IMG/VR virus record: IMGVR_UViG_3300009285_001317
Span: 1-56,740 of that record
DNA: 56,740 nucleotides
From: a virus
Direction: 5' to 3' (one strand)
A program made the translations under genes and the position numbers. Below, one piece after another: positions 1 to 56,740 of this stretch. A model generated the notes under the pieces. That model was not told where the DNA came from and made no database searches. It was given only the letters and a program-made list of their open reading frames with translations. Positions within the stretch are counted from its first letter, which is position 1. Every line of letters starts with the position of its first letter.

Positions 1-108
1 GTAAGCGCAATCCTATTAAGGCGTTATGTATTTGTTTACAGGCATAAGGTTTTAATCCTTATACCAATTCACTGCTTAAGTCTTTAATCCGAATATCTCA
101 ATACTCAG

Positions 109-126
109 AAGTTAACGTGTTAACTT
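109..126. promoter_or_regulatory. palindromic operator-like site, copy 1
   Basis: A perfect inverted repeat with arms AAGTTAAC and GTTAACTT around a 2-base centre. It shares the pattern AAGTTA-N6-TAACTT with the palindrome at 781-802, with identical spacing. No gene starts to the right of it for more than a kilobase, so it may control a leftward transcript beyond the window edge. The binding protein is unknown. Confidence 0.5.
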
Positions 127-277
127 ATTGAATATTCAGGTTTTCGGGTTCTTCGGCTTCCGGGATTTCCAGAACTCGGGCCTTTCAGAAGGGCGGATAT
201 AAATAGGGCAACCCAGGCATGGCATATCAACCCTATATATAGCCAACCCATACACGTCTCACATATAACAGAGAAAC

Positions 278-317
278 AAAAAAAAGAATATTGCCCTGCC
301 GTTTAAGGCAAGGCAAT
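278..317 (-). terminator. intrinsic terminator for the leftward gene (distal)
   Basis: Read leftward, an 11-bp stem (307-317 with 290-300, one G-U pair) with a 6-base loop is followed by a T-rich stretch that includes eight consecutive Ts (complement of 278-285). This is a textbook rho-independent terminator downstream of the leftward gene ending at 364. It is the second of two tandem hairpins. Confidence 0.8.
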
Positions 318-320
318 AAG

Positions 321-357
321 AAAGGGGTAACAGGCTTTTGATACCTGTTACCCCTTT
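321..357 (-). terminator. intrinsic terminator, proximal, possibly bidirectional
   Basis: A perfect 14-bp stem (321-334 with 344-357) and a 9-base loop, flanked by A/T triplets on both sides. It lies 7 bases past the stop of the leftward gene. The T stretch is short on both strands, so it may work together with the stronger terminator at 278-317. Confidence 0.7.
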
Positions 358-363
358 GCAAGG

Positions 364-726
364 TTACTTCTTGGCTGTTATCTCTGAAAGCCTTGTCTTC
401 ATCGATGCAATCTGCTTAACCGTGAATGTATCATCCTGTAAAGCATTGAATGTTCTTGAATATACTGTTGTTTTCTTCGCGGCTTTCTTTTCAATGCCCT
501 TTACTGCTTTCCCTGAATATGTCAATCCATAATAGTTGAGCTGGTACTTAATCCGGGAAATGAACTTGTCACTGGTATCGTCTTTCCTTGTATCAGCATT
601 CTCAAAAACGCCAAAAAGATATGCCTTGCAAGTTAATCCGCTTTCCCTTGCTTCTATCAACATTTCCTTTAAACTTGCCTTTACATCCTTGCCAAATGAA
701 TTGTCGTAAATGATTTGATATAACAT
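364..726 (-). CDS. unknown 120-residue protein, the only leftward gene
   Basis: The only convincing gene on the minus strand. It starts with ATG at 726 behind an AAGAGGTAAT ribosome site, and two terminators follow its stop. The protein is basic and lysine-rich, begins MLYQIIYDNSFGKD and has no motif I recognise. It is isolated, oriented against the rest of the genome, and its promoter region carries a palindromic operator. That is the usual setting of a phage regulatory gene or an independently expressed accessory gene, but no HTH is obvious. Confidence 0.75.
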   Translation of the reverse strand: MLYQIIYDNSFGKDVKASLKEMLIEARESGLTCKAYLFGVFENADTRKDDTSDKFISRIKYQLNYYGLTYSGKAVKGIEKKAAKKTTVYSRTFNALQDDTFTVKQIASMKTRLSEITAKK

Positions 727-755
727 CTGTATTACCTCTTTTTGTTGATTTAATG

Positions 756-815
756 CAATAGGTTACAGTCGAAGACTATCAAAAGTTAGTATGCTAACTT
801 TTTACCTATTGTCAT
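756..815 (-). promoter_or_regulatory. operator and probable promoter of the leftward gene
   Basis: A perfect 9-4-9 palindrome (AAAAGTTAG, TATG, CTAACTTTT at 781-802) is nested in an outer inverted repeat CAATAGGT (756-763) / ACCTATTG (804-811). Read leftward, ATGACA (815-810) and CATACT (793-788) stand 16 bases apart as a possible -35/-10 pair, so the palindrome would cover the -10 box. The core matches the site at 109-126. Confidence 0.5.
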
Positions 816-1238
816 TAATGCCTTGCATTTTCAGCCTATGGCCTAATTTGCAAGGTACGGCATGCGGTCCCTTCATACATCATTTTAAATATCCTTATAT
901 CGATGCCCCTTGTCTTTAATCCTATCTACCCTATATGTCCCTGTTCTTAAAGGATGTCCTCTCCGCGCGCGCAACGTGGCATACGGAAGAAAGGTAAGAG
1001 ACAGGAGGGAGAAAGGGTAGAGAGGCCCCCTGGTAGAGAGGCAGTTGGGATCAGGGCAAAAGAGGAGATAACGCCGTGGAAAAATGAGAGAAAAAGGGAG
1101 CAGGGCTTGTCGGGATATGGAGAGTAGGCCCACCAGGAGAGAGCCGGTCCTGGGGATGTCGAATAGTGGTGCCCCTGGGATCTGGAGAGGATTGTACTGG
1201 AGAGAATTCTGCAAGGGATAAATAGGGATAAAATAAGG

Positions 1239-1345
1239 GGAATAAGGGGAAAAACGGGGGAAATCATGCAGGGAGAAGGTAGACAGGGGAAGGGGTGGAA
1301 AATGCAAGCATAGATGGGATAAGGGGGCGTGGAATAAGGGGAAAA
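1239..1345. repeat. direct repeats with core GGAATAAGGGGAAAA
   Basis: The 15-base sequence GGAATAAGGGGAAAA occurs at 1239-1254 (one extra A in the run) and exactly at 1331-1345. Partial copies (AATAGGG, AATAAGGGG) lie at 1220-1240. The arrangement resembles iterons in a replication origin, but the local purine bias makes chance repeats more likely than usual. Confidence 0.4.
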
Positions 1346-1382
1346 TGGGGGGATGTCGTCCAGTGGGTCCCCCCAGTGGCGC

Positions 1383-1409
1383 CCGATATCGGAATTCCGA
1401 CCTCGAGGT
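1383..1409. repeat. three abutting 10-bp palindromes
   Basis: CCGATATCGG (1383-1392), CGGAATTCCG (1390-1399) and ACCTCGAGGT (1400-1409) are three perfect decamer palindromes packed into 27 bases of otherwise strand-asymmetric DNA. The first two overlap and the third abuts. They interrupt the purine bias, which suggests a maintained protein-binding site. Confidence 0.6.
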
Positions 1410-1423
1410 GGAGAGGAGTAGAG

Positions 1424-1464
1424 AGTTAAGTAAAGCTGCGGAAAGAGGTAAAAAGTTAAGTAAA
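1424..1464. repeat. direct repeat AGTTAAGTAAA, 30-bp spacing
   Basis: Two exact copies of AGTTAAGTAAA lie at 1424-1434 and 1454-1464. The start-to-start distance is 30 bp, about three helical turns, so a bound protein would meet both on the same face of the DNA. Confidence 0.4.
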
Positions 1465-1570
1465 AGAGGGGTAAAAAGAGTGAAGTGGCACAATTACAGC
1501 GGGCATATATGCCGAATAGGACATGTATAGAGGGAAAAAGGGGTAGAAATGGGAGGGAAAGAGGGGGTAC

Positions 1571-1599
1571 TTGACAAAAAAGGGGGGATTATGTACTGT
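1571..1599 (+). promoter_or_regulatory. probable early promoter
   Basis: A perfect TTGACA -35 box (1571-1576) is followed after 17 bases by TACTGT (1594-1599), a weak -10. A TG dinucleotide lies directly upstream of the -10. It is 37 bases before the first gene of the rightward early operon, where an early promoter is expected. Confidence 0.5.
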
Positions 1600-1635
1600 A
1601 AACGTGTCTAAATAAAGGAGTATGTAGGAGCATGT

Positions 1636-1860
1636 ATGCCGGAATTCAATGAGAAAACGAGATGGAAGGGGGGGAGGGCGCCCCGGAAATACTGCCTGAC
1701 AGTGGAAGGATTGGCAAAGACAATGGGGAGGGCGGTGTCTACAATCCGGCACGACATAGTGAAAGGGAGACTGAGACTGCCGAAGCAGGAGCCATATACT
1801 TTGGATGCTTCGACGATCCTGGGGATAGCAATATATATAGAGAGGTACCGGAAGCAATGA
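1636..1860 (+). CDS. small HTH protein, first gene of the early operon
   Basis: A 74-residue basic protein. Residues about 21-46 (LTVEGLAKTMGRAVSTIRHD and following) have the spacing of a helix-turn-helix of the excisionase/MerR-like small regulator type, so DNA binding is likely. ATG 1636 is preceded by AGGAG at 1626-1630. It is the first gene after the promoter at 1571, and its stop overlaps the next start (ATGA). A transcriptional regulator is inferred; the target is unknown. Confidence 0.7.
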   Translation: MPEFNEKTRWKGGRAPRKYCLTVEGLAKTMGRAVSTIRHDIVKGRLRLPKQEPYTLDASTILGIAIYIERYRKQ

Positions 1861-2108
1861 AATTCAATCGTGATTGGTCCAACGACGATACCGTGGCGTT
1901 TAAGCCTGGGAGCTATGGGAAAGACGCGAATGGGGTTTGGATGATCTGTTTCCCGGATGGGCTGCTCGGGAATCTGAAGAACCACAGCGTCACGGAACAT
2001 GAAGACGGGACAATCACAGTGAGCCCGTCCATATTGGTAATGCGAAATGGCCACAACCCTCTTACGGTTCACGGATACCTGGAACGTGGAATATGGAAGG
2101 ATTGTTAA
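1857..2108 (+). CDS. DUF6527-like phage protein
   Basis: An 83-residue protein beginning at ATG 1857, coupled by ATGA overlap to the upstream HTH gene. The segment VTEHEDGTITVSPSI (about residues 45-59), followed by LTVHGYLERGIW, is the pattern I associate with the small phage family DUF6527. Its function is not known. Family assignment is by recognition of the motif only. Confidence 0.75.
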   Translation: MKFNRDWSNDDTVAFKPGSYGKDANGVWMICFPDGLLGNLKNHSVTEHEDGTITVSPSILVMRNGHNPLTVHGYLERGIWKDC

Positions 2109-2109
2109 C

Positions 2110-2409
2110 ATGAGCATGAAGGCGTGGTTGTATCCATACAGGTGGACCTCGGAGACGGCGCCGAGGGTGGGGGCGAACCGGAGCGGGAGCAAGAGGCGGA
2201 AGTATTCGTACACGACGAAGGATATAGGGGAGTGGACCGGGAGGAGCGAGAATACGGTGAATGCGGATATCAGGCTGAAGCGGTTAGTTATGAGGGATAT
2301 GATGTCGGTGATCAGGTATTTACAGAAACACGGGGTCGTGTGCCCGACATGCGGGAGACCTGCGGTGAAAGAGGAGGAGGGAGAGGAGAAATGCAAAACG
2401 AAGAAGTAA
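2110..2409 (+). CDS. small HTH plus CxxC protein
   Basis: A 99-residue basic protein, start ATG 2110 directly after the preceding gene. The N-terminal half is rich in Arg/Lys/Ser. Residues about 35-60 (TTKDIGEWTGRSENTVNADI) look like a helix-turn-helix. The C-terminal part contains CPTCGRP, half of a zinc knuckle, and ends in a charged Glu/Lys tail. Probably nucleic-acid binding. The 3' end overlaps the next gene by 19 bases. Confidence 0.6.
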   Translation: MSMKAWLYPYRWTSETAPRVGANRSGSKRRKYSYTTKDIGEWTGRSENTVNADIRLKRLVMRDMMSVIRYLQKHGVVCPTCGRPAVKEEEGEEKCKTKK

Positions 2410-2582
2410 CGTGTCCCTTTTGCGGAGAGCAGGATTTTGACAAGATCGGCTTGAAAGACCATCTTACATTTGACTGTAAAGCATATCGGGAAACAGATTT
2501 GCCCAAGAGAATGTTTAGAAACGTAGGGAATAGACATCTTCTTGATAGAATATGGGGCAAAGGAAAAGGGAGAAGGAAATGA
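2391..2582 (+). CDS. small zinc-finger protein
   Basis: A 63-residue protein from ATG 2391, behind the purine-rich site GGAGAGGAGAA. CPFCG near residue 8 and a later His and Cys (DHLTFDCKAY) form a plausible C2HC finger. The C-terminus is basic (GKGKGRRK). The frame stays open upstream, but that part reads as a shadow of the preceding gene. It overlaps the next small gene by an ATGA. Function unknown. Confidence 0.6.
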   Translation: MQNEEVTCPFCGEQDFDKIGLKDHLTFDCKAYRETDLPKRMFRNVGNRHLLDRIWGKGKGRRK

Positions 2583-2659
2583 CACAGATCGAGACATACA
2601 GGCTGATTATTAAGGGCTTCATATCGGAAATGCCGGCAGAGAAGCGGGAGAAGTTATGA
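2579..2659 (+). CDS. 26-residue small protein
   Basis: A very short reading frame (MTQIETYRLIIKGFISEMPA, then EKREKL). It is linked to both neighbours by ATGA overlaps (2579-2582 and 2656-2659), and this double coupling is the main argument that it is translated. The sequence looks like one amphipathic helix. Function unknown. Confidence 0.5.
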   Translation: MTQIETYRLIIKGFISEMPAEKREKL

Positions 2660-2958
2660 GCTTATTTGGCACTGGAGTAGGAACCGCGACATGCGGGGAT
2701 ATAAAATGCGACTTTTGCGGGACCCTCCACAACGAAGGGAACGACGCCGCTGAGGATTACGACGGGGATAGCGTCAGTTGGACATCTTTCGCTGGCCTGA
2801 CTGTCTGTGAATGCTGTTTCCCGAAAATAGAGCAAGAGGTATACCGGCGCATGGACGATATTCTTGTGTGGTATCGCCGCGTCCAGGACCGCAAACGGAA
2901 GAGGCTTGAGAAGACCGAGGAACTGTTAAAGGCAGCGGAGGGAATCAGTGAACCATAA
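2656..2958 (+). CDS. zinc-binding protein with C-terminal coiled coil
   Basis: A 100-residue protein with CDFCG near residue 19 and CECC near residue 51, together a four-cysteine zinc-ribbon-like site. A long charged helix follows (about residues 66-95). Start by ATGA overlap with the 26-residue frame. Unrecognised family; probably a small phage nucleic-acid or protein-binding factor. Confidence 0.65.
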   Translation: MSLFGTGVGTATCGDIKCDFCGTLHNEGNDAAEDYDGDSVSWTSFAGLTVCECCFPKIEQEVYRRMDDILVWYRRVQDRKRKRLEKTEELLKAAEGISEP

Positions 2959-3178
2959 GACCGACATCGAGAGACTGCAAGAGACCGAATTCCAGAAGCG
3001 CCTTCAGGAAGAGGTGACGAAGTTCCGGAGATGCCAGGCGCAAAGAGGGCGGGCGAGAACGAAGTTGACATTGGACCATGTATTCCAGGCGAAGCCTATT
3101 CACCCATGGGAGAGATACAGAAGCGTTGAGATGGCGAGGCACAGGGCGGCGAGAAGAGCATACAAGGGGGAGAGATGA
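2948..3178 (+). CDS. small basic protein
   Basis: A 76-residue, strongly basic helical protein rich in Arg, Gln and Glu. It starts with GTG 2948 inside the end of the preceding gene, behind GGAGGGA, and ends in an ATGA overlap with the next gene. No recognised domain. Position and charge suggest an RNA- or DNA-associated early protein, which is inference only. Confidence 0.6.
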   Translation: MNHKTDIERLQETEFQKRLQEEVTKFRRCQAQRGRARTKLTLDHVFQAKPIHPWERYRSVEMARHRAARRAYKGER

Positions 3179-3444
3179 AAGACCTTATGGAGAAATACGC
3201 ACAGCAACGGGCGGAACGGGTTGAAGCAGTCCTGAAGAAAGCCTGTGAGATATGTGAAGTTCCCGAAGAGGAAGTGCAGCAGAGAGTCACTTCTTTTAAG
3301 AGACATTGGTTCAACTCCGAAATCGAGCGGTACTTAATAGACGGCATCTCTGTCTTTGAAGTGACAGACACACTTGTAGGGGTAATACTGATGACGGAAT
3401 TTAAATTCTTCGATCAGCGCCTTAAAAAGATAAAGGTTATTTAA
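3175..3444 (+). CDS. unknown early protein
   Basis: An 89-residue protein with two charged helical stretches and a more hydrophobic C-terminal half (ISVFEVTDTLVGVILMTEFK). Translation is coupled to the preceding gene by ATGA overlap. I do not recognise a family. About 30 bases with a purine-rich ribosome site separate it from the MazG-like gene. Confidence 0.6.
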   Translation: MKDLMEKYAQQRAERVEAVLKKACEICEVPEEEVQQRVTSFKRHWFNSEIERYLIDGISVFEVTDTLVGVILMTEFKFFDQRLKKIKVI

Positions 3445-3473
3445 AATAAACGAGAAAGGAGAATGAAGAAATC

Positions 3474-3797
3474 ATGACACTGAACGAATTAGTACGGAAA
3501 GCACATGACAGAGCGAAAAAAAGTGGATGGTGGAACCCAGGCAAAAGCGCCCCTGAAGTCCACATGCTCATAGTGACGGAAATCGCAGAGGCGACGGAAG
3601 CGGTAAGGGTGGACTGTGAAGCATTCTATCTCGACTCGAGAGGTAAGCCAGAGGGAGAGGCTGTAGAATTGGCCGATGCGGTTATCCGTATTGCCGACTA
3701 TTTTGGGCATATGGGTTGGGACCTTGAGGAAGTTGTGAAAGCAAAGATGGCTTACAATGAAACCCGGCCTCATAGACATGGCGATAAGAAATTTTAA
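3474..3797 (+). CDS. MazG-like nucleotide pyrophosphohydrolase
   Basis: A 107-residue protein with the MazG/all-alpha NTP pyrophosphohydrolase pattern: EIAEATEAVR (about residues 36-45) gives the ExxE half of the metal site, and ELADAVIRIADY (about 64-75) supplies the ExxD half. The terminal NETRPHRHGDKKF is typical of phage MazG-like proteins. These enzymes hydrolyse (d)NTPs to monophosphate and pyrophosphate, or lower (p)ppGpp-linked signals. GAAAGGAGAATG-like ribosome site upstream. Confidence 0.85.
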   Translation: MTLNELVRKAHDRAKKSGWWNPGKSAPEVHMLIVTEIAEATEAVRVDCEAFYLDSRGKPEGEAVELADAVIRIADYFGHMGWDLEEVVKAKMAYNETRPHRHGDKKF

Positions 3798-3813
3798 CAG
3801 GAGGGGGGGAGAC

Positions 3814-3909
3814 TTGAGCTTAAAAAGATACAGTGATGAGCAGTTACGCGCACCGTCAGGGGAGGGAGCAGATGAGCGATACAGGCGTGATGTCACTTTT
3901 CCTTTATGA
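3814..3909 (+). CDS. 31-residue small protein, TTG start
   Basis: A short frame starting with TTG 3814 behind a very strong AGGAGGGGGG site. It reads MSLKRYSDEQLRAPSGEGAD and on to FPL. It overlaps the next gene, which starts in another frame at 3872. The ribosome site has no other start at a proper distance, which supports this gene. Function unknown. Confidence 0.5.
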   Translation: MSLKRYSDEQLRAPSGEGADERYRRDVTFPL

Positions 3910-4096
3910 CCAATGGATCGAGGAATTGGAGGGAAAAATAAATATGTGGAACCCCAGTAGAAGTGAGAAATCCGTACTGAGGAATAGAAGAGACGGCCTA
4001 CTAAGGGAACGAGCAGAATTCAAAAAAAAGATGACCAATGCGGAATATGCTGAATATCTCATCGAGTGTCATAGAAACAATAAGGAGGCATGGTGA
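3872..4096 (+). CDS. unknown small protein
   Basis: A 74-residue protein, ATG 3872 behind GGGGAGGGAG. An in-frame ATG at 3833 exists but has no ribosome site. The body is charged and helical (WIEELEGKINMWNPSRSEKS). Its last bases contain the AAGGAGG ribosome site of the radical SAM gene. No family recognised. Confidence 0.6.
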   Translation: MSDTGVMSLFLYDQWIEELEGKINMWNPSRSEKSVLRNRRDGLLRERAEFKKKMTNAEYAEYLIECHRNNKEAW

Positions 4097-4833
4097 GCAC
4101 ACCGCGAAAATTAATCTACACCCCATCAGGTCGCGCCGGCGAGTACGCAGATCACGGATATGCAGCCAACCTGTACCGTGGGTGTACACATTCCTGTAAA
4201 TATTGCTTTGCCCCCACCGTCATGAAGATGAAGCGAGAGGCTTTCCACAGTGAGGTACGTCCGGCCCCGGACGCCCTGGAGCGACTCGAGAGAGATCTGA
4301 AACGAGTAGGTCAGCTTCCGGAGCCTCTGTTCCTCTGCTTCTCTTGTGACCCGTATTATGCAGGGGCGAATCACTTCATAACTCGAGTGGCGATAGAGAT
4401 AATACAGCGATCCGGCAATACGGTGAACATCCTTACGAAAGGAGGCAAGAGGGCCTGCCGGGATTTCAACCTACTGACTGAGATGCCTGGGAGTAAAGTG
4501 GGGGCAACCCTGACGTTTTACGACTTTGTGAAATCGACGGAATGGGAACCGAACGCAGCGTTACCTGTGGAGCGCCTCTATATGCTCGAATTCGCAAAGG
4601 AGCTCGGGATTGAGACATGGGCAAGCATCGAGCCAGTGATCGACCCTGAGCAATCCCTATTGATAATGGAGGCCGCTTTACCGTTCGTGGATACATTCAA
4701 GATCGGGAAGCTGAATTATCATCCTCTCGCGGCGACGATCGACTGGAAGGCGTTCGCCCAGGATGCGGTTTATTTGATGAAGAAGAACGCCAAGAAGTAC
4801 ATGATCAAAGAGGACCTGAAAAAATATTTATGA
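4093..4833 (+). CDS. radical SAM protein (spore photoproduct lyase-like)
   Basis: About 246 residues with a CxxxCxxC cluster in GCTHSCKYCFAP near residue 30, which would bind a 4Fe-4S centre and S-adenosylmethionine. FSCDPYY and the terminal ASIEPVIDPEQ strand match the radical SAM barrel of the SplB-like/Rv2578c-type group often found in phages. The AAGGAGG site ends at 4088, so GTG 4093 has better spacing than ATG 4090. The substrate is unknown; DNA or nucleotide repair is a guess. Confidence 0.8.
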   Translation: MSTPRKLIYTPSGRAGEYADHGYAANLYRGCTHSCKYCFAPTVMKMKREAFHSEVRPAPDALERLERDLKRVGQLPEPLFLCFSCDPYYAGANHFITRVAIEIIQRSGNTVNILTKGGKRACRDFNLLTEMPGSKVGATLTFYDFVKSTEWEPNAALPVERLYMLEFAKELGIETWASIEPVIDPEQSLLIMEAALPFVDTFKIGKLNYHPLAATIDWKAFAQDAVYLMKKNAKKYMIKEDLKKYL

Positions 4834-4883
4834 AGCATCATAAAGGGGGATAGATTGAGGATTAAGGTGGGAGGAAAAAACTG

Positions 4884-5195
4884 GTGACAATCAAAAAACT
4901 TCAACCTGGTATGACAGTCTACGATGTTTATAAGTATAGGATGGGCAATACGACGATACAAACTGTTGGCACGTGGCCAGTATTCATCAAAGCTGTCGAT
5001 GAGGAAAGGCAAACCGTTACAGCGTCATGGAACGGCAACCCAGTAAGGACATTTTATTGGAGCGAATGGTCGAAATGGAGACTCAATAAACCGGAATTGG
5101 TCACAGGTTTATTTGGTTCACAAAAGATAGCTAAGAAATCTCTATCGGCTGGCATCGCTCCACCCAGGGCGAAGAAACACAGGAGGATATTTTAA
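4884..5195 (+). CDS. conserved-looking phage protein of unknown function
   Basis: A 103-residue protein, GTG start behind GGGAGG. The compact beta-rich part (MTVYDVYKYRMGNTTIQTVG, then ASWNGNPVRTFYWSEWSKW) resembles small proteins I have seen in other phage genomes, without an assigned function. The C-terminus is basic and disordered. Located just after the radical SAM gene. Confidence 0.6.
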   Translation: MTIKKLQPGMTVYDVYKYRMGNTTIQTVGTWPVFIKAVDEERQTVTASWNGNPVRTFYWSEWSKWRLNKPELVTGLFGSQKIAKKSLSAGIAPPRAKKHRRIF

Positions 5196-5197
5196 AC

Positions 5198-5389
5198 ATG
5201 AGACAACTCTACATCTTCACCGGCGTCAGAGAACACGGAACGGGCGCCTTATTGTTAGCGAAAGAGAACTGTCGGAAATGCGGCGGAGTTGGGCAGGTAG
5301 GTAAAAATATAAAGACTGGCATTTATCTCGCCTGCGGGTGCGTTGTGAGGACCATGTTCCCGATCCGCTGGTTTATAAGGGAGCACTGA
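5198..5389 (+). CDS. small zinc-ribbon protein
   Basis: A 63-residue protein with CRKCGG (about residues 25-30) and ACGC (about 46-49), a four-cysteine zinc site of the DnaJ-zinc-finger or rubredoxin-knuckle sort. ATG 5198 follows AGGAGG by 11 bases. Function unknown; one of several small zinc proteins in this early operon. Confidence 0.65.
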   Translation: MRQLYIFTGVREHGTGALLLAKENCRKCGGVGQVGKNIKTGIYLACGCVVRTMFPIRWFIREH

Positions 5390-5390
5390 C

Positions 5391-5492
5391 ATGGACATGG
5401 TAGCTCTTGCAAATGAGATCGAAAAAGTTATTCAGAAGCATCGCGATCAGAGTGTACGTGAGACTTACAAGGGAGAACGAAATTATGGTTAA
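5391..5492 (+). CDS. 33-residue small protein
   Basis: A short frame reading MDMVALANEIEKVIQKHRDQ and ending ERNYG, a single charged helix. ATG 5391 is directly after the stop of the upstream gene, and GGGAG precedes it. Plausible but short; function unknown. Confidence 0.45.
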   Translation: MDMVALANEIEKVIQKHRDQSVRETYKGERNYG

Positions 5493-5501
5493 AGAAAGAG
5501 G

Positions 5502-5729
5502 ATGACTTTATTGATACCCCCCCAACAGAAAGTATGGCAACAATTCCGACTGACGCTAACCTGCCCAAAGGAATCTGAACACGACACCCAACTCAATAAG
5601 TGGTTTATAGAGAGACAGACAGTCACATGGCGGGATGCGGACACTTCAAAAGAAAGACCCATGAAGATAATGAGTCGTGAGATCATCTACCCGAGTTGTG
5701 ACGTGAAGGATACCTTGGTCGAAGTTTAA
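5502..5729 (+). CDS. unknown 75-residue protein
   Basis: Starts at ATG 5502, which overlaps the stop of a six-codon frame (5485-5505), itself starting inside the preceding gene. The protein is mostly polar (LNKWFIERQTVTWRDADTSK) and has no motif I recognise. About 230 non-coding bases follow, so it closes the first early operon. Confidence 0.5.
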   Translation: MTLLIPPQQKVWQQFRLTLTCPKESEHDTQLNKWFIERQTVTWRDADTSKERPMKIMSREIIYPSCDVKDTLVEV

Positions 5730-5839
5730 AAAACCGCGAAAAACGCCAAACGAACTCAAACGAATCCAAATGAGTTAAAAAAGAGGGGTTATCCTGGAAA
5801 ATAGGAAAAATCGGGATAATTCATGAACTGTTTTCAGAT

Positions 5840-5868
5840 TTGCGTCCAACCCCAAAATCGACTATCAT
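5840..5868 (+). promoter_or_regulatory. possible promoter for the second early block
   Basis: TTGCGT (5840-5845) and TATCAT (5863-5868, five of six matches to the -10 consensus) are separated by 17 bases. It lies in the non-coding stretch 5730-5960, which otherwise shows only short A-rich direct repeats (CAAACGAA at 5757-5784) and a weak inverted repeat TTGCTC/GAGCAA. It would serve the genes from 5961 on. Confidence 0.4.
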
Positions 5869-5960
5869 AATCGGCATGGTTGCTCAATAATTCTCACCGA
5901 GCAAACACTTCTTAAACCAATATTAACAGATTTTCAACCGATGTCAAGAGGGCTACAGTT

Positions 5961-6050
5961 ATGTGCTGGGGCAGCTTTATAATTGGGTTACTGGTCGGCG
6001 GGATAGTGGGACTTACGATAATGTGCATAATCTCTTCATCGAAAGGATAA
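5961..6050 (+). CDS. 29-residue single-span membrane protein
   Basis: The short frame reads MCWGSFIIGLLVGGIVGLTI and then MCIISSSKG. It is one transmembrane helix with glycine spacing typical of helix packing and a short polar tail. AGAGGG lies 9 bases upstream of ATG 5961. Tiny membrane proteins of this form are common in phages of this type. The role is unknown; membrane association is the only firm inference. Confidence 0.65.
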   Translation: MCWGSFIIGLLVGGIVGLTIMCIISSSKG

Positions 6051-6064
6051 AGGAAAAATAGAAA

Positions 6065-6247
6065 ATGAAAAATGCGTTAAAGGAAGAATTCGAGCGAGCG
6101 TCGTCAACGAGGGACGATAGACAGTTTTGCCGGAACTTATCCGAGATCATTACTCGGACGCTGGGGGCCACGGTTGCGGCTGACAGGCTGCTGGTGGTCG
6201 CGAACCGGATAAACCCAATCACATTGGGTGACAATGGCGAAGCGTAA
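6065..6247 (+). CDS. unknown 60-residue protein
   Basis: A small protein (MKNALKEEFERASSTRDDRQ and on) with a charged N-terminal helix and a more hydrophobic middle (TRTLGATVAADRLLVVANRI). AAAGGA precedes ATG 6065. It overlaps the next gene by about 20 bases. No family recognised. Confidence 0.6.
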   Translation: MKNALKEEFERASSTRDDRQFCRNLSEIITRTLGATVAADRLLVVANRINPITLGDNGEA

Positions 6248-6515
6248 TTTCATACGCGCCGAACTGGGAGGCGGGGAGAGACATTGGACATGTTCTTTCT
6301 ACATGCAATGTCTCTCTGAAGTGGTAAGAATTTCAGATGTTAAAAAATGTAAAAAGTGCGGGGGAGAACAAATTGAAATCTGGAGCAAAACTAAATACCA
6401 TTACATGTGCCTCGCCTGCGGACACAAAGGACAGGCGAAGCGTGATGAGTGGGAAGGTTTCGCCTGTAGAGAATGCGAAATTTACAGAGATGCTTTCAAG
6501 GGCAGAACCCTTTGA
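6228..6515 (+). CDS. zinc-ribbon protein
   Basis: Up to 95 residues, with GTG 6228 or ATG 6234 as start. The central CKKCGG and CLACGHKG are a clear paired zinc ribbon, and CREC follows near the C-terminus. The zinc pattern shows that this frame is the coding one across 6337-6515, where a second frame is also open. Probably nucleic-acid binding; target unknown. Confidence 0.65.
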   Translation: MTMAKRNFIRAELGGGERHWTCSFYMQCLSEVVRISDVKKCKKCGGEQIEIWSKTKYHYMCLACGHKGQAKRDEWEGFACRECEIYRDAFKGRTL

Positions 6516-6519
6516 CCCA

Positions 6520-6843
6520 ATGCACATAATCATGGGTCTATTTACAAAAGGGGTTGTGTTGCCGCAGAAGAAGAGAAGTTTCTTTGATCGTTTTCTTGAT
6601 TTGTTTGCTCCAGAGGACATTCAGGAGCCTCTACATTTGCGGACGGCGATGGTATGTGTAAACTGTGAGCGCATATTTAAAGTCAACGGGCATCAGTGCC
6701 CATCATGTACCGATACATCAATTGTTCCGCTGTCGATATGGCTTCCAACGATGAACAGTAAAACTGGAGCCTTATCGTTTGGGACAAAAAAAGAAAGACG
6801 TTTAACCCTTAAAGAAAAACAATTATTACGGGGAGGAGACTAA
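6520..6843 (+). CDS. zinc-binding small protein
   Basis: About 107 residues. The frame is open from 6337, but before 6515 it lies over the preceding zinc-ribbon gene, so ATG 6520 (or 6490/6532) is more likely. CVNCER and CPSC form a second zinc ribbon, as in the neighbour, and the C-terminus is basic (KKERRLTLKEKQLLRGGD). No clear ribosome site; start uncertain. Confidence 0.55.
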   Translation: MHIIMGLFTKGVVLPQKKRSFFDRFLDLFAPEDIQEPLHLRTAMVCVNCERIFKVNGHQCPSCTDTSIVPLSIWLPTMNSKTGALSFGTKKERRLTLKEKQLLRGGD

Positions 6844-7313
6844 TGGGAACATTGGATCACACAACAATAACCGAGAAACTTGAGAAGAAGTTCACTCGCG
6901 AAGAGAAGGAAGAACTGACGCAGGAGCTTGTCCAGAAGATGACCGAACTCGGGGATAAAAGGGATGAGCAGAAGGAGAAAGTGGCACATCTGAACGGGCA
7001 GATTAAGACGCTCGAAAAAGACATCAAGAGGCTGGCCCGTTGCGTAAAAACTGGCTCCGAAATCCAGTCAGTCGAAGTGGAGATCACGAAGGATTACGAG
7101 AAAGGTGAGAAGCGGTTCATGAGGCTCGATACCAACGAGGTATACAAGACCGTCCCCATGGACTACTCGGAACTCACAGCCGGCAGACAGAAGCCGCTAC
7201 CTCTGGACGAACCCAATGGGCAGGAACCCGAGGTAGATGCGGGAGAGGACAGTGGCGAGAGTGAAGAGGAGACGGAAGGGACAGACGAAACAACAGAAGA
7301 AGGGGGAGAATAA
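6843..7313 (+). CDS. coiled-coil protein with acidic tail
   Basis: A 156-residue protein: residues about 8-70 are a heptad-like charged coiled coil, followed by a small central segment and a very acidic C-terminus (the last 35 residues are mainly Glu/Asp/Gly/Thr). GGGGAGG ribosome site. It directly precedes the SMC-like ATPase and may be its partner, by position only. The end overlaps an alternative upstream extension of that ATPase. Confidence 0.65.
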   Translation: MGTLDHTTITEKLEKKFTREEKEELTQELVQKMTELGDKRDEQKEKVAHLNGQIKTLEKDIKRLARCVKTGSEIQSVEVEITKDYEKGEKRFMRLDTNEVYKTVPMDYSELTAGRQKPLPLDEPNGQEPEVDAGEDSGESEEETEGTDETTEEGGE

Positions 7314-7314
7314 A

Positions 7315-8868
7315 TTGATAGTCACTGGCATAACAATCAAGAATTGTTTCTCATTGAAGGATGTAACGCTGAAACCTGATAGCAAATTAAACGTATTTAT
7401 CGGGAAAAACGCAGCAGGTAAATCGTCCATAATTAAGGCTATCGAAATAGCGTTACGCGGCACAAACGATAAAACAGTTATCCGGAACGGGTCAGATAAC
7501 GGAGAGGTAATGCTGGACCTGACCGACAAGGTAGTGGTTGACCGGATATTAAAGCAAAAGGGGGCGAATAAATTGACGGTAAAGGCGCCAATGTCTTTTC
7601 CTGGCGGTGAGACTAAGGTGGTGCCTTTACCGTCGCCCCAAGACTTCCTCGATGGCGTGATCAGCGACTTCTCATTCGACCCCATCCAGTTTGTACTCAT
7701 GGACGGCAAGGAGAGGGCGAAATACCTGCGCGAGATCTTCAAGGTGAAGGCCAACCCCGAACTCCTCGCGGGTATCATTTCAGAGGAAGTCTTGAAAAGG
7801 CTGGACTTCACAAAGGATGGGCTGGAGGTTCTGAAGGATGCGGAAAACATCGTATACCCGCAGCGCACAGAGATCAATAAGATCGTTTCGCAGAAAAAGG
7901 CCCTCTACGATGCCAGTATCGCGAAACTCAACGGCTTCAACCCTGAGACGTTCGTGGACAGGACCGGAGAGATCGAGAAGCAGATAGATGATTGCAATAC
8001 ACGTCTGACAGAAGCGAGGACACTGGAGAAGACGCAGAAGAGCCAGAAAGAGAGGATTGAGAAACTCGAAGTTAAGAAGAAGGACGCCCAGGGTAAACTC
8101 GACACGTTAGACGTTGCGGCAATAGCGGCCATCCCTACACTGGAAGAAGAGATCAAGGCGATAAACGAACAGATCAACGCACTGCTACAACTGAAAGCCA
8201 CGAAAGATTCGGCGCTCGAACAGGCACAAAATATCCGGACGACACGGGACGACCTGACCGAGGAAATAGCGAGGCATCAGGAGACCATAGATTCATACGA
8301 TGTCAAAGATGTCCCTGACGTGGAGGGGATCGAAAAGGAACTGGCGCTCATACTCGAGGAAGGACAGAAAGCAGCAGAAGAGAGGGACCGCAATGAACAA
8401 TACGTAAAAGCTCAGGAGGTCCTTGCCGAGCACAATGAGAACAAGAAGAAGTCTGAGGCCATGACAGAGACCATTGATGCCCTCCGGAAGACATTGCCCG
8501 AGAAGCTCCTTGCTGAGGCACAGATACCGATCAAAGACATCAGGGTCGATGGGGAGAAAGTGTTCATCGGGGATATCTCCATAGACAACTGCTCAACCAA
8601 GGAACAGGTTGGGATATCGCTCGACATCGTGAGAAAGCTGAACGAGGACAAACCCCTTAAGGTGATATGTTTAGACCGGGCCGAGTCCCTCGATCCCGAG
8701 GCACTTGCTGAGTTCGACAGGCAGATTCAACCTGACGAATTTCAGTATTGGATAACCCTCGTGTCGGGCCGGAGTGCTGAAGGGCTCTCGGGGAATATCT
8801 ACCATGTTCAGGCTGGGGAAGTCACAGAGGTTGGAGCGGAGGAGAAAGAGGGGCAATCAATAGCATGA
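7315..8868 (+). CDS. SMC/RecF-like ATPase (AAA_23/RecN-like)
   Basis: A 517-residue protein. Walker A GKNAAGKSS lies near residues 29-37; a long coiled-coil middle (about 180-400) follows; near the end come a signature-like CSTKEQVGISLD and Walker B KVICLDRAESLD (about 449-460). This is the layout of SMC/Rad50/RecF-type ATPases acting on DNA ends or recombination. TTG 7315 behind GGGGGAG is preferred. An ATG at 7237 would add a basic stretch that overlaps the preceding gene. Confidence 0.8.
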   Translation: MIVTGITIKNCFSLKDVTLKPDSKLNVFIGKNAAGKSSIIKAIEIALRGTNDKTVIRNGSDNGEVMLDLTDKVVVDRILKQKGANKLTVKAPMSFPGGETKVVPLPSPQDFLDGVISDFSFDPIQFVLMDGKERAKYLREIFKVKANPELLAGIISEEVLKRLDFTKDGLEVLKDAENIVYPQRTEINKIVSQKKALYDASIAKLNGFNPETFVDRTGEIEKQIDDCNTRLTEARTLEKTQKSQKERIEKLEVKKKDAQGKLDTLDVAAIAAIPTLEEEIKAINEQINALLQLKATKDSALEQAQNIRTTRDDLTEEIARHQETIDSYDVKDVPDVEGIEKELALILEEGQKAAEERDRNEQYVKAQEVLAEHNENKKKSEAMTETIDALRKTLPEKLLAEAQIPIKDIRVDGEKVFIGDISIDNCSTKEQVGISLDIVRKLNEDKPLKVICLDRAESLDPEALAEFDRQIQPDEFQYWITLVSGRSAEGLSGNIYHVQAGEVTEVGAEEKEGQSIA

Positions 8869-9050
8869 GGAAGATGTCGATTCAAGACAGGGAGTGGTAT
8901 GTAAAACGATGCCACTCCCTGCAAAAAGAATTACCCAACCTCACCAAGAAGCAAATCAGTGAACGGTTAGGGGTCAACTATGCGACATTACTCACATACT
9001 TGAAACAATTTAAAGAGAAATACGGAGAGGAAGAGTGTATACAGAGATAG
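8865..9050 (+). CDS. small HTH protein
   Basis: A 61-residue protein, coupled by ATGA to the ATPase. LTKKQISERLGVNYATLLTY (about residues 26-45) is a convincing helix-turn-helix, of the sort seen in small phage DNA-binding proteins. It overlaps the start of the next gene by 16 bases. Confidence 0.65.
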   Translation: MRKMSIQDREWYVKRCHSLQKELPNLTKKQISERLGVNYATLLTYLKQFKEKYGEEECIQR

Positions 9051-10525
9051 AGGATTTCATACCAGGGCTTGCGATCTTATACCACGTTAAGATCGGAAGA
9101 AAAGGAGAGAAACGTGAGAAGAAGGGAGGGGGTGGAACATACTCCTTACCCGAGAAGGTTGATCACTTCCTGATCACCGGCAGAGAGCGTGACAAGAAGG
9201 ATGACAACTTCATAGTTGATCAGGCGATGATGAGTAAGATAGGCGAGAATGCGCGGGAAATAGACATCAGGTTCCTATACGACGATATCGCCTTGAATTT
9301 CCCGCACCGGCTTGGCTGCTATGTAACCACCACAGACCTCAAGAGACACTTCAAAATTGAAAGCCGGACGAAACGGTGTTACTGCACAGGGAATGGGAGA
9401 GAAGCCACCAGGCTTACAGCTAAAGGAAAGGACGTTATTGAATGTGCCCCATTGACGTGCAACATTTACAATGAAGCATTCGAGAATGTGAGATGTAAGC
9501 CACTTGCCAGGTTAATATTCACTTTACCCCAGATGGGGATGTTATGCGCGGCGGCAGACTTCGTAACCACGTCAACTGAGACAATCAGGAACATAAAAGG
9601 GTCACTCACGATGATTCAACAAATGACGCAGGGCATAATAGCAGGCATTCCGTTGAAGCTAAAAATGTATTCGACCACAGATGAGACAGGCACAGGGGAG
9701 GTGCGTAACTGGAAAGTTATGGTGGCATTCCCCGGAACAGAGGAGGATCTTTTCGCGATTACAAAACAAATCGCAATGACGAGATCAGCGTCAGCCGTTG
9801 ACATCCGGCGAATTCAACACATGGCGCAGAAGACTATCGAGCACATGGTCACGGAAGTTGAAACTGCCGAGGAAGAGGATTTGAAGGATGAGTTTTGGCC
9901 GGACAAAATTACTGCCGAGCCCCCGACATTTGGACTGTCCGATGAAATCCTTACTGAATTAAACACTCTCTACGACGCCCTCGGTATCAATCAGGCAGGC
10001 CGGTACATGGAGATAGCGCAGTGCAAGTCCGACGAGGACGCCGAGAAGCTGAAGAAAGAGTTAACCGCGAAGGTAGCGCAGAAGAAACCTGAGACGACCG
10101 AAACGAAAGAGATGAAACCTGAGACGAAGACGGCAAATGTTGAAACGAAAGCCTCAACTGTTTCAACCAATGGACCGGAGATCTCAGAGGCAACGATTGA
10201 GTCCGACCCTGAAGCCTCTGCAACGGAAACAGGGGCAACCCAAGTGGATATGCTGGAAGAAGAACTCAAAGAGAACGTCCGTCAGATATTCGAGATATTA
10301 AAGGCGTCTCTCCTCGATAAGCCGGGCTGCGTGGCGTATATCCAAAGGGTGACGAAGAGCGAGATACAGTCATTAGAACAACTCAACCTCGATCAGGCGG
10401 TCATGATCCTGGAGAGGATGAGAAAGAGAACCCCGAAATGCTTGCGGTGTCCGAAGGACGAGGGTTGTATGATGACGCAGGGGCAGTCGGTGATGTGCAA
10501 GGAAGTTGAAACGAAGAAAACGTAA
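9035..10525 (+). CDS. Gp3-like / recombination-directionality-factor-like protein
   Basis: A 496-residue protein with GTG start. The first 300 residues match the pattern of the phage Gp3-like family, often called recombination directionality factor-like or metal-binding: IPGLAILYHVKIGRKG, DHFLITGRERDKKDDN, LYDDIAL, a Cys-rich RCYCTGNGREATRL, then GIIAGIPLKLKM. The C-terminal half is a disordered Glu/Thr/Lys linker followed by a Cys cluster (CLRCPKDEGC). No integrase is in the window, so an excision role is not shown. A replication-associated DNA-binding role is equally possible. Confidence 0.65.
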   Translation: MYTEIEDFIPGLAILYHVKIGRKGEKREKKGGGGTYSLPEKVDHFLITGRERDKKDDNFIVDQAMMSKIGENAREIDIRFLYDDIALNFPHRLGCYVTTTDLKRHFKIESRTKRCYCTGNGREATRLTAKGKDVIECAPLTCNIYNEAFENVRCKPLARLIFTLPQMGMLCAAADFVTTSTETIRNIKGSLTMIQQMTQGIIAGIPLKLKMYSTTDETGTGEVRNWKVMVAFPGTEEDLFAITKQIAMTRSASAVDIRRIQHMAQKTIEHMVTEVETAEEEDLKDEFWPDKITAEPPTFGLSDEILTELNTLYDALGINQAGRYMEIAQCKSDEDAEKLKKELTAKVAQKKPETTETKEMKPETKTANVETKASTVSTNGPEISEATIESDPEASATETGATQVDMLEEELKENVRQIFEILKASLLDKPGCVAYIQRVTKSEIQSLEQLNLDQAVMILERMRKRTPKCLRCPKDEGCMMTQGQSVMCKEVETKKT

Positions 10526-10546
10526 AACTCAAAGGGAGGTGCTTTT

Positions 10547-10855
10547 ATGGAAAAATTTATGGAAAAAGTTGAATTAGGAGACAGAGTACAAGATAAAGTT
10601 TCGGGGCTCAAAGGGATAGTGCAATGCCTATCACACTGGCTTTACGGATGTACGAGAATAACCATCCAACCCGAGGTGGCGAAGGACGGCAAACCTGCTG
10701 AGATGTTCACCATAGACGAGCCACAGTGCAAGATTCTCAAGAAAGGCGCATTATCGAACCAGGTTGCCGAGGTTTCAGATGAGGGCGTGAAGCGCACCTA
10801 CGGGCCGCGACCTGATGCTCCAAGACAATCTGGACCGAAGAGGAGTGGCATATGA
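10547..10855 (+). CDS. small phage protein with an SH3/KOW-like start
   Basis: A 102-residue protein. ELGDRVQDKVSGLKGIVQCL near the N-terminus resembles the GDRV-x-D-x(4)-KGIV core of small beta-barrel (KOW/SH3-like) phage proteins, and a repeat-free basic tail follows. Good AGGGAGG site. Unknown function; it overlaps the RusA-like gene by 4 bases. Confidence 0.6.
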   Translation: MEKFMEKVELGDRVQDKVSGLKGIVQCLSHWLYGCTRITIQPEVAKDGKPAEMFTIDEPQCKILKKGALSNQVAEVSDEGVKRTYGPRPDAPRQSGPKRSGI

Positions 10856-11268
10856 GATTAACCCTTCCGCTTGAAGTGATGATCCCGAGAAAAACCAGAG
10901 AGGATAAAAGGTTTCCGTTGAACCTCAATATCTACCGTAACGCTCACCACTTTACGCTCAACGCCGCAAAGATTGAAATGGTGGAACACGTAAAACTGGC
11001 ATTGCCGGAGGCATATCACTTAACCCCGCCGTTCAGGTTTATATATACGATATTCCCTGCGACAGGCAGAGCATTCGACCTGGGGAACGTAGGGTCGGTG
11101 GTTCAGAAGTTTGCAGATGATGCGTTAATACAGTTGGGCGTTATTAAGGGTGACAATATGAAAATTGTCAGAGAGGTGGTCTACCGCTACGGAGGGGTAG
11201 ATAAAGAGAACCCGAGGGCAGAACTACACATTGAAAACATAGAAGGAGGATTTGGCAATGTACAATAA
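10852..11268 (+). CDS. RusA-like Holliday junction resolvase
   Basis: A 138-residue protein. FIYTIFPATGRAFDLGNVGSV (about residues 63-83) and the following DDALIQLGVIKGDNMKIV reproduce the RusA core, in which conserved acidic residues (here D in FDLGN, DD in ADDA and D in GDN) cut four-way junctions. The neighbouring SSB supports a recombination role. Divergent from E. coli RusA, so moderate confidence. Confidence 0.65.
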   Translation: MRLTLPLEVMIPRKTREDKRFPLNLNIYRNAHHFTLNAAKIEMVEHVKLALPEAYHLTPPFRFIYTIFPATGRAFDLGNVGSVVQKFADDALIQLGVIKGDNMKIVREVVYRYGGVDKENPRAELHIENIEGGFGNVQ

Positions 11269-11641
11269 ATGCATCTTCATTGGCAACCTTACTCGGGACC
11301 CTGAACAAAGATACACCCCACAGGGAACCTCAGTAAGTTCGTTTAGCGTGGCCGTCAACCGGAAGTTCAAGGTGGGCGACGAGATAAAAGAAGATGTCCT
11401 TTTTATCTCGTGTGTGGTATTCGGAAAACGGGCGGATGTGTGCGGTCAGTATCTCCACAAAGGAAGTCAGATCCTCGTGGAAGGGGTCCTGACAGAAGAC
11501 AAGTGGGAGACAGATGACGGACAAAAGAAGAGCAGGATGAAGCTCATAGTCTCGGACTTCAAGTTCCTGAGCAAGAAACAGGACAGGCCGGAGGGAGAAG
11601 GATCGACCCCTGAAGAGCAGTCGGAATTGGAACCCTTCTAA
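11258..11641 (+). CDS. ssb: single-stranded DNA-binding protein
   Basis: A 127-residue OB-fold protein: MYNKCIFIGNLTRDPEQRYT, then VNRKFKV, WETDDGQKKSRM and a linker ending in an acidic tip ELEPF, like the bacterial ...DIPF tail that recruits partners. ATG 11258 is 8 bases after AAGGAGGA. An earlier TTG is possible. Binds and protects single-stranded DNA in replication and recombination. Confidence 0.95.
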   Translation: MYNKCIFIGNLTRDPEQRYTPQGTSVSSFSVAVNRKFKVGDEIKEDVLFISCVVFGKRADVCGQYLHKGSQILVEGVLTEDKWETDDGQKKSRMKLIVSDFKFLSKKQDRPEGEGSTPEEQSELEPF

Positions 11642-11668
11642 TTGAACTTATTAATAAATAAGGATAAT

Positions 11669-12163
11669 ATGGCCACTATTAAACTCACTCAAGGCGAAGA
11701 AGCGTTAGTTGATGATGAGGATTTTGAAAAGTTAAACCAATATTCATGGCATCTCCATAGATTCAAAAAGAAAGGATATAAATGGATGGCGTCACGTATA
11801 GGGGTAAACGATGAAGAGATTTTGATGCATAGGGAAATTATGCAATGCCCTTCCACGCATGTAGTTGATCATATTAACGGGGATAACCTTGATAATAGGA
11901 AAGCAAATCTTAGAGTATGCACAAATGCTGAAAACTGTCGAAATCGTCGCGGCCCTCGCAAAGGAAATCTCTCTGGTTACAAGGGTGTTTCTTGGTCGCA
12001 TGGAAAATGGCACGCAGTTGTCATGAAGAATGGTAAACAATATAGTTTTGGTTATTTTAACGATCCAAAAGAAGCTGCAATAGCGCGGGACCAAGCGGCA
12101 GTGAGACTCCATGGAGAATTCGCATCATTAAATTTCCCGGAAGAAATATTGCAAACAAAATAA
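11669..12163 (+). CDS. HNH homing endonuclease with AP2 domain
   Basis: A 164-residue protein. An HNH nuclease core is visible in LMHREIMQC...VVDHINGDNLDNRKANL with downstream Asn-rich CTNAENCRNRR. It is followed by an AP2-type DNA-binding domain (SGYKGVSWSHGKWHAVVMKN...FGYFNDPKEAAIARDQAAVR). The combination is typical of phage free-standing homing endonucleases. An in-frame TTG lies at 11642; ATG 11669 is preferred after AAGGA. It sits between SSB and the next replication gene as a selfish insertion. Confidence 0.9.
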   Translation: MATIKLTQGEEALVDDEDFEKLNQYSWHLHRFKKKGYKWMASRIGVNDEEILMHREIMQCPSTHVVDHINGDNLDNRKANLRVCTNAENCRNRRGPRKGNLSGYKGVSWSHGKWHAVVMKNGKQYSFGYFNDPKEAAIARDQAAVRLHGEFASLNFPEEILQTK

Positions 12164-12177
12164 GGAGGCTAAATAAA

Positions 12178-12495
12178 ATGACGAACGAGAAATTCACAAC
12201 CGTTGTAGATCGTCGTATCTCACAGTGTAAAGATGTGCTGGTTAATAAAGCCAGTGAATATGCGAGAGGGGACCGGCTATCCAACTTCAAAAAGGCGGCA
12301 GGAGCAATGAAATGTTCTCCTGAGAGGGCGCTGATCGGAATGCTCATGAAACATGTCGTTTCGATTATTGATTTTGTGGATGATATTGAGGCTGGCAAGG
12401 TGGCTACACGCGAACAGTGGGACGAGAAGATAGGGGACAGCATAAACTACCATATATTACTTGATGGCCTTATCACAGAAAGGCTGGAGGAATAA
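12178..12495 (+). CDS. small phage replication-region protein
   Basis: A 105-residue helical protein. VNKASEYARGDRLSNFKKAA, KCSPERALIGMLMKHVVSII and EKIGDSINYHILLDGLI look like a conserved phage family I know by pattern but cannot name with certainty. AAGGAGG ribosome site. Its end overlaps the frame preceding the nuclease gene. Function unknown; nucleotide or DNA-modification linkage is only a possibility. Confidence 0.6.
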   Translation: MTNEKFTTVVDRRISQCKDVLVNKASEYARGDRLSNFKKAAGAMKCSPERALIGMLMKHVVSIIDFVDDIEAGKVATREQWDEKIGDSINYHILLDGLITERLEE

Positions 12496-12496
12496 A

Positions 12497-13690
12497 ATGG
12501 ACGAGATACAAGAATCACAGGAAATAAGCACCGTCGAAAAGATCGAGCACATGACTATCAGCACGTCGAAGATAAGGGCTGCTGAATGCCCCTATTACTT
12601 CAAGCACGATTATTCGGACCGCAGCAACGATAAGGACGCGACAACCCCGGCAAACCTTCTTACGGGCCGGCTGGCGCATAAGATAATTGATGCCTACGAT
12701 AAGAATCTGATTGCGAACCACCTGACATCAGACTTTGAACTCTTCCGTCAGATATTTGAACAGGAATGGGAGAACAGACAGTATATCCCTGAGTCGGAGT
12801 ATGACGACCTGAATTTGTTCATGACGGCATTCGTTGAAGCGCATAGCCTGGACCTCGATCACATTCTTGGGACAGAAATGAAGATGGCATTTGACTGGGG
12901 ACTCAACCCAGTGGAGTATCATTCCGAGGCTGCGTGGCTCAGGATGATACTGGACAACGCGCTGTATTATCCTGAGAGAGGCTTGGCTGTGGCAACGGAT
13001 TACAAGACAGGGCGCTTCATGCCGTCAGAGGGGAAGCAGAAAAAGAATCTCCAGACGACTGTTTATCCGCTGGGGCTTTTCTTGGCTAACCCTCATATCG
13101 ACAGGGTGACGATGGTTTTTCATTACATCCGGTATAACTGGAAGCAGACGTTCGAGTTCAGCCGCGAGGATCTTAAAGGGCTTGACGATAAGCTGAAAGG
13201 CTTCACGGAACGGATGCTGCAAATAATGAACAACCCGAAAGCGGAATTCCCGGCTATACGCGGGGAGAACTGCGGGATATGCCGGCTCGATTGTCCCCTT
13301 ATCTTGATGGGAGTCAAGCCTATTCAGACAAAAGAGTACGCAACCCAGGTCGCTATGCAGATAGAGGCCCTGAAGCAGAAAGCGAAGTCACTGGATGGAG
13401 AGCTTAAAAACTACACCCAGGCGACAGGCGAAGAGATTGAAACAGCGCTGGGAACGTATGGATGGCAACCCTCAGAGACAGTAAAGGGTCTCAAGGCGTC
13501 CAAGGTCGCCACGGTCGCCATGGAGAGAGGTATCGACCTCGATGATTGTCTGTCAGTAGACAAGAAGAAGATCGAGAAGAAGCTGGAGACTGAGGATAAG
13601 AATGCGATTATGTCGCTCGGAAAGGCATCCATGTCAACCCGGTACAAGCTCGTCAAGACGGCGAAGGACGGCGAGGAGGACGAGGAATAA
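12497..13690 (+). CDS. PD-(D/E)XK nuclease (RecB/Cas4-like)
   Basis: A 397-residue protein. STSKIRAAECPYYFKHDYSD near the N-terminus, ATDYKTGRFMP (about residues 168-178) with the D...DxK catalytic strand, a following Gln-Tyr-like helix (LQTTVYPLGLFLANP), and CGICRLDCPL, which would complete an iron-sulphur or zinc site, match AddB/Cas4-type phage nucleases. ATG 12497 is preceded by GGAGG. An upstream ATG at 12461 lies inside the preceding gene. Probably acts in recombination together with SSB and the resolvase. Confidence 0.8.
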   Translation: MDEIQESQEISTVEKIEHMTISTSKIRAAECPYYFKHDYSDRSNDKDATTPANLLTGRLAHKIIDAYDKNLIANHLTSDFELFRQIFEQEWENRQYIPESEYDDLNLFMTAFVEAHSLDLDHILGTEMKMAFDWGLNPVEYHSEAAWLRMILDNALYYPERGLAVATDYKTGRFMPSEGKQKKNLQTTVYPLGLFLANPHIDRVTMVFHYIRYNWKQTFEFSREDLKGLDDKLKGFTERMLQIMNNPKAEFPAIRGENCGICRLDCPLILMGVKPIQTKEYATQVAMQIEALKQKAKSLDGELKNYTQATGEEIETALGTYGWQPSETVKGLKASKVATVAMERGIDLDDCLSVDKKKIEKKLETEDKNAIMSLGKASMSTRYKLVKTAKDGEEDEE

Positions 13691-13891
13691 ATGGACCCGA
13701 TCAAAGTCAACGAGGTCGTCTACAGCCTTCTAAGTTCCATGAACACAGACGAATACGAGCACGTGACCATAGACGAGAAGATCGCGGCTCTCCGAAGCGC
13801 AGCGAGCATGTTGGAGAACATTGTTCAAGTGGAGAGTCAGAAGGAAATGTATAAAGGGATGATGAGGGTGTTTCATCAGGAGCCATCATGA
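13691..13891 (+). CDS. unknown 66-residue protein
   Basis: Starts at the base after the nuclease stop. A charged helical protein (VNEVVYSLLSSMNTDEYEHV and on) without a recognised motif. It overlaps the Toprim gene by ATGA. Translation is probably coupled to both neighbours. Confidence 0.6.
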   Translation: MDPIKVNEVVYSLLSSMNTDEYEHVTIDEKIAALRSAASMLENIVQVESQKEMYKGMMRVFHQEPS

Positions 13892-14781
13892 GAGACAGAT
13901 TTATAGACTATAAATTCAGCAAGGATAGCCTTACGATTATCACGACGGCGAACAATATTCTCACAGAGTATGAAGCGATGGGATACGACCTATCTTTGAG
14001 GCAAATCTACTATCAGTTCGTTGCTCGAGCGATCATAGAGAACTCGGAGAGGTCCTACAAACGCCTTGGGGATATTGTCAGTAATGCCAGGCTTGCTGGC
14101 TTACTGGACTGGGATATGATCAGGGACAGAGGACGTGTAACACGAAGGAACACGCACTGGAACAACCCAGCCGAAATCATTGAATCGGCAGCGCGACAGT
14201 TTGCGATCAACAAATGGGAGAATCAGCCGGTGCATGTTGAGGTAATGGTCGAAAAACAAGCGCTCGAAGGAGTCCTTATTCCAGAGTGCATTGATTTAGA
14301 CATCTCTTTTACTGCCAATAAAGGGTATTCATCTTCGTCCGCGCTCTACGAAGCTGGACAGAGATTGAGCTACCATATTGCAGAAGGCAAGCACTGTATC
14401 GTAATTTATCTCGGAGATCACGACCCTTCAGGGATTGATATGAGTAGGGATGTTGAGTGCCGGCTTAGGCAGTTTGCGAGATCAAATGCGAGTGTCGAGG
14501 TACAGAGAGTGGCGTTAAATATGGACCAGATAAGGAAATTGAAACCCCCGCCAAACCCTACGAAGATCACGGACTCACGGGCAAACGGGTATATAAGAGA
14601 ATTCGGATACGAGTCATGGGAACTCGATGCCTTAGATCCGAAGTTCTTAGCCAGCCTCGTGAGGGACGCCGTTTATGAAGTACGAGACATAGACCTATGG
14701 GAAGAGGCAATCCAAAAAGAAGAGAAGATGAAAAACGATCTCAAGAGAGTAGTAACCCAGCTAAAGAAGAGAGGAGAGTAA
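13888..14781 (+). CDS. Toprim-domain protein, Spo11/TopoVI-A-like
   Basis: A 297-residue protein. LSLRQIYYQFVARAIIENSE (about residues 36-55) resembles the winged-helix domain of topoisomerase VI subunit A. VMVEKQALEGVLIPE supplies the conserved Glu, and IVIYLGDHDPSGIDMSRDV the DxD of a Toprim fold. The YYQF tyrosines are where the catalytic Tyr sits in Spo11/TopoVI-A. No B (GHKL) subunit is seen. It may be a Toprim nuclease rather than a topoisomerase. Confidence 0.7.
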   Translation: MRDRFIDYKFSKDSLTIITTANNILTEYEAMGYDLSLRQIYYQFVARAIIENSERSYKRLGDIVSNARLAGLLDWDMIRDRGRVTRRNTHWNNPAEIIESAARQFAINKWENQPVHVEVMVEKQALEGVLIPECIDLDISFTANKGYSSSSALYEAGQRLSYHIAEGKHCIVIYLGDHDPSGIDMSRDVECRLRQFARSNASVEVQRVALNMDQIRKLKPPPNPTKITDSRANGYIREFGYESWELDALDPKFLASLVRDAVYEVRDIDLWEEAIQKEEKMKNDLKRVVTQLKKRGE

Positions 14782-14783
14782 AA

Positions 14784-15005
14784 GTGGACGAAGACGGACA
14801 GGTAAAACATTTTCTAAAAGAACACGCATACTTCATGTCAGAGAGTACCTGTGCTCTTATTGAGGCCATGGGGATGCAGGCAGAGAACAAGCAGCGGGAA
14901 CATCGGGGTGAGTCGATGGCGTATGTCGAAGCAGATTTTGCAAAGTTGCTCGAAAAATATCAACTCGGGCACAATGCGGTAATAGGAGGGTTTTACAGGA
15001 AATGA
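14784..15005 (+). CDS. unknown 74-residue protein
   Basis: GTG 14784 two bases after the Toprim stop, behind GAGAGGAGAG. Mostly helical and charged (FLKEHAYFMSESTCALIEAM and on). It ends in an ATGA overlap with the nucleotidyltransferase. No recognised family. Confidence 0.6.
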   Translation: MDEDGQVKHFLKEHAYFMSESTCALIEAMGMQAENKQREHRGESMAYVEADFAKLLEKYQLGHNAVIGGFYRK

Positions 15006-15604
15006 AACAGATAGACCGCTGCGTCACATATTTTAAACAGTTTATATTGGATGAACTTCCCGCAAACTGTTGGATTGCGGGTGGAGCAATTAGAGATTTC
15101 TTCTCCCTCGGGTATTGCTCATCGGACATAGATGTATTCTTCCCGAGCATGGAGGAGTTTATAAAGGCTGACGATTGGTTAAAGGGCAGAGAGAATGTAA
15201 AATGTACTTTCCGTAATGAGATGGTCGTGAATTACAAGTACAAGAAGCATAAGGTCCAATTAATTAAGACGCATTTCTTCTCCAGTCCGCAAGAAACCAT
15301 TGCCAACTTTGATTTCACGGTTGCATGTGGGGCCGTGGACAAGGAAATGCTTTATGCTCACGATACTTTCTTCATCGACCTTGCTGGCCGACGAATTGTG
15401 ATCAACTCTCTCCCTTTTCCTCTCTCAACCCTTCAGCGCCTCCAGAGGTATATTAAAAAAGGCTATACGATCTGCAATGGGGGACTACTGGAAATTGCGA
15501 AGGGCATTCAAAAACTGGATCTGAACAACCCGACAGTCAACACCTTTGAATTCTATCCAGAGGGAGCAAAGAAGGGCCTTCCGAGATTTGTGAGGATAGA
15601 TTAA
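15002..15604 (+). CDS. nucleotidyltransferase-fold protein
   Basis: A 200-residue protein. CWIAGGAIRDFFSLGYCSSD (about residues 23-42), then IDVFF, gives the GG...R and SDxD signature of the polymerase-beta-like nucleotidyltransferases, near the tRNA CCA-adding type. TIANFDFTVACGAV supplies a third acidic strand. ATGA start, AGGAGG upstream. The substrate is unknown; phages use such proteins in tRNA repair or as toxins. Only the catalytic half is present. Confidence 0.75.
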   Translation: MKQIDRCVTYFKQFILDELPANCWIAGGAIRDFFSLGYCSSDIDVFFPSMEEFIKADDWLKGRENVKCTFRNEMVVNYKYKKHKVQLIKTHFFSSPQETIANFDFTVACGAVDKEMLYAHDTFFIDLAGRRIVINSLPFPLSTLQRLQRYIKKGYTICNGGLLEIAKGIQKLDLNNPTVNTFEFYPEGAKKGLPRFVRID

Positions 15605-16308
15605 TGAAAGAGAGACCTATCCTTTTTTCATCTCCCATGGTAAGGGCAATCCTGAACGGTCGCAAGACGGTCACAAGACGGGTGATACAGTGTCACTTAA
15701 ATGGCTGGCATATCGACCGGCTACTTGGGGATTGGCCCCTCAGCGAGCCAGATGGGTTCGAGAACGGCATCTTCAAATATACGCATCAAACAGAGGTGGA
15801 TGATGCAAGAACCGATGAAGTCAAGTGTCCACATGGGCAACCCGGAGACCGTCTCTGGGTGAGGGAAACATATACGGTGGGAGCATTAATAACAGGTAGG
15901 TGTGAGGGAAACAGCTACGTTGTTTTTAAAGATGGGGGGCAGAAATATAAAGATGGTGCATATTATAGACCGCAGGAAAAATATGCACCCGGAGCTTTTG
16001 ACGGTATAAAATGGAAGCCTTCAATCTTCATGCCGCGCTGGGCTTCACGCATAACCCTTGAGATAACGGACGTGAGAGTAGAGAGAGTGCAAGACATTGA
16101 CGACATAGAAGCTGAGAGAGAGGGCGTACATTGGAGCGATGCCGCGATTATTTTTGAAGGAGGAAGTCGTGTTCGCGAGTTGGAGCGGACATATAGAGGA
16201 GCCTTCGCGTGTCTTTGGGACTCGATAAATAGCAAGAGAGGATTCGGATGGAATCTGAACCCATGGGTATGGGCAATAACTTTCAAGAGAGTGAAGGGAG
16301 ACGATTAA
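15604..16308 (+). CDS. ASCH/PUA-like phage protein
   Basis: A 234-residue protein. It begins RPILFSSPMVRAILNGRKTV and goes on TRRVIQ, the hallmark of the small ASCH-like phage proteins, in which a K-T-x-T-R-R loop is thought to meet RNA or modified bases. GQPGDRLWVRETYTVG and the repeated Trp-rich ends fit. Starts one base inside the preceding stop. Proposed roles in phages are unproven. Confidence 0.65.
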   Translation: MKERPILFSSPMVRAILNGRKTVTRRVIQCHLNGWHIDRLLGDWPLSEPDGFENGIFKYTHQTEVDDARTDEVKCPHGQPGDRLWVRETYTVGALITGRCEGNSYVVFKDGGQKYKDGAYYRPQEKYAPGAFDGIKWKPSIFMPRWASRITLEITDVRVERVQDIDDIEAEREGVHWSDAAIIFEGGSRVRELERTYRGAFACLWDSINSKRGFGWNLNPWVWAITFKRVKGDD

Positions 16309-16967
16309 TGGCAGAGAAATCATTTAAGGTCTGGGCAAGCAATATTCAAAATGAGCAGACGTTTCAACCCTTAACAGATGTTCAGATAGGGCAGATGGTC
16401 CGGCTCGGGATACACACTGCAAACAAGGGAAAGCAGGGCGCTGTGAAGTTCAAGTCATTGGACCGGATGGCAAAGTTTTTCAACGTCATGACAATCCTGG
16501 AGGCCGCAGATATCATCAATAAATTACCCGTGACGATGGTTGTCGCAGATACAGGGGATGTGACAGTCACGTTCAAGAATTGGGAGAAGGACCAGGGCGA
16601 CCCTGCCAAGAAACCGAGGAAGGCCAAGACCGAAGTGTCTCCAGAGGAGAAGGCGCTGAAAGCCAAGGCGCGGGACATTATCGGTCGGTACTGTGAGCTC
16701 TTCGAGAAGGAGTACAACGAGAGGCCAGTAATCACGGGAGCCAATGCAGGCGCCGCATTAAGGCTGGCAAAACTTATGGAATCAGGCAGAGATATTATAG
16801 GAGCTCTCGACAAATTCTTCACGTCCAACATCGCGTTCATCAAGAGGACGAGACATGCTTTTAATGTGATAGAAAGCCAGTTGAACAGCCTCTTGATTCA
16901 TGTAGATGAGGAAGATGAGGTTACTGTCCCCTACCATACAGACTTTCATCAGGCGGCACACAGATGA
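16308..16967 (+). CDS. putative replication initiator / helicase loader
   Basis: A 219-residue protein. The N-terminal half contains winged-helix-like stretches. The middle is a basic linker (AKKPRKAKTEVSPEEKALKA). The C-terminal helical region (ARDIIGRYCELFEKEYNERP and on to NVIESQLNSLL) resembles lambda O/DnaD-type C-terminal modules. It overlaps the DnaB gene by 4 bases, where loaders normally sit. The assignment rests on position plus architecture. Confidence 0.55.
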   Translation: MAEKSFKVWASNIQNEQTFQPLTDVQIGQMVRLGIHTANKGKQGAVKFKSLDRMAKFFNVMTILEAADIINKLPVTMVVADTGDVTVTFKNWEKDQGDPAKKPRKAKTEVSPEEKALKAKARDIIGRYCELFEKEYNERPVITGANAGAALRLAKLMESGRDIIGALDKFFTSNIAFIKRTRHAFNVIESQLNSLLIHVDEEDEVTVPYHTDFHQAAHR

Positions 16968-18289
16968 CAGTTCCGAGAATAGGGTACGACAACCTCGATA
17001 GATTACCGCCGCAGAACATAGAAGCAGAACAGTCCCTACTCGGGGCGATTATACTGGACCCTTCAATATTAAGAGAAGTAGAGCTCGAACCCGAGGACTT
17101 TTACAAAGGGGGGCACGTTAAGATCTTCAAGGCCATACTTGACATGGCTGCAATTAAAGAGCCTATCGACCTCATAACATTAAGTGAGCATTTAAGGTCC
17201 TGCGGGGCAATCGAAGATATTGGCGGGGCGTCGTACCTTTCGCAATTACTAAACCTTGCCGGCATATCCTCCAACCATAAAGCCTATGCGGGTATAATTA
17301 AAGATAAGGCCACACGACGTAAATACATCCTCTCGGCTTACGACATTATCCGGAAGTCTTACGACGAGGAGGAGTCCGTCGAGGAAATTAAGCAGGTGTA
17401 TAGGGCAGAGTTCAAAGCGAAGAGGTCGAAGATCATGTCAGCAAGGGACGTAGCTGGGATCACCATTGAATATGTGGACAGAGTTCTGACACAGGGGATA
17501 CCAGGCATTCCAAGTGGGTTCATAGATTTAGATGACCTACTGAAAGGTTTTATCCCTGGGAACCTATATACCATCGGGGGAAGACCTGGATCGGGAAAGA
17601 CTGCCCTCGCATTTAACTGTGCTCTCAATATAGCAGTAAATACTGGAGTGCCTCAAGGCGTATTTGAATTAGAGATGTCTGATGAACAGATGGGGGTTCG
17701 TGCCACATCCGACATTGGAGATATTCATCAGGACCATCTGGCATCAAAGGCAAACTATATAAATTTTCTTAATGCTGCTGAAAAATTCGCGACACTCCCG
17801 ATTCATTTTCACTTTCAGTCCAATATGAATCTCAACATGATAGTGAACGGTATTGACGAGATGGTATGTGACAAAGGGGTGAAATTAATATGGATTGATT
17901 ATCTCCAGCTTGTCAAACATATCATAGAGAACCGAAATCGTGAGGCAGAGGTGTCGGCAATCAGTGGCACACTGAAAAGCTGTGCAAAGGAGTATCGAGT
18001 TCCCATTGTTGTACTTGCCCAGTTGAACCGGGATTGTGAGAAGCGGCCCAACAAACGACCTATGCTGTCTGACTTAAGAGAGAGTGGTAGCCTTGAGCAA
18101 GATTCGGACGCCGTAATTTTTATTTACCGAGACGAGATGTATAACGTGAAAACAAAAGACAAAGGCATTGCTGAAATTATTGCTGCGAAGAACAGACATG
18201 GTAGGACTGGCAGAGTAAAACTTACATGGGACCCAACCCGGACGAAGTTTAAAAATTTAGCATATGGAGAGGAGGGGTTATATGGTTAA
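16964..18289 (+). CDS. dnaB: replicative DnaB-type helicase
   Basis: A 441-residue protein. The N-terminal domain (PPQNIEAEQSLLGAIILDP) is DnaB-like. Walker A GRPGSGKTA lies near residues 205-213 and Walker B KLIWIDYLQLV near 309. Motif 3/4 PIVVLAQLNRD and a LSDLRESGSLEQDSD stretch follow. Unwinds the phage fork. The end (AYGEEGLYG) extends past the usual DnaB terminus and overlaps the first base of the cassette region, so it may have been altered by insertion. Confidence 0.92.
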   Translation: MTVPRIGYDNLDRLPPQNIEAEQSLLGAIILDPSILREVELEPEDFYKGGHVKIFKAILDMAAIKEPIDLITLSEHLRSCGAIEDIGGASYLSQLLNLAGISSNHKAYAGIIKDKATRRKYILSAYDIIRKSYDEEESVEEIKQVYRAEFKAKRSKIMSARDVAGITIEYVDRVLTQGIPGIPSGFIDLDDLLKGFIPGNLYTIGGRPGSGKTALAFNCALNIAVNTGVPQGVFELEMSDEQMGVRATSDIGDIHQDHLASKANYINFLNAAEKFATLPIHFHFQSNMNLNMIVNGIDEMVCDKGVKLIWIDYLQLVKHIIENRNREAEVSAISGTLKSCAKEYRVPIVVLAQLNRDCEKRPNKRPMLSDLRESGSLEQDSDAVIFIYRDEMYNVKTKDKGIAEIIAAKNRHGRTGRVKLTWDPTRTKFKNLAYGEEGLYG

Positions 18290-18497
18290 GTCCATCGTGT
18301 GCAGGGCATTCATCTGCATGATTTTGATAGTCTCCTGTAATAATGTGCCACCATGCCGTGAAGGTTTCAGTGGTTTATCAGGAGAAAGCAAAGAGGAAGC
18401 GATGAACCGATACGAGGATGTATGTATAAGAGAAGGGCATGAAAATACTTTAGAGGAATGCATTAACCGTAAAATCAACACATGTGAAAGAGACTAA
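18282..18497 (+). CDS. small predicted lipoprotein
   Basis: A 71-residue protein with a signal peptide (MVKSIVCRAFICMILIVSC): Lys-charged start, hydrophobic core and an ILIVSC lipobox, so the cysteine near residue 19 would be lipidated and placed in the membrane. The mature part has four further cysteines. ATG 18282 lies within the end of dnaB, after GAGGAGGGG. Its TAA is part of the first attC, so it may be the first cassette. Function unknown. Confidence 0.65.
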   Translation: MVKSIVCRAFICMILIVSCNNVPPCREGFSGLSGESKEEAMNRYEDVCIREGHENTLEECINRKINTCERD

Positions 18498-18625
18498 CTG
18501 AAAGGTGAGTGAGTAGGAGCATGGAAAATAGCAACAAGCAAGAGAGCAGTAACCGAGAAGAAATACAGACGACAGAAAAAGCGTCCTGTGTTCCTCCTTC
18601 GGTGCATAAAGATGATTTGTTATGT
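18494..18625 (+). other. attC-like site 1
   Basis: Starts with the inverse core CTAAC (18494-18498) and ends with GTTATGT (18619-18625), 132 bp. Inner arms GTAGGAG (18513-18519) and CTCCTTC (18594-18600) pair less regularly than at the other sites. The TAA of the lipoprotein gene is in the inverse core. The least canonical member of the array, but of the same length and orientation. Confidence 0.6.
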
Positions 18626-18790
18626 TGTCCTTTTTGCGGGGGTGATGCCATCATCGAGCAGACCAGAAGCAACGAACTACAAGTAAAATGCGGTCATTGT
18701 TTAATAGGATTAAAACAAAAAGTGAAACATAACTCATTGAAATGGCTAAGAGGAGTTTTGATAAAAGCATGGAACCAGCGAGCAAGATAA
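18521..18790 (+). CDS. Lar-like restriction alleviation protein
   Basis: Up to 89 residues. CCPFCGGDAIIEQ, a CGHC pair 20 residues on, and a final IKAWNQRAR are the hallmarks of Lar-like small phage proteins, which moderate type I restriction in the E. coli Rac prophage case. Residues 1-33 are read from attC site 1 and look like low-complexity junk. TTG 18617 would give a 57-residue product beginning just at the Cys motif. The start is therefore uncertain. Cassette gene; its TAA is in the next attC. Confidence 0.7.
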   Translation: MENSNKQESSNREEIQTTEKASCVPPSVHKDDLLCCPFCGGDAIIEQTRSNELQVKCGHCLIGLKQKVKHNSLKWLRGVLIKAWNQRAR

Positions 18791-18917
18791 CAACATGATC
18801 ACTGACGAGGGCCTGTAAAAACATGAAAGAGCAAGATAAACAGTTGATAACCAATGACCAGTCACAGTCAGAAACGAGTCCTGAGGCACTCGTTCACCGT
18901 GCATCTATTGGTTATCC
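18786..18917 (+). other. attC-like site 2
   Basis: Inverse core GATAAC (18786-18791) and core GTTATCC (18911-18917), 132 bp. Inner arms TGACGAG (18803-18809) and CTCGTTCA (18889-18896) pair except for one extra base in the 3' arm, as expected for the extrahelical base of attC. The stop of the Lar-like gene is in the inverse core. Confidence 0.8.
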
Positions 18918-19557
18918 TCGTCCCTGTCTGCTCGATCTCTTTTGTTGTGGAGGCGGCGCCGGGATGGGATACAATCGTGCAGGGTTCAATGTAACAGGTG
19001 TGGATATAAACCCGCAACCAAAATATCCCTTCCGATTTGTCCAGGGGGATGCGCTTGATTACGTCAAGTCTCATGGTCATGAATATGACGCTATCCATGC
19101 CTCCCCTCCTTGTCAGGCATACAGCCATCTGACACCAGAACAAAGCAGAGAAAACCATGAACGGATGATCCCCGCTGTTCGGGATCTTCTTAAAGCCACT
19201 GGCAAGCCCTATGTGATTGAGAATGTAGCCGGTGCACGAAAAGAACTTGAAAGCCCGGTGATGCTCTGCGGAAGCATGTTCGGACTGAGGACACAGAGGC
19301 ACAGGTTTTTTGAAACATCTTTCTCGGTAACGCCTGCTGGACAATGTGATCACAGCGTCCTGCCGCTGTTGGTGACGACGGCAAGTAAGGCAAGTAGACA
19401 AAGACGCTTTGCGCTGGGAATGCAGCCAAAATCAGTGAAGAACGCGCCGGAAGCATACGGCATTGACTGGATGGGTTTTTCGGAACTGAAAGAGGCAATA
19501 CCGCCCGCTTACACCGAATATATAGGCAAACAACTATTGATGAGCATAAGAGGATAA
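18823..19557 (+). CDS. cytosine-C5 DNA methyltransferase
   Basis: Up to 244 residues. LLDLFCCGGGAGMGYNRAGF is motif I (SAM binding). ASPPCQAYS near residue 97 holds the catalytic Cys (motif IV), and ENVAGAR near 133 is motif VI. The short region before MGFSELKEAIPPAYTEYIGK (motifs IX-X) leaves a small target-recognition part. It transfers methyl to cytosine C5; in a phage this usually protects DNA from restriction. The first 26 residues lie in attC site 2, so the true start may be later. Cassette gene. Confidence 0.88.
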   Translation: MKEQDKQLITNDQSQSETSPEALVHRASIGYPRPCLLDLFCCGGGAGMGYNRAGFNVTGVDINPQPKYPFRFVQGDALDYVKSHGHEYDAIHASPPCQAYSHLTPEQSRENHERMIPAVRDLLKATGKPYVIENVAGARKELESPVMLCGSMFGLRTQRHRFFETSFSVTPAGQCDHSVLPLLVTTASKASRQRRFALGMQPKSVKNAPEAYGIDWMGFSELKEAIPPAYTEYIGKQLLMSIRG

Positions 19558-19679
19558 CTATAAAGTCAGTGACCACGACAAGAGCAAAATGATAATTAAT
19601 AATCTTAAAACTAACAGCAGTCAGAACCACTCTCAAAAAGTGACCTGTGCAAGTGGTTCACTGCACTGCTTTGTTAGAG
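19553..19679 (+). other. attC-like site 3
   Basis: Inverse core GATAAC (19553-19558) and core GTTAGAG (19673-19679), 127 bp. Inner arms TGACCAC (19570-19576) and GTGGTTCA (19653-19660) pair with one unpaired extra base in the 3' arm. The methyltransferase stop TAA is inside the inverse core. Confidence 0.8.
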
Positions 19680-19703
19680 TGCCTGTATTTGAAGGGAGGT
19701 ATT

Positions 19704-20636
19704 TTGAATATCGTTAAAATGATCTTTGGCAGTCAACTATATGGCACTGCCAATGAAAAGTCAGACAAAGATTTTAAGGGCGTATTTATGCCCTTAAGAG
19801 AGCAAATATTCCTCGGTAAAATACCGAAGAGCTTATCCGAGAACACAAAAAAGGATAGCAACTCCAAGAATACCGCTGAAGACATTGACACAGAAATGTA
19901 CTCCCTCCACTACTTCATCCATTTGGCTTGTGAAGGAGAAACGGCAGCTCTTGATATGCTTCATGCCCCGGACAATATGCTGGTTGAAACCTCTGAGATA
20001 TGGAAGAGCATAGTTGCCGAACGGCAACGCTTCTACACGAAGAATCTAAAAGCATTTGTCGGCTATGCAAGGCGGCAGGCTTCCAAGTATGGAATCAAGG
20101 GATCACGGCTGAATGACGCAAAACGTGTTCTTGATTTTTGCGGAAGCACTGCCATGTCTCAAAGAGTAAAGCAGGTATGGAATCAGCTACCCGAAGGGGA
20201 GCATATCTTTAAACTGCCTGAAGATGATAACGGCGTAAGAATGTATGAAGTCTGCGGACGGAAGACTTGTGAAACTGCGAGCATTGAATATCTCTTCCAG
20301 ACTGTCAAAAAGTTTCATGATAATTATGGTGAACGGGCGAGGCAAGCTGCCAACAATGAGAATATCGACTGGAAGGCTGTTAGTCATGCGCTCCGGGCAG
20401 CATATCAAGTGAAGCAGATATTGACTCAAAAAACTATTGTCTTTCCGCTTGCGGAAGCTGATTATCTCCGGCAAGTCAAGGAAGGACGCTTGCCTTATCA
20501 AAGTGAAGTCGCGCCGAGACTGGACGGCCTCATGGATGAAATAGAGTCCTTAAGTGCAACCAGTGACTTGCCCATGAATGTGAATCGTAAATATTGGGAT
20601 AACTGGCTCATCTCAGTCATTGAGGGGCAACTATGA
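19704..20636 (+). CDS. RlaP-like nucleotidyltransferase
   Basis: A 310-residue protein, TTG 19704 behind GGGAGG. MIFGSQLYGTANEKSDKDFK with GS...D-x-D is the polymerase-beta-like nucleotidyltransferase motif of the predicted RlaP/COG3541 family. The helical C-terminal part (YARRQASKYG, AYQVKQILTQ) follows the family layout. First gene of a two-gene cassette with the HD protein, coupled by ATGA. Biological role is not established. RNA repair is the guess from the family name. Confidence 0.75.
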   Translation: MNIVKMIFGSQLYGTANEKSDKDFKGVFMPLREQIFLGKIPKSLSENTKKDSNSKNTAEDIDTEMYSLHYFIHLACEGETAALDMLHAPDNMLVETSEIWKSIVAERQRFYTKNLKAFVGYARRQASKYGIKGSRLNDAKRVLDFCGSTAMSQRVKQVWNQLPEGEHIFKLPEDDNGVRMYEVCGRKTCETASIEYLFQTVKKFHDNYGERARQAANNENIDWKAVSHALRAAYQVKQILTQKTIVFPLAEADYLRQVKEGRLPYQSEVAPRLDGLMDEIESLSATSDLPMNVNRKYWDNWLISVIEGQL

Positions 20637-21145
20637 TATACGACACAGAAAACATGAAGCCTCTTTTTGAGTTTGTGGACAGATTGCACGGCATAGAACA
20701 ATCGCCATTACACCACCCTGAAGGATGCGTCTTAACGCATACGCTCCAAGTCGTTACACTTGCCTTCCGGGAAACCATAGACACTGATTTGATTCTTGCA
20801 GCCTTGCTTCATGACATCGGCAAATTTGAGAACTCAAAGGGGCATGAACAACTTGCCGTTGAATGGCTTGACCCTTATTGCAGCGCAAAAACGCTTTGGC
20901 TTATAGATAACCATATGCGAGTATGGTATTACCTCTACGGCCAAATGAAGAAGCTCGGTAAATGCGTTGAACTGGCTGGACATCCTTATCTGCCCGAGTT
21001 AATACAGTTGGCAAGATGGGATCATACGGGCCGTCAGCCGAATCGCAAAATACGATATGACAAGATTGTAATTGTTGACCGTCTCAATCGGGCAGCAATG
21101 GAATATTTTAAACCGGCTCCGCTACCAGAAAGCGGGGCACTCTAA
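20633..21145 (+). CDS. HD-domain phosphohydrolase
   Basis: A 170-residue protein, ATGA-coupled to the nucleotidyltransferase. H near residue 31 (LTHTLQVV), AALLHDIGKFEN (about 57-68, the HD pair) and a later D (RYDKIVIVDRL) give the H...HD...D metal site of HD hydrolases, which cut phosphoester bonds in nucleotides or RNA. The second gene of a two-gene cassette, so it may act on the product of its neighbour. Confidence 0.85.
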   Translation: MIYDTENMKPLFEFVDRLHGIEQSPLHHPEGCVLTHTLQVVTLAFRETIDTDLILAALLHDIGKFENSKGHEQLAVEWLDPYCSAKTLWLIDNHMRVWYYLYGQMKKLGKCVELAGHPYLPELIQLARWDHTGRQPNRKIRYDKIVIVDRLNRAAMEYFKPAPLPESGAL

Positions 21146-21271
21146 CGTATGAGTGAGCGAATCAGACCATGTAGGACGCAAGGTAGCGTAAAGACTGTTC
21201 ATAAGAGAACGAACAGACAGAAGCTCAAAAAGCGTTCTGTGGTCTGATTTCGCTCCAATCAATTGTTATAT
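21142..21271 (+). other. attC-like site 4
   Basis: Inverse core CTAAC (21142-21146) and core GTTATAT (21265-21271), 130 bp. A long inner pairing GAGCGAATCAGACCA (21155-21169) against 21240-21255 has one extra base in the 3' arm. This is one of the clearest members of the array. The HD gene stop is in the inverse core. Confidence 0.85.
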
Positions 21272-21294
21272 TTGGACATTGAAAGGAGAATGAT

Positions 21295-21426
21295 ATGAAA
21301 ACAATTTATATTGAAATCGCACTGGATGAAGAAGAGGGGGAAGATGAGGCTGGAATAAAAAGAGATATTGAAAGGGCTTTGAACCAAATAGGGCACTTCC
21401 CGGAATCTATTGAGATCGGGGAGTAA
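21295..21426 (+). CDS. 43-residue acidic cassette protein
   Basis: A short cassette gene (MKTIYIEIALDEEEGEDEAG and on to ESIEIGE), very acidic. ATG 21295 follows AAAGGAGAA, and the stop lies three bases before the next inverse core. Single gene between two attC sites, which argues it is a real unit. Acidic small proteins can mimic DNA, for example to block restriction enzymes, but that is speculation. Confidence 0.65.
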   Translation: MKTIYIEIALDEEEGEDEAGIKRDIERALNQIGHFPESIEIGE

Positions 21427-21558
21427 ATATAACGACAAGTTGAGTCACGAGTGACACTGTAAGATATAAAATGCAAAGAAACCAATTGATAACTTTAAAC
21501 CATAACCAAGCCGGAAAGTGTTGTGTGGCACTCGTTGATCTCGAACGCTTGGTTATCT
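21427..21558 (+). other. attC-like site 5
   Basis: Inverse core ATAAC (to 21433) and core GTTATCT (21552-21558), about 130 bp. Inner arms TCACGAG (21445-21451) and CTCGTTGA (21531-21538) pair with one extra base in the 3' arm. The spacer next to the core is longer on the 3' side (TCTCGAACG versus TTGAG), also typical of attC. Confidence 0.85.
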
Positions 21559-21568
21559 GAGGCAGCCT

Positions 21569-21889
21569 ATGTATTTAATAACTCGGAAACAGCTCATAAA
21601 AAATGTCCCGAAGCGATGGGACGAACAATATCCACCTAACACAGCAGGCACCGATAAAGTCGTAATCGGCAAACAGCTCAAAAAACTTAATCTGGAAACG
21701 GCGACTATTCACGACATTAAGAATGTCATTGGTAATTATTCATGGACAAGCATGAAATGTGATGAATGCGGAAGGGACGATGATGATCTTGATGCAGTCA
21801 TTCAGGTTAGTGAAGAGCCAGACTATGAAAGTAATACAGCCTCACTCTGCAAGAAGTGTGTAAAAAAGGCAAAGGACTTATTCAGATAA
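21569..21889 (+). CDS. cassette protein with zinc-binding cysteines
   Basis: A 106-residue protein, ATG 21569 ten bases after the attC core. The cysteines CDEC (about residues 64-67) and CKKC (about 93-96) suggest a zinc ribbon. The rest is helical and basic at the ends. The TAA is part of the next attC. Unrecognised family. Confidence 0.65.
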   Translation: MYLITRKQLIKNVPKRWDEQYPPNTAGTDKVVIGKQLKKLNLETATIHDIKNVIGNYSWTSMKCDECGRDDDDLDAVIQVSEEPDYESNTASLCKKCVKKAKDLFR

Positions 21890-22012
21890 CGGCATGATCA
21901 GTGACGGCTGGAATAGCCGTAGAAAGGATTGAAAAGTGAAAGACAATAAGAAGCCAAACAAGGTTAAAAAAGGGAAGTGTGCAAGCCGTTCAGCTGCATC
22001 TACGGGTTATGT
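21885..22012 (+). other. attC-like site 6
   Basis: Inverse core GATAAC (21885-21890) and core GTTATGT (22006-22012), 128 bp. Inner arms TGACGGCT (21902-21909) and AGCCGTTCA (21984-21992) pair with one extra base in the 3' arm. The next gene starts with the GTG that overlaps the core. Confidence 0.8.
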
Positions 22013-22166
22013 GGCTTTTCCTGATAGAATTGTAAAATCTCATCCCGGCAAGACGCGGTTAAACAAAAAACTGATTAAGAAGGCAGTGAAAGAATCCCCC
22101 GTTGATTATGAAAAAGCATTGACTGAATTGAAGCAGATGAAAGATGCTTGCATCCGGAGGAATTAA
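22011..22166 (+). CDS. 51-residue basic cassette protein
   Basis: Starts with GTG 22011, which overlaps the end of the attC core (GTTATGTG). The frame is open upstream through the attC from GTG 21936, but that part reads as site sequence. Lysine-rich (PGKTRLNKKLIKKAVKESPV). It is followed two bases later by another small gene. Function unknown. Confidence 0.55.
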   Translation: MAFPDRIVKSHPGKTRLNKKLIKKAVKESPVDYEKALTELKQMKDACIRRN

Positions 22167-22167
22167 T

Positions 22168-22323
22168 ATGGACAACGAAATTATTGACGGATGGGACGGA
22201 ATCAATGAATGGCAACCAAGGGCATTAACAACCGTGGAGCGCCATCAAATCCAACAAGCGGAACTGGAAGAGTACATGTCAAACCGAACTCCTTTTAAAT
22301 TAGGAGAACCGATTTACACATAA
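22168..22323 (+). CDS. 51-residue cassette protein
   Basis: ATG 22168 with CCGGAGGAATTAAT upstream. The frame reads MDNEIIDGWDGINEWQPRAL and on to GEPIYT. The TAA at 22321 is the first part of the next attC. Second gene of a small two-gene cassette. Not recognised. Confidence 0.6.
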   Translation: MDNEIIDGWDGINEWQPRALTTVERHQIQQAELEEYMSNRTPFKLGEPIYT

Positions 22324-22447
22324 CGATAAAGTTGAGTGACGAGGACTGAAGGACATGAAACGGCAGCATAAACAATCAACCGAGCAAAGTGTTGAACAAG
22401 GAAACAGGACGTGTGGTCCTCGTTCATCCTCCAACGCTTTGTTATCT
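22318..22447 (+). other. attC-like site 7
   Basis: Inverse core ATAAC (to 22324) and core GTTATCT (22441-22447), 130 bp. Inner arms TGACGAGGAC (22337-22346) and GTCCTCGTTCA (22416-22426) pair with one extra base in the 3' arm. It is very close in arm sequence to sites 2 and 5, which suggests a common lineage. Confidence 0.85.
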
Positions 22448-22458
22448 GTGGGGAGCCA

Positions 22459-22725
22459 ATGGCTTTTTTAAGACAGGCATTCGGTAGGCGGAGCTATAAG
22501 TGTGATGGCTGTGGCAGGGAAGGTCTGTGGGATGATAACTGGAGTTTTTACGGCTCTATTGGTCATCAAGAAACATGTCCTGCTGATCTACCAACCGCTT
22601 GCTCAGATCAATGTATGGATATGGTAGAACGTAAGATAAAAAAGGGGGAATATAAACTGCCCTCAGTCAGAATGGATCGAAACGGATACCATAGCAGTAA
22701 AGTGACTGAACGACAAGGATACTGA
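22459..22725 (+). CDS. zinc-binding cassette protein
   Basis: An 88-residue protein, ATG 22459 twelve bases after the attC core behind GGGGAG. CDGCGREGLW, a following HQETCP and CSDQC give a Cys/His-rich zinc site. The C-terminal part is basic. The stop lies just before site 8. Not recognised. Confidence 0.6.
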   Translation: MAFLRQAFGRRSYKCDGCGREGLWDDNWSFYGSIGHQETCPADLPTACSDQCMDMVERKIKKGEYKLPSVRMDRNGYHSSKVTERQGY

Positions 22726-22727
22726 CA

Positions 22728-22834
22728 GATAACACTAACATCAGTGATGCGAGGGAGGGAGTAAAGACATATGCCGAATATTAAAGACAAAATCAAGCCG
22801 TGTGGTGAGCATTCACTGCATGATATGGTTAGTA
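22728..22834 (+). other. attC-like site 8
   Basis: Inverse core GATAAC (22728-22733) and core GTTAGTA (22828-22834), 107 bp, shorter than the others. Inner arms TGATGC (22745-22750) and GCATTCA (22809-22815) pair with one extra base in the 3' arm. Confidence 0.75.
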
Positions 22835-23250
22835 CTGCTTACGTCCATTTTTCTTCTGCTTCTAATGAATGGATGACCCCACAAGACTTCTTTGATCTGC
22901 TCAATGATGAGTTTCAGTTTACGCTTGATCCATGCTCTACCCATGAAAACGCTAAATGTAAAAAACACTACACGCTGGCGGAGGATGGTCTTTCAAAGTC
23001 ATGGGCTGGTGAGACTGTCTTTATGAATCCGCCCTATGGTCGTGAGATCGGCAAATGGATGAAAAAGGCATATCTTGAATCACTGAAAGGTGCAACGGTA
23101 GTCTGCTTAGTTCCGGCCCGGACTGATACGCAGTGGTTCCACGAATATGCCATGAAAGGGGGAATAAGATTTATCAAGGGACGGCTTAAATTTGGAGGAC
23201 ATAAAAACTCTGCACCCTTTCCGAGTATGGTAGTGGTGCTTGAGTACTAA
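22825..23250 (+). CDS. phage DNA N6-adenine methyltransferase (Dam-like)
   Basis: A 141-residue protein. SNEWMTPQDFFDLLNDEFQF followed by LDPCS, and MNPPYG near residue 68 (catalytic NPPY), match the phage N6-adenine methyltransferase family. VCLVPARTDTQWFHEYA and the terminal FGGHKNSAPFPSMVVVLEY are typical of it too. ATG 22825 is three bases upstream of the attC core; ATG 22771 would add 18 residues read from attC. Methylation likely masks restriction sites or marks phage DNA. Last cassette. Confidence 0.85.
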   Translation: MVSTAYVHFSSASNEWMTPQDFFDLLNDEFQFTLDPCSTHENAKCKKHYTLAEDGLSKSWAGETVFMNPPYGREIGKWMKKAYLESLKGATVVCLVPARTDTQWFHEYAMKGGIRFIKGRLKFGGHKNSAPFPSMVVVLEY

Positions 23251-23275
23251 CATCTATTAGGCGAACCGTGCAAGG
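23247..23275 (+). other. half attC remnant at the right end of the array
   Basis: After the adenine methyltransferase stop, CTAAC and ATCTATTAGGCGAACC (23252-23267), then GTGCAAGG, resemble the 5' arm plus a start of the loop of attC, and no core GTTA follows before the next phage gene. Read in reverse it also looks like a 3' arm. It may be a truncated site left by the event that closed the array. Confidence 0.4.
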
Positions 23276-23284
23276 TGGTGTCCT

Positions 23285-23620
23285 ATGCAAAAATGGCGGA
23301 AGAGTAGAAAACAAAAAAAGGAATTAAGCAAGAACCGGAGAGATGCCGCTAACCGCAGATGGGCGAGGTATCACGCTAACCAACCGGAGAGACAACCGGA
23401 CAAATGGGAAGACTGGAAAGATAAGCCTCTCCGTAGAATTGTTGTAGACGATTATTTCATGGAGAGGACCCGAACAGTAGAACTCTTTAAATACCCGAAA
23501 CACAGGAATAGGTTTCAGGTTAAAGTTAACGGTAAAAGCAAGGGCGTCTACGGGTGGTCAGAGGCACTGGCTGAGTTCATTAGGAAAGCGTGTCCGAGAA
23601 TAGGAGACGTGAAGTGTTAG
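23285..23620 (+). CDS. basic phage protein
   Basis: A 111-residue, very basic protein (KWRKSRKQKKELSKNRRDAA near the start), with a small globular C-terminal part (VKVNGKSKGVYGWSEALAEF). The first non-cassette gene after the array. Probably nucleic-acid binding. Not recognised. Confidence 0.6.
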   Translation: MQKWRKSRKQKKELSKNRRDAANRRWARYHANQPERQPDKWEDWKDKPLRRIVVDDYFMERTRTVELFKYPKHRNRFQVKVNGKSKGVYGWSEALAEFIRKACPRIGDVKC

Positions 23621-23645
23621 AAATCGCAAAAGGAAAAGGAGGCGA

Positions 23646-23891
23646 ATGTTGAACCCAATAAAGTTCGACTACGGAGAGTTCACGATAAAAACGCCATGGG
23701 GAGATCATAGCGATAAGGAGATATGGGACATGGCCCACAAGGGGTATGCTCGTATCAAGGAACTTCTCAAGAAGGGGAATTACGAAATAAAGTCGTTGAC
23801 TCCAATTGTTCACTGTGGAACAATAAAACAGATTGAGCAGGAGATCGAGGTGCAAGGATGGAAGATAAAGAGAAGACTGAAAGTGGATTAA
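23646..23891 (+). CDS. unknown 81-residue protein
   Basis: ATG 23646 behind AAAGGAGG. The protein is mixed alpha-beta (MLNPIKFDYGEFTIKTPWGD and on) with a basic tail. It overlaps the next gene by 34 bases. No recognised family. Confidence 0.55.
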   Translation: MLNPIKFDYGEFTIKTPWGDHSDKEIWDMAHKGYARIKELLKKGNYEIKSLTPIVHCGTIKQIEQEIEVQGWKIKRRLKVD

Positions 23892-24088
23892 CCATAAGTG
23901 AATGGTACGTTCTCGTCCAAGAGTTATTTCTTACAGGGGAAGAGTTTTTTTACAAAGGGAAAGAGGTCCATATCGTAGAGATGAAAACATCCTACAACAG
24001 GGAAGGGATAGACGCCGACATAAAACTCTCGGATGGCGAATATATCAAACTTCGTGACATAAACGACGAGACGTTGGATTTATCATAA
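23858..24088 (+). CDS. unknown 76-residue protein
   Basis: ATG 23858 inside the end of the preceding gene. Acidic, with a beta-rich C-terminal half (KGKEVHIVEMKTSYNR, LSDGEYIKLRDIN). It is the last gene before the terminase and could be a packaging accessory protein by position, not by sequence. Confidence 0.55.
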   Translation: MEDKEKTESGLTISEWYVLVQELFLTGEEFFYKGKEVHIVEMKTSYNREGIDADIKLSDGEYIKLRDINDETLDLS

Positions 24089-24110
24089 ATAACCCTACCT
24101 ACCCGACAAC

Positions 24111-24140
24111 GGGCGGTGATTCAAAAAGGAGTCATCGCCC
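24111..24140 (+). promoter_or_regulatory. RNA hairpin over the terminase ribosome site
   Basis: A 12-bp stem (24111-24122 with 24129-24140, two G-U pairs) with loop AAAAAG. The AAGGAG ribosome site straddles the loop and 3' arm, and the ATG follows directly after the stem. It could hold back translation initiation of the terminase or act as a weak transcript end. Confidence 0.55.
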
Positions 24141-26708
24141 ATGTCATCTGAATCGGAACGAGTAGCAGAAGAGAACGCCAATGGAAAGAACAATCACTTA
24201 CCTGTAGGCCAACCCGAAGGGCATATCATCCTGGCAGACTTTCTTGAGAAGTATGGGGCAGAGGATGTCAGGTTGTCGTTAAGCACCCTGCAACACGCCT
24301 GCCGTAAACAATTCCTCCTTGCTAAGAAACAGCGACTCCCGATGCAGATAGGGAACCGTAAAACGAAGACCTTGGTGACTCGCTGGTTCATACTCGACTT
24401 ACCTCCGCAGGAACATCCCGGATGGGAGAAGTTCAATAAGTTCTCCCAGAACCGGCTGTTGAAAAAGTCTACGAAAGCAGTCCTTAAGAACTTCGATAAG
24501 ATGGCGCCAATCCTGTTAGACAACTATGACAACCGGGAGAACCAGGACCAGACGCTATTTAAACTGTCTGAACTGTCAAAGATACTCACCATCTCTCAAG
24601 AGACTATTATGTATTTGGCGATGGTCGGTATTAAGGGATACGGGCAAATTCCCATAACGAAGATTAACCCGAAGCAGGTGCAACTGAGAGCAGAGGGTGG
24701 AGACTATACCTGCCGGGACCCAAAATGGGACCAGCGCTCAACCGTGTTCTTCGAGCACAAAGATATCCGGAGGTTCCTCAGAAAGGAACTACTCACCAAG
24801 AAGTTCAACCTGGCAGAGGATAAACTGAAGCAGAACAACCTGCCTGAGATAATCGCGTCACAGGGGTATTATGTCTACGACCCCGACAAGGTACACCCGT
24901 TTACATATGAGGGCTTCTTGGCATGGGCCAAGGAGAACATAGTCTTCTACGATAAGGTGTCGCGGAAGATCATGCCCTTCAAGCCGAGTGCGAAACAGTT
25001 GGAGTTCTACCAGAAGGTGTTCCTCCAGAAGTCCCCAGGTCTATTGAAATACAAGATCCTCGGTATCTGCCGGCCCCGAGGCGATTACAAAACATTTGAT
25101 GCCGCGCTACTGGTTCTCTTCAGGTTCTTCAACCTTGAGAAAGAACTTATCTACCTTGTCACGAACTCGGTTCAGCAGACGACTCACCTGATATTTAAGG
25201 AGATAATCACCGCGATGAAATACTCGCCAACCCTATCAAAGATGTTGGATACGCCAGGACTGGATATCCAGAAGGACGGTATCTATCTTCGGTCAGGTAG
25301 AGGCGACGAGAACGTGATTAACTCTATCCAGATCATCTCAGCAGAGGGTGGCGCCAGATCGAACGCAACGTGCTTTGCATGGTCAGAGGCGTGGAAGTAC
25401 AAGGGGAACGAGGTGAACGTAGCGGAACTCGAGCAGTCTATCCGAGGCGTGGACAATGCGTGGTTCGTAGTTGAATCTACGGTTGCACCAAAGGGGCACT
25501 TCTTTCAACGGTATTACAAAATATCGCTCGACGGGGGAGACAAGGTTTTGTATTTCCAGTATTACGACGGCTCGCAGAGATGCAACCTTAAAATTAAGAA
25601 CGATCCGGACTATCTTGATTTCCTCCGGAAGCAGTGGGGGACATTATATTTCAATATGTTCTTCGGGAACCGATGGGAAGATGCAGCCATCAGTGTTTTC
25701 TCGAAGGACAGCATAATTGAGATAGGGTATCTGGGAGTACATGGAAGAGTATCGAGAGACAGGGAATTAATCGAGACCGTCTCTCAGATTGTGGACATAG
25801 GTGGCAGAGTCAATAAACTCGAAGCTGGGTACGATGTCAGGGTCCTACAGTTTGAGCAACAGCAATTAATAAAGCGGCTCAACCCTATAGAGCAATACTA
25901 CAAAGATCAGTTCCCTGCACCGAACGACATACTGATAGAACTTGGACAGATATTCAACTGTGAGTTCATCGTAGGGATAGGGCTCGACAGAGCGAAACAT
26001 TCAGAGTCGCGGTCTATGAAACAGACCCCAGACAGAACCGTACAGGCGACAGTGGCTCGTGGCATCCTGGACCCTGCGATATGGGGAACCGACAGGATCT
26101 TCTTTCTGCTAAACCTGATCATCAATACAGAACTTTCGTTTCAGACAATACTGAAGCAGCTTGAGCACGACTGCAATATGTACGCAGGAGGGTTTGCGTA
26201 TATCGACCTTGAGGACTATAACGCCATCGACTTAAACAACGAACTGAGAATTCTATTTGGGGAGGAGTCATCATGGATAGCTCCCATCTCATTCAAACAT
26301 CAGGAGACGATATTCACTGAGCTCGATCTGGCATTACAGAATGGCTATTTCAAAGCGCCCCACTTGAACATCTGGACAGATAAAGAGGATGGGGTAATCT
26401 ACAGCCCCCCTGAAAAGGGGTTCGAGGATATACTCAGGTCGGAACTCAGCGCGTTCGAGGCACATGCTGGGACCAACAAGGAAGGTAAGGGCCGGCAAGG
26501 ATACTACGGGTCCTGCTACAAGAAACAGACTGGGAGAACAGCGCTTGGGGAGGCCAAGGATGATACGGTGTACGCCATTGCCCATGCGATACATGCCTCA
26601 ATCCGGGGGGACATTCCTGCAGTATTGATGCACACGAAGTTTCCAGAGACAATGATCAATAAGGACGTGATTGCCGATTACGGGAGTTACGGATTGAAAA
26701 CATTTTAA
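24141..26708 (+). CDS. terL: terminase large subunit, extended N-terminus
   Basis: An 855-residue protein, much longer than the usual 450-600. Residues about 1-290 are an added domain with an HTH-like LFKLSELSKILTISQETIMY (about 140-160). Then comes the ATPase, with a degenerate P-loop RPRGDYKT near 311-318. The RNase H-like nuclease has GIGLDRA near 612-618 and a late acidic AKDDTVYAIAHA near 805. It packages DNA into the procapsid. The N-terminal domain may do the work of a small terminase, for which no separate gene is obvious. Confidence 0.85.
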   Translation: MSSESERVAEENANGKNNHLPVGQPEGHIILADFLEKYGAEDVRLSLSTLQHACRKQFLLAKKQRLPMQIGNRKTKTLVTRWFILDLPPQEHPGWEKFNKFSQNRLLKKSTKAVLKNFDKMAPILLDNYDNRENQDQTLFKLSELSKILTISQETIMYLAMVGIKGYGQIPITKINPKQVQLRAEGGDYTCRDPKWDQRSTVFFEHKDIRRFLRKELLTKKFNLAEDKLKQNNLPEIIASQGYYVYDPDKVHPFTYEGFLAWAKENIVFYDKVSRKIMPFKPSAKQLEFYQKVFLQKSPGLLKYKILGICRPRGDYKTFDAALLVLFRFFNLEKELIYLVTNSVQQTTHLIFKEIITAMKYSPTLSKMLDTPGLDIQKDGIYLRSGRGDENVINSIQIISAEGGARSNATCFAWSEAWKYKGNEVNVAELEQSIRGVDNAWFVVESTVAPKGHFFQRYYKISLDGGDKVLYFQYYDGSQRCNLKIKNDPDYLDFLRKQWGTLYFNMFFGNRWEDAAISVFSKDSIIEIGYLGVHGRVSRDRELIETVSQIVDIGGRVNKLEAGYDVRVLQFEQQQLIKRLNPIEQYYKDQFPAPNDILIELGQIFNCEFIVGIGLDRAKHSESRSMKQTPDRTVQATVARGILDPAIWGTDRIFFLLNLIINTELSFQTILKQLEHDCNMYAGGFAYIDLEDYNAIDLNNELRILFGEESSWIAPISFKHQETIFTELDLALQNGYFKAPHLNIWTDKEDGVIYSPPEKGFEDILRSELSAFEAHAGTNKEGKGRQGYYGSCYKKQTGRTALGEAKDDTVYAIAHAIHASIRGDIPAVLMHTKFPETMINKDVIADYGSYGLKTF

Positions 26709-26720
26709 AGGGGGAGAGAT

Positions 26721-26987
26721 ATGAAAATTAGACCGGAAGGATGGAATGACCGCCCACGAACAATCGAGGAGATCAGGGATAGATTACTCGAGTATGCAGA
26801 ACATGACTCATTAACGCACAGCGTATATATGGCATGTATGCAGAACCATGCAATAGGGATGCACGAGTTTTATGTACGACTCGCATTTGCGGCTCTGGTA
26901 GCGAAAGAATACATGACGGAAGATTTCATAAAATGCAAGGAGAATTGCACAAGACCTTACGTGGTGGAGGCCAATGCAAAATCCTAA
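26721..26987 (+). CDS. unknown small protein after terminase
   Basis: An 88-residue helical protein, ATG 26721 behind GGGGGAGAG. Mostly alpha-helical with two His/Met-rich segments (YMACMQNHAIGMHEFYVRLA). It overlaps the HNH gene. Not recognised. Confidence 0.6.
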   Translation: MKIRPEGWNDRPRTIEEIRDRLLEYAEHDSLTHSVYMACMQNHAIGMHEFYVRLAFAALVAKEYMTEDFIKCKENCTRPYVVEANAKS

Positions 26988-27348
26988 ACCTCAGACATTC
27001 CGGTCCGAGAAGTACCTGGCCTTCATCAGGACATTGCCATGCGTACACGGTTGCAATCAACCTTCAGAGGCCAGCCACATAAACGAACCAGGTCGCGGCA
27101 TGGGAACAAAAGACACAGATCTCCACGCAATTCCGCATTGCAGTTTCCATCATAACGAATGGCACCGGGGGACCGAGACCTACAAGAAGAAGTATCCACA
27201 GATCAACATTGCCAAAATACAAGTTCGATGTCTCCTCCAATACATCTGGCAGGAATACAGCAACATAGACGATCCAGACATGCTATTACGTTTAATCATG
27301 GAACATTTTATCGAGGCCAAGAAATGCTCTTCGGGACAGGAATCTTAA
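26974..27348 (+). CDS. HNH/Ref-like putative nuclease
   Basis: A 124-residue protein. LPCVHGCNQPSEASHIN, GRGMGTKDTDLHAIPHCSFHH and NEWHRGTETYKKKY follow the Cys/His arrangement of small phage HNH nucleases of the Ref/DUF968 sort found near terminase and recombination genes. HNH proteins next to TerL often help cos cleavage. Catalytic His is probably in the HH pair. ATG 26974 is inside the preceding gene. Confidence 0.65.
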   Translation: MQNPKPQTFRSEKYLAFIRTLPCVHGCNQPSEASHINEPGRGMGTKDTDLHAIPHCSFHHNEWHRGTETYKKKYPQINIAKIQVRCLLQYIWQEYSNIDDPDMLLRLIMEHFIEAKKCSSGQES

Positions 27349-27352
27349 ACAA

Positions 27353-27481
27353 GTGGGATGCGGCTACACGTTGCACTGGACTTATGGCGATAATTGGCAG
27401 TGCCCACGTTGTAGCAGAAAATATAGAGAACATCAATTCAACCGTAAAAAGAAATGGGGGAGGAAATATGGAAAAAGATGA
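27353..27481 (+). CDS. small zinc-ribbon protein
   Basis: A 42-residue frame starting GTG 27353. CGYTLHWTYGDNWQCPRC and SRKYREH form a four-cysteine zinc ribbon with a strongly basic C-terminus (FNRKKKWGRKYGKR). It overlaps the next gene by 14 bases. It is short, and its start has only a weak ribosome site, but the motif looks like real protein. Confidence 0.45.
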   Translation: MGCGYTLHWTYGDNWQCPRCSRKYREHQFNRKKKWGRKYGKR

Positions 27482-27872
27482 ACTGGAGAAATCGCTGGGT
27501 CGGGAAGTTATTGAGTTGAAACTTGATTTACAGGGGTTTTCATTGGAGGATCTCAAGAGGTGTTTATTTTTTGTGAAGTTCAACGATAACCCTGCTGGCA
27601 AGCTGGCATGGCATGTATGGGCAAAGATGACGCCTGAACAAAAAGAATCAACCAGGCTCACATCTCCAGTAAAAACTGGGGCAACCATATTCCTGATGCC
27701 CGGCATGTCATTCGCAGTCTTATTGCCGAACGGGGAAGTGAGGGACTTCGGGGAACCACCAGCAGAAATCACCAATTACACCTGTAACATTGACGCCCTT
27801 AATACTGAGAGTTTTAAGGAAGCACTATTGAACAATGAGGCATTCCGAAAACTCGTAAAGGAGACCATATGA
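27468..27872 (+). CDS. protein sharing a segment with the portal protein
   Basis: A 134-residue protein, ATG 27468 behind GGGGGAGG. Residues about 40-90 (NDNPAGKLAWHVWAKMTPEQ, ...KTGATIFLMPGM) resemble the portal segment around residues 300-345 (TDTPAGKLAWHLWSKMTTAQ, ...PGSKVFLLPGM), including a 24-base identical DNA stretch. A small acidic helical domain follows. Probably a portal-related accessory or a gene built from a portal fragment. Role unknown. Confidence 0.6.
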   Translation: MEKDELEKSLGREVIELKLDLQGFSLEDLKRCLFFVKFNDNPAGKLAWHVWAKMTPEQKESTRLTSPVKTGATIFLMPGMSFAVLLPNGEVRDFGEPPAEITNYTCNIDALNTESFKEALLNNEAFRKLVKETI

Positions 27873-28123
27873 TCATCGCGGTCAGGGCCATAGTTTGTAG
27901 TGACAAAGTTAATGATACTGGCTTCATCTACGAACTGAAAGCCAAAGCCTTTATGAGGGGACGATGGGAGGATGCGAAGGTATACGTAAATGAGATCCTT
28001 AATGCCGACAACCTTGTAGGTCTCGATGTCAAAATGATGAAGATGGAGGAGTTCAATAGGAGCATCAATATCGGCATCGAAGATGAAATCAAAAAGGAGG
28101 TCAACTTTGAGACAAAGATTTAA
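27869..28123 (+). CDS. unknown 84-residue protein
   Basis: ATGA-coupled to the portal-like gene. Mixed alpha-beta, acidic C-terminus (MIIAVRAIVCSDKVNDTGFI and on). Its 3' end overlaps the next gene by about 17 bases and contains that gene's AAGGAGG site. Not recognised. Confidence 0.6.
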   Translation: MIIAVRAIVCSDKVNDTGFIYELKAKAFMRGRWEDAKVYVNEILNADNLVGLDVKMMKMEEFNRSINIGIEDEIKKEVNFETKI

Positions 28124-28631
28124 GAACCTGGGGCATTTAATGAGCGAGTACCAGCGTATCAAGTTTGACGTGGCAACCTGTCCAACGATACTGCCGAAGA
28201 AGGAGATCTTCAGCGGGACCCCGAATGCGGCAAGGGCGTTATCAACCAAGGAGGATAAGCTGACCTTTATCGGGGATGTGGAGAAGTTTGTTAAGTATTA
28301 CACAAATAATGAGCAGGGCAACGCATATTGTCCGATGCCGGCGATATGCGTCCGTGAGGTCTTCCTGTTCTGCCTGGCTGAACACGTCTGGCTCTCAGAA
28401 GTGTTCCCAAACCTCAAGTACGATGCAACCGATATGCCCAGCGTGAAGAAGGTGTATATGAGCTTCGGGCAACTTGCAAAAAGATTCCGGATGATATCTG
28501 AGAGACAGAAAAACCATGGCATGAGGATACCGAAAAGGCTGATGCACGGCTCGAACTTATTTGGTATCTGTAAAGATATCCGAGAGAAGGCAGAGGGGTA
28601 CTTTATCTCCAAAAAAATGATAATAGATTAA
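28107..28631 (+). CDS. unknown head-region protein
   Basis: A 174-residue protein. TTG 28107 stands six bases after AAGGAGG, which is better than ATG 28083. The body has several cysteines and short hydrophobic stretches (CPMPAICVREVFLFCLAEHV) and a basic, helical C-terminus. It sits between terminase and portal, where an unusual small terminase or connector protein could lie. I have no motif to support that. Confidence 0.55.
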   Translation: MRQRFKNLGHLMSEYQRIKFDVATCPTILPKKEIFSGTPNAARALSTKEDKLTFIGDVEKFVKYYTNNEQGNAYCPMPAICVREVFLFCLAEHVWLSEVFPNLKYDATDMPSVKKVYMSFGQLAKRFRMISERQKNHGMRIPKRLMHGSNLFGICKDIREKAEGYFISKKMIID

Positions 28632-28688
28632 AGTTTTTTTTCGCCGTTGATTCTATAAAACCGATTTTCCTATATTTTTCATGACTCA

Positions 28689-28718
28689 TTGACAGAAAGA
28701 TTACGTTTCGTTTATCTA
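28689..28718 (+). promoter_or_regulatory. possible late promoter
   Basis: TTGACA (28689-28694) and TATCTA (28713-28718), 18 bases apart, in the 168-base gap before the portal gene. The -35 is perfect, the -10 only partial. This is where transcription of the morphogenesis genes could start or be reinforced. Confidence 0.45.
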
Positions 28719-28748
28719 TAGGTACATCGTCAGACTTTTCTACAGGCC

Positions 28749-28786
28749 AAGGCCATTGATGGGAAACCGTCAGTGGCCTTTATCAT
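28749..28786 (+). terminator. terminator-like hairpin before portal
   Basis: An 11-bp stem (28749-28759 with 28770-28780, one G-U) with a 10-base loop, followed by the T-rich TTATCATTT. It stands about 20 bases before the portal start and downstream of the possible promoter, so it may act as an attenuator. Confidence 0.5.
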
Positions 28787-28799
28787 TTCAAGGGGGATA

Positions 28800-30497
28800 A
28801 TGGATAAGGTTCCAGCAGACTTAAAAGAGATTTTCACTCCCGCGCAGTGGAAGAAACTGCAACCCGAAGACAAGATGATCGTTGCTTCTGGGGCATGGCA
28901 GGACTCCTCGAATTTCGGGACCAACGCTACTGCAATCGACACCACGATTGACCTGTTCCCCTATCCCAAGACCGGCTGGAAGGCGACTCACAAAAATTGG
29001 AGAACGCTTCAGAATAAGGGCTGGCAGATTTATAATGGGTTCGGTCCCTTACGAGCAGCCATCGAATCGAAGGCCGACTATGTTGCGAAGGGTCTTCAGA
29101 TAAACGCAACCCGGCACTACGAGCTCGATGCTTTCCTCCAGGACATCTGGTACTCCCCCCAGAACGAGATGTATAACCGCTTCACGTCTTGGATGATCAG
29201 GATGTTCGCTGAGGTTGAAGTATTTGTCCTTCTGGTTTTTGACGATGAAGGCAATGTCACTATTCGGAACCTTGAACCCCAGAATATCGGTAAAAGCACA
29301 ACCGATACTGGGCTTTTATCTGACCCCGACGACGTAAACACAACCCTCTTTTATCTGCACAAATCGAAAGACGGTGACGAGTTAATCCCGGACGCCAGGT
29401 TTATCCTTGAACCCGAGTATATGACCGAACGGGCTAAGGCACTCAAAGGGGACCTTGACCAATCCCTGATAAAGAAATTCACGAAGAGCCCGAAGCATAG
29501 GGCTATCGGCGGATACCGGCGCTTCGTCCTGCATTGGAGAAACCTGACTGGAGAGATGAATATCCCCAGAGGGACCTCTTCAATCTCTGCGATTATCGAG
29601 TGGGTCAACCTGCTTATCATGGCGATCAAATGGGAGCTCGATTATAAAAAAGCTCTTTGCGCGTATACGATCCTCATCAAGTTTACCGATACTCCTGCTG
29701 GCAAGCTGGCATGGCATCTGTGGTCGAAGATGACGACTGCACAGAAAGACGCGACCAACCTTACGAAACCCCTCACCCCAGGATCGAAAGTCTTCCTGTT
29801 GCCCGGCATGGATGTGAAGATAGAGAGTCCAACCCTTCCGAAGATGTCCGGCTCAAACGACGACCTCGTGTTTCTGAGTGGTGCTGGAGCCCGGACACCA
29901 CAGGATCTCTGGCAGGGACAGTCTGCCGGGGCAACGAACGCGTCACTGAAAGCATCCCGGCATCCACTCATGATGGAGATCGAGGCCCTTCAAGAGAAGG
30001 CTGAGAGCTTCTTGCGATATAAGCTCCTTCGATCTTGCATAACCGCCAAAATTAAGATGGGAGGTCAGTTTACCCCTTTTGCATGGATGACTGACGGGAA
30101 GGGCGGAGAAACTTTGACGCTCGACCCCGAATACGAGAAGCCGTGGGTGGAGGTAGTTTTAAAGGGCAAGGCAACTGTCTCCACGAAGAAATGCGAGCCT
30201 GTAGACCCCAAGATCATCAGCTTTAAATTCCCGGTTATAAAACTTGACGCAGACGCAAATATGGGAACCCTCTTCTTCGGCTCAAAGAATTCCGGTATGC
30301 ACGGAGGAGGGATATCAAGAAAGACACTTATGGAAAAGGCGGGGGTCCACGGGTTCGACCAGGAGATACGAGAGCATTACATAGAGAAAGAAGAATACGG
30401 TGATGTCACGCCAGCCCCAGACCAAGGACAGGCTCAGGGCGATAACAAAGACAACCCTCAGAAAGAAAAGGGAGGTGAAGGTGGGGCCAAAGAGTGA
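28800..30497 (+). CDS. portal protein
   Basis: A 565-residue protein after AAGGGGG, placed directly after the terminase region and before the lysis and protease genes. PLRAAIESKADYVAKGLQI, YDPEY-like LEPEYMTERAKALKG and WVNLLIMAIKWELDYKKALC fit a phage portal clip/stem/wing layout. The C-terminal 40 residues are a Gln/Asp/Lys-rich tail. It forms the dodecameric vertex through which DNA enters. A segment is shared with the gene at 27468. Confidence 0.7.
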   Translation: MDKVPADLKEIFTPAQWKKLQPEDKMIVASGAWQDSSNFGTNATAIDTTIDLFPYPKTGWKATHKNWRTLQNKGWQIYNGFGPLRAAIESKADYVAKGLQINATRHYELDAFLQDIWYSPQNEMYNRFTSWMIRMFAEVEVFVLLVFDDEGNVTIRNLEPQNIGKSTTDTGLLSDPDDVNTTLFYLHKSKDGDELIPDARFILEPEYMTERAKALKGDLDQSLIKKFTKSPKHRAIGGYRRFVLHWRNLTGEMNIPRGTSSISAIIEWVNLLIMAIKWELDYKKALCAYTILIKFTDTPAGKLAWHLWSKMTTAQKDATNLTKPLTPGSKVFLLPGMDVKIESPTLPKMSGSNDDLVFLSGAGARTPQDLWQGQSAGATNASLKASRHPLMMEIEALQEKAESFLRYKLLRSCITAKIKMGGQFTPFAWMTDGKGGETLTLDPEYEKPWVEVVLKGKATVSTKKCEPVDPKIISFKFPVIKLDADANMGTLFFGSKNSGMHGGGISRKTLMEKAGVHGFDQEIREHYIEKEEYGDVTPAPDQGQAQGDNKDNPQKEKGGEGGAKE

Positions 30498-30816
30498 GGA
30501 AAAAGAATGTGCAATGCTCGAGGGAGGCATGTGCGGAGTCGTTAAGCCTGGGGGGGTCGTGGACACTATGAAAGATGACCTTCACGAGAAAATTAATAAG
30601 CGCCCGACGTTTACGACGTTTTGGGTTATTATGGTTGCGGTAGCCACGATATTCGGGGCAGCTTTTGGCTACACCCGGAGTGACGTGGAGAAGTTAAGAG
30701 AGAAGCACGACGCTCTCATTGCGAAACAGGAAGACTTTGCTACAAAGGAAGATATCAGGCAGTTACGTGAAGACTTCAAGGAACTATCGAGAGAAGTTAT
30801 CCGTGCAGTGAGGTAA
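30481..30816 (+). CDS. single-span membrane protein with coiled coil
   Basis: A 112-residue protein, GTG 30481 behind AAGGGAGG (a later ATG at 30514 is possible). FWVIMVAVATIFGAAFGYT (about residues 49-67) is one transmembrane helix. A charged coiled coil (EKLREKHDALIAKQEDFATK) follows and would be outside or inside the membrane. Position before the amidase and holin suggests a lysis accessory. Not recognised. Confidence 0.6.
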   Translation: MGPKSEEKECAMLEGGMCGVVKPGGVVDTMKDDLHEKINKRPTFTTFWVIMVAVATIFGAAFGYTRSDVEKLREKHDALIAKQEDFATKEDIRQLREDFKELSREVIRAVR

Positions 30817-30845
30817 CTTCTTTAAAAATGATCGGGGTGACTGAG

Positions 30846-31151
30846 ATGGTTAAGGGTTACGTCGAAGTGAAGCAGTGCAATATTTGCCACAAGGAATATA
30901 CTTCGGCCCATGTAGAAGCTGCTCCCGGCGTGATTATTTATGTATGTCAAACCTGCCTCGATAAAACGAAGGACAATTTTATTTGGCTATGTATGAACTG
31001 CGGGATGGTACATATTCGAGACAAACGGATGACGGTTGCGAGGGCGACAGACCCCAATATCCGCTGGGCGTATGAAAAAGTTCTTGATATGAAAATTATT
31101 CAGGGACTCAATAACTGTATAAATTGCAGTGATGTGGGAGCGTGGAATTAA
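30846..31151 (+). CDS. zinc-binding protein
   Basis: A 101-residue protein with repeated CxxC pairs: CNIC, CQTC, CMNC and CINC. They could form two zinc ribbons. ATG 30846 has GGGGTG six bases upstream and is favoured over ATG 30828. It lies inside the lysis module but nothing links it to lysis. Not recognised. Confidence 0.6.
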   Translation: MVKGYVEVKQCNICHKEYTSAHVEAAPGVIIYVCQTCLDKTKDNFIWLCMNCGMVHIRDKRMTVARATDPNIRWAYEKVLDMKIIQGLNNCINCSDVGAWN

Positions 31152-31152
31152 C

Positions 31153-31710
31153 ATGAAAATTCTTATAGACCCCGGACACGGTGGAAAAGATTGCGGGGCA
31201 GTTTTCGACCCGACACCCGGTAAGCCCGGCGATGAAGTCGAGGAAGAAGATATAACCCTTGAAGTATCGCTAAAGCTCGGACATAAACTTCAGGAGGGTG
31301 GACACTCAGTTATCTTCACCCGTGACCGTGACACGACCATTTCACCTTCAGGCCGGCTTAACATGATAAACCAGATTCAGCCGGAGATTTTCATTTCGAT
31401 TCACTGTAATGCATCGGTCAACCCCGAGGCTCATGGATGCGAGACGATCTATCGTGACGAGTTCGATGTTCGGCTGGCTCAGTGTATTCAGAAGTCGATG
31501 GTGTTGAATACGGGCATGAGAGATAGAGGAGTGAAGCAGGACGTGAAGGACCTCGGCAGGAGATTGGCCGTGCTGGGAAATCTACAGGTTCCATCGGCCC
31601 TCGTGGAAATTGGCTTCATCTCTAACCCATTAGAGAGAACTATCATGACCGAGAGGAAAGACTTAATCGTGTCGGCGCTGAAGAGCGGCATAGAGGAGTT
31701 TATAGGATAA
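31153..31710 (+). CDS. endolysin, N-acetylmuramoyl-L-alanine amidase (Amidase_3)
   Basis: A 185-residue protein. MKILIDPGHGG places the first zinc His near residue 9, EVEEEDITLEVSLKL the zinc Glu, SIHCNA the second His near 84, and VEIGFISN the catalytic Glu near 152. It cuts the bond between muramic acid and the stem peptide of peptidoglycan to release progeny. No signal peptide, so it needs a holin. ATG 31153 is used; the frame stays open a little upstream. Confidence 0.92.
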   Translation: MKILIDPGHGGKDCGAVFDPTPGKPGDEVEEEDITLEVSLKLGHKLQEGGHSVIFTRDRDTTISPSGRLNMINQIQPEIFISIHCNASVNPEAHGCETIYRDEFDVRLAQCIQKSMVLNTGMRDRGVKQDVKDLGRRLAVLGNLQVPSALVEIGFISNPLERTIMTERKDLIVSALKSGIEEFIG

Positions 31711-31711
31711 G

Positions 31712-32161
31712 ATGCAAACTCTTTATTATAACTGGCTTCACGGATACAAATATAAACTCGCTGACGATTTCATTATCGAGTTGAGCTTTAAACCTGATAG
31801 AGACATCCTCGCGGAGAAAGTCCAGTTTTTTGCATCTGGGCATCTTGTTATCTGTAAAGGATTCATGTGGGACGGGGCAAGTGGGCCTACGATAGACGAC
31901 AAGAGCAATATGAGGGCCGCACTGATCCATGACGCTCTTTATTACCTTATGCGGAAAGGGTTGCTCTCCAAGGAGCAATATCGTGATGATGCAGACCGTG
32001 AGCTAAGGGAAATCTGTAAAACGGATGGCATGTGGTGGTTCCGCGCAAGGTTATGGCTTAGGGCGCTCAGGTTATTCGCTGAAAACGCAGCCAAGGCCCA
32101 TGATGGGGATGAAGAGCAGGATCGAATAATTACAATTGAATATCAAGATTACAATCCTTAA
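31712..32161 (+). CDS. DUF1353 protein
   Basis: A 149-residue protein starting a base after the amidase stop. MWDGASGPTIDDKSNMRAAL, IHDALY is the signature of DUF1353, a small phage family often beside endolysin and holin genes. The conserved Asp and His suggest a metal-bound hydrolase-like site, but no function is established. Likely a lysis-module accessory. Confidence 0.8.
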   Translation: MQTLYYNWLHGYKYKLADDFIIELSFKPDRDILAEKVQFFASGHLVICKGFMWDGASGPTIDDKSNMRAALIHDALYYLMRKGLLSKEQYRDDADRELREICKTDGMWWFRARLWLRALRLFAENAAKAHDGDEEQDRIITIEYQDYNP

Positions 32162-32173
32162 GGGGAGGAAATC

Positions 32174-32551
32174 ATGGATGCCATTACAGCAACCGTATTG
32201 ACAACCGTTCTGAACGACACTGTTAGCCCAATCCTACAGACGGCAATATTGGCAGGTGTCGGGTTTGTTATTACTCGTGTATTCAAGAGACTCGGCATAG
32301 ATATAAACGCTAAGAAGCGGGATCAGGCCGGGAGCATCATTATGGACGCAATCGCGTATGCTCAGGAAGAAACCGAGAAATATAAAAAATCGACAGGCCA
32401 AATATCACCAAAGAAAAAAATAGATTATGCAATCGAGTTCGCTTTAAATCGAATACCGAGAATGTCGCCCAAAGAGGCATCTGACTTAATTCACGCCAAG
32501 CTGGGCCGGACTCCAGGGGTCGGCGCCACCGGAGAGAGGGCGGTAGAATGA
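32174..32551 (+). CDS. holin, LLH-type
   Basis: A 125-residue protein with AGGGGAGG site. The N-terminal part has one hydrophobic stretch (ILQTAILAGVGFVITRVFKR) after a short amphipathic start. Then comes a charged coiled-coil-like domain (KKRDQAGSIIMDAIAYAQEE) of the LLH-holin kind. Holins time lysis by letting the amidase cross the membrane. Position next to the endolysin supports this. Confidence 0.65.
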   Translation: MDAITATVLTTVLNDTVSPILQTAILAGVGFVITRVFKRLGIDINAKKRDQAGSIIMDAIAYAQEETEKYKKSTGQISPKKKIDYAIEFALNRIPRMSPKEASDLIHAKLGRTPGVGATGERAVE

Positions 32552-33126
32552 TAAGCCAGTTAACTGCCAGAGTTCGGTTCGGGGCCGTGATACATAAGGT
32601 CATTAAGCAATATGTCTCGATGGAGAATGAGCATATAATCACAAACTTCATCGAGCAGTGGCAGCATTACAAGGAGTGGAACTTAGAGTATCAGGGAGCA
32701 GAATCTTGGTACTCTCTGAACACTACAGGGATACTGCTATTGAAGAAGTTTTATGACTCATACCTGAACCAGAACCTCACGCCGGTTGTGCAGGAAAATA
32801 GGCTCTTGTATGTGAAAGGTCATAAGACGGCGAGTGCTCAACCTGACCTTATCGCAACGAAGCCGGACAATAGAGTAGTGATAGTGGATTTCAAGTCTGG
32901 TAAAGAGTGGACGCCAGAGAAGGTTGCCACTGAAGAACAACTCACTGAGTACGCCGTGGCGGTCGAGTATACATTGCAGGAGACACCACCGATAGCTGTA
33001 TGCGTTTGTAACCTGGTAGTTGATACTGGAGAGGTCCACTGGATATACGGCGAGAGGGCCGCAGCGCAGATCGAAGAATATAAAAATCGGGAAATCGACC
33101 ATCTGGCGAACTTCCCAACCCCGTAA
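32548..33126 (+). CDS. PD-(D/E)XK nuclease-like protein
   Basis: A 192-residue protein, ATGA-coupled to the holin. SAQPDLIAT (about residues 92-100) and VVIVDFKSGKEW (about 107-118) give the D...DxK catalytic strands, and ATEEQLTEYAVAVEY the following Q-x-x-x-Y helix of RecB-type nucleases. The second such nuclease in the window. Why it sits between lysis and protease genes is unclear. Confidence 0.7.
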   Translation: MISQLTARVRFGAVIHKVIKQYVSMENEHIITNFIEQWQHYKEWNLEYQGAESWYSLNTTGILLLKKFYDSYLNQNLTPVVQENRLLYVKGHKTASAQPDLIATKPDNRVVIVDFKSGKEWTPEKVATEEQLTEYAVAVEYTLQETPPIAVCVCNLVVDTGEVHWIYGERAAAQIEEYKNREIDHLANFPTP

Positions 33127-33136
33127 GGAGATAAAT

Positions 33137-34075
33137 ATGGAAGCAATGAACCGTGCGATATTGAGTTATTTGCAGAGGCAGGCATGGGCGTTAGACGAGC
33201 ATGTCCTTGATTCAATATACCATGTGATATGCACGAAGAGTTTCGGCCAAGGCGTTGACATAAAGGCAGTTGAGGAGGCGATGGGTCGTGAGCTCAAGAA
33301 TACTTATCAGGTCCAGGCCAAGGGAAGCGTGATGGTTCTGCCGGTTCACGGGATCGTGGGCAAAAGGATGAACCTTATTTCCTACTACAGTGGGGGTGTA
33401 AGTACAGATCTCCTGAAAAGAGATATCGCCGCAGCATTGAACAATCCCGAAGTTGATGCGCTTGTCCTTGACGTGGATAGTCCTGGGGGAACGATCTCCG
33501 GGGTACTCGAGCTTGCTGACTTCATACATGCCAACCGGGGGCAGAAACCTATTATTGCTCACGCGAACGAACTCATGGCTTCTGCGGCCTATTGGATAGG
33601 GAGCGCCGCCGACAAGGTGTATGCGAGCAAGACGGCCAACGTAGGGAGTATCGGTGTCTATATGAGGCATTACGATTTCTCGAAGTACCTTGAGAAGGAA
33701 GGGATTAAACCGACATATATTTTTGCCGGCAAGTATAAGACTATCGGCAACCAGGATGAAGAATTAAAGGGGAGAGAGCGTAATATCTTCCAGGACGAGG
33801 TTGATGCTCTCTATACGATGTTCGTTGACAGCGTAGTTAAAAACCGGGGGATATCCAGAGGGAAGGTAGAGGAAGACGCGCTTGCGTTACTGGCTCAACC
33901 CGCGTTGGACAGGGGGCTGATAGACGGTATCATGACATTTGAAGAGGCTGTTCAAAAGGCTGGGGAAATGGCCACGGAAAAGAAAGATGCAGAGAAGAAA
34001 CAAAATAAGTTCTTCAGTACCGCAACTAAACTCAGCGAAGAAGCAGATGCGCTAATCGCTAAATATAGCAGTTAA
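33137..34075 (+). CDS. S49-family prohead protease
   Basis: A 312-residue protein. VMVLPVHGIVGKRMN, LVLDVDSPGGTISGV, ELMASAAYWIGSAADKVYA (catalytic Ser near 149) and AGKYKTIGNQDEEL (catalytic Lys near 200) define the SppA/ClpP-like S49 fold used by phages as a capsid maturation protease. Its C-terminal basic tail could bind scaffold. Directly before scaffold, decoration protein and capsid. Confidence 0.88.
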   Translation: MEAMNRAILSYLQRQAWALDEHVLDSIYHVICTKSFGQGVDIKAVEEAMGRELKNTYQVQAKGSVMVLPVHGIVGKRMNLISYYSGGVSTDLLKRDIAAALNNPEVDALVLDVDSPGGTISGVLELADFIHANRGQKPIIAHANELMASAAYWIGSAADKVYASKTANVGSIGVYMRHYDFSKYLEKEGIKPTYIFAGKYKTIGNQDEELKGRERNIFQDEVDALYTMFVDSVVKNRGISRGKVEEDALALLAQPALDRGLIDGIMTFEEAVQKAGEMATEKKDAEKKQNKFFSTATKLSEEADALIAKYSS

Positions 34076-34110
34076 TCTATCAACCCGATACTGGGTAAAA
34101 AGGAGGAATT

Positions 34111-34647
34111 ATGGATTACGAAAAACTCTACAAGGATCTCGAGCCTAAGTTCGCAACTCTCTCAGGGAGCCTTGAGAAAATGAGTACGGACAACACGGCG
34201 CTAAAGGCAAGGGTTCTTGAACTCGAAGGTTTCGAGAAAAAAGTTACCGAACTTCAGGGTCAGGTCACAACCTTGACCGAGACAAACAAGACAATGGAAA
34301 AAGACCTGGCTATCGCGACTACCAATGCACAGACAAAGGAGAACGAGATCGAGGCCGAGAAGGTTACAACAAAAGTCCTTTCTACATCGAGCCTCCCGGA
34401 AGGCTTACACGGCAAGGTAAAAGGACATGTTGACCATACGAAGTTCAAGACTGAGGCCGGCACTCTCGACAAGGAGAAGTTCACCACGGCATTCACGGCA
34501 GAGGTAAAGGACTGGGAAGGTAAACTGAAAGGCAAGGGCGGAGATATCGGCGGCGGAGACGCAAAGGTAGAAGGGGAGACGGACTCCAGGACCGAGAAAC
34601 GCGGCTTCTGGAAAAAGGCTCTCAACGGCGACAAAGGTAAAAAATAA
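34111..34647 (+). CDS. scaffold-like protein
   Basis: A 178-residue protein. The N-terminal half is a coiled coil (LKARVLELEGFEKKVTELQG and on), the C-terminal is charged and Gly/Asp/Lys-rich, as usual for capsid scaffolds cleaved by the protease encoded just upstream. AAGGAGG site. A short ACCC/GGGT hairpin lies just before it. Function inferred from order (protease, scaffold, decoration, capsid). Confidence 0.65.
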   Translation: MDYEKLYKDLEPKFATLSGSLEKMSTDNTALKARVLELEGFEKKVTELQGQVTTLTETNKTMEKDLAIATTNAQTKENEIEAEKVTTKVLSTSSLPEGLHGKVKGHVDHTKFKTEAGTLDKEKFTTAFTAEVKDWEGKLKGKGGDIGGGDAKVEGETDSRTEKRGFWKKALNGDKGKK

Positions 34648-34681
34648 AAATCGTTAACCCCATAAAAGGAGGAACAAAAAA

Positions 34682-35266
34682 ATGGAACAGCAGGGTGCTT
34701 CATACGTAGGGAAGACTACAGATTCCCAGCTTATTTCGAGCACAGGGATGACCAGCTTTACGCCGGTTGTCATTGTAGGCGCTCAGGCGGCAACTTATCC
34801 CAAGGGGGCCGCGATGAAAGACAGCGCAACGGCAGGGCTCAGGGAGAGGTATACAAACGGTGAGGTGGTTTCGGCAGAGGAGGTGTCTGCATCCGCAAAC
34901 GGCACCGACCTCGTATTCGACCTCGCTAACTCAGGAGTAGACAGGGACACCCTTGTAGGATACGTGGACGGAATTGAAACGGCGTGTCAGTTGCTTGCAG
35001 GGACCGGGACCAATGGCGTAGACCAGATTCTCTTTGCAGTGGCTCCAGCAGGGGCAACAGCGGTTTCTGCCGACTACACCGTGAAACCTGTATTCACTGG
35101 CGCCTGCATCTTGGCCGAGGCTGTAACAACCACGGCTGCGGGTGGCAACGTAACGACCAACGGCTTTATCGAGGGCAACATCGACCTCAGTATGGTTCTT
35201 GATTCATCTGGAGTCGAAGTTGACAGTTATTTCAAAGATGCACTTCCGAAAGTACGGTTTGAATAA
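34682..35266 (+). CDS. head decoration protein-like
   Basis: A 194-residue protein, Ala/Thr/Gly/Val-rich, between scaffold and capsid. The N-terminal Met-Glu-Gln part leads to a beta-rich body. VFTGACILAEAVTTTAAGGN and GFIEGNIDL resemble lambda gpD-type decoration trimers. It probably binds the capsid exterior to stabilise it. The position supports this more than the sequence. Confidence 0.65.
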   Translation: MEQQGASYVGKTTDSQLISSTGMTSFTPVVIVGAQAATYPKGAAMKDSATAGLRERYTNGEVVSAEEVSASANGTDLVFDLANSGVDRDTLVGYVDGIETACQLLAGTGTNGVDQILFAVAPAGATAVSADYTVKPVFTGACILAEAVTTTAAGGNVTTNGFIEGNIDLSMVLDSSGVEVDSYFKDALPKVRFE

Positions 35267-35292
35267 TTAAACAATATTGAAATGGGTAAGAG

Positions 35293-35323
35293 AACCTGAT
35301 CGAGTCAATTGGTCAGGTTTTTT
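35293..35323 (+). terminator. terminator-like hairpin before the major capsid gene
   Basis: Stem AACCTGATC (35293-35301) with GGTCAGGTT (35311-35319), loop of 9, followed by TTTT (T-run 35318-35323). It stands 25 bases before the capsid ATG. The stem core CCTGA/TCAGG and the T-tail match the hairpin before the tail tube gene at 47771. Confidence 0.7.
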
Positions 35324-35348
35324 ATTGCCCGGCAAAAAAGGAGGATAT

Positions 35349-36605
35349 ATGCCGTTAGAAGACATTCAGGCATTGATGGACGAAATCACGGATGCTGTCC
35401 CTGAGAAGTCCGACAAGAGCAACTTGCTCTATGTGAGCAAATTCGAGGGTAAGGCGACCCAGGTGGCCCTCAATGAAATTTCATGGGTTGTGAACGAAGA
35501 AAGCTATGGTATTGCGCCGATAGTTTCTTCGATGCAGAACTCACCTACTGCACCGCAGGGAACCTACGGACAGTGGAAGTCCGGAGGTATTGAATCCAGA
35601 CACATTAAACCCTTCACCAGAGATGAGCTTCAGAACATCCTGACACCGGATGCGAAAAAGAGAATCAGTGAGGCTCACCACCTCGAAAGGGAAGCGATCA
35701 ATTCTGTCGAAAGACAGTACAGGCTGATCGAGTATGTCGCTCACTGCGTAACAGCCAGGGGCTCCCTGACATATGTTGACAACCAGGCCAATAATCGGAA
35801 GAAGGTCAGTATGTCTTTCCCGATTCTCACGAAGACTGCAACCTCAACATGGGCCACGGCAAGTAACGATATCGTCACCCAGATGGAATCGTGGCTTGAC
35901 CATTATGCTCTTGTCGGCAATGGGAGGCCGAAGGCTATCCGTATGACCACGAAGGTCTGGAGGTACATCAGAGACAATACCGCGATCAAAACATACATCA
36001 ATAACGTGCTAAGAATCGGCAAAGGTGATTTCCTCGGTGGAGTTGTTACCCCTCAGATTGTATGCGATGCGTTCAACTGGCCCCCGATTGAGATCTACGA
36101 CGAGAGGTGTCCGCTGGAGTTCACCGTAGCCGCCGCTGTAACAGGTGGTGCCGGTGCAGCCACAATCACACTGAAGGACGGGACATTCGGACTGAACGTG
36201 GGCGATGACATCATGGTCGGGTATAATTCGACGTTAGGAACGTACACGAAGGCCGTGGCAATCACAGCCGTTACCGATGGAGTAAGTATCGTTACTGCGG
36301 CGCTGTTATCTGGGACTGACATTGCCGCCGATGAGAAGATCCACGCAAAACCGTACTTCTTCCCGAGCGACCGGATACTCTTCGTTCCCAACGAGGATTC
36401 GACCAGCAACATCGAGTTCATAAGGATGCCGTTCGGTATATCTGTTAGCGGCAGCAACGTCCAGATACTCGACAGGTATGGCATCTACATGGATGCTTTC
36501 GCGGGGTCCGTTGAACCAGACCTCGTTGTTTTTAAAAGGTTTTGGGATCGCTTCGCGTTCCGCATCAATCCAAGAGCTTATATGTCTTGTGATGTAATTG
36601 TCTAA
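35349..36605 (+). CDS. major capsid protein (lambda E-like)
   Basis: A 418-residue protein. The first 260 residues have the HK97-fold layout of the lambda-E-type capsid (IDRKPFTRDEL-like SRHIKPFTRDELQNILTPDA and VERQYRLIEYVAHCV). About residues 258-335 form an inserted beta domain (KDGTFGLNVGDDIMVGYNST), and the final IRMPFGISVSGSNVQILDRY leads to the end. ATG 35349 follows AAGGAGG. A frame extension to 35277 covers the hairpin and is not used. Forms the procapsid shell. Confidence 0.85.
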   Translation: MPLEDIQALMDEITDAVPEKSDKSNLLYVSKFEGKATQVALNEISWVVNEESYGIAPIVSSMQNSPTAPQGTYGQWKSGGIESRHIKPFTRDELQNILTPDAKKRISEAHHLEREAINSVERQYRLIEYVAHCVTARGSLTYVDNQANNRKKVSMSFPILTKTATSTWATASNDIVTQMESWLDHYALVGNGRPKAIRMTTKVWRYIRDNTAIKTYINNVLRIGKGDFLGGVVTPQIVCDAFNWPPIEIYDERCPLEFTVAAAVTGGAGAATITLKDGTFGLNVGDDIMVGYNSTLGTYTKAVAITAVTDGVSIVTAALLSGTDIAADEKIHAKPYFFPSDRILFVPNEDSTSNIEFIRMPFGISVSGSNVQILDRYGIYMDAFAGSVEPDLVVFKRFWDRFAFRINPRAYMSCDVIV

Positions 36606-36614
36606 GATGAAATC

Positions 36615-36662
36615 GCATAGGCAGAAAGAGGGTAAGCGTCCTTTACTCCTTTCTGCCTATGC
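36615..36662 (+). other. long perfect hairpin after capsid gene
   Basis: A 14-bp perfect stem GCATAGGCAGAAAG (36615-36628) with CTTTCTGCCTATGC (36649-36662) and a partly paired loop. No T-run follows, so it is more like an RNA processing or stability element at the 3' end of the capsid message than an intrinsic terminator. It also borders the inserted HNH gene. Confidence 0.55.
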
Positions 36663-36680
36663 AAGATTACGGGGAGGTCG

Positions 36681-37448
36681 ATGCGGCAGAATTATAGTCA
36701 TTCTATAGAGACTAAACGAAAGATGAGTGAATCCCATAAAGGGAGAGTTTTTTCTGAGGAACATCGACGGAAGTTAAGTGAAGCACAGAAAAGAATAGGG
36801 ACCAGACCTCCTTCAAGGTCTGGGATTAAAACTTCAGAGGAAACAAAAAGAAAAATCAGCGAGGGGAATAAGGGTAAAGTTATATCGGAAGCGCAACGGA
36901 AACAAATAAGTGAAAGGATGAAAGGTAATGTTCCTTCAGGAGAGACAAAAGAAAAGCGCAGATTGAAACGGAAGGATTACAAACCCACAGAGGAGACATG
37001 TAGGAAAATAAGTGAAAGTTTAAAAGGTCGTCCAATGTCTGATAAAGCCCGTGCTGCTTTATCATTTAAAGGCAGAAAGCATTCAGTAGAGACACGCAAT
37101 AAACTGCGAGAATAACACATCGGTAAACAGAAAGGCGACAAAAACCCAGCATGGCGAGGGGGAACTTCGTTTGAACCTTACGGGTTGGAGTTCAATGAAG
37201 ATTTAAAAGAAGTAATAAGAAACAGGGACCGACGCAAATGTGTGATATGTGAAAAGACGGAGTTGAAAAATGGGAAAGCCTTACCCATACATCACATTGA
37301 TTATGTGAAAACTAATAATAACCCAAACAATCTTGTGTCTCTATGTCGCACATGTCATAGCAGAACAAATCATAACAGGGAGCACTGGATTCAATTCTTT
37401 AAGGGGAGAACTTTAAAATGGAAAAGACAGTCAAACAGAAAAAAGTAA
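36681..37448 (+). pseudogene. HNH homing endonuclease with NUMOD3 repeats, interrupted by a stop
   Basis: The frame starts at ATG 36681 after GGGGAGG. Repeated NUMOD3-type DNA-binding motifs ([13 protein letters not shown] and similar) run to a TAA at 37113. The same frame continues, without a shift, HIGKQKGDKNPAWRGG and the HNH core (CVICE...LPIHHIDYVKTNNNPNNL...CRTCH) to 37448. So one in-frame nonsense codon separates DNA binding from nuclease. The last 31 bases overlap the next gene. Looks like a decaying selfish element. Confidence 0.8.
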
Positions 37449-37702
37449 TTAACCACCACTGGGGGCTTTGTGATGCAAAGGGGCAGGATTTCCCCGTGGG
37501 AGTTCCAATCGACGGGACACCTGAACTCATTGCCCTGGCCAAGAGCGGGAAGCAGAGAAACGGCAAGGTCATGGTGACGTTTGTTGAAGAAGCCCCAACC
37601 TTAGACAGTGCCGAAATAATGATGCCGTTTGAGGGCGACGTTGAGATCGCCCAGGAACACAAGCAGCCCGCAGTAAAAGCACCGGAGAAAGCGAATGGCT
37701 AA
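37418..37702 (+). CDS. unknown small head protein
   Basis: A 94-residue protein, ATG 37418 behind AAGGGGAGA. Acidic, with a short beta segment (NGKVMVTFVEEAPTLDSAEI). It is probably a capsid or neck accessory by position. It overlaps the next gene by 8 bases. Not recognised. Confidence 0.6.
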   Translation: MEKTVKQKKVINHHWGLCDAKGQDFPVGVPIDGTPELIALAKSGKQRNGKVMVTFVEEAPTLDSAEIMMPFEGDVEIAQEHKQPAVKAPEKANG

Positions 37703-38168
37703 AGTCTTCACAGTCGCCGAGATGCAGAGCATGGTTCTTGACCGGATAAATAAGATCAAGAAACTGAGCACTGTGTTTACCCAACCCGAGTCGGTAGATG
37801 CCTACGATGCGGCGGTAAGGGAATGCGGGTTCTCTGTGCCTGTGACTGGGGATGACGATATCAACCTGAAGAACGAGTGGCTCATCAAAAGGATGGGCTT
37901 CTGGTTTTACTACATGGTCCGCGAGCGCCACCTTCTGTTGGTGGACTCCGGAGATATCAAGGCGTCAGAGATAGTTAAGAACCTGACGAAGATACTTGAC
38001 GGGTTCAACGCTGAGTTCGAGAAGGCGAAGACGAGTGACACGACGAGCTTTTTATTCACCGAGGCTGGGAATGTGTTCGGCAGTGATCCGATGGTTCTAC
38101 CGTCAGGGTTCGTGAACGACAGCATCGGTGAAGACATTACGACATATGATACGAGTCTATTAGGATGA
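37695..38168 (+). CDS. head-tail connector-like protein
   Basis: A 157-residue, helical protein. VAEMQSMVLDRINKIKKLST and NEWLIKRMGFWFYYMVRERH suggest a helical bundle. It follows the capsid gene in the usual order of connector proteins of lambda-like phages (capsid, connector, stopper, tail completion). Assigned from order only. Confidence 0.5.
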   Translation: MAKVFTVAEMQSMVLDRINKIKKLSTVFTQPESVDAYDAAVRECGFSVPVTGDDDINLKNEWLIKRMGFWFYYMVRERHLLLVDSGDIKASEIVKNLTKILDGFNAEFEKAKTSDTTSFLFTEAGNVFGSDPMVLPSGFVNDSIGEDITTYDTSLLG

Positions 38169-38386
38169 AAGAACTCTCAGTATTGGCTGATATCCGGGAG
38201 GCGCTGGGATGTGGGCATAAGCCAATGCAAGATGAACTGGTCGTGAAAGTGAAGCAGCTTGTTAAGGTAGCAGGGGTTCTGGAAGTGGAACATGCCGAGA
38301 TTCAAAAGTTCATGGCGGGGTTCGGGAAAGAAAAGAAATGTGGCTGTGACGCCTGCTGCACAATACGGGAGATATTCAAGAAATGA
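38165..38386 (+). CDS. small Cys-rich protein
   Basis: A 73-residue protein, ATGA-coupled to its neighbours on both sides. A helical body with a Cys cluster CGCDACC near residue 60 that may bind metal. Not recognised. Located among head-tail joining genes. Confidence 0.6.
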   Translation: MKELSVLADIREALGCGHKPMQDELVVKVKQLVKVAGVLEVEHAEIQKFMAGFGKEKKCGCDACCTIREIFKK

Positions 38387-38982
38387 TTTTAGACCCTGAA
38401 ATCGAGCTCGCGGGGGTACCTTGTGAGATAGTACGCACAGGGGGCAACCTGACAACATATATCGTGTCGGCCAGTATTGGGCGCGTGGCTGGCAAGTTCA
38501 GGGCCAACCCGGAGGAGATACATCAGAACGGATATCTTCTACCGACAGACTGCGGCGCTGTAATTGGAGATCTCTTTCTGAAGGATGGAGAATACTATCT
38601 CCTCATGACCTTCGAGAAGATGTACGACAATGGGGAGCATTCCTGCTACCGGGGGCAGTTGTTTAAATGTAACTCGGTCGTGGACGTTTATTATTACAGC
38701 GACGCGACGAAGAAACATACGACACTGCATGAGTCCGGCGTCCATTGTCTCATTACTCAGTCGCGGTTGAGCGAGATCAACGAAGACAAGGCGTACATGA
38801 TGAGGGATTACCGAGGCCGGACCCAGCCTTTTAATTTCTATGCTCAGGAGTCATGTGGGATACTGGGCGAAGGGAAGACAATTATAGTAGACCAGGACTC
38901 GAGACGCTTCAGGGTCTTGAAAGACTTCAACCCTTTCATTGCTGACAATATTTTAACCACAGCGGTTGAGTGGGAGAACTGA
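38383..38982 (+). CDS. unknown head-tail region protein
   Basis: A 199-residue protein, ATGA-coupled. Beta-rich with several cysteines (PCEIVRTGGNLTTYIVSASI, YYYSDATKKHTTLHESG). In position of a head-tail joining or stopper protein. I do not recognise a family. The stop TGA overlaps the next start. Confidence 0.55.
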   Translation: MILDPEIELAGVPCEIVRTGGNLTTYIVSASIGRVAGKFRANPEEIHQNGYLLPTDCGAVIGDLFLKDGEYYLLMTFEKMYDNGEHSCYRGQLFKCNSVVDVYYYSDATKKHTTLHESGVHCLITQSRLSEINEDKAYMMRDYRGRTQPFNFYAQESCGILGEGKTIIVDQDSRRFRVLKDFNPFIADNILTTAVEWEN

Positions 38983-40565
38983 TGTTTAATTTTGTGGTGG
39001 ATGAGAAAAGTGAAGCGATTGATATATTGAATAGATTAAGTAGAGTCCCTTCACAGAAACTTATGAAGCGTATCCAATATAGAGTGGTTTACGGGATGAC
39101 ACCCCAAGGGACTCCAATTGGAGGGAACGACTCTTTAGTAGATCAATGGCAGAAGAAATGGAAGTCTGACCTTAAGAAACTTGATGCCCCGAGGAATGTT
39201 TACGAAGTAATTAAAAAAGTTGTAATGGGTAATCTTCGGCGCGGATTTTTCACTGAGAGCTCTTTGCGAAATATAAAAGGGATTATTAATGGTAATTCAA
39301 TGTCAGCGGGATTCACAGGGAACTGGGGAGATCAAGGCAAAAAAGGAGAGGCCCCCTTCGGCAAAGTTTTAAGGGAGTTAGACAAACTTTTTGCAAGCAA
39401 CAAGGTCACAAATTTATATCCGGCAAACACTCAAATTCATTTTGATTCCAACGGTAAAAGAATCCGTCATGCGAGAGTCGGGGCATTCGTTAAGCGGGAC
39501 CGATGGAGCATGAAAGTGAAAAGTCTGATCCATAGCAAGAAGATCAATCTTAATGCTCCAGTCACAGCATCGGCGCAAGGGATTAAATGGCCCGACTTTG
39601 CAAAGAAATATTTCGGCTTACGAGATTTCCCTTTATCTCCTGAACCGTTCGATAGCAAACGATGGAACAAGGGGAGATGGGGCGCTGATGATTTCTTCAC
39701 TATCACTCCGGGTATGGAAGCCGACGTGATGGGATTTATTTGGAATGACATCAATAGCGTATTGACTGGTGAAAAAAACTTACAGGACGATATTAGCGGA
39801 AGTAGTATGGCGGCAATTAGCAAGGTAGCCAAGATCGAAGAAGGGTTTGAAGATAAAGATTCTGGTGAGAAACAAGGCAGGGACGTTGATGATGTCACTT
39901 GGGACATCGACGCTGAGGAAAGAGCGACACTTGCAGAAGAGTCGTCTGAGTCGTTCTGGCAGCACGCCAGGATTATTAAGAGCGGTAAGTTATCTAAAGA
40001 TGAAGCAGCGCGTGCGAGAGAGATATTGAAAGAAGCGCACCCAGAATTGTATTTTGAAGCGTTTGAGAAACAAACAAAGAAAGGTGCCCGGCGCACAGTC
40101 ACATCTAAATATGATTATATTTTAAAGAAAGCTACTCCGATGAAGGGAGAGCATGTCCCGATTCCAGGGGTAGATGAACCATATAAGGAGCGATCTCATC
40201 AGGTAGTAGCAGAGAGAGGAATTATCGGGAGGCAATACCCTAAGCTGAAGGATCGTAGGCGTCGGAACGCAAGAAAAATGAATGCCCTCAATGAAGTGTT
40301 TCAGGCGGTACGAAGGAAAAAGGCGGCGGTTGCGCCACCTCTCTATCCAACGCATACACCTGGTGGGCCGGCACCGAAAAAAGTGAAAAGGAAAGGGCCT
40401 TATGAAGTATATCCCAGCGGAGAAAACATTGGACTGAAACATCCTACAGGGCGTGAACGTAATATAGAGTCCAGAATTGATACTGAGTCAATCATGGGGA
40501 AATTGAGGTTAGAGGCATTAAGATGGGGATCTTCTCAAAAGAAGAAGCGGGGTAAAAAGAAATGA
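38982..40565 (+). CDS. large structural protein of unknown type
   Basis: A 527-residue protein, starting in the stop of its neighbour (TGATG). The start (ILNRLSRVPSQKLMKRIQYR and on) is reminiscent of tail-completion or virion morphogenesis proteins. The middle is acidic and disordered (EDKDSGEKQGRDVDDV), and the end very basic (GSSQKKKRGKKK). Much longer than usual head-tail proteins; DNA-facing or capsid-bound roles are possible. Not recognised. Confidence 0.55.
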   Translation: MFNFVVDEKSEAIDILNRLSRVPSQKLMKRIQYRVVYGMTPQGTPIGGNDSLVDQWQKKWKSDLKKLDAPRNVYEVIKKVVMGNLRRGFFTESSLRNIKGIINGNSMSAGFTGNWGDQGKKGEAPFGKVLRELDKLFASNKVTNLYPANTQIHFDSNGKRIRHARVGAFVKRDRWSMKVKSLIHSKKINLNAPVTASAQGIKWPDFAKKYFGLRDFPLSPEPFDSKRWNKGRWGADDFFTITPGMEADVMGFIWNDINSVLTGEKNLQDDISGSSMAAISKVAKIEEGFEDKDSGEKQGRDVDDVTWDIDAEERATLAEESSESFWQHARIIKSGKLSKDEAARAREILKEAHPELYFEAFEKQTKKGARRTVTSKYDYILKKATPMKGEHVPIPGVDEPYKERSHQVVAERGIIGRQYPKLKDRRRRNARKMNALNEVFQAVRRKKAAVAPPLYPTHTPGGPAPKKVKRKGPYEVYPSGENIGLKHPTGRERNIESRIDTESIMGKLRLEALRWGSSQKKKRGKKK

Positions 40566-41206
40566 GTGCATTAACAGTACAGAATGCCATCGTTTCTAAA
40601 TTCAGAAGCAATGCGGCTCTCGACGCAGAGTTTTCTGCCACGTTAACTGGAACAGTCACGTCTCTCACGACGGCTGTTACTGGAGTAGGGACCGCATTCA
40701 CAACTGAATTGAAAGTTGGCGATTACATTGGGGACATAACCCACGGATACAGGAAGGTTACGGTAATCACTGACGATACGCACCTGACAATTGAATCAGC
40801 GTTCTTATCAGAGTATGCTGCTGGGGCAACGAAGCGCTCTGACATTAATAAGGGGATGTCGGACAAGCTCAACCTCACGGAGATAGGTAAGACACTGAGG
40901 GTGGTACTTCTTATGACTGCTGATGTAAATGGGATGGCAGCAGGAAGTAGGGTTTTAGTAGGGTATGGTTTTGTACTCGCGTTAGGTTTCTATGAGCCAG
41001 ACATCGAGAAGACCGATGAGAGGATATCCTTCTACGATACCCTGCTACGTAACGCAGTCGATGTCGATCCAACCTTCGGGAATGTTTGCGAAGGAATTAC
41101 TGACATGGAAACTTTTGATGTCGGGGAGAATTTTGACGCTGAGGGAGTCTATGAGGGGAATTTACCTCTCATGTGCTACAAGATGGAAACCCGAGGCGCC
41201 CGTTGA
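40562..41206 (+). CDS. tail terminator-like protein with inserted beta domain
   Basis: A 214-residue protein, ATGA-coupled. The N-terminal helix and the C-terminal part (VLVGYGFVLALGFYE... and DTLLRNAVDVDPTF) fit a tail-terminator or neck protein. Residues about 25-95 are an inserted beta domain (GVGTAFTTELKVGDYIGDIT, VTVITDDTHLTIESAF) like those in the capsid and tail tube proteins. The family is inferred from order; the insertion is seen directly. Confidence 0.55.
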   Translation: MSALTVQNAIVSKFRSNAALDAEFSATLTGTVTSLTTAVTGVGTAFTTELKVGDYIGDITHGYRKVTVITDDTHLTIESAFLSEYAAGATKRSDINKGMSDKLNLTEIGKTLRVVLLMTADVNGMAAGSRVLVGYGFVLALGFYEPDIEKTDERISFYDTLLRNAVDVDPTFGNVCEGITDMETFDVGENFDAEGVYEGNLPLMCYKMETRGAR

Positions 41207-41207
41207 T

Positions 41208-41402
41208 ATGGCCCAGATTATATGCGGCTGCGGTCGTAAATTATTCGACGGCCTCATTTTTAAGGGAGTCAGCGTCGCGCAGTTCAGCCTGGGGTTTGCA
41301 AATATAAAGTGTAAAAATTGCTCTCGATGGAACGAGAGAATAGACGCCCGGATATTTCTCGGGGTAGATTTAAACTATGATTTCAGGGGAGATGTGAAAT
41401 GA
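41208..41402 (+). CDS. Com-like zinc-binding protein
   Basis: A 64-residue protein. MAQIICGCGRKLFDG near the start, and IKCKNCSRWNER further on, give the four-cysteine layout of the Mu Com family. Mu Com binds the mom messenger and allows its translation. Here it starts a base after the tail protein stop and ends in ATGA overlap with the first glycosyltransferase. Confidence 0.7.
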   Translation: MAQIICGCGRKLFDGLIFKGVSVAQFSLGFANIKCKNCSRWNERIDARIFLGVDLNYDFRGDVK

Positions 41403-42223
41403 AAAACAGACTTGGTGGTTCAATGTTTATCCGAAACGGTATTCGGTATGATTACTGTTTCAGGGAGGCGCTGGCAAGCCTCTGTGCTGTGTGTGATGAA
41501 GTAGTTATCCTTGATGCCGGCAGTGATGACGGGACGATAGACGTGCTTAAAGAGATCGCTGCGAATACGGTAAATCTGACACTGTATACCGGCGCAACAT
41601 GGGAGTGTGAGCGCCCAGGGTATCCCGGCAAAGACCGGCTTGCAGTTCTGGCAAACCAGGCCAAGGATTTGTTGAGCCCAGCATGTAACTGGCATTTTAT
41701 GCTTCAGGCCGACGAAGTGATTCACGAGGATTCGTTTCCCGCGATCAGGAAGATTGTGGAAGAGGATGACCCTGCAATGCTGGCCGTTGCTGTGAGACGG
41801 TTGAATTTATACGGCGATATGAATCATCACGTCAGACTTGGGGATATGCCGGCAGGCTTCGGTAAACCCTGCAACGATGCCCCTATTCGGTTAGCGAGGC
41901 GTCAATATGTAGCCCTCGGAGATGCTGAATCCCTCGGAGGAGTCCCTTCCCACAGCGACTTCAATTTCGATTATGTGGACCGCATCATTACTTTTCATTA
42001 CGGGTATGTACGCAACCCGATAGTGGAAGTCAATAAGGTTCTTGATATGCAGGGGTGGTTCGGCTGTGGGCAAGATGAGCGGATTAAAAGAATGAAGGCT
42101 GAATCAAAACCTTATGACCCATTTGAGATAATGCCGAGAGAATGCCACGAGGAGCTTCGTATTACGCATCCGAGTTTTTCAAGACAGTGGGTAAGCCAGA
42201 GAGAGGGGATGTTGAAATGGTAA
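41399..42223 (+). CDS. glycosyltransferase family 2
   Basis: A 274-residue protein, ATGA start. VCDEVVILDAGSDDGTIDVL is the nucleotide-sugar binding strand with the D...SDDGT motif, and MLQADEVIHEDS supplies the DxD-like acidic pair (ADE). A large substrate part follows. It transfers a sugar to an unknown acceptor. First of a block of carbohydrate genes. Confidence 0.75.
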   Translation: MKNRLGGSMFIRNGIRYDYCFREALASLCAVCDEVVILDAGSDDGTIDVLKEIAANTVNLTLYTGATWECERPGYPGKDRLAVLANQAKDLLSPACNWHFMLQADEVIHEDSFPAIRKIVEEDDPAMLAVAVRRLNLYGDMNHHVRLGDMPAGFGKPCNDAPIRLARRQYVALGDAESLGGVPSHSDFNFDYVDRIITFHYGYVRNPIVEVNKVLDMQGWFGCGQDERIKRMKAESKPYDPFEIMPRECHEELRITHPSFSRQWVSQREGMLKW

Positions 42224-42843
42224 AAGCTATTTGCAATGTCCCTGGTAGCCTTGAATTGCTGGAGGCATTGACCCGTGTAATAATCGGGACAAGAACAGGG
42301 TCCATGATCGACGTTTGTTGTGGTGAGGCACATATCACCAAGAAGCTGAATCAGTTTCAAACGAGAGTGGCTGTTGACGTACAGGAAAGGTTCCCGGATG
42401 CTCCAGGTGTACAATTCTACGTCGCAGATATATTTAAAGAGCACCACATATTCGACAATCGTTACGATGTCTCAATATGTCACGACGCCATTGAGCACTT
42501 CAGTAAAGAAGAAGGCCGCTATCTTATGCGTTTAATTGAGAACATATCGGATGTTTGCATGTTCTTTACCCCGATGCAGGGGTTCGACTCAGATATTGAT
42601 TACGAGCCACAAAAAGCATCCCATACCGTCAAGGAGGCCACTGGGGTCGAGTATCCTGATTGTCACAAGAGCGGCTGGCTTCCGCATGAGTTTGAGAAGA
42701 CTGATTATGCCGTTCTTGAGTTCCCTTGTTGGCACGGAGAAATGGGCGCTTTTGTATTTTGGCGGTCGTCAGATACAATGGACGAATTCAATAGGGCGTG
42801 TGAATTACTTATGCCCTATGGTGTGACGAGGATAGTATCATGA
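42217..42843 (+). CDS. SAM-dependent methyltransferase-like
   Basis: A 208-residue protein from ATG 42217. SMIDVCCGEAHITKKLNQFQ is motif I, and YDVSICHDAIEHFSKEEG is the catalytic strand with the DxxEH pattern of class I methyltransferases. The end (CELLMPYGVTRIVS) overlaps the next gene. It overlaps the end of the glycosyltransferase by a few bases. Substrate probably a sugar or surface molecule. Confidence 0.7.
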   Translation: MVKAICNVPGSLELLEALTRVIIGTRTGSMIDVCCGEAHITKKLNQFQTRVAVDVQERFPDAPGVQFYVADIFKEHHIFDNRYDVSICHDAIEHFSKEEGRYLMRLIENISDVCMFFTPMQGFDSDIDYEPQKASHTVKEATGVEYPDCHKSGWLPHEFEKTDYAVLEFPCWHGEMGAFVFWRSSDTMDEFNRACELLMPYGVTRIVS

Positions 42844-43619
42844 TAATCGACTGCACGACATTCTTTAACGAGTTCGACCTGCTCGTCTTAAGGCTTAATT
42901 ATCTGAAAGACTCGGTGGATTACTTTGTTATTGCTGAGGGCACAGAAGGGCACAGCGGAATACCGAAGCCTTTATACTTGAAGGAAGTCCTTGAGAAGAG
43001 AGAACTCGATTTGCCGTATGAGAAGATAATCCATGTCGTTGTAGACGACATGCCACCGATAGTCAACGGCAACTGTTGGCCGCGTGAACGTCATTCGAGA
43101 AATAAGATTCTGAGCTATTTAACCCATCTTAAAGATGACGACATTGTTATGTATTCTGACATGGATGAGATACCGGATAAAAGGTTTATCGGTAAGACAG
43201 GGACTTTCCCTATGCCCTTATGTTATTACTGGCTCAATGTTGTCGGGGCTTATCCTGAAGGCGTTACTCCTATATTATGGAACGGGACGTTCGCTTTTCC
43301 ATATTCCGTAATAAAGACAACTGATTTCCAAACTCTCAGGGACACGGTAGCGCAACACCCGAAAGTTCATACCGGATGGGCCGGCTGGCATTTCTCTTAT
43401 CTCGGGAAGGATGATTTCATAAGAACGAAGATAAAGAATAGCGCCCACAAAGAGAACGATAACGATACGGGTGTAAACTTTCATCTTCACCGAATACAAA
43501 ATTTCATCAATGGCAGTAGGGAGTCCCTAAGTGAGATCCCATTCGATACGGCGCATCTTCCCGATTATCTGGTCAATAATAGAGAGAAGTTTTTGCGGCA
43601 TATATGGAGACCAGCATAA
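42840..43619 (+). CDS. GT17-like glycosyltransferase
   Basis: A 259-residue protein, ATGA start. MIIDCTTFFNEFDLLVLRLN, YFVIAEGTEGHSGIPKPLYL, DDIVMYSDMDEIPD (DxD) and GWAGWHFSYLG are typical of the GT17 family. In animals this family adds bisecting GlcNAc; phage and bacterial members have unknown acceptors. Part of the same operon. Confidence 0.75.
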   Translation: MIIDCTTFFNEFDLLVLRLNYLKDSVDYFVIAEGTEGHSGIPKPLYLKEVLEKRELDLPYEKIIHVVVDDMPPIVNGNCWPRERHSRNKILSYLTHLKDDDIVMYSDMDEIPDKRFIGKTGTFPMPLCYYWLNVVGAYPEGVTPILWNGTFAFPYSVIKTTDFQTLRDTVAQHPKVHTGWAGWHFSYLGKDDFIRTKIKNSAHKENDNDTGVNFHLHRIQNFINGSRESLSEIPFDTAHLPDYLVNNREKFLRHIWRPA

Positions 43620-44176
43620 TGAAAGTGCAATTCGGGAGTGGGGATAATATATTGGCGGGTTGGGTTAATACTGATGTAGATAAACCCTCGTGGCATCCGT
43701 CAATTCCTATAGACATCTGCCAACCATTGCCATACAAAGATAATTCAGTAAGGCTTATTTTCTGCGAACACGTTATTGAACATATTACGCACGGAGAAGC
43801 AGTTAAGTTTCTTAAAGAAGCCTACAGGGTATTACAACCGAAAGGGGTTATACGTTTGGCATTCCCAGACGTTGAAAGAATATCTCGGTGCTCTCAGTCA
43901 TATATCCAGGAACTTCAAAAAGTTGGAATGTCAGACGGGACACTTCTTACCTGTATTGAAAATATTATCCATAACCATGAGCATAAAGCATTCTGGACAG
44001 CATCTATAATGAAAACGATTCTCAATGCGGTTGGTTTTTTTACCATAGATGCGAGCCTCGGCAAGTCTGAATACTTTCCTGAGTTAAGAGGACTTGAATG
44101 TAAAGGGCAGACAAACAATGGCATTAATAATTTCATTAACTTTATTGAAACATCTGTCGTTGAGGGAATGAAGTGA
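43619..44176 (+). CDS. class I methyltransferase-like
   Basis: A 185-residue protein. QFGSGDNILAGWVNTDVDKP, VRLIFCEHVIEHITHGEAVK and EAYRVLQPKGVIRLAFPDVE are methyltransferase type 11 features. ATG 43619 overlaps the preceding stop. Probably modifies a glycan or other surface group. It may use the products of neighbours. Confidence 0.75.
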   Translation: MKVQFGSGDNILAGWVNTDVDKPSWHPSIPIDICQPLPYKDNSVRLIFCEHVIEHITHGEAVKFLKEAYRVLQPKGVIRLAFPDVERISRCSQSYIQELQKVGMSDGTLLTCIENIIHNHEHKAFWTASIMKTILNAVGFFTIDASLGKSEYFPELRGLECKGQTNNGINNFINFIETSVVEGMK

Positions 44177-44703
44177 GAAAGGTTTTTATTGACTGCGGGG
44201 CTCACAAAGGAGAATCTTATGCGAAATTTCTCCGCGACGTTAAGGATCACGAGTTGTGGGGATATTATTCTTTTGAAGCTAACCCAGGACTCGATTGCCC
44301 AACACCAAACCTTATTCGTAAAGCCGTATGGGTAGAGGATGGGAGAACATATCTTTTCAAAGGGGCTCATGACGATCTCACTCTCGGGTATACAATTATG
44401 TCGGATGCATATGCTTCAATCGAAAAAGTTACCCCTTATGCAATGGTTTATACCATTGATTTCAGTAGATGGGTTCGTGAGAATTTCAGCAAAGATGATC
44501 ACATAGAGTTAAAACTGAATATTGAAGGGGCGGAGTTTGCTGTTCTTAAGAAAATGATTGACGAGGGCACAATTGATTATATAAATCGTTTGTATGTTCA
44601 TTGGCACTCCATGCAGTACGATCATCGGGGGCTTATTACCCCTATCTTGAAGGACATAAAAGAGAGAGGAATCCCTATGGACTTCTGGGACATTACAAAA
44701 TGA
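44173..44703 (+). CDS. FkbM-like methyltransferase
   Basis: A 176-residue protein, GTG 44173. [20 protein letters not shown] is motif I with DCGAHKG, and [20 protein letters not shown] is the conserved FkbM IEGAE segment. FkbM enzymes put methyl groups on hydroxyls of sugars and polyketides. It completes a set with two other methyltransferases. Confidence 0.78.
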
Positions 44704-45236
44704 ACAGATTATTCGTAGGGAAACATACATATGGGCATACCAACATTGCCCTGAACTTCTGGGATGGGGATGTCGCTGTTTGCCGGATAGGGGCTTATTG
44801 TTCTATCTCTACGGGGATTTCAGTATTTTTGGGAGGGGACCACAGGCATGACTGGGTTACAACCTTTCCATTCCCTGAGAGGTGGAGAGTAAAACAGATA
44901 AAATGTGATGAAAAGTCTCATCGCGGGAAAGGAGATGTGATAATAGGGAACGACGTTTGGATAGGCTCGGACGTTACGATATTATCTGGCGTGACAATTG
45001 GAGATGGGGCCGTAATAGGTGCCTGTAGCGTTGTGACGAAAGATGTTCCGTCCTACTCAGTGGTAGCCGGCAATCCTGCGAGGGTCAAGAAACTAAGATT
45101 CAGTGAGGTACAAATACAGAACTTATTGAACCTGAAATGGTGGGAGTGGAATGACGAGAAAGTTTTAGAAGCCATACCACTACTGCTCAATAGCGATATA
45201 GATAAATTTTTAAACACGTACAAAGGGGAGAATTAA
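44700..45236 (+). CDS. hexapeptide-repeat acetyltransferase
   Basis: A 178-residue protein. The repeated I/V-G-x-x-x-x hexapeptides ([33 protein letters not shown]) form a left-handed beta helix, and [16 protein letters not shown] holds the catalytic His of CatB/xenobiotic-type O-acetyltransferases. It acetylates a hydroxyl, probably of a sugar. Confidence 0.85.
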
Positions 45237-46768
45237 TGTTAACCGTAAGCGTTGCCGTCATGAATCCTGACACAGAGATGTTCAAAAAAATGGTCACATC
45301 TCTCGTCAAGCATACGCCTGAGATGTCGAAACTTATTGTCTTCGATAATGACCCGGAGAATGACGCATGGGTGAAGTGTATCGACGAAGAACTGCCCACT
45401 CATATTGCATTCATAAGACAGAAGGTGGGGGTTAATATTGGTTTTGGTGCGGCACATAATATGAACCTCGAAGAAGCGGATACCCCATACTTTGCCGTGC
45501 TGAATGACGATGTGGAGTTCTTCGAGAACTGGAGCTCTCCGATGATTGAGACGCTTCAGGATGAGAAAGTTGGGCAGGTCGGAATGATGACGCATCAGTG
45601 CAATTCTCTCAATGCAAAGGCCCAGGGGTATTACACGGAGACGGATAACCCGGAATATGTCGAGGGGTCCTGCTTCATGATGAGGACATCGGTAGCGAAG
45701 CAGTTCGGACTCTTCGATCCAGCATATGAGTTTGCGTACTACGAGGATGGGGATCTGAGCCTCCGTCTGAGAAAGGCCGGGTATATTTTAAAAGCCATCA
45801 ATACGAGATGGATACATTACCGGGCCAAGACTTCATCTAAGAACCCTGTCGATATAAGAGGACATCAGCTTAATAACGAGCACGTATTTAAATCCCGGTG
45901 GAACAATTACATTGCAAATAAGAAATTCACTCCCCTGATGGTGGTGAAACGTGGCGGGGCATATGGTGACGTGTTTTTGCTTGAGCCAGTATTGGAGGCC
46001 CTGAAAAAGAAGTATGGCTGTGCTATCGCGATCATGAGTCAGGTCCCGGAAATGTTGATCCACAGCCCCAATATTGACGGGCACTTCCAGTATCAGGCAC
46101 CAGCCCAATGCGAATACTTCGTGGACCTCGATTATTCATACGAAAGGGATTTCAGGAAGCATATAGTCGATGCGTACGCGCAGCTTTCTGGTGTCACCGT
46201 TACGCGGAAACATGGGACAGTCTATACGTCTGCTGCTGACCAGAAGACAGTCGGCAGAATGCTGAATGGTCTCGAGGGTTTCGTGACTGTCGATCTCAGC
46301 ACAACATGGGGAGCGAAACAGTGGCCGAAAGAGCAATACGGTAAATTAATCCTTGCCTTGAAAGATATGGGCAAGACGGTTGTGGGGATAGGGAAGACAG
46401 ATCAGTACATAGGGAACGTGGGGATCGACTACAATTATGTGAATGTGTTAACCCCTCTCCAGACGGCAGAGTTCATGTCACATGCAGACATGCACATAGG
46501 GCACGAAGGATTACTCGGACATTTCGCCCAGGCGATTAATATAAAGCACGTCATAATGTACGGCTGCACATCTCCAGAGTTCGTGAGCGATACTTCTTTG
46601 GAGACATGGCAAGGGGTGATAAGCCCCCTGGCTTGTCAGGGTTGTCGGCATAGGTTCGCAGCGGGATGTAGCGTGCATTGCCACCGTGACAATGCCTGCA
46701 TGAAGGCAATCACTGTTGATATGGTGCTCGATAAAGTCGGGACGTTCAGCGAGGCACTGACCGTATGA
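45236..46768 (+). CDS. two-domain glycosyltransferase (GT2 plus GT9-like)
   Basis: A 510-residue protein. Residues 1-220 are a GT2 domain (KLIVFDNDPEND, NIGFGAAHNMNLEEADTPYF, FAVLNDDVEFF, VEGSCFMMRTS). From about 235 on comes a GT-B domain (VVKRGGAYGDVFLLEPVLEA, VTVDLSTTWGAKQWPKEQY, MHIGHEGLLGHFAQAINIKH) like the heptosyltransferases of family 9. Two transferases in one chain could add two sugars in succession. A fusion is seen directly; specificity is unknown. Confidence 0.8.
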   Translation: MLTVSVAVMNPDTEMFKKMVTSLVKHTPEMSKLIVFDNDPENDAWVKCIDEELPTHIAFIRQKVGVNIGFGAAHNMNLEEADTPYFAVLNDDVEFFENWSSPMIETLQDEKVGQVGMMTHQCNSLNAKAQGYYTETDNPEYVEGSCFMMRTSVAKQFGLFDPAYEFAYYEDGDLSLRLRKAGYILKAINTRWIHYRAKTSSKNPVDIRGHQLNNEHVFKSRWNNYIANKKFTPLMVVKRGGAYGDVFLLEPVLEALKKKYGCAIAIMSQVPEMLIHSPNIDGHFQYQAPAQCEYFVDLDYSYERDFRKHIVDAYAQLSGVTVTRKHGTVYTSAADQKTVGRMLNGLEGFVTVDLSTTWGAKQWPKEQYGKLILALKDMGKTVVGIGKTDQYIGNVGIDYNYVNVLTPLQTAEFMSHADMHIGHEGLLGHFAQAINIKHVIMYGCTSPEFVSDTSLETWQGVISPLACQGCRHRFAAGCSVHCHRDNACMKAITVDMVLDKVGTFSEALTV

Positions 46769-47745
46769 AGATCACCTATTGCAAGGCCAACGACAACGGG
46801 CAGGGCCATTACCGCATGGAGAACCCCGCAAGGCTTATGTCTCAGGACCACCAGGTTGAATGCCGGAAGGGGTTCAACCTGTCGGATAGGCTGCTTGTAG
46901 AAAGCGACCTCGTTATATTGCAGATGCAGGCTGAGGAATCGTGGATAGGCGTTATAGAAGAGGGGCATAAGAACGGCTGTAAATATGCGTATGAACTCGA
47001 TGACAATATCTTCGCTTTCCCGAAGGATTTTATCTTAAAGAAGTTCTGGACCAATGAGGTCATAGGAAAGGCCGCAAAGGTCATTAAGGCTTGCGATGCC
47101 GTGATCACATCGACAGTACCTCTGGCCTATGTCGTGGGTGGGTACAGCGAGAACGTGAATCTGATGCCGAACTTCATTACGGCAGAACCCGATGGAGAAT
47201 TCCAGGAGCACAAGAATGTGCGAATTGGCTGGGCCGGTTCGGGGGTCCACAATATCGACTTTGATAATTACGTTGTCAACGCGCTCTTAAACATCAAGGA
47301 GATATACGGCGACCGTGTGGAACTGATATTTGTCGGGTGGATGCCCCCGGCGCTGAGAGGGATCGCTTCTTTTTTCCCATTCAGGCAACCCGGCGAGTAC
47401 CTGAACTTCATGAGGACCCTCGGGATTGACATCGGGATTGCACCGTGCAAGACGTTCGACTTCAACCAGAAGCGCTCGAACGTAAAGTTCCTGGAATACT
47501 CGATCAATAAAACTGTCACCGTGGCTTCCGACATATATCCGTACCGGACCAGCATCCCGATGAGCGCCGGCTATGTGGTCAGGAATAAGACCCATGAGTG
47601 GATTAAGACACTCAGTAATCTGATCGAGAACGGGACAACGAGGAAACGTATGGCGGAAACAGCGTATTCCTTCGTGAAAAGACATTACATGCTGGCCGAC
47701 CAGAAAGATCGGATTCAGAATATGTATATCAGAATTATGAATTAA
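46765..47745 (+). CDS. GT-B glycosyltransferase
   Basis: A 326-residue protein, ATGA-coupled. Residues about 60-130 hold an N-terminal Rossmann part (YAYELDDNIF). RIGWAGSGVHNIDF, VELIFVGWMPPALRG, FKQRSNVKFLEYSI-like segments and a C-terminal domain match family 4 transferases. Closes the carbohydrate block; a terminator follows. Confidence 0.7.
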   Translation: MKITYCKANDNGQGHYRMENPARLMSQDHQVECRKGFNLSDRLLVESDLVILQMQAEESWIGVIEEGHKNGCKYAYELDDNIFAFPKDFILKKFWTNEVIGKAAKVIKACDAVITSTVPLAYVVGGYSENVNLMPNFITAEPDGEFQEHKNVRIGWAGSGVHNIDFDNYVVNALLNIKEIYGDRVELIFVGWMPPALRGIASFFPFRQPGEYLNFMRTLGIDIGIAPCKTFDFNQKRSNVKFLEYSINKTVTVASDIYPYRTSIPMSAGYVVRNKTHEWIKTLSNLIENGTTRKRMAETAYSFVKRHYMLADQKDRIQNMYIRIMN

Positions 47746-47770
47746 AGAAAACAATTTAACCCCTGAAATT

Positions 47771-47805
47771 AAAGACCTGATAGTCACAAGCTGTCAGGTC
47801 TTTTT
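47771..47805 (+). terminator. terminator before tail tube gene
   Basis: A perfect 10-bp stem AAAGACCTGA (47771-47780) with TCAGGTCTTT (47794-47803), a 13-base loop and a T-run TTTTT. It lies 26 bases before the tail tube ATG. Its core matches the hairpin upstream of the capsid gene. Confidence 0.8.
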
Positions 47806-47831
47806 ATTTCAACCAAAGGAGGGAATAAGCA

Positions 47832-49214
47832 ATGATTGCAACAGAGAGAAACTCAGTCCTCGCAATAGAACTGGAGAAGGCTGCGGTAGCGACGCAGTGT
47901 TTTACCAGTGGCGTAGCAGCGACATTTGAAGATGCCAACCACGGGCTTGCCGTAGGTGATGTCTTTGGGACAAACGTGTATGGCTTCAGGACAGTTACGG
48001 CGGTAGATGGAGCGGCTGTGACAGTTGATTCGGCATTTATCACCAATATGCCAACCAACACTGATGTTGAATCTCAGGAATACGGTGTTGACCCGACAAT
48101 CGCCGCAGCGGACAGAATAGAGTTCGTCTCGGTAGATTTTAAGTCCGACCGGCCCGAGATCGTCAACCCTGAAATTGACAACACGTTTGATGAGAAGACA
48201 GGCTCTCAGGGACAGGAGAATTTGACGGGCGATATCGGCATTGCGCTCCACGGTAAAGGCACGGCAGGGCAGGCTCCAGATGCCGATGTGTTATGGCAGT
48301 GTGCTATAGGAGAGAGAAGCCAGCACGTCGCAGTTGCCACACATGGTTCGATTGCATGTACCACCACAGTCTTAACCCTCGTATCAAATGATGGCGCAGA
48401 CCTGAAGATTGGCAATCACCTTCTCGTTGACATATCAGCAACGGGTGACGGCTCGGCATACGAAGGCACAATGGTAACTGCGATAAGCGGGGATGAAGTC
48501 ACAGTGTCTCCTGCACTAACCTCAGCGCCAACAATCAACGTAGCAATCACAGCAGGTATTCACTACAGGCCAACCCTGACAGAGCTTCATAGCTTCTGGG
48601 CTCAATACTGGCGTGGCAATATCACCAAAGAGACTTACAAGGGCAACAAGGTCAGTGGCGTCCAGATTGACTTCACTGCCGGCCAGCCCGTTCTTCCGAA
48701 GTTCACGACACAGGGCAAAGAGACCGCTGATGCTGTGTCTGAGGCATGTTCCTTGGCAGCAAACACCGCAGATACCGGGACAATGCATATCGCGAGGTAC
48801 ATGGCCGTGAAAGTAACGCGGAATAGTGTATCAACGCTATACCCTGTGTCAAATGTCAGCCTCAATGTAGCTAACGAACTCTACCCGAGGACTGATGTTA
48901 CGAAGGGTGGGCTCCATTCTCTCGTCAGAACAAAGAGGACAATTACTGGTTCATTCTCCCTCTTGTATGAGAACAAGGATGTTGAGGATGCGTTCAAGGC
49001 GGGGTACGAATACGAACTCTTCATCCTGACCAGTAGCGGAGCAGCACAGCCGGTTCCAGGCAACGTATACTGCTTTACCTTGCCGAAGATCAAATACACT
49101 GCGGCCCCGAAGAGCATAGACAGCGGGTTGCACAAGTATGACGTTACGTTTAAAGCGTACAAGGGTGGCACAACTCTCACGAAAGAAGACAGTATCTTCG
49201 TGAGCGCACTGTAA
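47832..49214 (+). CDS. major tail (tube) protein with inserted domains
   Basis: A 460-residue protein behind AAAGGAGGG. Two inserted beta domains are seen: about residues 30-75 (EDANHGLAVGDVFGTNVYGF) and about 170-235 (NDGADLKIGNHLLVDISATG). The C-terminal part (TITGSFSLLYENKDVEDAF and KYDVTFKAYKGGTTLTKED) looks like a tube/Ig-type fold. Because no sheath gene is next to it, the tail is probably non-contractile. Large and abundant in the virion by order. Confidence 0.75.
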   Translation: MIATERNSVLAIELEKAAVATQCFTSGVAATFEDANHGLAVGDVFGTNVYGFRTVTAVDGAAVTVDSAFITNMPTNTDVESQEYGVDPTIAAADRIEFVSVDFKSDRPEIVNPEIDNTFDEKTGSQGQENLTGDIGIALHGKGTAGQAPDADVLWQCAIGERSQHVAVATHGSIACTTTVLTLVSNDGADLKIGNHLLVDISATGDGSAYEGTMVTAISGDEVTVSPALTSAPTINVAITAGIHYRPTLTELHSFWAQYWRGNITKETYKGNKVSGVQIDFTAGQPVLPKFTTQGKETADAVSEACSLAANTADTGTMHIARYMAVKVTRNSVSTLYPVSNVSLNVANELYPRTDVTKGGLHSLVRTKRTITGSFSLLYENKDVEDAFKAGYEYELFILTSSGAAQPVPGNVYCFTLPKIKYTAAPKSIDSGLHKYDVTFKAYKGGTTLTKEDSIFVSAL

Positions 49215-49243
49215 ACGAACGACAAGGTTCGCTACCTTGTTCA

Positions 49244-49292
49244 GGAAGAGAGGGCCGGCATCTCCCCTGTCGCGTCCCTCTCTTTTCCTTTT
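49244..49292 (+). terminator. terminator after tail tube gene
   Basis: Stem AAGAGAGGG (49246-49254) with CCCTCTCTT (49276-49284), loop of 21, followed by TTCCTTTT. A smaller hairpin ACAAGG/CCTTGT (49222-49240) precedes it. Placed right after the tail tube gene, as expected for an abundant message. Confidence 0.7.
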
Positions 49293-49303
49293 AACTGGAG
49301 AAT

Positions 49304-49504
49304 ATGACAAATAACACAGTTTTCACAGATGCCGAGGTTGAATTCGTTGACGACCAGGTGGACTGGTACAAGGAGATGATTCGCCTGGCCGGGGGGAGAC
49401 GAGTATGCAGCTTGGACAATAGGCGCAGAGCAATGGCACTCGATAACTGGCGCCGGGCGATGGCCCTTAATAATGTGCGAAGAACTTTTACGGTAGGAGA
49501 TTAA
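49304..49504 (+). CDS. small tail-region protein with three 9-residue repeats
   Basis: A 66-residue protein, start after CTGGAGAAT. The last third has three tandem 9-residue repeats: LDNRRRAMA, LDNWRRAMA and LNNVRRTFT (49412-49492), giving a basic repetitive helix. The DNA of the copies differs by silent changes. Next to the tail tube gene, so possibly a minor tail part. Unrecognised. Confidence 0.6.
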   Translation: MTNNTVFTDAEVEFVDDQVDWYKEMIRLAGGRRVCSLDNRRRAMALDNWRRAMALNNVRRTFTVGD

Positions 49505-49506
49505 CG

Positions 49507-49851
49507 ATGGCCACAATAAAAGAACTGGTTCTACATGTAGACGATCTCCAGCCTTATTATCCGGTAACGGTCAAGAACGCTGACGGGACCACGGTGGATC
49601 TGTCGGGGGCCGCTATAACCTGCACGATGCAGCTTATCAAAGACGGGACCCTGAAGATTGATGCCCAGTCTACAGGGATCAGTATCGCGGATGATCAGGT
49701 GGCAAATAAGGGGCAGTTCGATTACGAGTGGCAGGATGGAGACACGGATACAGCAGGGAAGTATCGTATCTGGTTTGAGGTGACGCCAACCCAGGGGGGC
49801 AAGTTTACGATCCCCCAGGGAGACGAGGAAGCACTGGTGAGGATCATATAG
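49507..49851 (+). CDS. Ig-like/BppU-N-like tail protein
   Basis: A 114-residue protein. YPVTVKNADGTTVDLSGAAI, followed by GQFDYEWQDGDTDTAGKYRI, is the beta-sandwich pattern of small tail and baseplate Ig-like domains (BppU N-terminal type). It may decorate the tail tube or bind a receptor or a glycan. Confidence 0.65.
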   Translation: MATIKELVLHVDDLQPYYPVTVKNADGTTVDLSGAAITCTMQLIKDGTLKIDAQSTGISIADDQVANKGQFDYEWQDGDTDTAGKYRIWFEVTPTQGGKFTIPQGDEEALVRII

Positions 49852-49914
49852 GGAGAGGATTAACCTTCTTCCACAACATAAACCCAAAGCAATAAGCCGA
49901 AGCAAGGAGGCATC

Positions 49915-50454
49915 ATGCTGGTAAAATTAATCCCGAAAGGGGAATACGACTACACACTTAAACACGAACGCGAAGGATATGTAGACAAGAGACTCACTGA
50001 CCTGAAGGCCGAACTGGAGGATCTCGAGAAGACCCCGGAGAAGTTTGAGGAGATCGAGTTCAAGAAAGAAGAGATCAAAATTTACGAGAAGTTTGCCGCA
50101 GAAACCAAGAGGAAGTTGGAGGAGCACGGTCCAACCCTTTTCCGCATAGTCAACATCAAAGAGAAAGACGTTATCATCGCCGCTGCAAGGCACAATATCC
50201 CCATCACAGACAGGAAGAACGCCGGACAGAATATCATGTCTGGCATCCTTTCCCACTCAGAAATCAAGAAGCTCACAGCCTACGACATGGGGTTCAGGGG
50301 TTACAAGAACCTGCGGGATGAAAACGGCGAGCTTATCCCAGACACCGATAAGGATATTATCTTGCAGGTCAGGGAGTCTCTTCCGTCGCAGGTCAAACTG
50401 GAACTTGGCGCCCAGATCATCGGGGAAATAACGGAGGAGGAAGCAAAAAACTAA
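49915..50454 (+). CDS. tail assembly chaperone (short product)
   Basis: A 179-residue protein, AAGGAGG site. Charged coiled-coil middle (DLKAELEDLEKTPEKFEEIE) and a globular end. In place and size it matches the G-type tail assembly chaperone that binds the tape measure protein. The last codons GCA AAA AAC before TAA form a slippery heptamer, making it the short product of a -1 frameshift pair. Confidence 0.75.
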   Translation: MLVKLIPKGEYDYTLKHEREGYVDKRLTDLKAELEDLEKTPEKFEEIEFKKEEIKIYEKFAAETKRKLEEHGPTLFRIVNIKEKDVIIAAARHNIPITDRKNAGQNIMSGILSHSEIKKLTAYDMGFRGYKNLRDENGELIPDTDKDIILQVRESLPSQVKLELGAQIIGEITEEEAKN

Positions 50455-50502
50455 TTCGGACCGTTTTGGTATTCGAGTGGATCTCGGATAACAAGAACGG
50501 TC
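50445..50502 (+). promoter_or_regulatory. programmed -1 frameshift signal
   Basis: The heptamer A AAA AAC (50445-50451), read as GCA AAA AAC, is directly followed by the zero-frame stop TAA. Seven bases on, GACCGTT (50459-50465) pairs with AACGGTC (50496-50502), enclosing a smaller CGAG/CTCG stem (50474-50486), which would stall ribosomes. Slipping back one base puts translation into the downstream frame beginning CTA ATT CGG at 50451. Confidence 0.85.
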
Positions 50503-50837
50503 ATATGTGGACGTGTGATTATTGTGAAGAGAATGAGCTACAGGGCGGAAGGAATTGCAGAGGTGAGCATCCTTCCAACCTGTTTCAAGGGCACGGGGTT
50601 TTCGACCAGGTGCTCATGGAGTGCCCGGTCGGACTGATTGATGAAGACTGGGTATCAGTCGTGAATACAATCCTCTCCTGTGAAGGAGGGGGGATGTCAA
50701 TCAATAGGATAATGCCGTCTCAGTTGTTTGAAGAGACGGCATTTTACGTATCGGCAAGACGCATCATTCTGTTCGAGCAGAGACGCATCGAGCAGTACAA
50801 AAAGATGAAAGAGGAAAAAAAGAACAATGGCAAATAG
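50451..50837 (+). CDS. tail assembly chaperone extension (frameshift product)
   Basis: This frame has no ATG of its own with a good ribosome site near its beginning (a TTG is at 50466) and is best read as a C-terminal extension of the upstream chaperone, made by -1 frameshifting. It contains a Cys pair (CDYCEENELQ) and a helical, basic end. The G/GT arrangement before the tape measure gene is known in lambda and others. The last bases overlap the tape measure start. Confidence 0.75.
   Translation, partial: LIRTVLVFEWISDNKNGHMWTCDYCEENELQGGRNCRGEHPSNLFQGHGVFDQVLMECPVGLIDEDWVSVVNTILSCEGGGMSINRIMPSQLFEETAFYVSARRIILFEQRRIEQYKKMKEEKKNNGK
50711..50745 (+). other. hairpin inside the chaperone extension
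   Basis: An 11-bp perfect stem AATGCCGTCTC (50711-50721) with GAGACGGCATT (50733-50743) with TT after it, about 80 bases before the tape measure start. It looks like a leaky terminator or message processing site that would lower tape measure expression. Confidence 0.45.
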
Positions 50838-53800
50838 CGGTCCTAAAAATCTGAGCATACAGATAACGGTTCTCCCACCTAATCCTGCTGACCTTAAGAA
50901 GACTACAGACGCTATCTATACCCAGTTCAGAATCCTCTCCAGTGATATTCACTACCGTTTCAATTTACTCTTCAGGAGTCTTAATATCCAGCAACTCATC
51001 TCCCAGGTCAATGAGGCGAAGAAGCTCATGGCCGGGGGGATGACTGGCGGGGTAGACTTCAAGGGCTCGGCAGAGTTCGAGAAGATGACGAAGCAAATCA
51101 AGGCGTCCAGCGTAGAGATCGACAACCTGAAGAGGAAGTTGATCGAGCTTAAACAGGTGGGGGCAACACAGCCTGTTGAAGTAAAGAAAGCAGTTTCTAC
51201 GTTCATTCCCTATTCAGCATCGCAGAGTGAGGATATTAAGCGCAAGATGTCACAAGAGTTGGCATGGACTGAGGAACTGGACCGCAAAGCAATTGCGAAA
51301 GCGAAGAAAAAGCAAGATGCTCTGGATGCGCTCGCTAACAGGAATGCTCAAATGTCAGGGGGTGGTCCTCGTGGAGCACATACGGACGTAGCGGGACTTT
51401 ACAATCTTAGCGAATCTACCGGCGTATATACCCGGCTCGGGTCAAAGCAGCGAATACAGGAACAGTTAAGGGGCGAGACACAGACCCGTGAAGAGCTTAA
51501 CCGGCTCCTGCAAGATATCAGCGAAAAACGTCAAAAGGTTGCCGAAACCAATAGAAGCGTTGAATCACAGTGGCAAGACTTGGAGAGGAAACGCTTGGAC
51601 CAAACCATAAAGAGTAATATGCCTCGCAAACTCTATGGGATGTTGAAACCTGGAGAAGGTGAGTTCCTCGCCCGGAACACAACGACATTAAATGAGGCTT
51701 TCTCCAGCGTGATACAAGATAGATTCGGGAACGGAGCCGCTACCAGCAAGAATTACGGGCAGCTTATTAAAGACACTAAAATGCTGATCGAGGCGACTAA
51801 GGGTTTCCCTGAAGCAAGAACACAGTTGCTCTCATATATGGATTCTTTGATAACTAAGATACCCCCTGCCGATGAGCAAGCAAAGCGATTCCTTAAGACG
51901 ATGCAGAAGCTCCACTCCTCAACACTATATGGGAAAGTGTTACCCAGCGTGGCGAAGCAAACTGGGATATCTTCTGACATTCTATCTGACTATGGGCTAT
52001 CCGAGTCAGAGTTGAAACGGATGGGGTCATTATATGGAGCCCTGAGAAATGCTCAGTTAAAGGGGACAAACATATCTGCCAACCAAGCCAAAGAAATACA
52101 ATACCTTGCGGGGAAATATAAAGAGTTTGGTGAGGCAGTGAAGATGGCGGGGGTGAATTTAGATCAGTTTATTAATAAACAAAAAGGTGCTGCCGCTGGA
52201 GCGTCACCCTACGACAAACTCTACGGGAAACTCGAAGGGGCATTGAAGCATACAGACGCGAGGGAGATGCAGAAATACTGGACCCAGCTTATCTCGGGTG
52301 ACACGATAAAAGGTTCCGGTCCGTTACAGGCGAAAGGGATCAATAGTGGTGTCGCAGCGGAAGTTATGCGGATGAAGACGGAATCACCAGAGGCATTCAA
52401 GAAGATGCGGGATCTGTTTCAGTCATACGGCGTGGAAATAGATAAGACACATGGGAAGATGGGATCGTTTATCGCGTCAACCCGTAACTTCATAAAGTTT
52501 CAGCTTGAATGGTTTGCTGGTGCAGGGACAATCTTTGCGGTAATTGGGGCTTTCAGGCAACTCAGTTCTGTCGCTCTCGAGTTTGAGTACACAATGAAGA
52601 ACATCCAGGCGATAACTGGGGAGTCCGATGAGAATATCTCATTACTTGCAGAGACAACAAAGCAACTCGCTACCGAAACCCCTGTCGCGGCAATAGAGAT
52701 CGCCAAGATAGGGCTGCAACTTATCAGGGCCGGCATGAGTGCTCGTGAAGCATCCCTTGCGATGGAGACGGTAACGAAGGTAGTGACGCTTACTGGAGAA
52801 GACGCAAAGACGGTTGGCAATACTATTACGACAGCTTTCTTCGCCTGGGGTATGGCGATGGGTGACTCAGCAAAGAACATACAGAAAGCCGGCGAGATAA
52901 TAGCTGGGACCCTGAACTATTCTCGTCTCCAGGTTGAGGATCTTGGTGAGGCGTACAACTACTTCGGAGCGGTAGCGAAGGCGTTCAATAAGAGTTTTCT
53001 TGAGACAAACGCAATCCTTGCAGTGTTCTCAAACTTGGGGTACAGGGCAAGCACTATCGGTACAGGTATGGCACAGTTATTGTCTGAATTAGAGGCGCCA
53101 ACCAAGAAAGCTCGTGAGGCACTGAGAACACTTAAAATCGACCCTGAGCAGATCAGTGGCATGAGGAAGTTCGCTGACGTTATTGACGTGTTCACGAAGG
53201 CAGGACTGACGGCAGGACAGGCGATGAGTATCTTCCAGGTGAGAGCAGGCCGGTTACTCCTTGGGGCTACCGTCGTAGGAGGACAGGCGTTCCGGGACAT
53301 GGAAGAGAAGATTGATAAATCGAGACAACTTACTGAAGGCTTCTCAGTTGCGATGGAAAGCACGAAGAACCAATGGCTGAAGTTCTGGAATATAGTCCAG
53401 CGTATTGCAATAGATCTCGGAAATGTTTTTCTGCCAGTGTTACAGAAAATCGTTCAGGTCCTCGGTATTTTAACTGACATCATATCCCACACAACTCACT
53501 TCTTCACATCGGGGGCGACACAAGTTTTTGCCTACGCCTTAATGATCTGGGGCCTCGTGAAAGCGTATAAGGCATTGAATGTGCAAATGGTCGCTACTCA
53601 ATCATTCATAAGCGTTAATGCTTTCAGGAACATGGCAAAGGGAACGATAGGCGCAACAGAGATGATGACCATTCCTTTAGCTGGGGCAATGACCAAAAGC
53701 ATAGCCAAATACGCGAGTGGGTTTTTGAAGATATTTAAGAGCCCTACTTTGTGGGGAATCGCAGCTACCGTATTGGCGACCAATGTTATCGACCGGATGC

Positions 53801-56577
53801 TTGGAGACAACAAAACTATCAACGAGAAAGGGAAGGCTATCGACGGTCTTTCCGATTCAACCAAGAAGCTCTCTGCGAATTTCGGAAGCATAGATGTGAA
53901 TGAATTCCAGCAGGGGTTACTTGAGAGCGTGGAGAGGGTAAAGTCCGAGCTTGGGGACATTGATAAATACTACCTGCCATCTATTAATAAGCAATATCAA
54001 GAGGCCCCTGAAGCAGTCATGGCCCAGCTTGTTGCGTTACGTAATGCTGAAGAACAGATGAGAAACCTTGAGCAGAAAGCCCAAGACATGAAAGATCTCA
54101 TGGCAGATACATCTACAGTCAGAGGATTCTGGTCAGTGTTCTCACAGCTTGGCAAGACAGCTATAGATGAGATCATAAGTAAGTGGGACAAATTCAAGAA
54201 GGGCCTCGCAGAATTTATAACGGAACATGCTCCTAAGACCAAACCCGTATCACCCGATGCTGCTCCCGAGGGTATGTATGCTTTCGGGCAATTTTTAGAG
54301 CAGTACGCTCCAGATAAGAAAATTAAGACCGATGCTGCGGTCGTTGCTGAACAGATCGAAAAACAGATTGAAGCCCAAAGGGAGTCCATCTTAAATATAA
54401 GAAAGATTATTAAAGAGTCCCTCGGGTTCACCGCGAAAGGTATGGGAGATCTCTTCAATAGTGCCCTGAAACTCCCCATTGACCAACAGGAGGGAGCGGC
54501 ATACGAGATAGTCGCCAAAGAGTCTGAACGGTATTTTATGGCTCAGTACACGAAGCTCAGGGAAGCGTCAGAGAAGGCCAATGAGCAACGCAAAAAAGAC
54601 GGACAGACGCCTTGGTCCGCAGGCGAGATAGATAAGATGTCCGCTGATGCCGCGATGGGGACCACGTACAACTATCTTGAGCAGCTTACAAATACTTTCA
54701 AGGCGAAGCAGAAAGAATGGTTGGAGATTCCCATAAAGAACCATAGGGCACTGGTAGGGAACATGCAGAAGGAGCAGGCGAAAGAACTTGAATCATACAC
54801 ACATCTTCAAGACATGAAGAAACTTAAAGAAGACCATTTAACGGAATCACACAAGGCCAACCTCCAGAATAGACGTGAACTGCTTGAGCAATATTACAGC
54901 CACGACATTGTTTCCGTGGAAGATTATTACCAGCGGAAACAGGAGATGATGAAGGAATCCACAAAACTTGAAGTAGATGCTCTCGAATCTGGGGTTGAAG
55001 ATAGAACATTACGTAATTTAAAGGCGTTGGCTCAAGCGCAAGATGTGTACAATTTAGCCGAAAAACACCCAGCGTTAGGGAAAGATAAGGGAAGCGCTGA
55101 ATATCTCAGAGCAGATGCCGACAGGTATGAGGCGTCCCGGAAGATCGAAGCACTCAATAACAAAATCATCGAGGATTATGCTCAGACCAGGAATAAGCAG
55201 GAAGAGTTAAATGAGGCACTGAAATACCAACTGGAGTTAATGATAGCCCAGGCAGCAATAGCCCAGGCAACCAAGCCCTATGAGACCGAGAAGAAGCGCC
55301 TCGACATTATAAAGGAAATCCAGAAGGTCAACATCGACGCCAACGAGCTCGCGGGGAACTGGAACGAGGTACAGAAGTTGAAGATCGAGATGCTGGAGAC
55401 AGAGAAGGAACTGTCTTTAAATAATATAGACACTCAAATCGCCACAGTAGATGCCCTGATTAAAATTGCTGGTGGAGCGAATGAGCAACTGGAAAGACAA
55501 TACGATCTTCTCCTGCAACTCAGGGGCGTCACCGAATCGCTGGCGAACGCAAAGATCATTGACGAGGAGAAGATGTCAACCCTGGGGGGGCAGTTCAAGA
55601 AGTCCTTCGAGGATGCGATCAAGGATATTAATAAACAGTTTCAGACAATGGCGTATGACTTCGGTAAGACGTTCACTGATTCCATGAAGGGCGCTACATC
55701 CGACCTTTTCAATGAGGCGTTAAAGGGATTCCCTGAGAACGCGAAGATCAAGAAACAGATATCCGACATCAATACTGAAAAGGGCGGAGTAGAGTCGGAG
55801 ATGGGGGATGTCCAGAAACAGATCGAGTATCTCAATAAACAGAGAGAACTCCTGGACAACCAGTTCAAGCAGGGGCACATGACCGACGAGACTTACTACC
55901 GGCGCCTCGGTGAATTAAACCAGCAATTGAACGAGATGAACCAGAAATGGAGAGACGGCCAATCCGAGATACGGAAGTTCAATGACGAGATCCAGAAGTC
56001 GAAAGAGGGTCTTACGAACTGGCTCAGTTTCTTCAACCAGGTCTTCGATGCGATCAAGAAGCAGATTGCGGACATACTGGCGGGGCAGATGATGAAGTTG
56101 CTCTGGATGCTGGCATTGAGGATAGGAGGAGCGTTTGTAGGTGGAGCTACTGAGGCCGGTGCATCTACAGCACCAGCGGGAATGGGAACTGCACATTCAG
56201 GCGGTTACATTCTACATGAGGGCGGCTACGTTCCCCGGTATCACTCAGGCAGCGGAAAGCTCGGCAGTCTTGCTTTCGATGAGGTTCCTGCGATACTCCA
56301 GACCCGCGAGAGGGTCTTATCGAGAGATCAGAATGTGATGTTTGAGGAACTGGCTGCAATCCTGAGCGACCTCAAGAGGGGTAGCCGTTATTCCCAGGGT
56401 GGCTCATCATCGAGCAATCAACCCATAGTGGTTAACAATTACAGCACGAATGTTCACGCCATTGACTCAAAAAGTTTTAAGGAAGTGTTGAAGAAGAACC
56501 CTGCCGGCGTCATAGAGATAATGCATGAGAGCGGGCGCAGCAATGGATCATTCAGAGACTTAGTAAGGTCACAATAA
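50827..56577 (+). CDS. tail tape measure protein
   Basis: A 1916-residue protein. The first 500 residues are mostly coiled coil. About 555-900 is the TP901-type core (FQLEWFAGAGTIFAVIGAFR, VAAIEIAKIGLQLIRAGMSA, FSNLGYRASTIGTGMAQLLS) with several hydrophobic stretches. A second coiled-coil region runs from about 1180 to 1750, and a Gly/Ser-rich end follows. It sets tail length and helps DNA entry. By the usual 1.5 angstrom per residue, about 280 nm of tail is inferred. Its start overlaps the chaperone extension. Confidence 0.92.
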   Translation: MANSGPKNLSIQITVLPPNPADLKKTTDAIYTQFRILSSDIHYRFNLLFRSLNIQQLISQVNEAKKLMAGGMTGGVDFKGSAEFEKMTKQIKASSVEIDNLKRKLIELKQVGATQPVEVKKAVSTFIPYSASQSEDIKRKMSQELAWTEELDRKAIAKAKKKQDALDALANRNAQMSGGGPRGAHTDVAGLYNLSESTGVYTRLGSKQRIQEQLRGETQTREELNRLLQDISEKRQKVAETNRSVESQWQDLERKRLDQTIKSNMPRKLYGMLKPGEGEFLARNTTTLNEAFSSVIQDRFGNGAATSKNYGQLIKDTKMLIEATKGFPEARTQLLSYMDSLITKIPPADEQAKRFLKTMQKLHSSTLYGKVLPSVAKQTGISSDILSDYGLSESELKRMGSLYGALRNAQLKGTNISANQAKEIQYLAGKYKEFGEAVKMAGVNLDQFINKQKGAAAGASPYDKLYGKLEGALKHTDAREMQKYWTQLISGDTIKGSGPLQAKGINSGVAAEVMRMKTESPEAFKKMRDLFQSYGVEIDKTHGKMGSFIASTRNFIKFQLEWFAGAGTIFAVIGAFRQLSSVALEFEYTMKNIQAITGESDENISLLAETTKQLATETPVAAIEIAKIGLQLIRAGMSAREASLAMETVTKVVTLTGEDAKTVGNTITTAFFAWGMAMGDSAKNIQKAGEIIAGTLNYSRLQVEDLGEAYNYFGAVAKAFNKSFLETNAILAVFSNLGYRASTIGTGMAQLLSELEAPTKKAREALRTLKIDPEQISGMRKFADVIDVFTKAGLTAGQAMSIFQVRAGRLLLGATVVGGQAFRDMEEKIDKSRQLTEGFSVAMESTKNQWLKFWNIVQRIAIDLGNVFLPVLQKIVQVLGILTDIISHTTHFFTSGATQVFAYALMIWGLVKAYKALNVQMVATQSFISVNAFRNMAKGTIGATEMMTIPLAGAMTKSIAKYASGFLKIFKSPTLWGIAATVLATNVIDRMLGDNKTINEKGKAIDGLSDSTKKLSANFGSIDVNEFQQGLLESVERVKSELGDIDKYYLPSINKQYQEAPEAVMAQLVALRNAEEQMRNLEQKAQDMKDLMADTSTVRGFWSVFSQLGKTAIDEIISKWDKFKKGLAEFITEHAPKTKPVSPDAAPEGMYAFGQFLEQYAPDKKIKTDAAVVAEQIEKQIEAQRESILNIRKIIKESLGFTAKGMGDLFNSALKLPIDQQEGAAYEIVAKESERYFMAQYTKLREASEKANEQRKKDGQTPWSAGEIDKMSADAAMGTTYNYLEQLTNTFKAKQKEWLEIPIKNHRALVGNMQKEQAKELESYTHLQDMKKLKEDHLTESHKANLQNRRELLEQYYSHDIVSVEDYYQRKQEMMKESTKLEVDALESGVEDRTLRNLKALAQAQDVYNLAEKHPALGKDKGSAEYLRADADRYEASRKIEALNNKIIEDYAQTRNKQEELNEALKYQLELMIAQAAIAQATKPYETEKKRLDIIKEIQKVNIDANELAGNWNEVQKLKIEMLETEKELSLNNIDTQIATVDALIKIAGGANEQLERQYDLLLQLRGVTESLANAKIIDEEKMSTLGGQFKKSFEDAIKDINKQFQTMAYDFGKTFTDSMKGATSDLFNEALKGFPENAKIKKQISDINTEKGGVESEMGDVQKQIEYLNKQRELLDNQFKQGHMTDETYYRRLGELNQQLNEMNQKWRDGQSEIRKFNDEIQKSKEGLTNWLSFFNQVFDAIKKQIADILAGQMMKLLWMLALRIGGAFVGGATEAGASTAPAGMGTAHSGGYILHEGGYVPRYHSGSGKLGSLAFDEVPAILQTRERVLSRDQNVMFEELAAILSDLKRGSRYSQGGSSSSNQPIVVNNYSTNVHAIDSKSFKEVLKKNPAGVIEIMHESGRSNGSFRDLVRSQ

Positions 56578-56602
56578 TATAAATTTCAGGAGGAGGATTT
56601 AC

Positions 56603-56740
56603 ATGAAGAAATATTTTGCCGTACTCATGATTATCGCAATGGTGCTCGTCGGGTACAGCCCAGCTTACGCTATCCCGAAGTTCTTTGCAGCTACTTCAAC
56701 CACTGGCACTGCGGCTGGAGCACTGGCGCTTGTTTCGTAT
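56603..56740 (+). CDS. secreted or membrane protein, partial
   Basis: Runs off the window edge after 46 codons. ATG 56603 follows AGGAGGAGGA. MKKYFAVLMIIAMVLVGYSP plus AYA is a signal peptide with an A-x-A cleavage site. After it comes an Ala/Thr/Gly-rich start. Function unknown; position after the tape measure gene. Confidence 0.65.
   Translation, partial: MKKYFAVLMIIAMVLVGYSPAYAIPKFFAATSTTGTAAGALALVSY

What the first reader, a model, noticed from the sequence alone, without database searches (positions are those of the whole stretch)
18277..23275. Integron-type gene-cassette array inside a phage replication region
Seen: eight sites of about 107-132 bp, each opening with an inverse core ending in TAAC and closing with a GTTA core, all in one orientation, each with pairing inner arms in which the 3' arm has one extra base. 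Between them are one or two short genes each, whose stops are part of the site and whose starts follow it. Known: this is attC architecture from integrons (Y-R inverse core, core GTT, extrahelical base). Inference: the phage carries a cassette array, without an integrase in view, right after dnaB. To my knowledge such arrays in phage genomes are rare.
Basis: partly seen in the sequence, partly recalled or inferred. Interest (0 to 1): 0.93.

Follow-up and report, generated by a model that had tools for sequence, protein, structure and literature searches.

The report
Phage integron array, attC sites inverted
This bacterial virus carries a row of swappable genes, several of them likely anti-defence genes, bounded by integron recombination sites that face the opposite way from the usual bacterial arrangement, and many uncultured phages with their own integron integrase are built the same way, pointing to a phage-adapted form of the gene-shuffling system best known for spreading antibiotic resistance.

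Summary
The eight sites are attC-type integron sites, but they read on the minus strand, so the cassette genes (plus strand) are antisense to their attC. Evidence: 7 of 8 sites have 2-5 extra bases on one arm only, in the layout of bacterial attC read on the minus strand. Boxes flanking each gene are mutually complementary (23 of 24 variable bases). Covariance models trained without the window put their top 4 (R1, bacterial) and top 6 (R2, viral) hits exactly on predicted sites, all minus, with modest E-values (best 0.07 and 0.002). Four ORFs can start inside the preceding attC and run through its right box. The right edge resembles phage attI (rank 14 of 1813). No integrase is in the contig. 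The same inversion dominates integrase-bearing IMG/VR contigs: 60 antisense, 17 sense, against 3 and 44 in bacteria; Pfam homology agrees. Their IntIs form viral-only clades. Window cargo includes Lar, two DNA methyltransferases and RlaP+HD. Phage attC clusters are known (Qi 2023); a systematically inverted phage form was not found in ten literature searches.

The parts
18489..18625 (-). attC-like site A (decayed arms; distal end of the array if read from the right-hand attI-like site)
   Evidence: TAAC/GTTA boxes, own-arm score 5.0, no hit with either model
18785..18917 (-). attC site B
   Evidence: arms pair, score 10.5, with 5 gaps all on one side; no hit with either model
19552..19679 (-). 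attC site C
   Evidence: R1 14.8 bits (E 0.34), R2 19.8 bits (E 0.012), minus
21140..21271 (-). attC site D (best-paired arms)
   Evidence: arm score 15; R2 9.8 bits (E 2.9), minus
21427..21558 (-). attC site E
   Evidence: R1 18.0 bits (E 0.069), R2 23.0 bits (E 0.0021), minus
21884..22012 (-). attC site F
   Evidence: R2 14.8 bits (E 0.18), minus
22318..22447 (-). attC site G
   Evidence: R1 14.2 bits (E 0.44), R2 23.0 bits (E 0.0022), minus
22727..22834 (-). attC site H
   Evidence: R1 11.8 bits (E 1.5), R2 12.6 bits (E 0.61), minus
23245..23275 (-). attI-like site (minus: GCCTAATAGATG|TTAGTAC); box complementary to H's right box
   Evidence: box match 7 of 7; rank 14 of 1813 GTTs with a PWM of 27 phage attI candidates, left edge ranks 723 and 1444
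18509..18790 (+). cassette gene: Lar-like restriction alleviation protein (unit 18498-18790); ORF starts inside site A
   Evidence: PF14354 7e-8, phrog_599 1.3e-7
18823..19557 (+). cassette gene: DNA methyltransferase (C-5 cytosine type; unit 18791-19557); ORF starts inside site B
   Evidence: phrog_363 1.1e-41, PF00145 1.3e-5
19647..20636 (+). cassette gene: RlaP-like nucleotidyltransferase (two-gene unit 19558-21145)
   Evidence: PF10127 1.4e-13, phrog_388 6.7e-90
20633..21145 (+). cassette gene: HD-domain protein, same unit
   Evidence: PF01966 5.6e-10
21295..21426 (+). cassette gene, 43 aa, unknown (unit 21146-21432)
   Evidence: no family
21569..21889 (+). cassette gene, 106 aa, unknown (unit 21433-21889)
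   Evidence: only weak family matches, E 0.017 or worse
21936..22323 (+). two small cassette ORFs (21936-22166, 22144-22323; unit 21890-22323); the first can start inside site F
   Evidence: the first has no family, the second was not searched
22459..22725 (+). cassette gene, 88 aa, Cys-rich, unknown (unit 22324-22732)
   Evidence: no family
22771..23250 (+). cassette gene: Dam-type N6-adenine methyltransferase (unit 22733-23250); ORF starts inside site H
   Evidence: PF05869 3.2e-25, phrog_111 2e-54; 64% identical over 134 aa to a cassette gene of IMG/VR contig L025
18282..18497 (+). gene 1, between dnaB and site A; possibly an end cassette that lost its attC (inference)
   Evidence: stop is the TAA of site A's left box; left edge does not match
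16964..18289 (+). flanking DnaB-like helicase
   Evidence: phrog_19 2.5e-103
24141..26708 (+). flanking terminase-like protein
   Evidence: phrog_9 E 5.2e-4, weak

Best explanation
The stretch is an integron cassette array in a tailed-phage genome, without its own integrase in the contig, in which the genes are antisense to their attC sites. Each unit is one attC (minus-strand polarity) plus the plus-strand gene or genes that follow it, from C of one xTAA|C box to TAA of the next (8 units, 18498-23250). An attI-like site at about 23245-23275 would be the primary docking point. Proposed working: an integron integrase in the cell (host, prophage or co-infecting phage) folds the attC strand and joins it at G|TTA, so units enter or leave one at a time; the genes are expressed by read-through of the rightward phage transcript, for which they must face plus, as in integrase-bearing phages whose cassettes are inverted the same way. 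The named cargo (Lar, two DNA methyltransferases; RlaP+HD of unclear role) suggests a swappable anti-restriction kit. Shown by computation: sites, polarity, unit boundaries, gene direction, likeness to IntI-bearing viral contigs. Inferred: recombination by IntI, supply in trans, read-through expression, anti-defence role.
For: Extra-base layout equals bacterial attC on the minus strand only (bacterial 87 of 89 sites on the strand opposite intI). CM R1 (34 bacterial attC): top 4 window hits are E, C, G, H, all minus; R1 is strand-true in bacteria (133 of 133 hits opposite intI; 34 of them its training sites, which I had chosen on that strand). CM R2 (150 sites, three from named phages, the rest IMG/VR, none from the window): top 6 hits E, G, C, F, H, D, all minus, best E 0.002. 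Boxes complementary, 23 of 24 variable bases. Four ORFs open from inside an attC across its right box. attI-like right edge. Gene strand: IMG/VR IntI contigs 60 antisense, 17 sense, 56 undecided; bacteria 3, 44, 39. Pfam families on antisense and sense ORFs: 13 and 1 in IMG/VR (two of the 13 are intI itself), 0 and 38 in bacteria. Phage hallmark genes beside such arrays.
Against: No integrase in the 56.7 kb contig, so activity is unproven and the array may be frozen. Single-site E-values are weak with R1 (0.07-1.5) and modest with R2 (0.002-2.9); A and B are hit by neither. The contig is linear, of unknown completeness, and has no near relative to show cassette turnover. The attI match is moderate (13 other GTTs score higher). 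The cruder ORF-length rule called one window unit sense (1 sense, 6 antisense, 1 ambiguous). The first small gene of the site F unit could also start at a GTG just after F's box.
Confidence: 0.82

Rival explanations
1. Ordinary (sense) cassette array: each unit is a gene followed by its own attC, attC polarity plus, captured from a host chromosomal integron.
For: Gene starts follow a GTTA box and stops fall in TAAC, as in ordinary cassettes; in the published phages TJE1 and H101 and in Rctr41k my site polarity and the annotated gene strand agree.
Against: Extra bases lie on the wrong arm for plus polarity in 7 of 8 sites; all model hits on the sites are minus; a crossover at the right box would cut the Lar, cytosine methyltransferase and Dam ORFs.
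Confidence: 0.08
2. A frozen fossil: a real inverted array that can no longer move, its genes kept simply as phage genes.
For: No intI in the contig; site A decayed.
Against: Seven of eight box pairs are perfect 7-mers and seven of eight sites keep paired arms with extra bases, which decay would erode.
Confidence: 0.3
3. Not integron-related: intergenic hairpins serving as terminators or RNA regulators.
For: Sites lie between genes; no Rfam match either way.
Against: Does not explain complementary boxes across each gene, the attC-type extra-base layout, or hits by attC models trained elsewhere.
Confidence: 0.03
4. Assembly chimera of a phage and a bacterial integron.
For: IMG/VR record of unknown completeness.
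Against: Bacterial arrays here have mostly sense genes (44 sense, 3 antisense); the window's cassette genes face as the phage genes do and carry phage-type families; dnaB and gene 1 run continuously over the left edge.
Confidence: 0.03

Closest known systems
Clusters of attC sites lacking an integrase (CALINs) in phages, Qi et al. 2023 (PMC9892861; abstract, sections 2.1 and 3.4 and passages read)
   Same: attC arrays without intI in phage genomes, DNA methyltransferases among the cargo; five of six tested phage attC sites recombined with IntI1
   Different: TJE1 and H101 (PH101 in the paper) are sense by annotation and my site polarity; the window has 8 units read as antisense. The passages read report no systematic inversion (divergent site directions are noted for P12002L)
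Integrase-bearing contigs in IMG/VR (e.g. L025, L026, L055, L060, L080)
   Same: attC opposite to intI, genes mostly antisense to attC, attI candidate at the intI end, methyltransferase/Dam cargo
   Different: they keep intI next to the array; the window does not. Their sites mostly score higher and are shorter and GC-richer
Chromosomal integrons of bacteria (80 loci fetched by intI)
   Same: attC fold, box logic, one-directional site array
   Different: genes mostly sense to attC (44 sense, 3 antisense, 39 undecided)
Treponema-type integrons (PMC3607928, passages read) and virus Rctr41k
   Same: intI and cassette genes face the same way
   Different: there intI is turned and the genes stay sense; Rctr41k's five attC hits at E below 0.02 are all on the strand of intI and of its annotated genes

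Membership tests
attC site | Paired inner arms with unpaired extra bases on one side | tested here: met
   7 of 8 sites; same layout in bacterial sites
attC site | R''/R' boxes: AAC and GTT, with cassette ends complementary | tested here: met
   23 of 24 variable bases over 8 units; the full GTTRRRY consensus is only partly kept (GTTATCT and the like)
attC site | Match to an attC covariance model above background | tested here: inconclusive
   6 of 8 sites with R2, three of them below E 0.02; 4 of 8 with R1, best E 0.07. IntegronFinder's own model was not available
attC site | Recombines with IntI | not testable with these tools
   needs a bench assay
Integron (complete) | intI gene next to attI | tested here: not met
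   no TIGR02249 match at E up to 10, no PF00589 match at E up to 1 in the record
Integron (complete) | attI site | tested here: inconclusive
   right edge ranks 14 of 1813
CALIN | Two or more attC sites without intI | tested here: met
Ordinary cassette | Gene sense to its attC | tested here: not met
   window 0 sense, 6 antisense, 2 unclear by codon scoring; 1, 6, 1 by ORF length

The most novel reading that the evidence does not exclude
Phages have a dedicated branch of the integron system: viral-only lineages of IntI with arrays whose genes are turned antisense to attC, so that cassettes are read by the phage operon rather than from an integron promoter. This makes a cassette pool adapted to phages and largely silent in bacterial integrons (and the reverse), through which phages trade anti-defence genes; the window is a member that relies on an integrase in trans.
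Probability: 0.6. Interest if true: 0.9.

Novelty: new variant of a known kind. Interest (0 to 1): 0.82.

Why it matters
Integrons are known as bacterial gene-capture platforms, famous for drug resistance, with a cassette format tied to one promoter (recalled). A phage format with the genes reversed would mean that the format follows the carrier's transcription, that phage and bacterial cassette pools are partly separated by gene polarity, and that phages own a shuffling device for counter-defence genes.

Tried and rejected
Near relatives of the phage: DnaB and terminase proteins gave none in IMG/VR; the middle of the terminase gave only L168, which shares a short terminase stretch and one other protein; the terminase has no tblastn match in 50,697 phage records and DnaB only distant ones, best 41%. 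So cassette variability at this place is untested. Rfam: no match at gathering scores. A pattern for perfect arms in the window: 0 matches. Minimum-energy folds of whole sites were uninformative on either strand. An ORF-length rule for gene strand was replaced by codon scoring because many intervals were ambiguous; it gave bacteria 48 sense, 7 antisense, 17 ambiguous and IMG/VR 28, 50, 56.

Rows dropped: the first gene-strand counts used 172 sites in 38 IMG/VR loci and 94 in 22 bacterial loci, leaving out 19 of the 189 hits and 39 of the 133, among them eleven bacterial loci with 2-3 hits; one search gave IMG/VR 62 antisense, 17 sense, 55 undecided and bacteria 3, 36, 33, one of the 62 being an L032 interval that holds intI itself. 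One search repeats the count with all these hits (plus two L062 hits), without that interval: IMG/VR 66, 17, 59; without the exact copies L018 and L047, 60, 17, 56; bacteria 3, 44, 39. L017, which overlaps L016, stays in. The Pfam test used the first, smaller site list and skipped L050, L062, L018, L017, L047, L015; two of its 13 antisense families come from intI in the L032 interval. Of 270 IMG/VR IntI relatives only the best 80 were fetched.

Against the reading: L050 (from an isolate) holds 11 of the 17 sense cassettes; L022, L023, L025, L051, L062, L081 hold the others. In L062, L066, L068, L077 attC lies on the strand of intI, so inversion is not universal. In Vibrio phage L005 the annotated array genes are mostly sense, but one methyltransferase (5835-6503) is antisense. 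The attI boxes were found in all 36 loci tried, with no chance control, and 5 of them lie more than 250 bases from intI. The IntI tree was built by the quick method.
Full report
What is there. The window is an IMG/VR virus record of 56,740 bases, linear, with a DnaB-like gene at 16964-18289 and a weakly terminase-like gene at 24141-26708. Between them lie eight sites of 108-137 bases (A-H), each TAAC...GTTA, separated by one or two short plus-strand genes. Arms within each site pair far better than arms of different sites: 0 of 20,000 re-pairings reach the observed sum. The box that opens each gene's interval is the reverse complement of the box that closes it: 23 of 24 variable bases over eight units, 33 of 100,000 permutations as good. 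That is what integron cassettes show, because both boxes were one paired site in the free circle (recalled). The left edge at 18277 fails this test and the box at 23245 passes it, so the matched units run from site A to 23250.

Polarity. In bacterial integrons fetched by their integrase (80 loci), read in cassette direction, the extra bases sit on the left arm, typically 3 pairs, extra base, 3-6 pairs and one or two further extra bases; 87 of 89 sites found by that rule lie on the strand opposite intI. In the window the same layout appears only on the minus strand: four sites by the strict rule, seven with a looser gap cost. A covariance model from 34 bacterial sites (R1) hits the bacterial loci 133 times, all on the expected strand (34 are its training sites, chosen on that strand). 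In the window, both strands, its four best hits are E, C, G and H with exact ends, all minus, E 0.069-1.5. A second model (R2) from 150 sites, one of Shewanella phage L004, two of Vibrio phage L005 and 147 of IMG/VR loci, none from the window, puts its six best window hits on E, G, C, F, H and D, all minus, E 0.0021-2.9. Sites A and B are hit by neither. R1 also misses likely sites elsewhere: in L005, where the arm rule finds ten, it finds two.

Independent support comes from reading frames. The ORFs of Lar (18509/18521-18790), the cytosine methyltransferase (18823-19557), a 76-aa protein (21936-22166) and Dam (22771-23250) open inside the site before them and run through its arm and right box, with purine-rich stretches upstream of the starts. 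By inspection, later in-frame starts exist for Lar (TTG) and Dam (ATG), but still at or before the box; for the methyltransferase every in-frame start before its conserved motif lies inside site B; the 76-aa protein could instead start at a GTG just past the box. A crossover at the right box would cut the first, second and fourth; a crossover at the left box (xTAA|C) moves each gene whole, and the stop codon is the TAA next to the crossover in 6 of 8 units.

The right edge. Between array and intI of 36 IMG/VR loci I looked for a box matching the first attC, which would mark attI; one was found in all 36 (up to one mismatch, no chance control), within 250 bases of intI in 31. Ten end in TGTCGnnGAATTTAA|GTT. 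A PWM from 27 of them ranks the window's right edge 14th of 1813 GTTs and its left edge 723rd and 1444th. The last bases resemble those of L080 and L082. This supports, but does not prove, an attI at 23245-23275. No integrase is present (TIGR02249, PF00589).

Is the inversion general? An IntI alignment found 270 IMG/VR stretches; the best 80 were fetched. R1 finds 189 attC hits there, 186 of them opposite to intI. With codon-usage scoring, attC-bounded intervals give 60 antisense, 17 sense, 56 undecided in IMG/VR (exact copies L018 and L047 removed; antisense in 27 and sense in 7 of 38 loci) and 3 antisense, 44 sense, 39 undecided in bacteria. A stricter margin on a smaller site list gives 55, 14, 65 and 0, 29, 43; the window gives 6, 0, 2. 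By homology, the longest ORFs of 50 aa or more in 104 IMG/VR intervals match 13 Pfam families on the antisense strand (84 ORFs; two of the families are intI itself, caught in one interval of L032) and 1 on the sense strand (73 ORFs); in 72 bacterial intervals 0 (58 ORFs) and 38 (63 ORFs). Genes beside such arrays include large terminase and portal (L025), portal and head protease (L080), tail genes (L055), and 19 of 100 flanking proteins scanned match a phage integrase family. In a quick IntI tree of 139 rows, 60 of 68 IMG/VR rows fall in viral-only groups of 40 (support 95), 8 (82), 10 (99) and 3 rows (98; with Rctr41k); all 23 rows labelled as antisense arrays lie in the first two. The loci with attC on the strand of intI (L062, L066, L077; L068, Rctr41k) lie in the other two. 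So viral integrons show two layouts, genes turned against attC, or intI turned as described for Treponema; both make the genes face with intI.

Cargo. Window: Lar, cytosine methyltransferase, RlaP+HD, Dam, and unknown small proteins. Its Dam is 64% identical over 134 aa to a cassette Dam in L025. Seventy-six plus-strand cassette proteins from IMG/VR (75, and the L060 Dam added by hand) match PAPS reductase (4), N6/N4 methylase (2), Dam (2), DHH (2), Mom (1), Acb2/Tad1 hairpin (1) and others; at least 55 of 76 match no Pfam family at E 0.001. This fits counter-defence in part, which is inference.

What is known. Qi et al. 2023 (PMC9892861; abstract, sections 2.1 and 3.4 and passages read) report 17 attC clusters, 3 complete integrons and one integrase without cassettes from 10,705 phage genomes, methyltransferase cargo, and recombination of five of six tested phage sites with IntI1. 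Passages only were read of PMC9668308, PMC3607928, PMC11014356 and PMC8876359. Ten literature searches, in an open-licence library without preprints, showed no report of a systematic gene inversion in phage integrons in their listings; an editorial that uses the words 'phage integrons' once (PMC10556736) was not opened. This is not proof of absence.

Verdict. The window is an integrase-less phage cassette array of an inverted variety that is common among the integrase-bearing IMG/VR contigs examined.

Noticed in passing
L003 (KX853513, virus Rctr41k), 4680-5678 and 6641-9434: A virus of a DAMO enrichment encodes an IntI (45% to IntI1) annotated as xerD, with five attC hits downstream on the same strand: apparently a complete phage integron of the other layout.
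   Followed up: partly
L008-L012: IMG/VR contigs with 99-100% class 1 IntI1; phage nature not checked, could be prophage, plasmid or contamination.
   Followed up: no
IMG/VR loci L015, L016, L020, L025, L026 and others, next to intI: A conserved attI-candidate motif TGTCGnnGAATTTAA|GTT in 10 of 36 loci.
   Followed up: partly
L226:6940-8287: IMG/VR contig with a Dam gene and three strong attC hits but no IntI in the stretch held: another integrase-less candidate.
   Followed up: partly
L005:5835-6503: In a Vibrio phage array with mostly sense genes, an annotated methyltransferase lies antisense between two attC-like sites.
   Followed up: no
window 11642-12163: ORF with 37% and 30% identity to two annotated HNH endonucleases of Polaribacter phage P12002L (L006).
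   Followed up: no
window 13888-14781: Protein 59% identical to one in L062, an integrase-bearing IMG/VR contig.
   Followed up: no
attC sites A-H, inner loop: A shared CACA-like stretch just inside the arms in most sites suggests that they descend from one site family.
   Followed up: no

Follow-up and report, generated by a model that had tools for sequence, protein, structure and literature searches.

The window, by which we mean the whole stretch of DNA analysed here, is an IMG/VR virus record of 56,740 bases. Between its genes for the large terminase and the portal protein lies a small gene that shares one segment with the portal gene and a second segment with the tape measure gene. The features considered are the following.

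24141-26708, + strand: large terminase (TerL), a predicted clip partner, upstream of the small gene (phrog_9, E 0.00052; homologous TerL in relatives, E down to 5e-78).
27456-27463, + strand: ribosome-binding site GGGGGAGG, 4 nt 5' of the ATG, read from the sequence.
27468-27872, + strand: small gene, 134 aa (BLASTP to the portal, alignment to the tape measure, codon bias, ATGA overlap).
27564-27728, + strand: clip-domain copy, residues 33-87 of the small protein (28/55 identical to the portal of the same genome; pairwise dN 0.38, dS 1.35).
27591-27614, + strand: 24 nt identical to the portal gene (PAGKLAWH), at the position of the beta12-alpha4 loop and the start of helix alpha4 of the clip.
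27759-27842, + strand: tape-measure-like C-terminal motif, residues 98-125 of the small protein, PAEITNYTCNIDALNTESFKEALLNNEA (12/28 identical to tape measure residues 1866-1893).
28800-30497, + strand: portal protein, 565 aa (relatives L003-L042, model and fold search, gene order in relatives).
29667-29831, + strand: portal clip domain, residues 290-344, putative source of the copy (model elements, invariant P344, SPP1 clip definition in PMC9701221).
50827-56577, + strand: tape measure protein, 1916 aa (PHROG tape measure families, best E 1.8e-37).
56422-56505, + strand: tape measure C-terminal motif PIVVNNYSTNVHAIDSKSFKEVLKKNPA, like the C-terminus of the small protein (alignment; the tape measure of the relative G001, L043, terminates in a motif of this kind too).

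Judged by its sequence features, the small gene looks like a real gene. It starts with ATG behind a strong ribosome-binding site, its stop codon overlaps the ATG of the next gene by 4 bases (ATGA), and its codon bias is coding-like solely in the annotated frame (+0.135 per codon; the five remaining frames score -0.03 to -0.47, and known genes 0.07 to 0.24 by the same measure). The encoded protein comprises an N-terminus (residues 1-32), the clip copy (residues 33-87), a linker (residues 88-97), and a tape-measure-like C-terminus (residues 98-134). Self-comparison revealed no convincing source for residues 1-32 within the window, a sequence profile search of the Protein Data Bank returned no match, and a search of Rfam likewise returned none. 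An unlisted 42-aa ORF with a GTG start (27353-27481, + strand) shares 14 nt with the start of the small gene and may therefore be translated just before it; its product combines a zinc-ribbon-like CxC...CPRC motif with a strongly basic tail. No relatives were found for the neighboring gene at 28110.

The larger gene at 28800-30497 had been designated a portal in the initial annotation, and this designation is borne out by its relatives, by gene order, and by structural modeling. The protein has no useful match to a Pfam or PHROG family. A model built with AlphaFold2 from 31 sequences (at least 30 relatives; pLDDT 67.9) recovered the lambda portal (8xow) as its best match in a fold search (Z 16.7, rmsd 6.0 over 316 residues), followed by the portals of Chi, 80alpha, SPP1, and Haloferax tailed virus 1. 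The best 50 rows from each of Foldseek and VIA-align were all portals or portal-containing assemblies. Among the matches listed, most relatives whose contigs extend far enough share the gene order TerL, portal, and S49 protease, and in relatives the major capsid protein comes next. Collectively, the model and its matches indicate that 28800-30497 encodes a true tailed-phage portal. A hairpin of 14 pairs with a 4-base loop (28749-28780, + strand) lies just 5' of the portal start, and the gap that holds it also contains a promoter-like TTGACA-N17-TTATCT, identified by eye at about 28690-28718; the portal transcription unit may start at the portal itself. Further downstream, a homing endonuclease gene (36681-37115, + strand; phrog_314, E 7.5e-16) directly follows the major capsid gene.

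The similarity between the small gene and the portal is readily delimited. Residues 33-87 of the small protein align with residues 290-344 of the portal in an ungapped core with 28 of 55 positions identical, and a two-sequence BLASTP comparison returned 31/64 identities (70.9 bits, E 1e-19), in agreement with the initial report of some 50 shared residues. That report had placed the portal segment at about 29690-29820, which does contain shared sequence, and its extent is here revised to 29667-29831. At the DNA level, 86 nt match at 80%, and within them the 24 nt of CCTGCTGGCAAGCTGGCATGGCAT recur unchanged (27591-27614 and 29694-29717), as had been noticed previously; a further 18-nt stretch matches at 94% with the same spacing of 2103 nt between the small gene and the portal. 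In 57 kb, chance alone would not be expected to produce a repeat of 24 identical nucleotides. In a blastn comparison of the whole window to itself, the clip pair was the top match (E 1.7e-15), and the next two self-matches had E values of 0.002. The DNA match, the BLASTP result, and the self-comparison together rule out chance or low complexity as the source of the similarity, and an assembly duplicate is ruled out by the 62 of 165 bases at which the two copies differ.

The shared stretch coincides with a defined element of the portal fold. In the portal model, it is preceded by a long helix (residues 260-286) and contains a strand (290-295), a helix (299-310), and a strand (337-342), after which comes P344, a proline that is invariant in 31 of 31 portal sequences. 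The clip of SPP1 gp6 has been defined as residues 281-326; it begins where helix alpha3 ends, extends as far as Pro325, with which alpha5 starts, and consists of beta12, alpha4, beta13, and beta14 (PMC9701221). Because the elements of the model match the SPP1 boundaries, namely the end of stem helix alpha3 on one side and the hinge proline of alpha5 on the other, we conclude that by predicted topology the shared stretch is the whole portal clip and nothing else. The domain resembles the clips of the SPP1 (gp6, residues 281-326), lambda, and 80alpha portals in its position within the portal fold, in its beta-alpha-beta-beta order, in the invariant hinge proline with which the next helix starts, and in the glycine-containing loop that precedes helix alpha4. 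Unlike those clips, it is here also present outside the portal, in a protein of 134 residues that has foreign ends and no stem, wing, or crown. The two alternatives offered initially, namely that a portal domain also exists as a free-standing protein or that part of the portal was duplicated upstream, thus both turn out to be right, since the segment is the clip and is closest to the portal of the same genome.

Conservation between the two copies is uneven. Residues 45-59 of the small protein form the most conserved block (dN 0.12; the three other blocks have 0.34, 0.56, and 0.66), and by position this block matches the SPP1 loop that carries N290, G293, and E294 (PMC9701221). The beta12-alpha4 loop of SPP1 (Asn290, Gly293, Glu294) is required for packaging, and the SPP1 clip region contacts the terminase first and the gp15 adaptor later (PMC9701221). 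The counterpart of this loop here is TDTPAGKLAWH, which contains the 24-nt exact match. Eight of the ten clip columns that are conserved in the family are kept in the small protein, as are the hinge proline and the domain boundaries, and 17 of the 24 substituted residues of the copy occur in other portals. The invariant proline P327 of the portals is a threonine in the copy.

A second duplicated piece, missed in the initial annotation, makes up the C-terminus of the small protein. Residues 98-125 are identical to residues 1866-1893 of the tape measure at 12 of 28 positions, with a Smith-Waterman score of 68, compared to a maximum of 47 in 5000 shuffles and a score of 37 for the next best ORF in the window. 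The DNA of this motif is also similar to the tape measure gene, and AGTTTTAAGGAAG is identical in both. About 17 residues near the end of the tape measure have no counterpart in the small protein, and the final residues AFRKLVKETI and SFRDLVRSQ look alike by eye. The Pfam profile PF24165 (TMP_C) gave no match to the small protein at E values up to 10 and did not match the tape measure of the window either, and in the relative G001 the tape measure (L043) has a sub-threshold match to it; the C-terminus of the small protein resembles the C-terminus of its own tape measure rather than the TMP_C profile. In 80alpha, the C-termini of the tape measure bind Tal at the tail tip (PMC11661146). Another of the tail-region genes (45236-46768, + strand) combines an N-terminal match to glycosyltransferase family 2 with a C-terminal match to glycosyltransferase family 9.

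Relatives of the window emerged only through the alignment of the small protein with the portal, when the shared blocks were used against viral contigs; searches with one protein at a time against phages, plasmids, and viral contigs yielded no match. A second round with the portal alignment yielded more relatives, including one contig of a Desulfobacterales MAG, and a search for closer relatives via the capsid protein returned only the L015 and L016 contigs, which were already in the set. The survey of related phages that had been suggested for the pair shows that it is not conserved: the 20 portal-bearing records each have one clip and no free clip, and no second clip copy was found in any relative locus examined. 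No free clip was found either in 395 bacterial genomes from the phylum to which the Desulfobacterales MAG belongs, and a scan of viral contigs for the AGKLAWH motif detected it otherwise in one portal only and in no free clip. The 20 records, the 395 genomes, and the motif scan argue against a widespread family of free-standing clips.

The gap between TerL and the portal, which in the window is occupied by the small gene, an HNH gene (DUF968), and further small ORFs, is variable among the relatives: it is nearly closed in L014, holds zinc-ribbon-like ORFs in L012 and L013, and holds HNH-like ORFs in L024 and L032. The TerL genes of L013 (3601-7215), L024 (1068-4016), and L012 (2-1711) appear to be interrupted, within the Walker A motif (GEGK/S or T), by an intein whose middle part is homing-endonuclease-like. 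The record L003/G001 (82,045 bases) encodes a portal and an S49 protease homologous to those of the window and an adjacent capsid protein that is unmatched by the capsid protein of the window; by sequence, its head module and that of the window look mosaic between portal and capsid. Elsewhere in the window, a RecF/SMC-type AAA ATPase (7237-8868, + strand; phrog_1499, E 9.4e-59) has a moderate match to a model of the AriA defence ATPase (E 1.7e-14).

Among the matches listed, the clip copy is closer to the portal of its own genome than to that of any relative, and the two share the absence of a glycine that is kept by all other portals in the set. The proximity to the own portal suggests that the clip was duplicated in this lineage. 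The C-terminus likewise scores higher against its own tape measure (68) than against that of the relative G001 (46), and the two proximities taken together indicate that the small gene is a chimera of portal clip and tape measure that was built within this lineage. The source pieces lie about 27 kb apart and were joined in genomic order and orientation. As guesses, the chimera may have formed by repair after an HNH cut or from a large deletion product.

Such routes lead to the main rival of a functional reading, namely that recent illegitimate recombination between the portal and tape measure genes left a chimeric ORF, expressed or not, that is non-functional and not maintained. Repair of an HNH cut, or the reinsertion of a portal-to-tape-measure deletion product, would serve as examples, and the order and orientation of the pieces are what one long deletion would leave. 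The small gene adjoins the HNH gene in a gap that takes in foreign ORFs among relatives, and the chimera is not conserved but unique to this record, where unique applies to the records searched, many of which are fragments, with near-identical records possibly omitted and further relatives potentially in existence. Against this origin as debris, the frame of 134 codons has stayed open despite differences at 62 of 165 bases (dS 1.35, dN 0.38 over the whole clip), and identity between the copies follows a coding pattern (43/55 at second, 35/55 at first, and 25/55 at third codon positions), part of which stems from the portal being under selection itself. When neutral change was simulated at matched divergence, at least 28 identical residues were kept in 5 of 5050 runs, a result that overstates selection if the portal branch changed much, given that the simulation assigns all change to the copy. 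From these comparisons, constraint on the clip of the small gene is probable but unproven, and we regard non-functional debris as a doubtful explanation that nevertheless commands serious attention.

How the clip would behave outside the portal bears on any function. A single-sequence model of the small protein has a pLDDT of 57.6, with values below 50 over residues 41-53 and 55-68, and a fold search with this low-confidence model returned only unrelated matches with low Z. The initial annotation had held that a short alignment combined with different predicted folds would speak against a shared domain; the alignment is indeed short but ends at domain boundaries, and the fold comparison is limited by the confidence of the small-protein model. 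In SPP1, the sheet of the clip is formed between subunits (PMC9701221), so that an isolated clip may not fold and a free one would need another third strand. In the same low-confidence model, linker residues 91-95 form a strand beside the hairpin, which is a hint only.

We propose, tentatively, that the gene encodes a soluble clip mimic that competes for partners of the clip, be they terminase, adaptor, or a portal-sensing defence system. The small protein would be expressed alongside the packaging and head genes, folding as a soluble clip that does not form a ring. It would then display the beta12-alpha4 loop and the surface of helix alpha4, and thereby compete for proteins that bind the portal clip. 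Candidate partners are the head-tail adaptor, the large terminase, or, on the host side, a defence protein that recognizes the clip in the manner of SpbK. In monomeric form, or as a small oligomer, the mimic would occupy the partner without providing the twelve-fold platform, such that early or non-productive docking of the motor would be restrained or a portal-triggered immune response blunted. Clip mimicry is supported by the copying of the full-length clip with its boundaries and hinge proline, by the match of the best-kept residues (45-59) to the SPP1 loop for terminase and gp15, and by the retention of conserved columns in a gene with a ribosome-binding site, an ATGA overlap, and coding-like codon bias. 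It is further supported by the known role of clips as docking sites: in HK97, TerL docks on the portal clip (PMC10359639); in SPP1 (PMC9701221) and 80alpha (PMC11661146), the C-terminus of the adaptor does so; and the YonE portal binds the TIR defence protein SpbK through its clip (PMC12847820; PMC11984713). It is weakened by the restriction to one genome, the change of P327 to threonine, the poor model, and the possibility that an isolated clip does not fold, and it leaves the tape measure piece unexplained.

The nature of the competitor's target separates two versions of this proposal. SpbK activation requires clustering on the YonE portal ring, and A291P, a single substitution in the YonE clip, served as a non-interacting variant (PMC12847820). 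These observations show that a clip alone can dock a non-structural partner, and phages counter such docking, as exemplified by Nip, which acts against SpbK (PMC11984713). A free clip could act as a decoy specifically directed at a portal-sensing immune protein, binding the domain with which the sensor recognizes the portal, without clustering it, and so protecting the phage. We consider this narrower version unlikely: Nip is not a copy or mimic of the clip and binds the TIR domain instead (PMC11984713), the small gene has no match in the PADLOC library, the phage has no known host or defence system to be countered, and here too the tape measure piece is left unexplained. Competitive mimicry is the most likely reading, and we make no firm choice between terminase or adaptor and a host sensor as its target.

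The tape measure piece is addressed by another reading, in which the clip fold was reused with a new role in a virion or neck protein, for example by adding to the edge of the ring formed by portal or adaptor, with its tape-measure-like tail binding the partner of the tape measure C-terminus. Each piece derives from a virion protein and serves as a contact element, the clip for terminase and adaptor and the tape measure C-termini for Tal in 80alpha (PMC11661146). The respective partners, however, sit at opposite ends of a siphovirus tail, which makes a single bridging position hard to see, and the relatives assemble virions without such a protein. We consider this reuse in a virion or neck protein quite improbable.

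The finding is real, sharply defined, and unusual in structure, and the function as a mimic is a candidate. No description of a free portal clip, a truncated portal paralogue, or a chimera of this kind was found in the open-licence papers searched. The clip is the one portal surface shared by the packaging motor, the tail adaptor, and at least one bacterial immune protein. With yet more reserve, we suggest that phages can turn their own clip into a separate, soluble mimic, joined in this case to a tape measure tail, which competes with the portal ring for terminase, adaptor, or an immune protein that senses the portal, as a decoy or assembly regulator built from within the genome. If true, this would suggest that decoys or regulators can evolve from the virion parts of the phage itself, and a natural, soluble, single-domain clip would be a tool for testing competition among clip partners. 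The small gene, assembled from two distant structural genes of the same genome, also represents a clear case of a route by which orphan phage genes arise.
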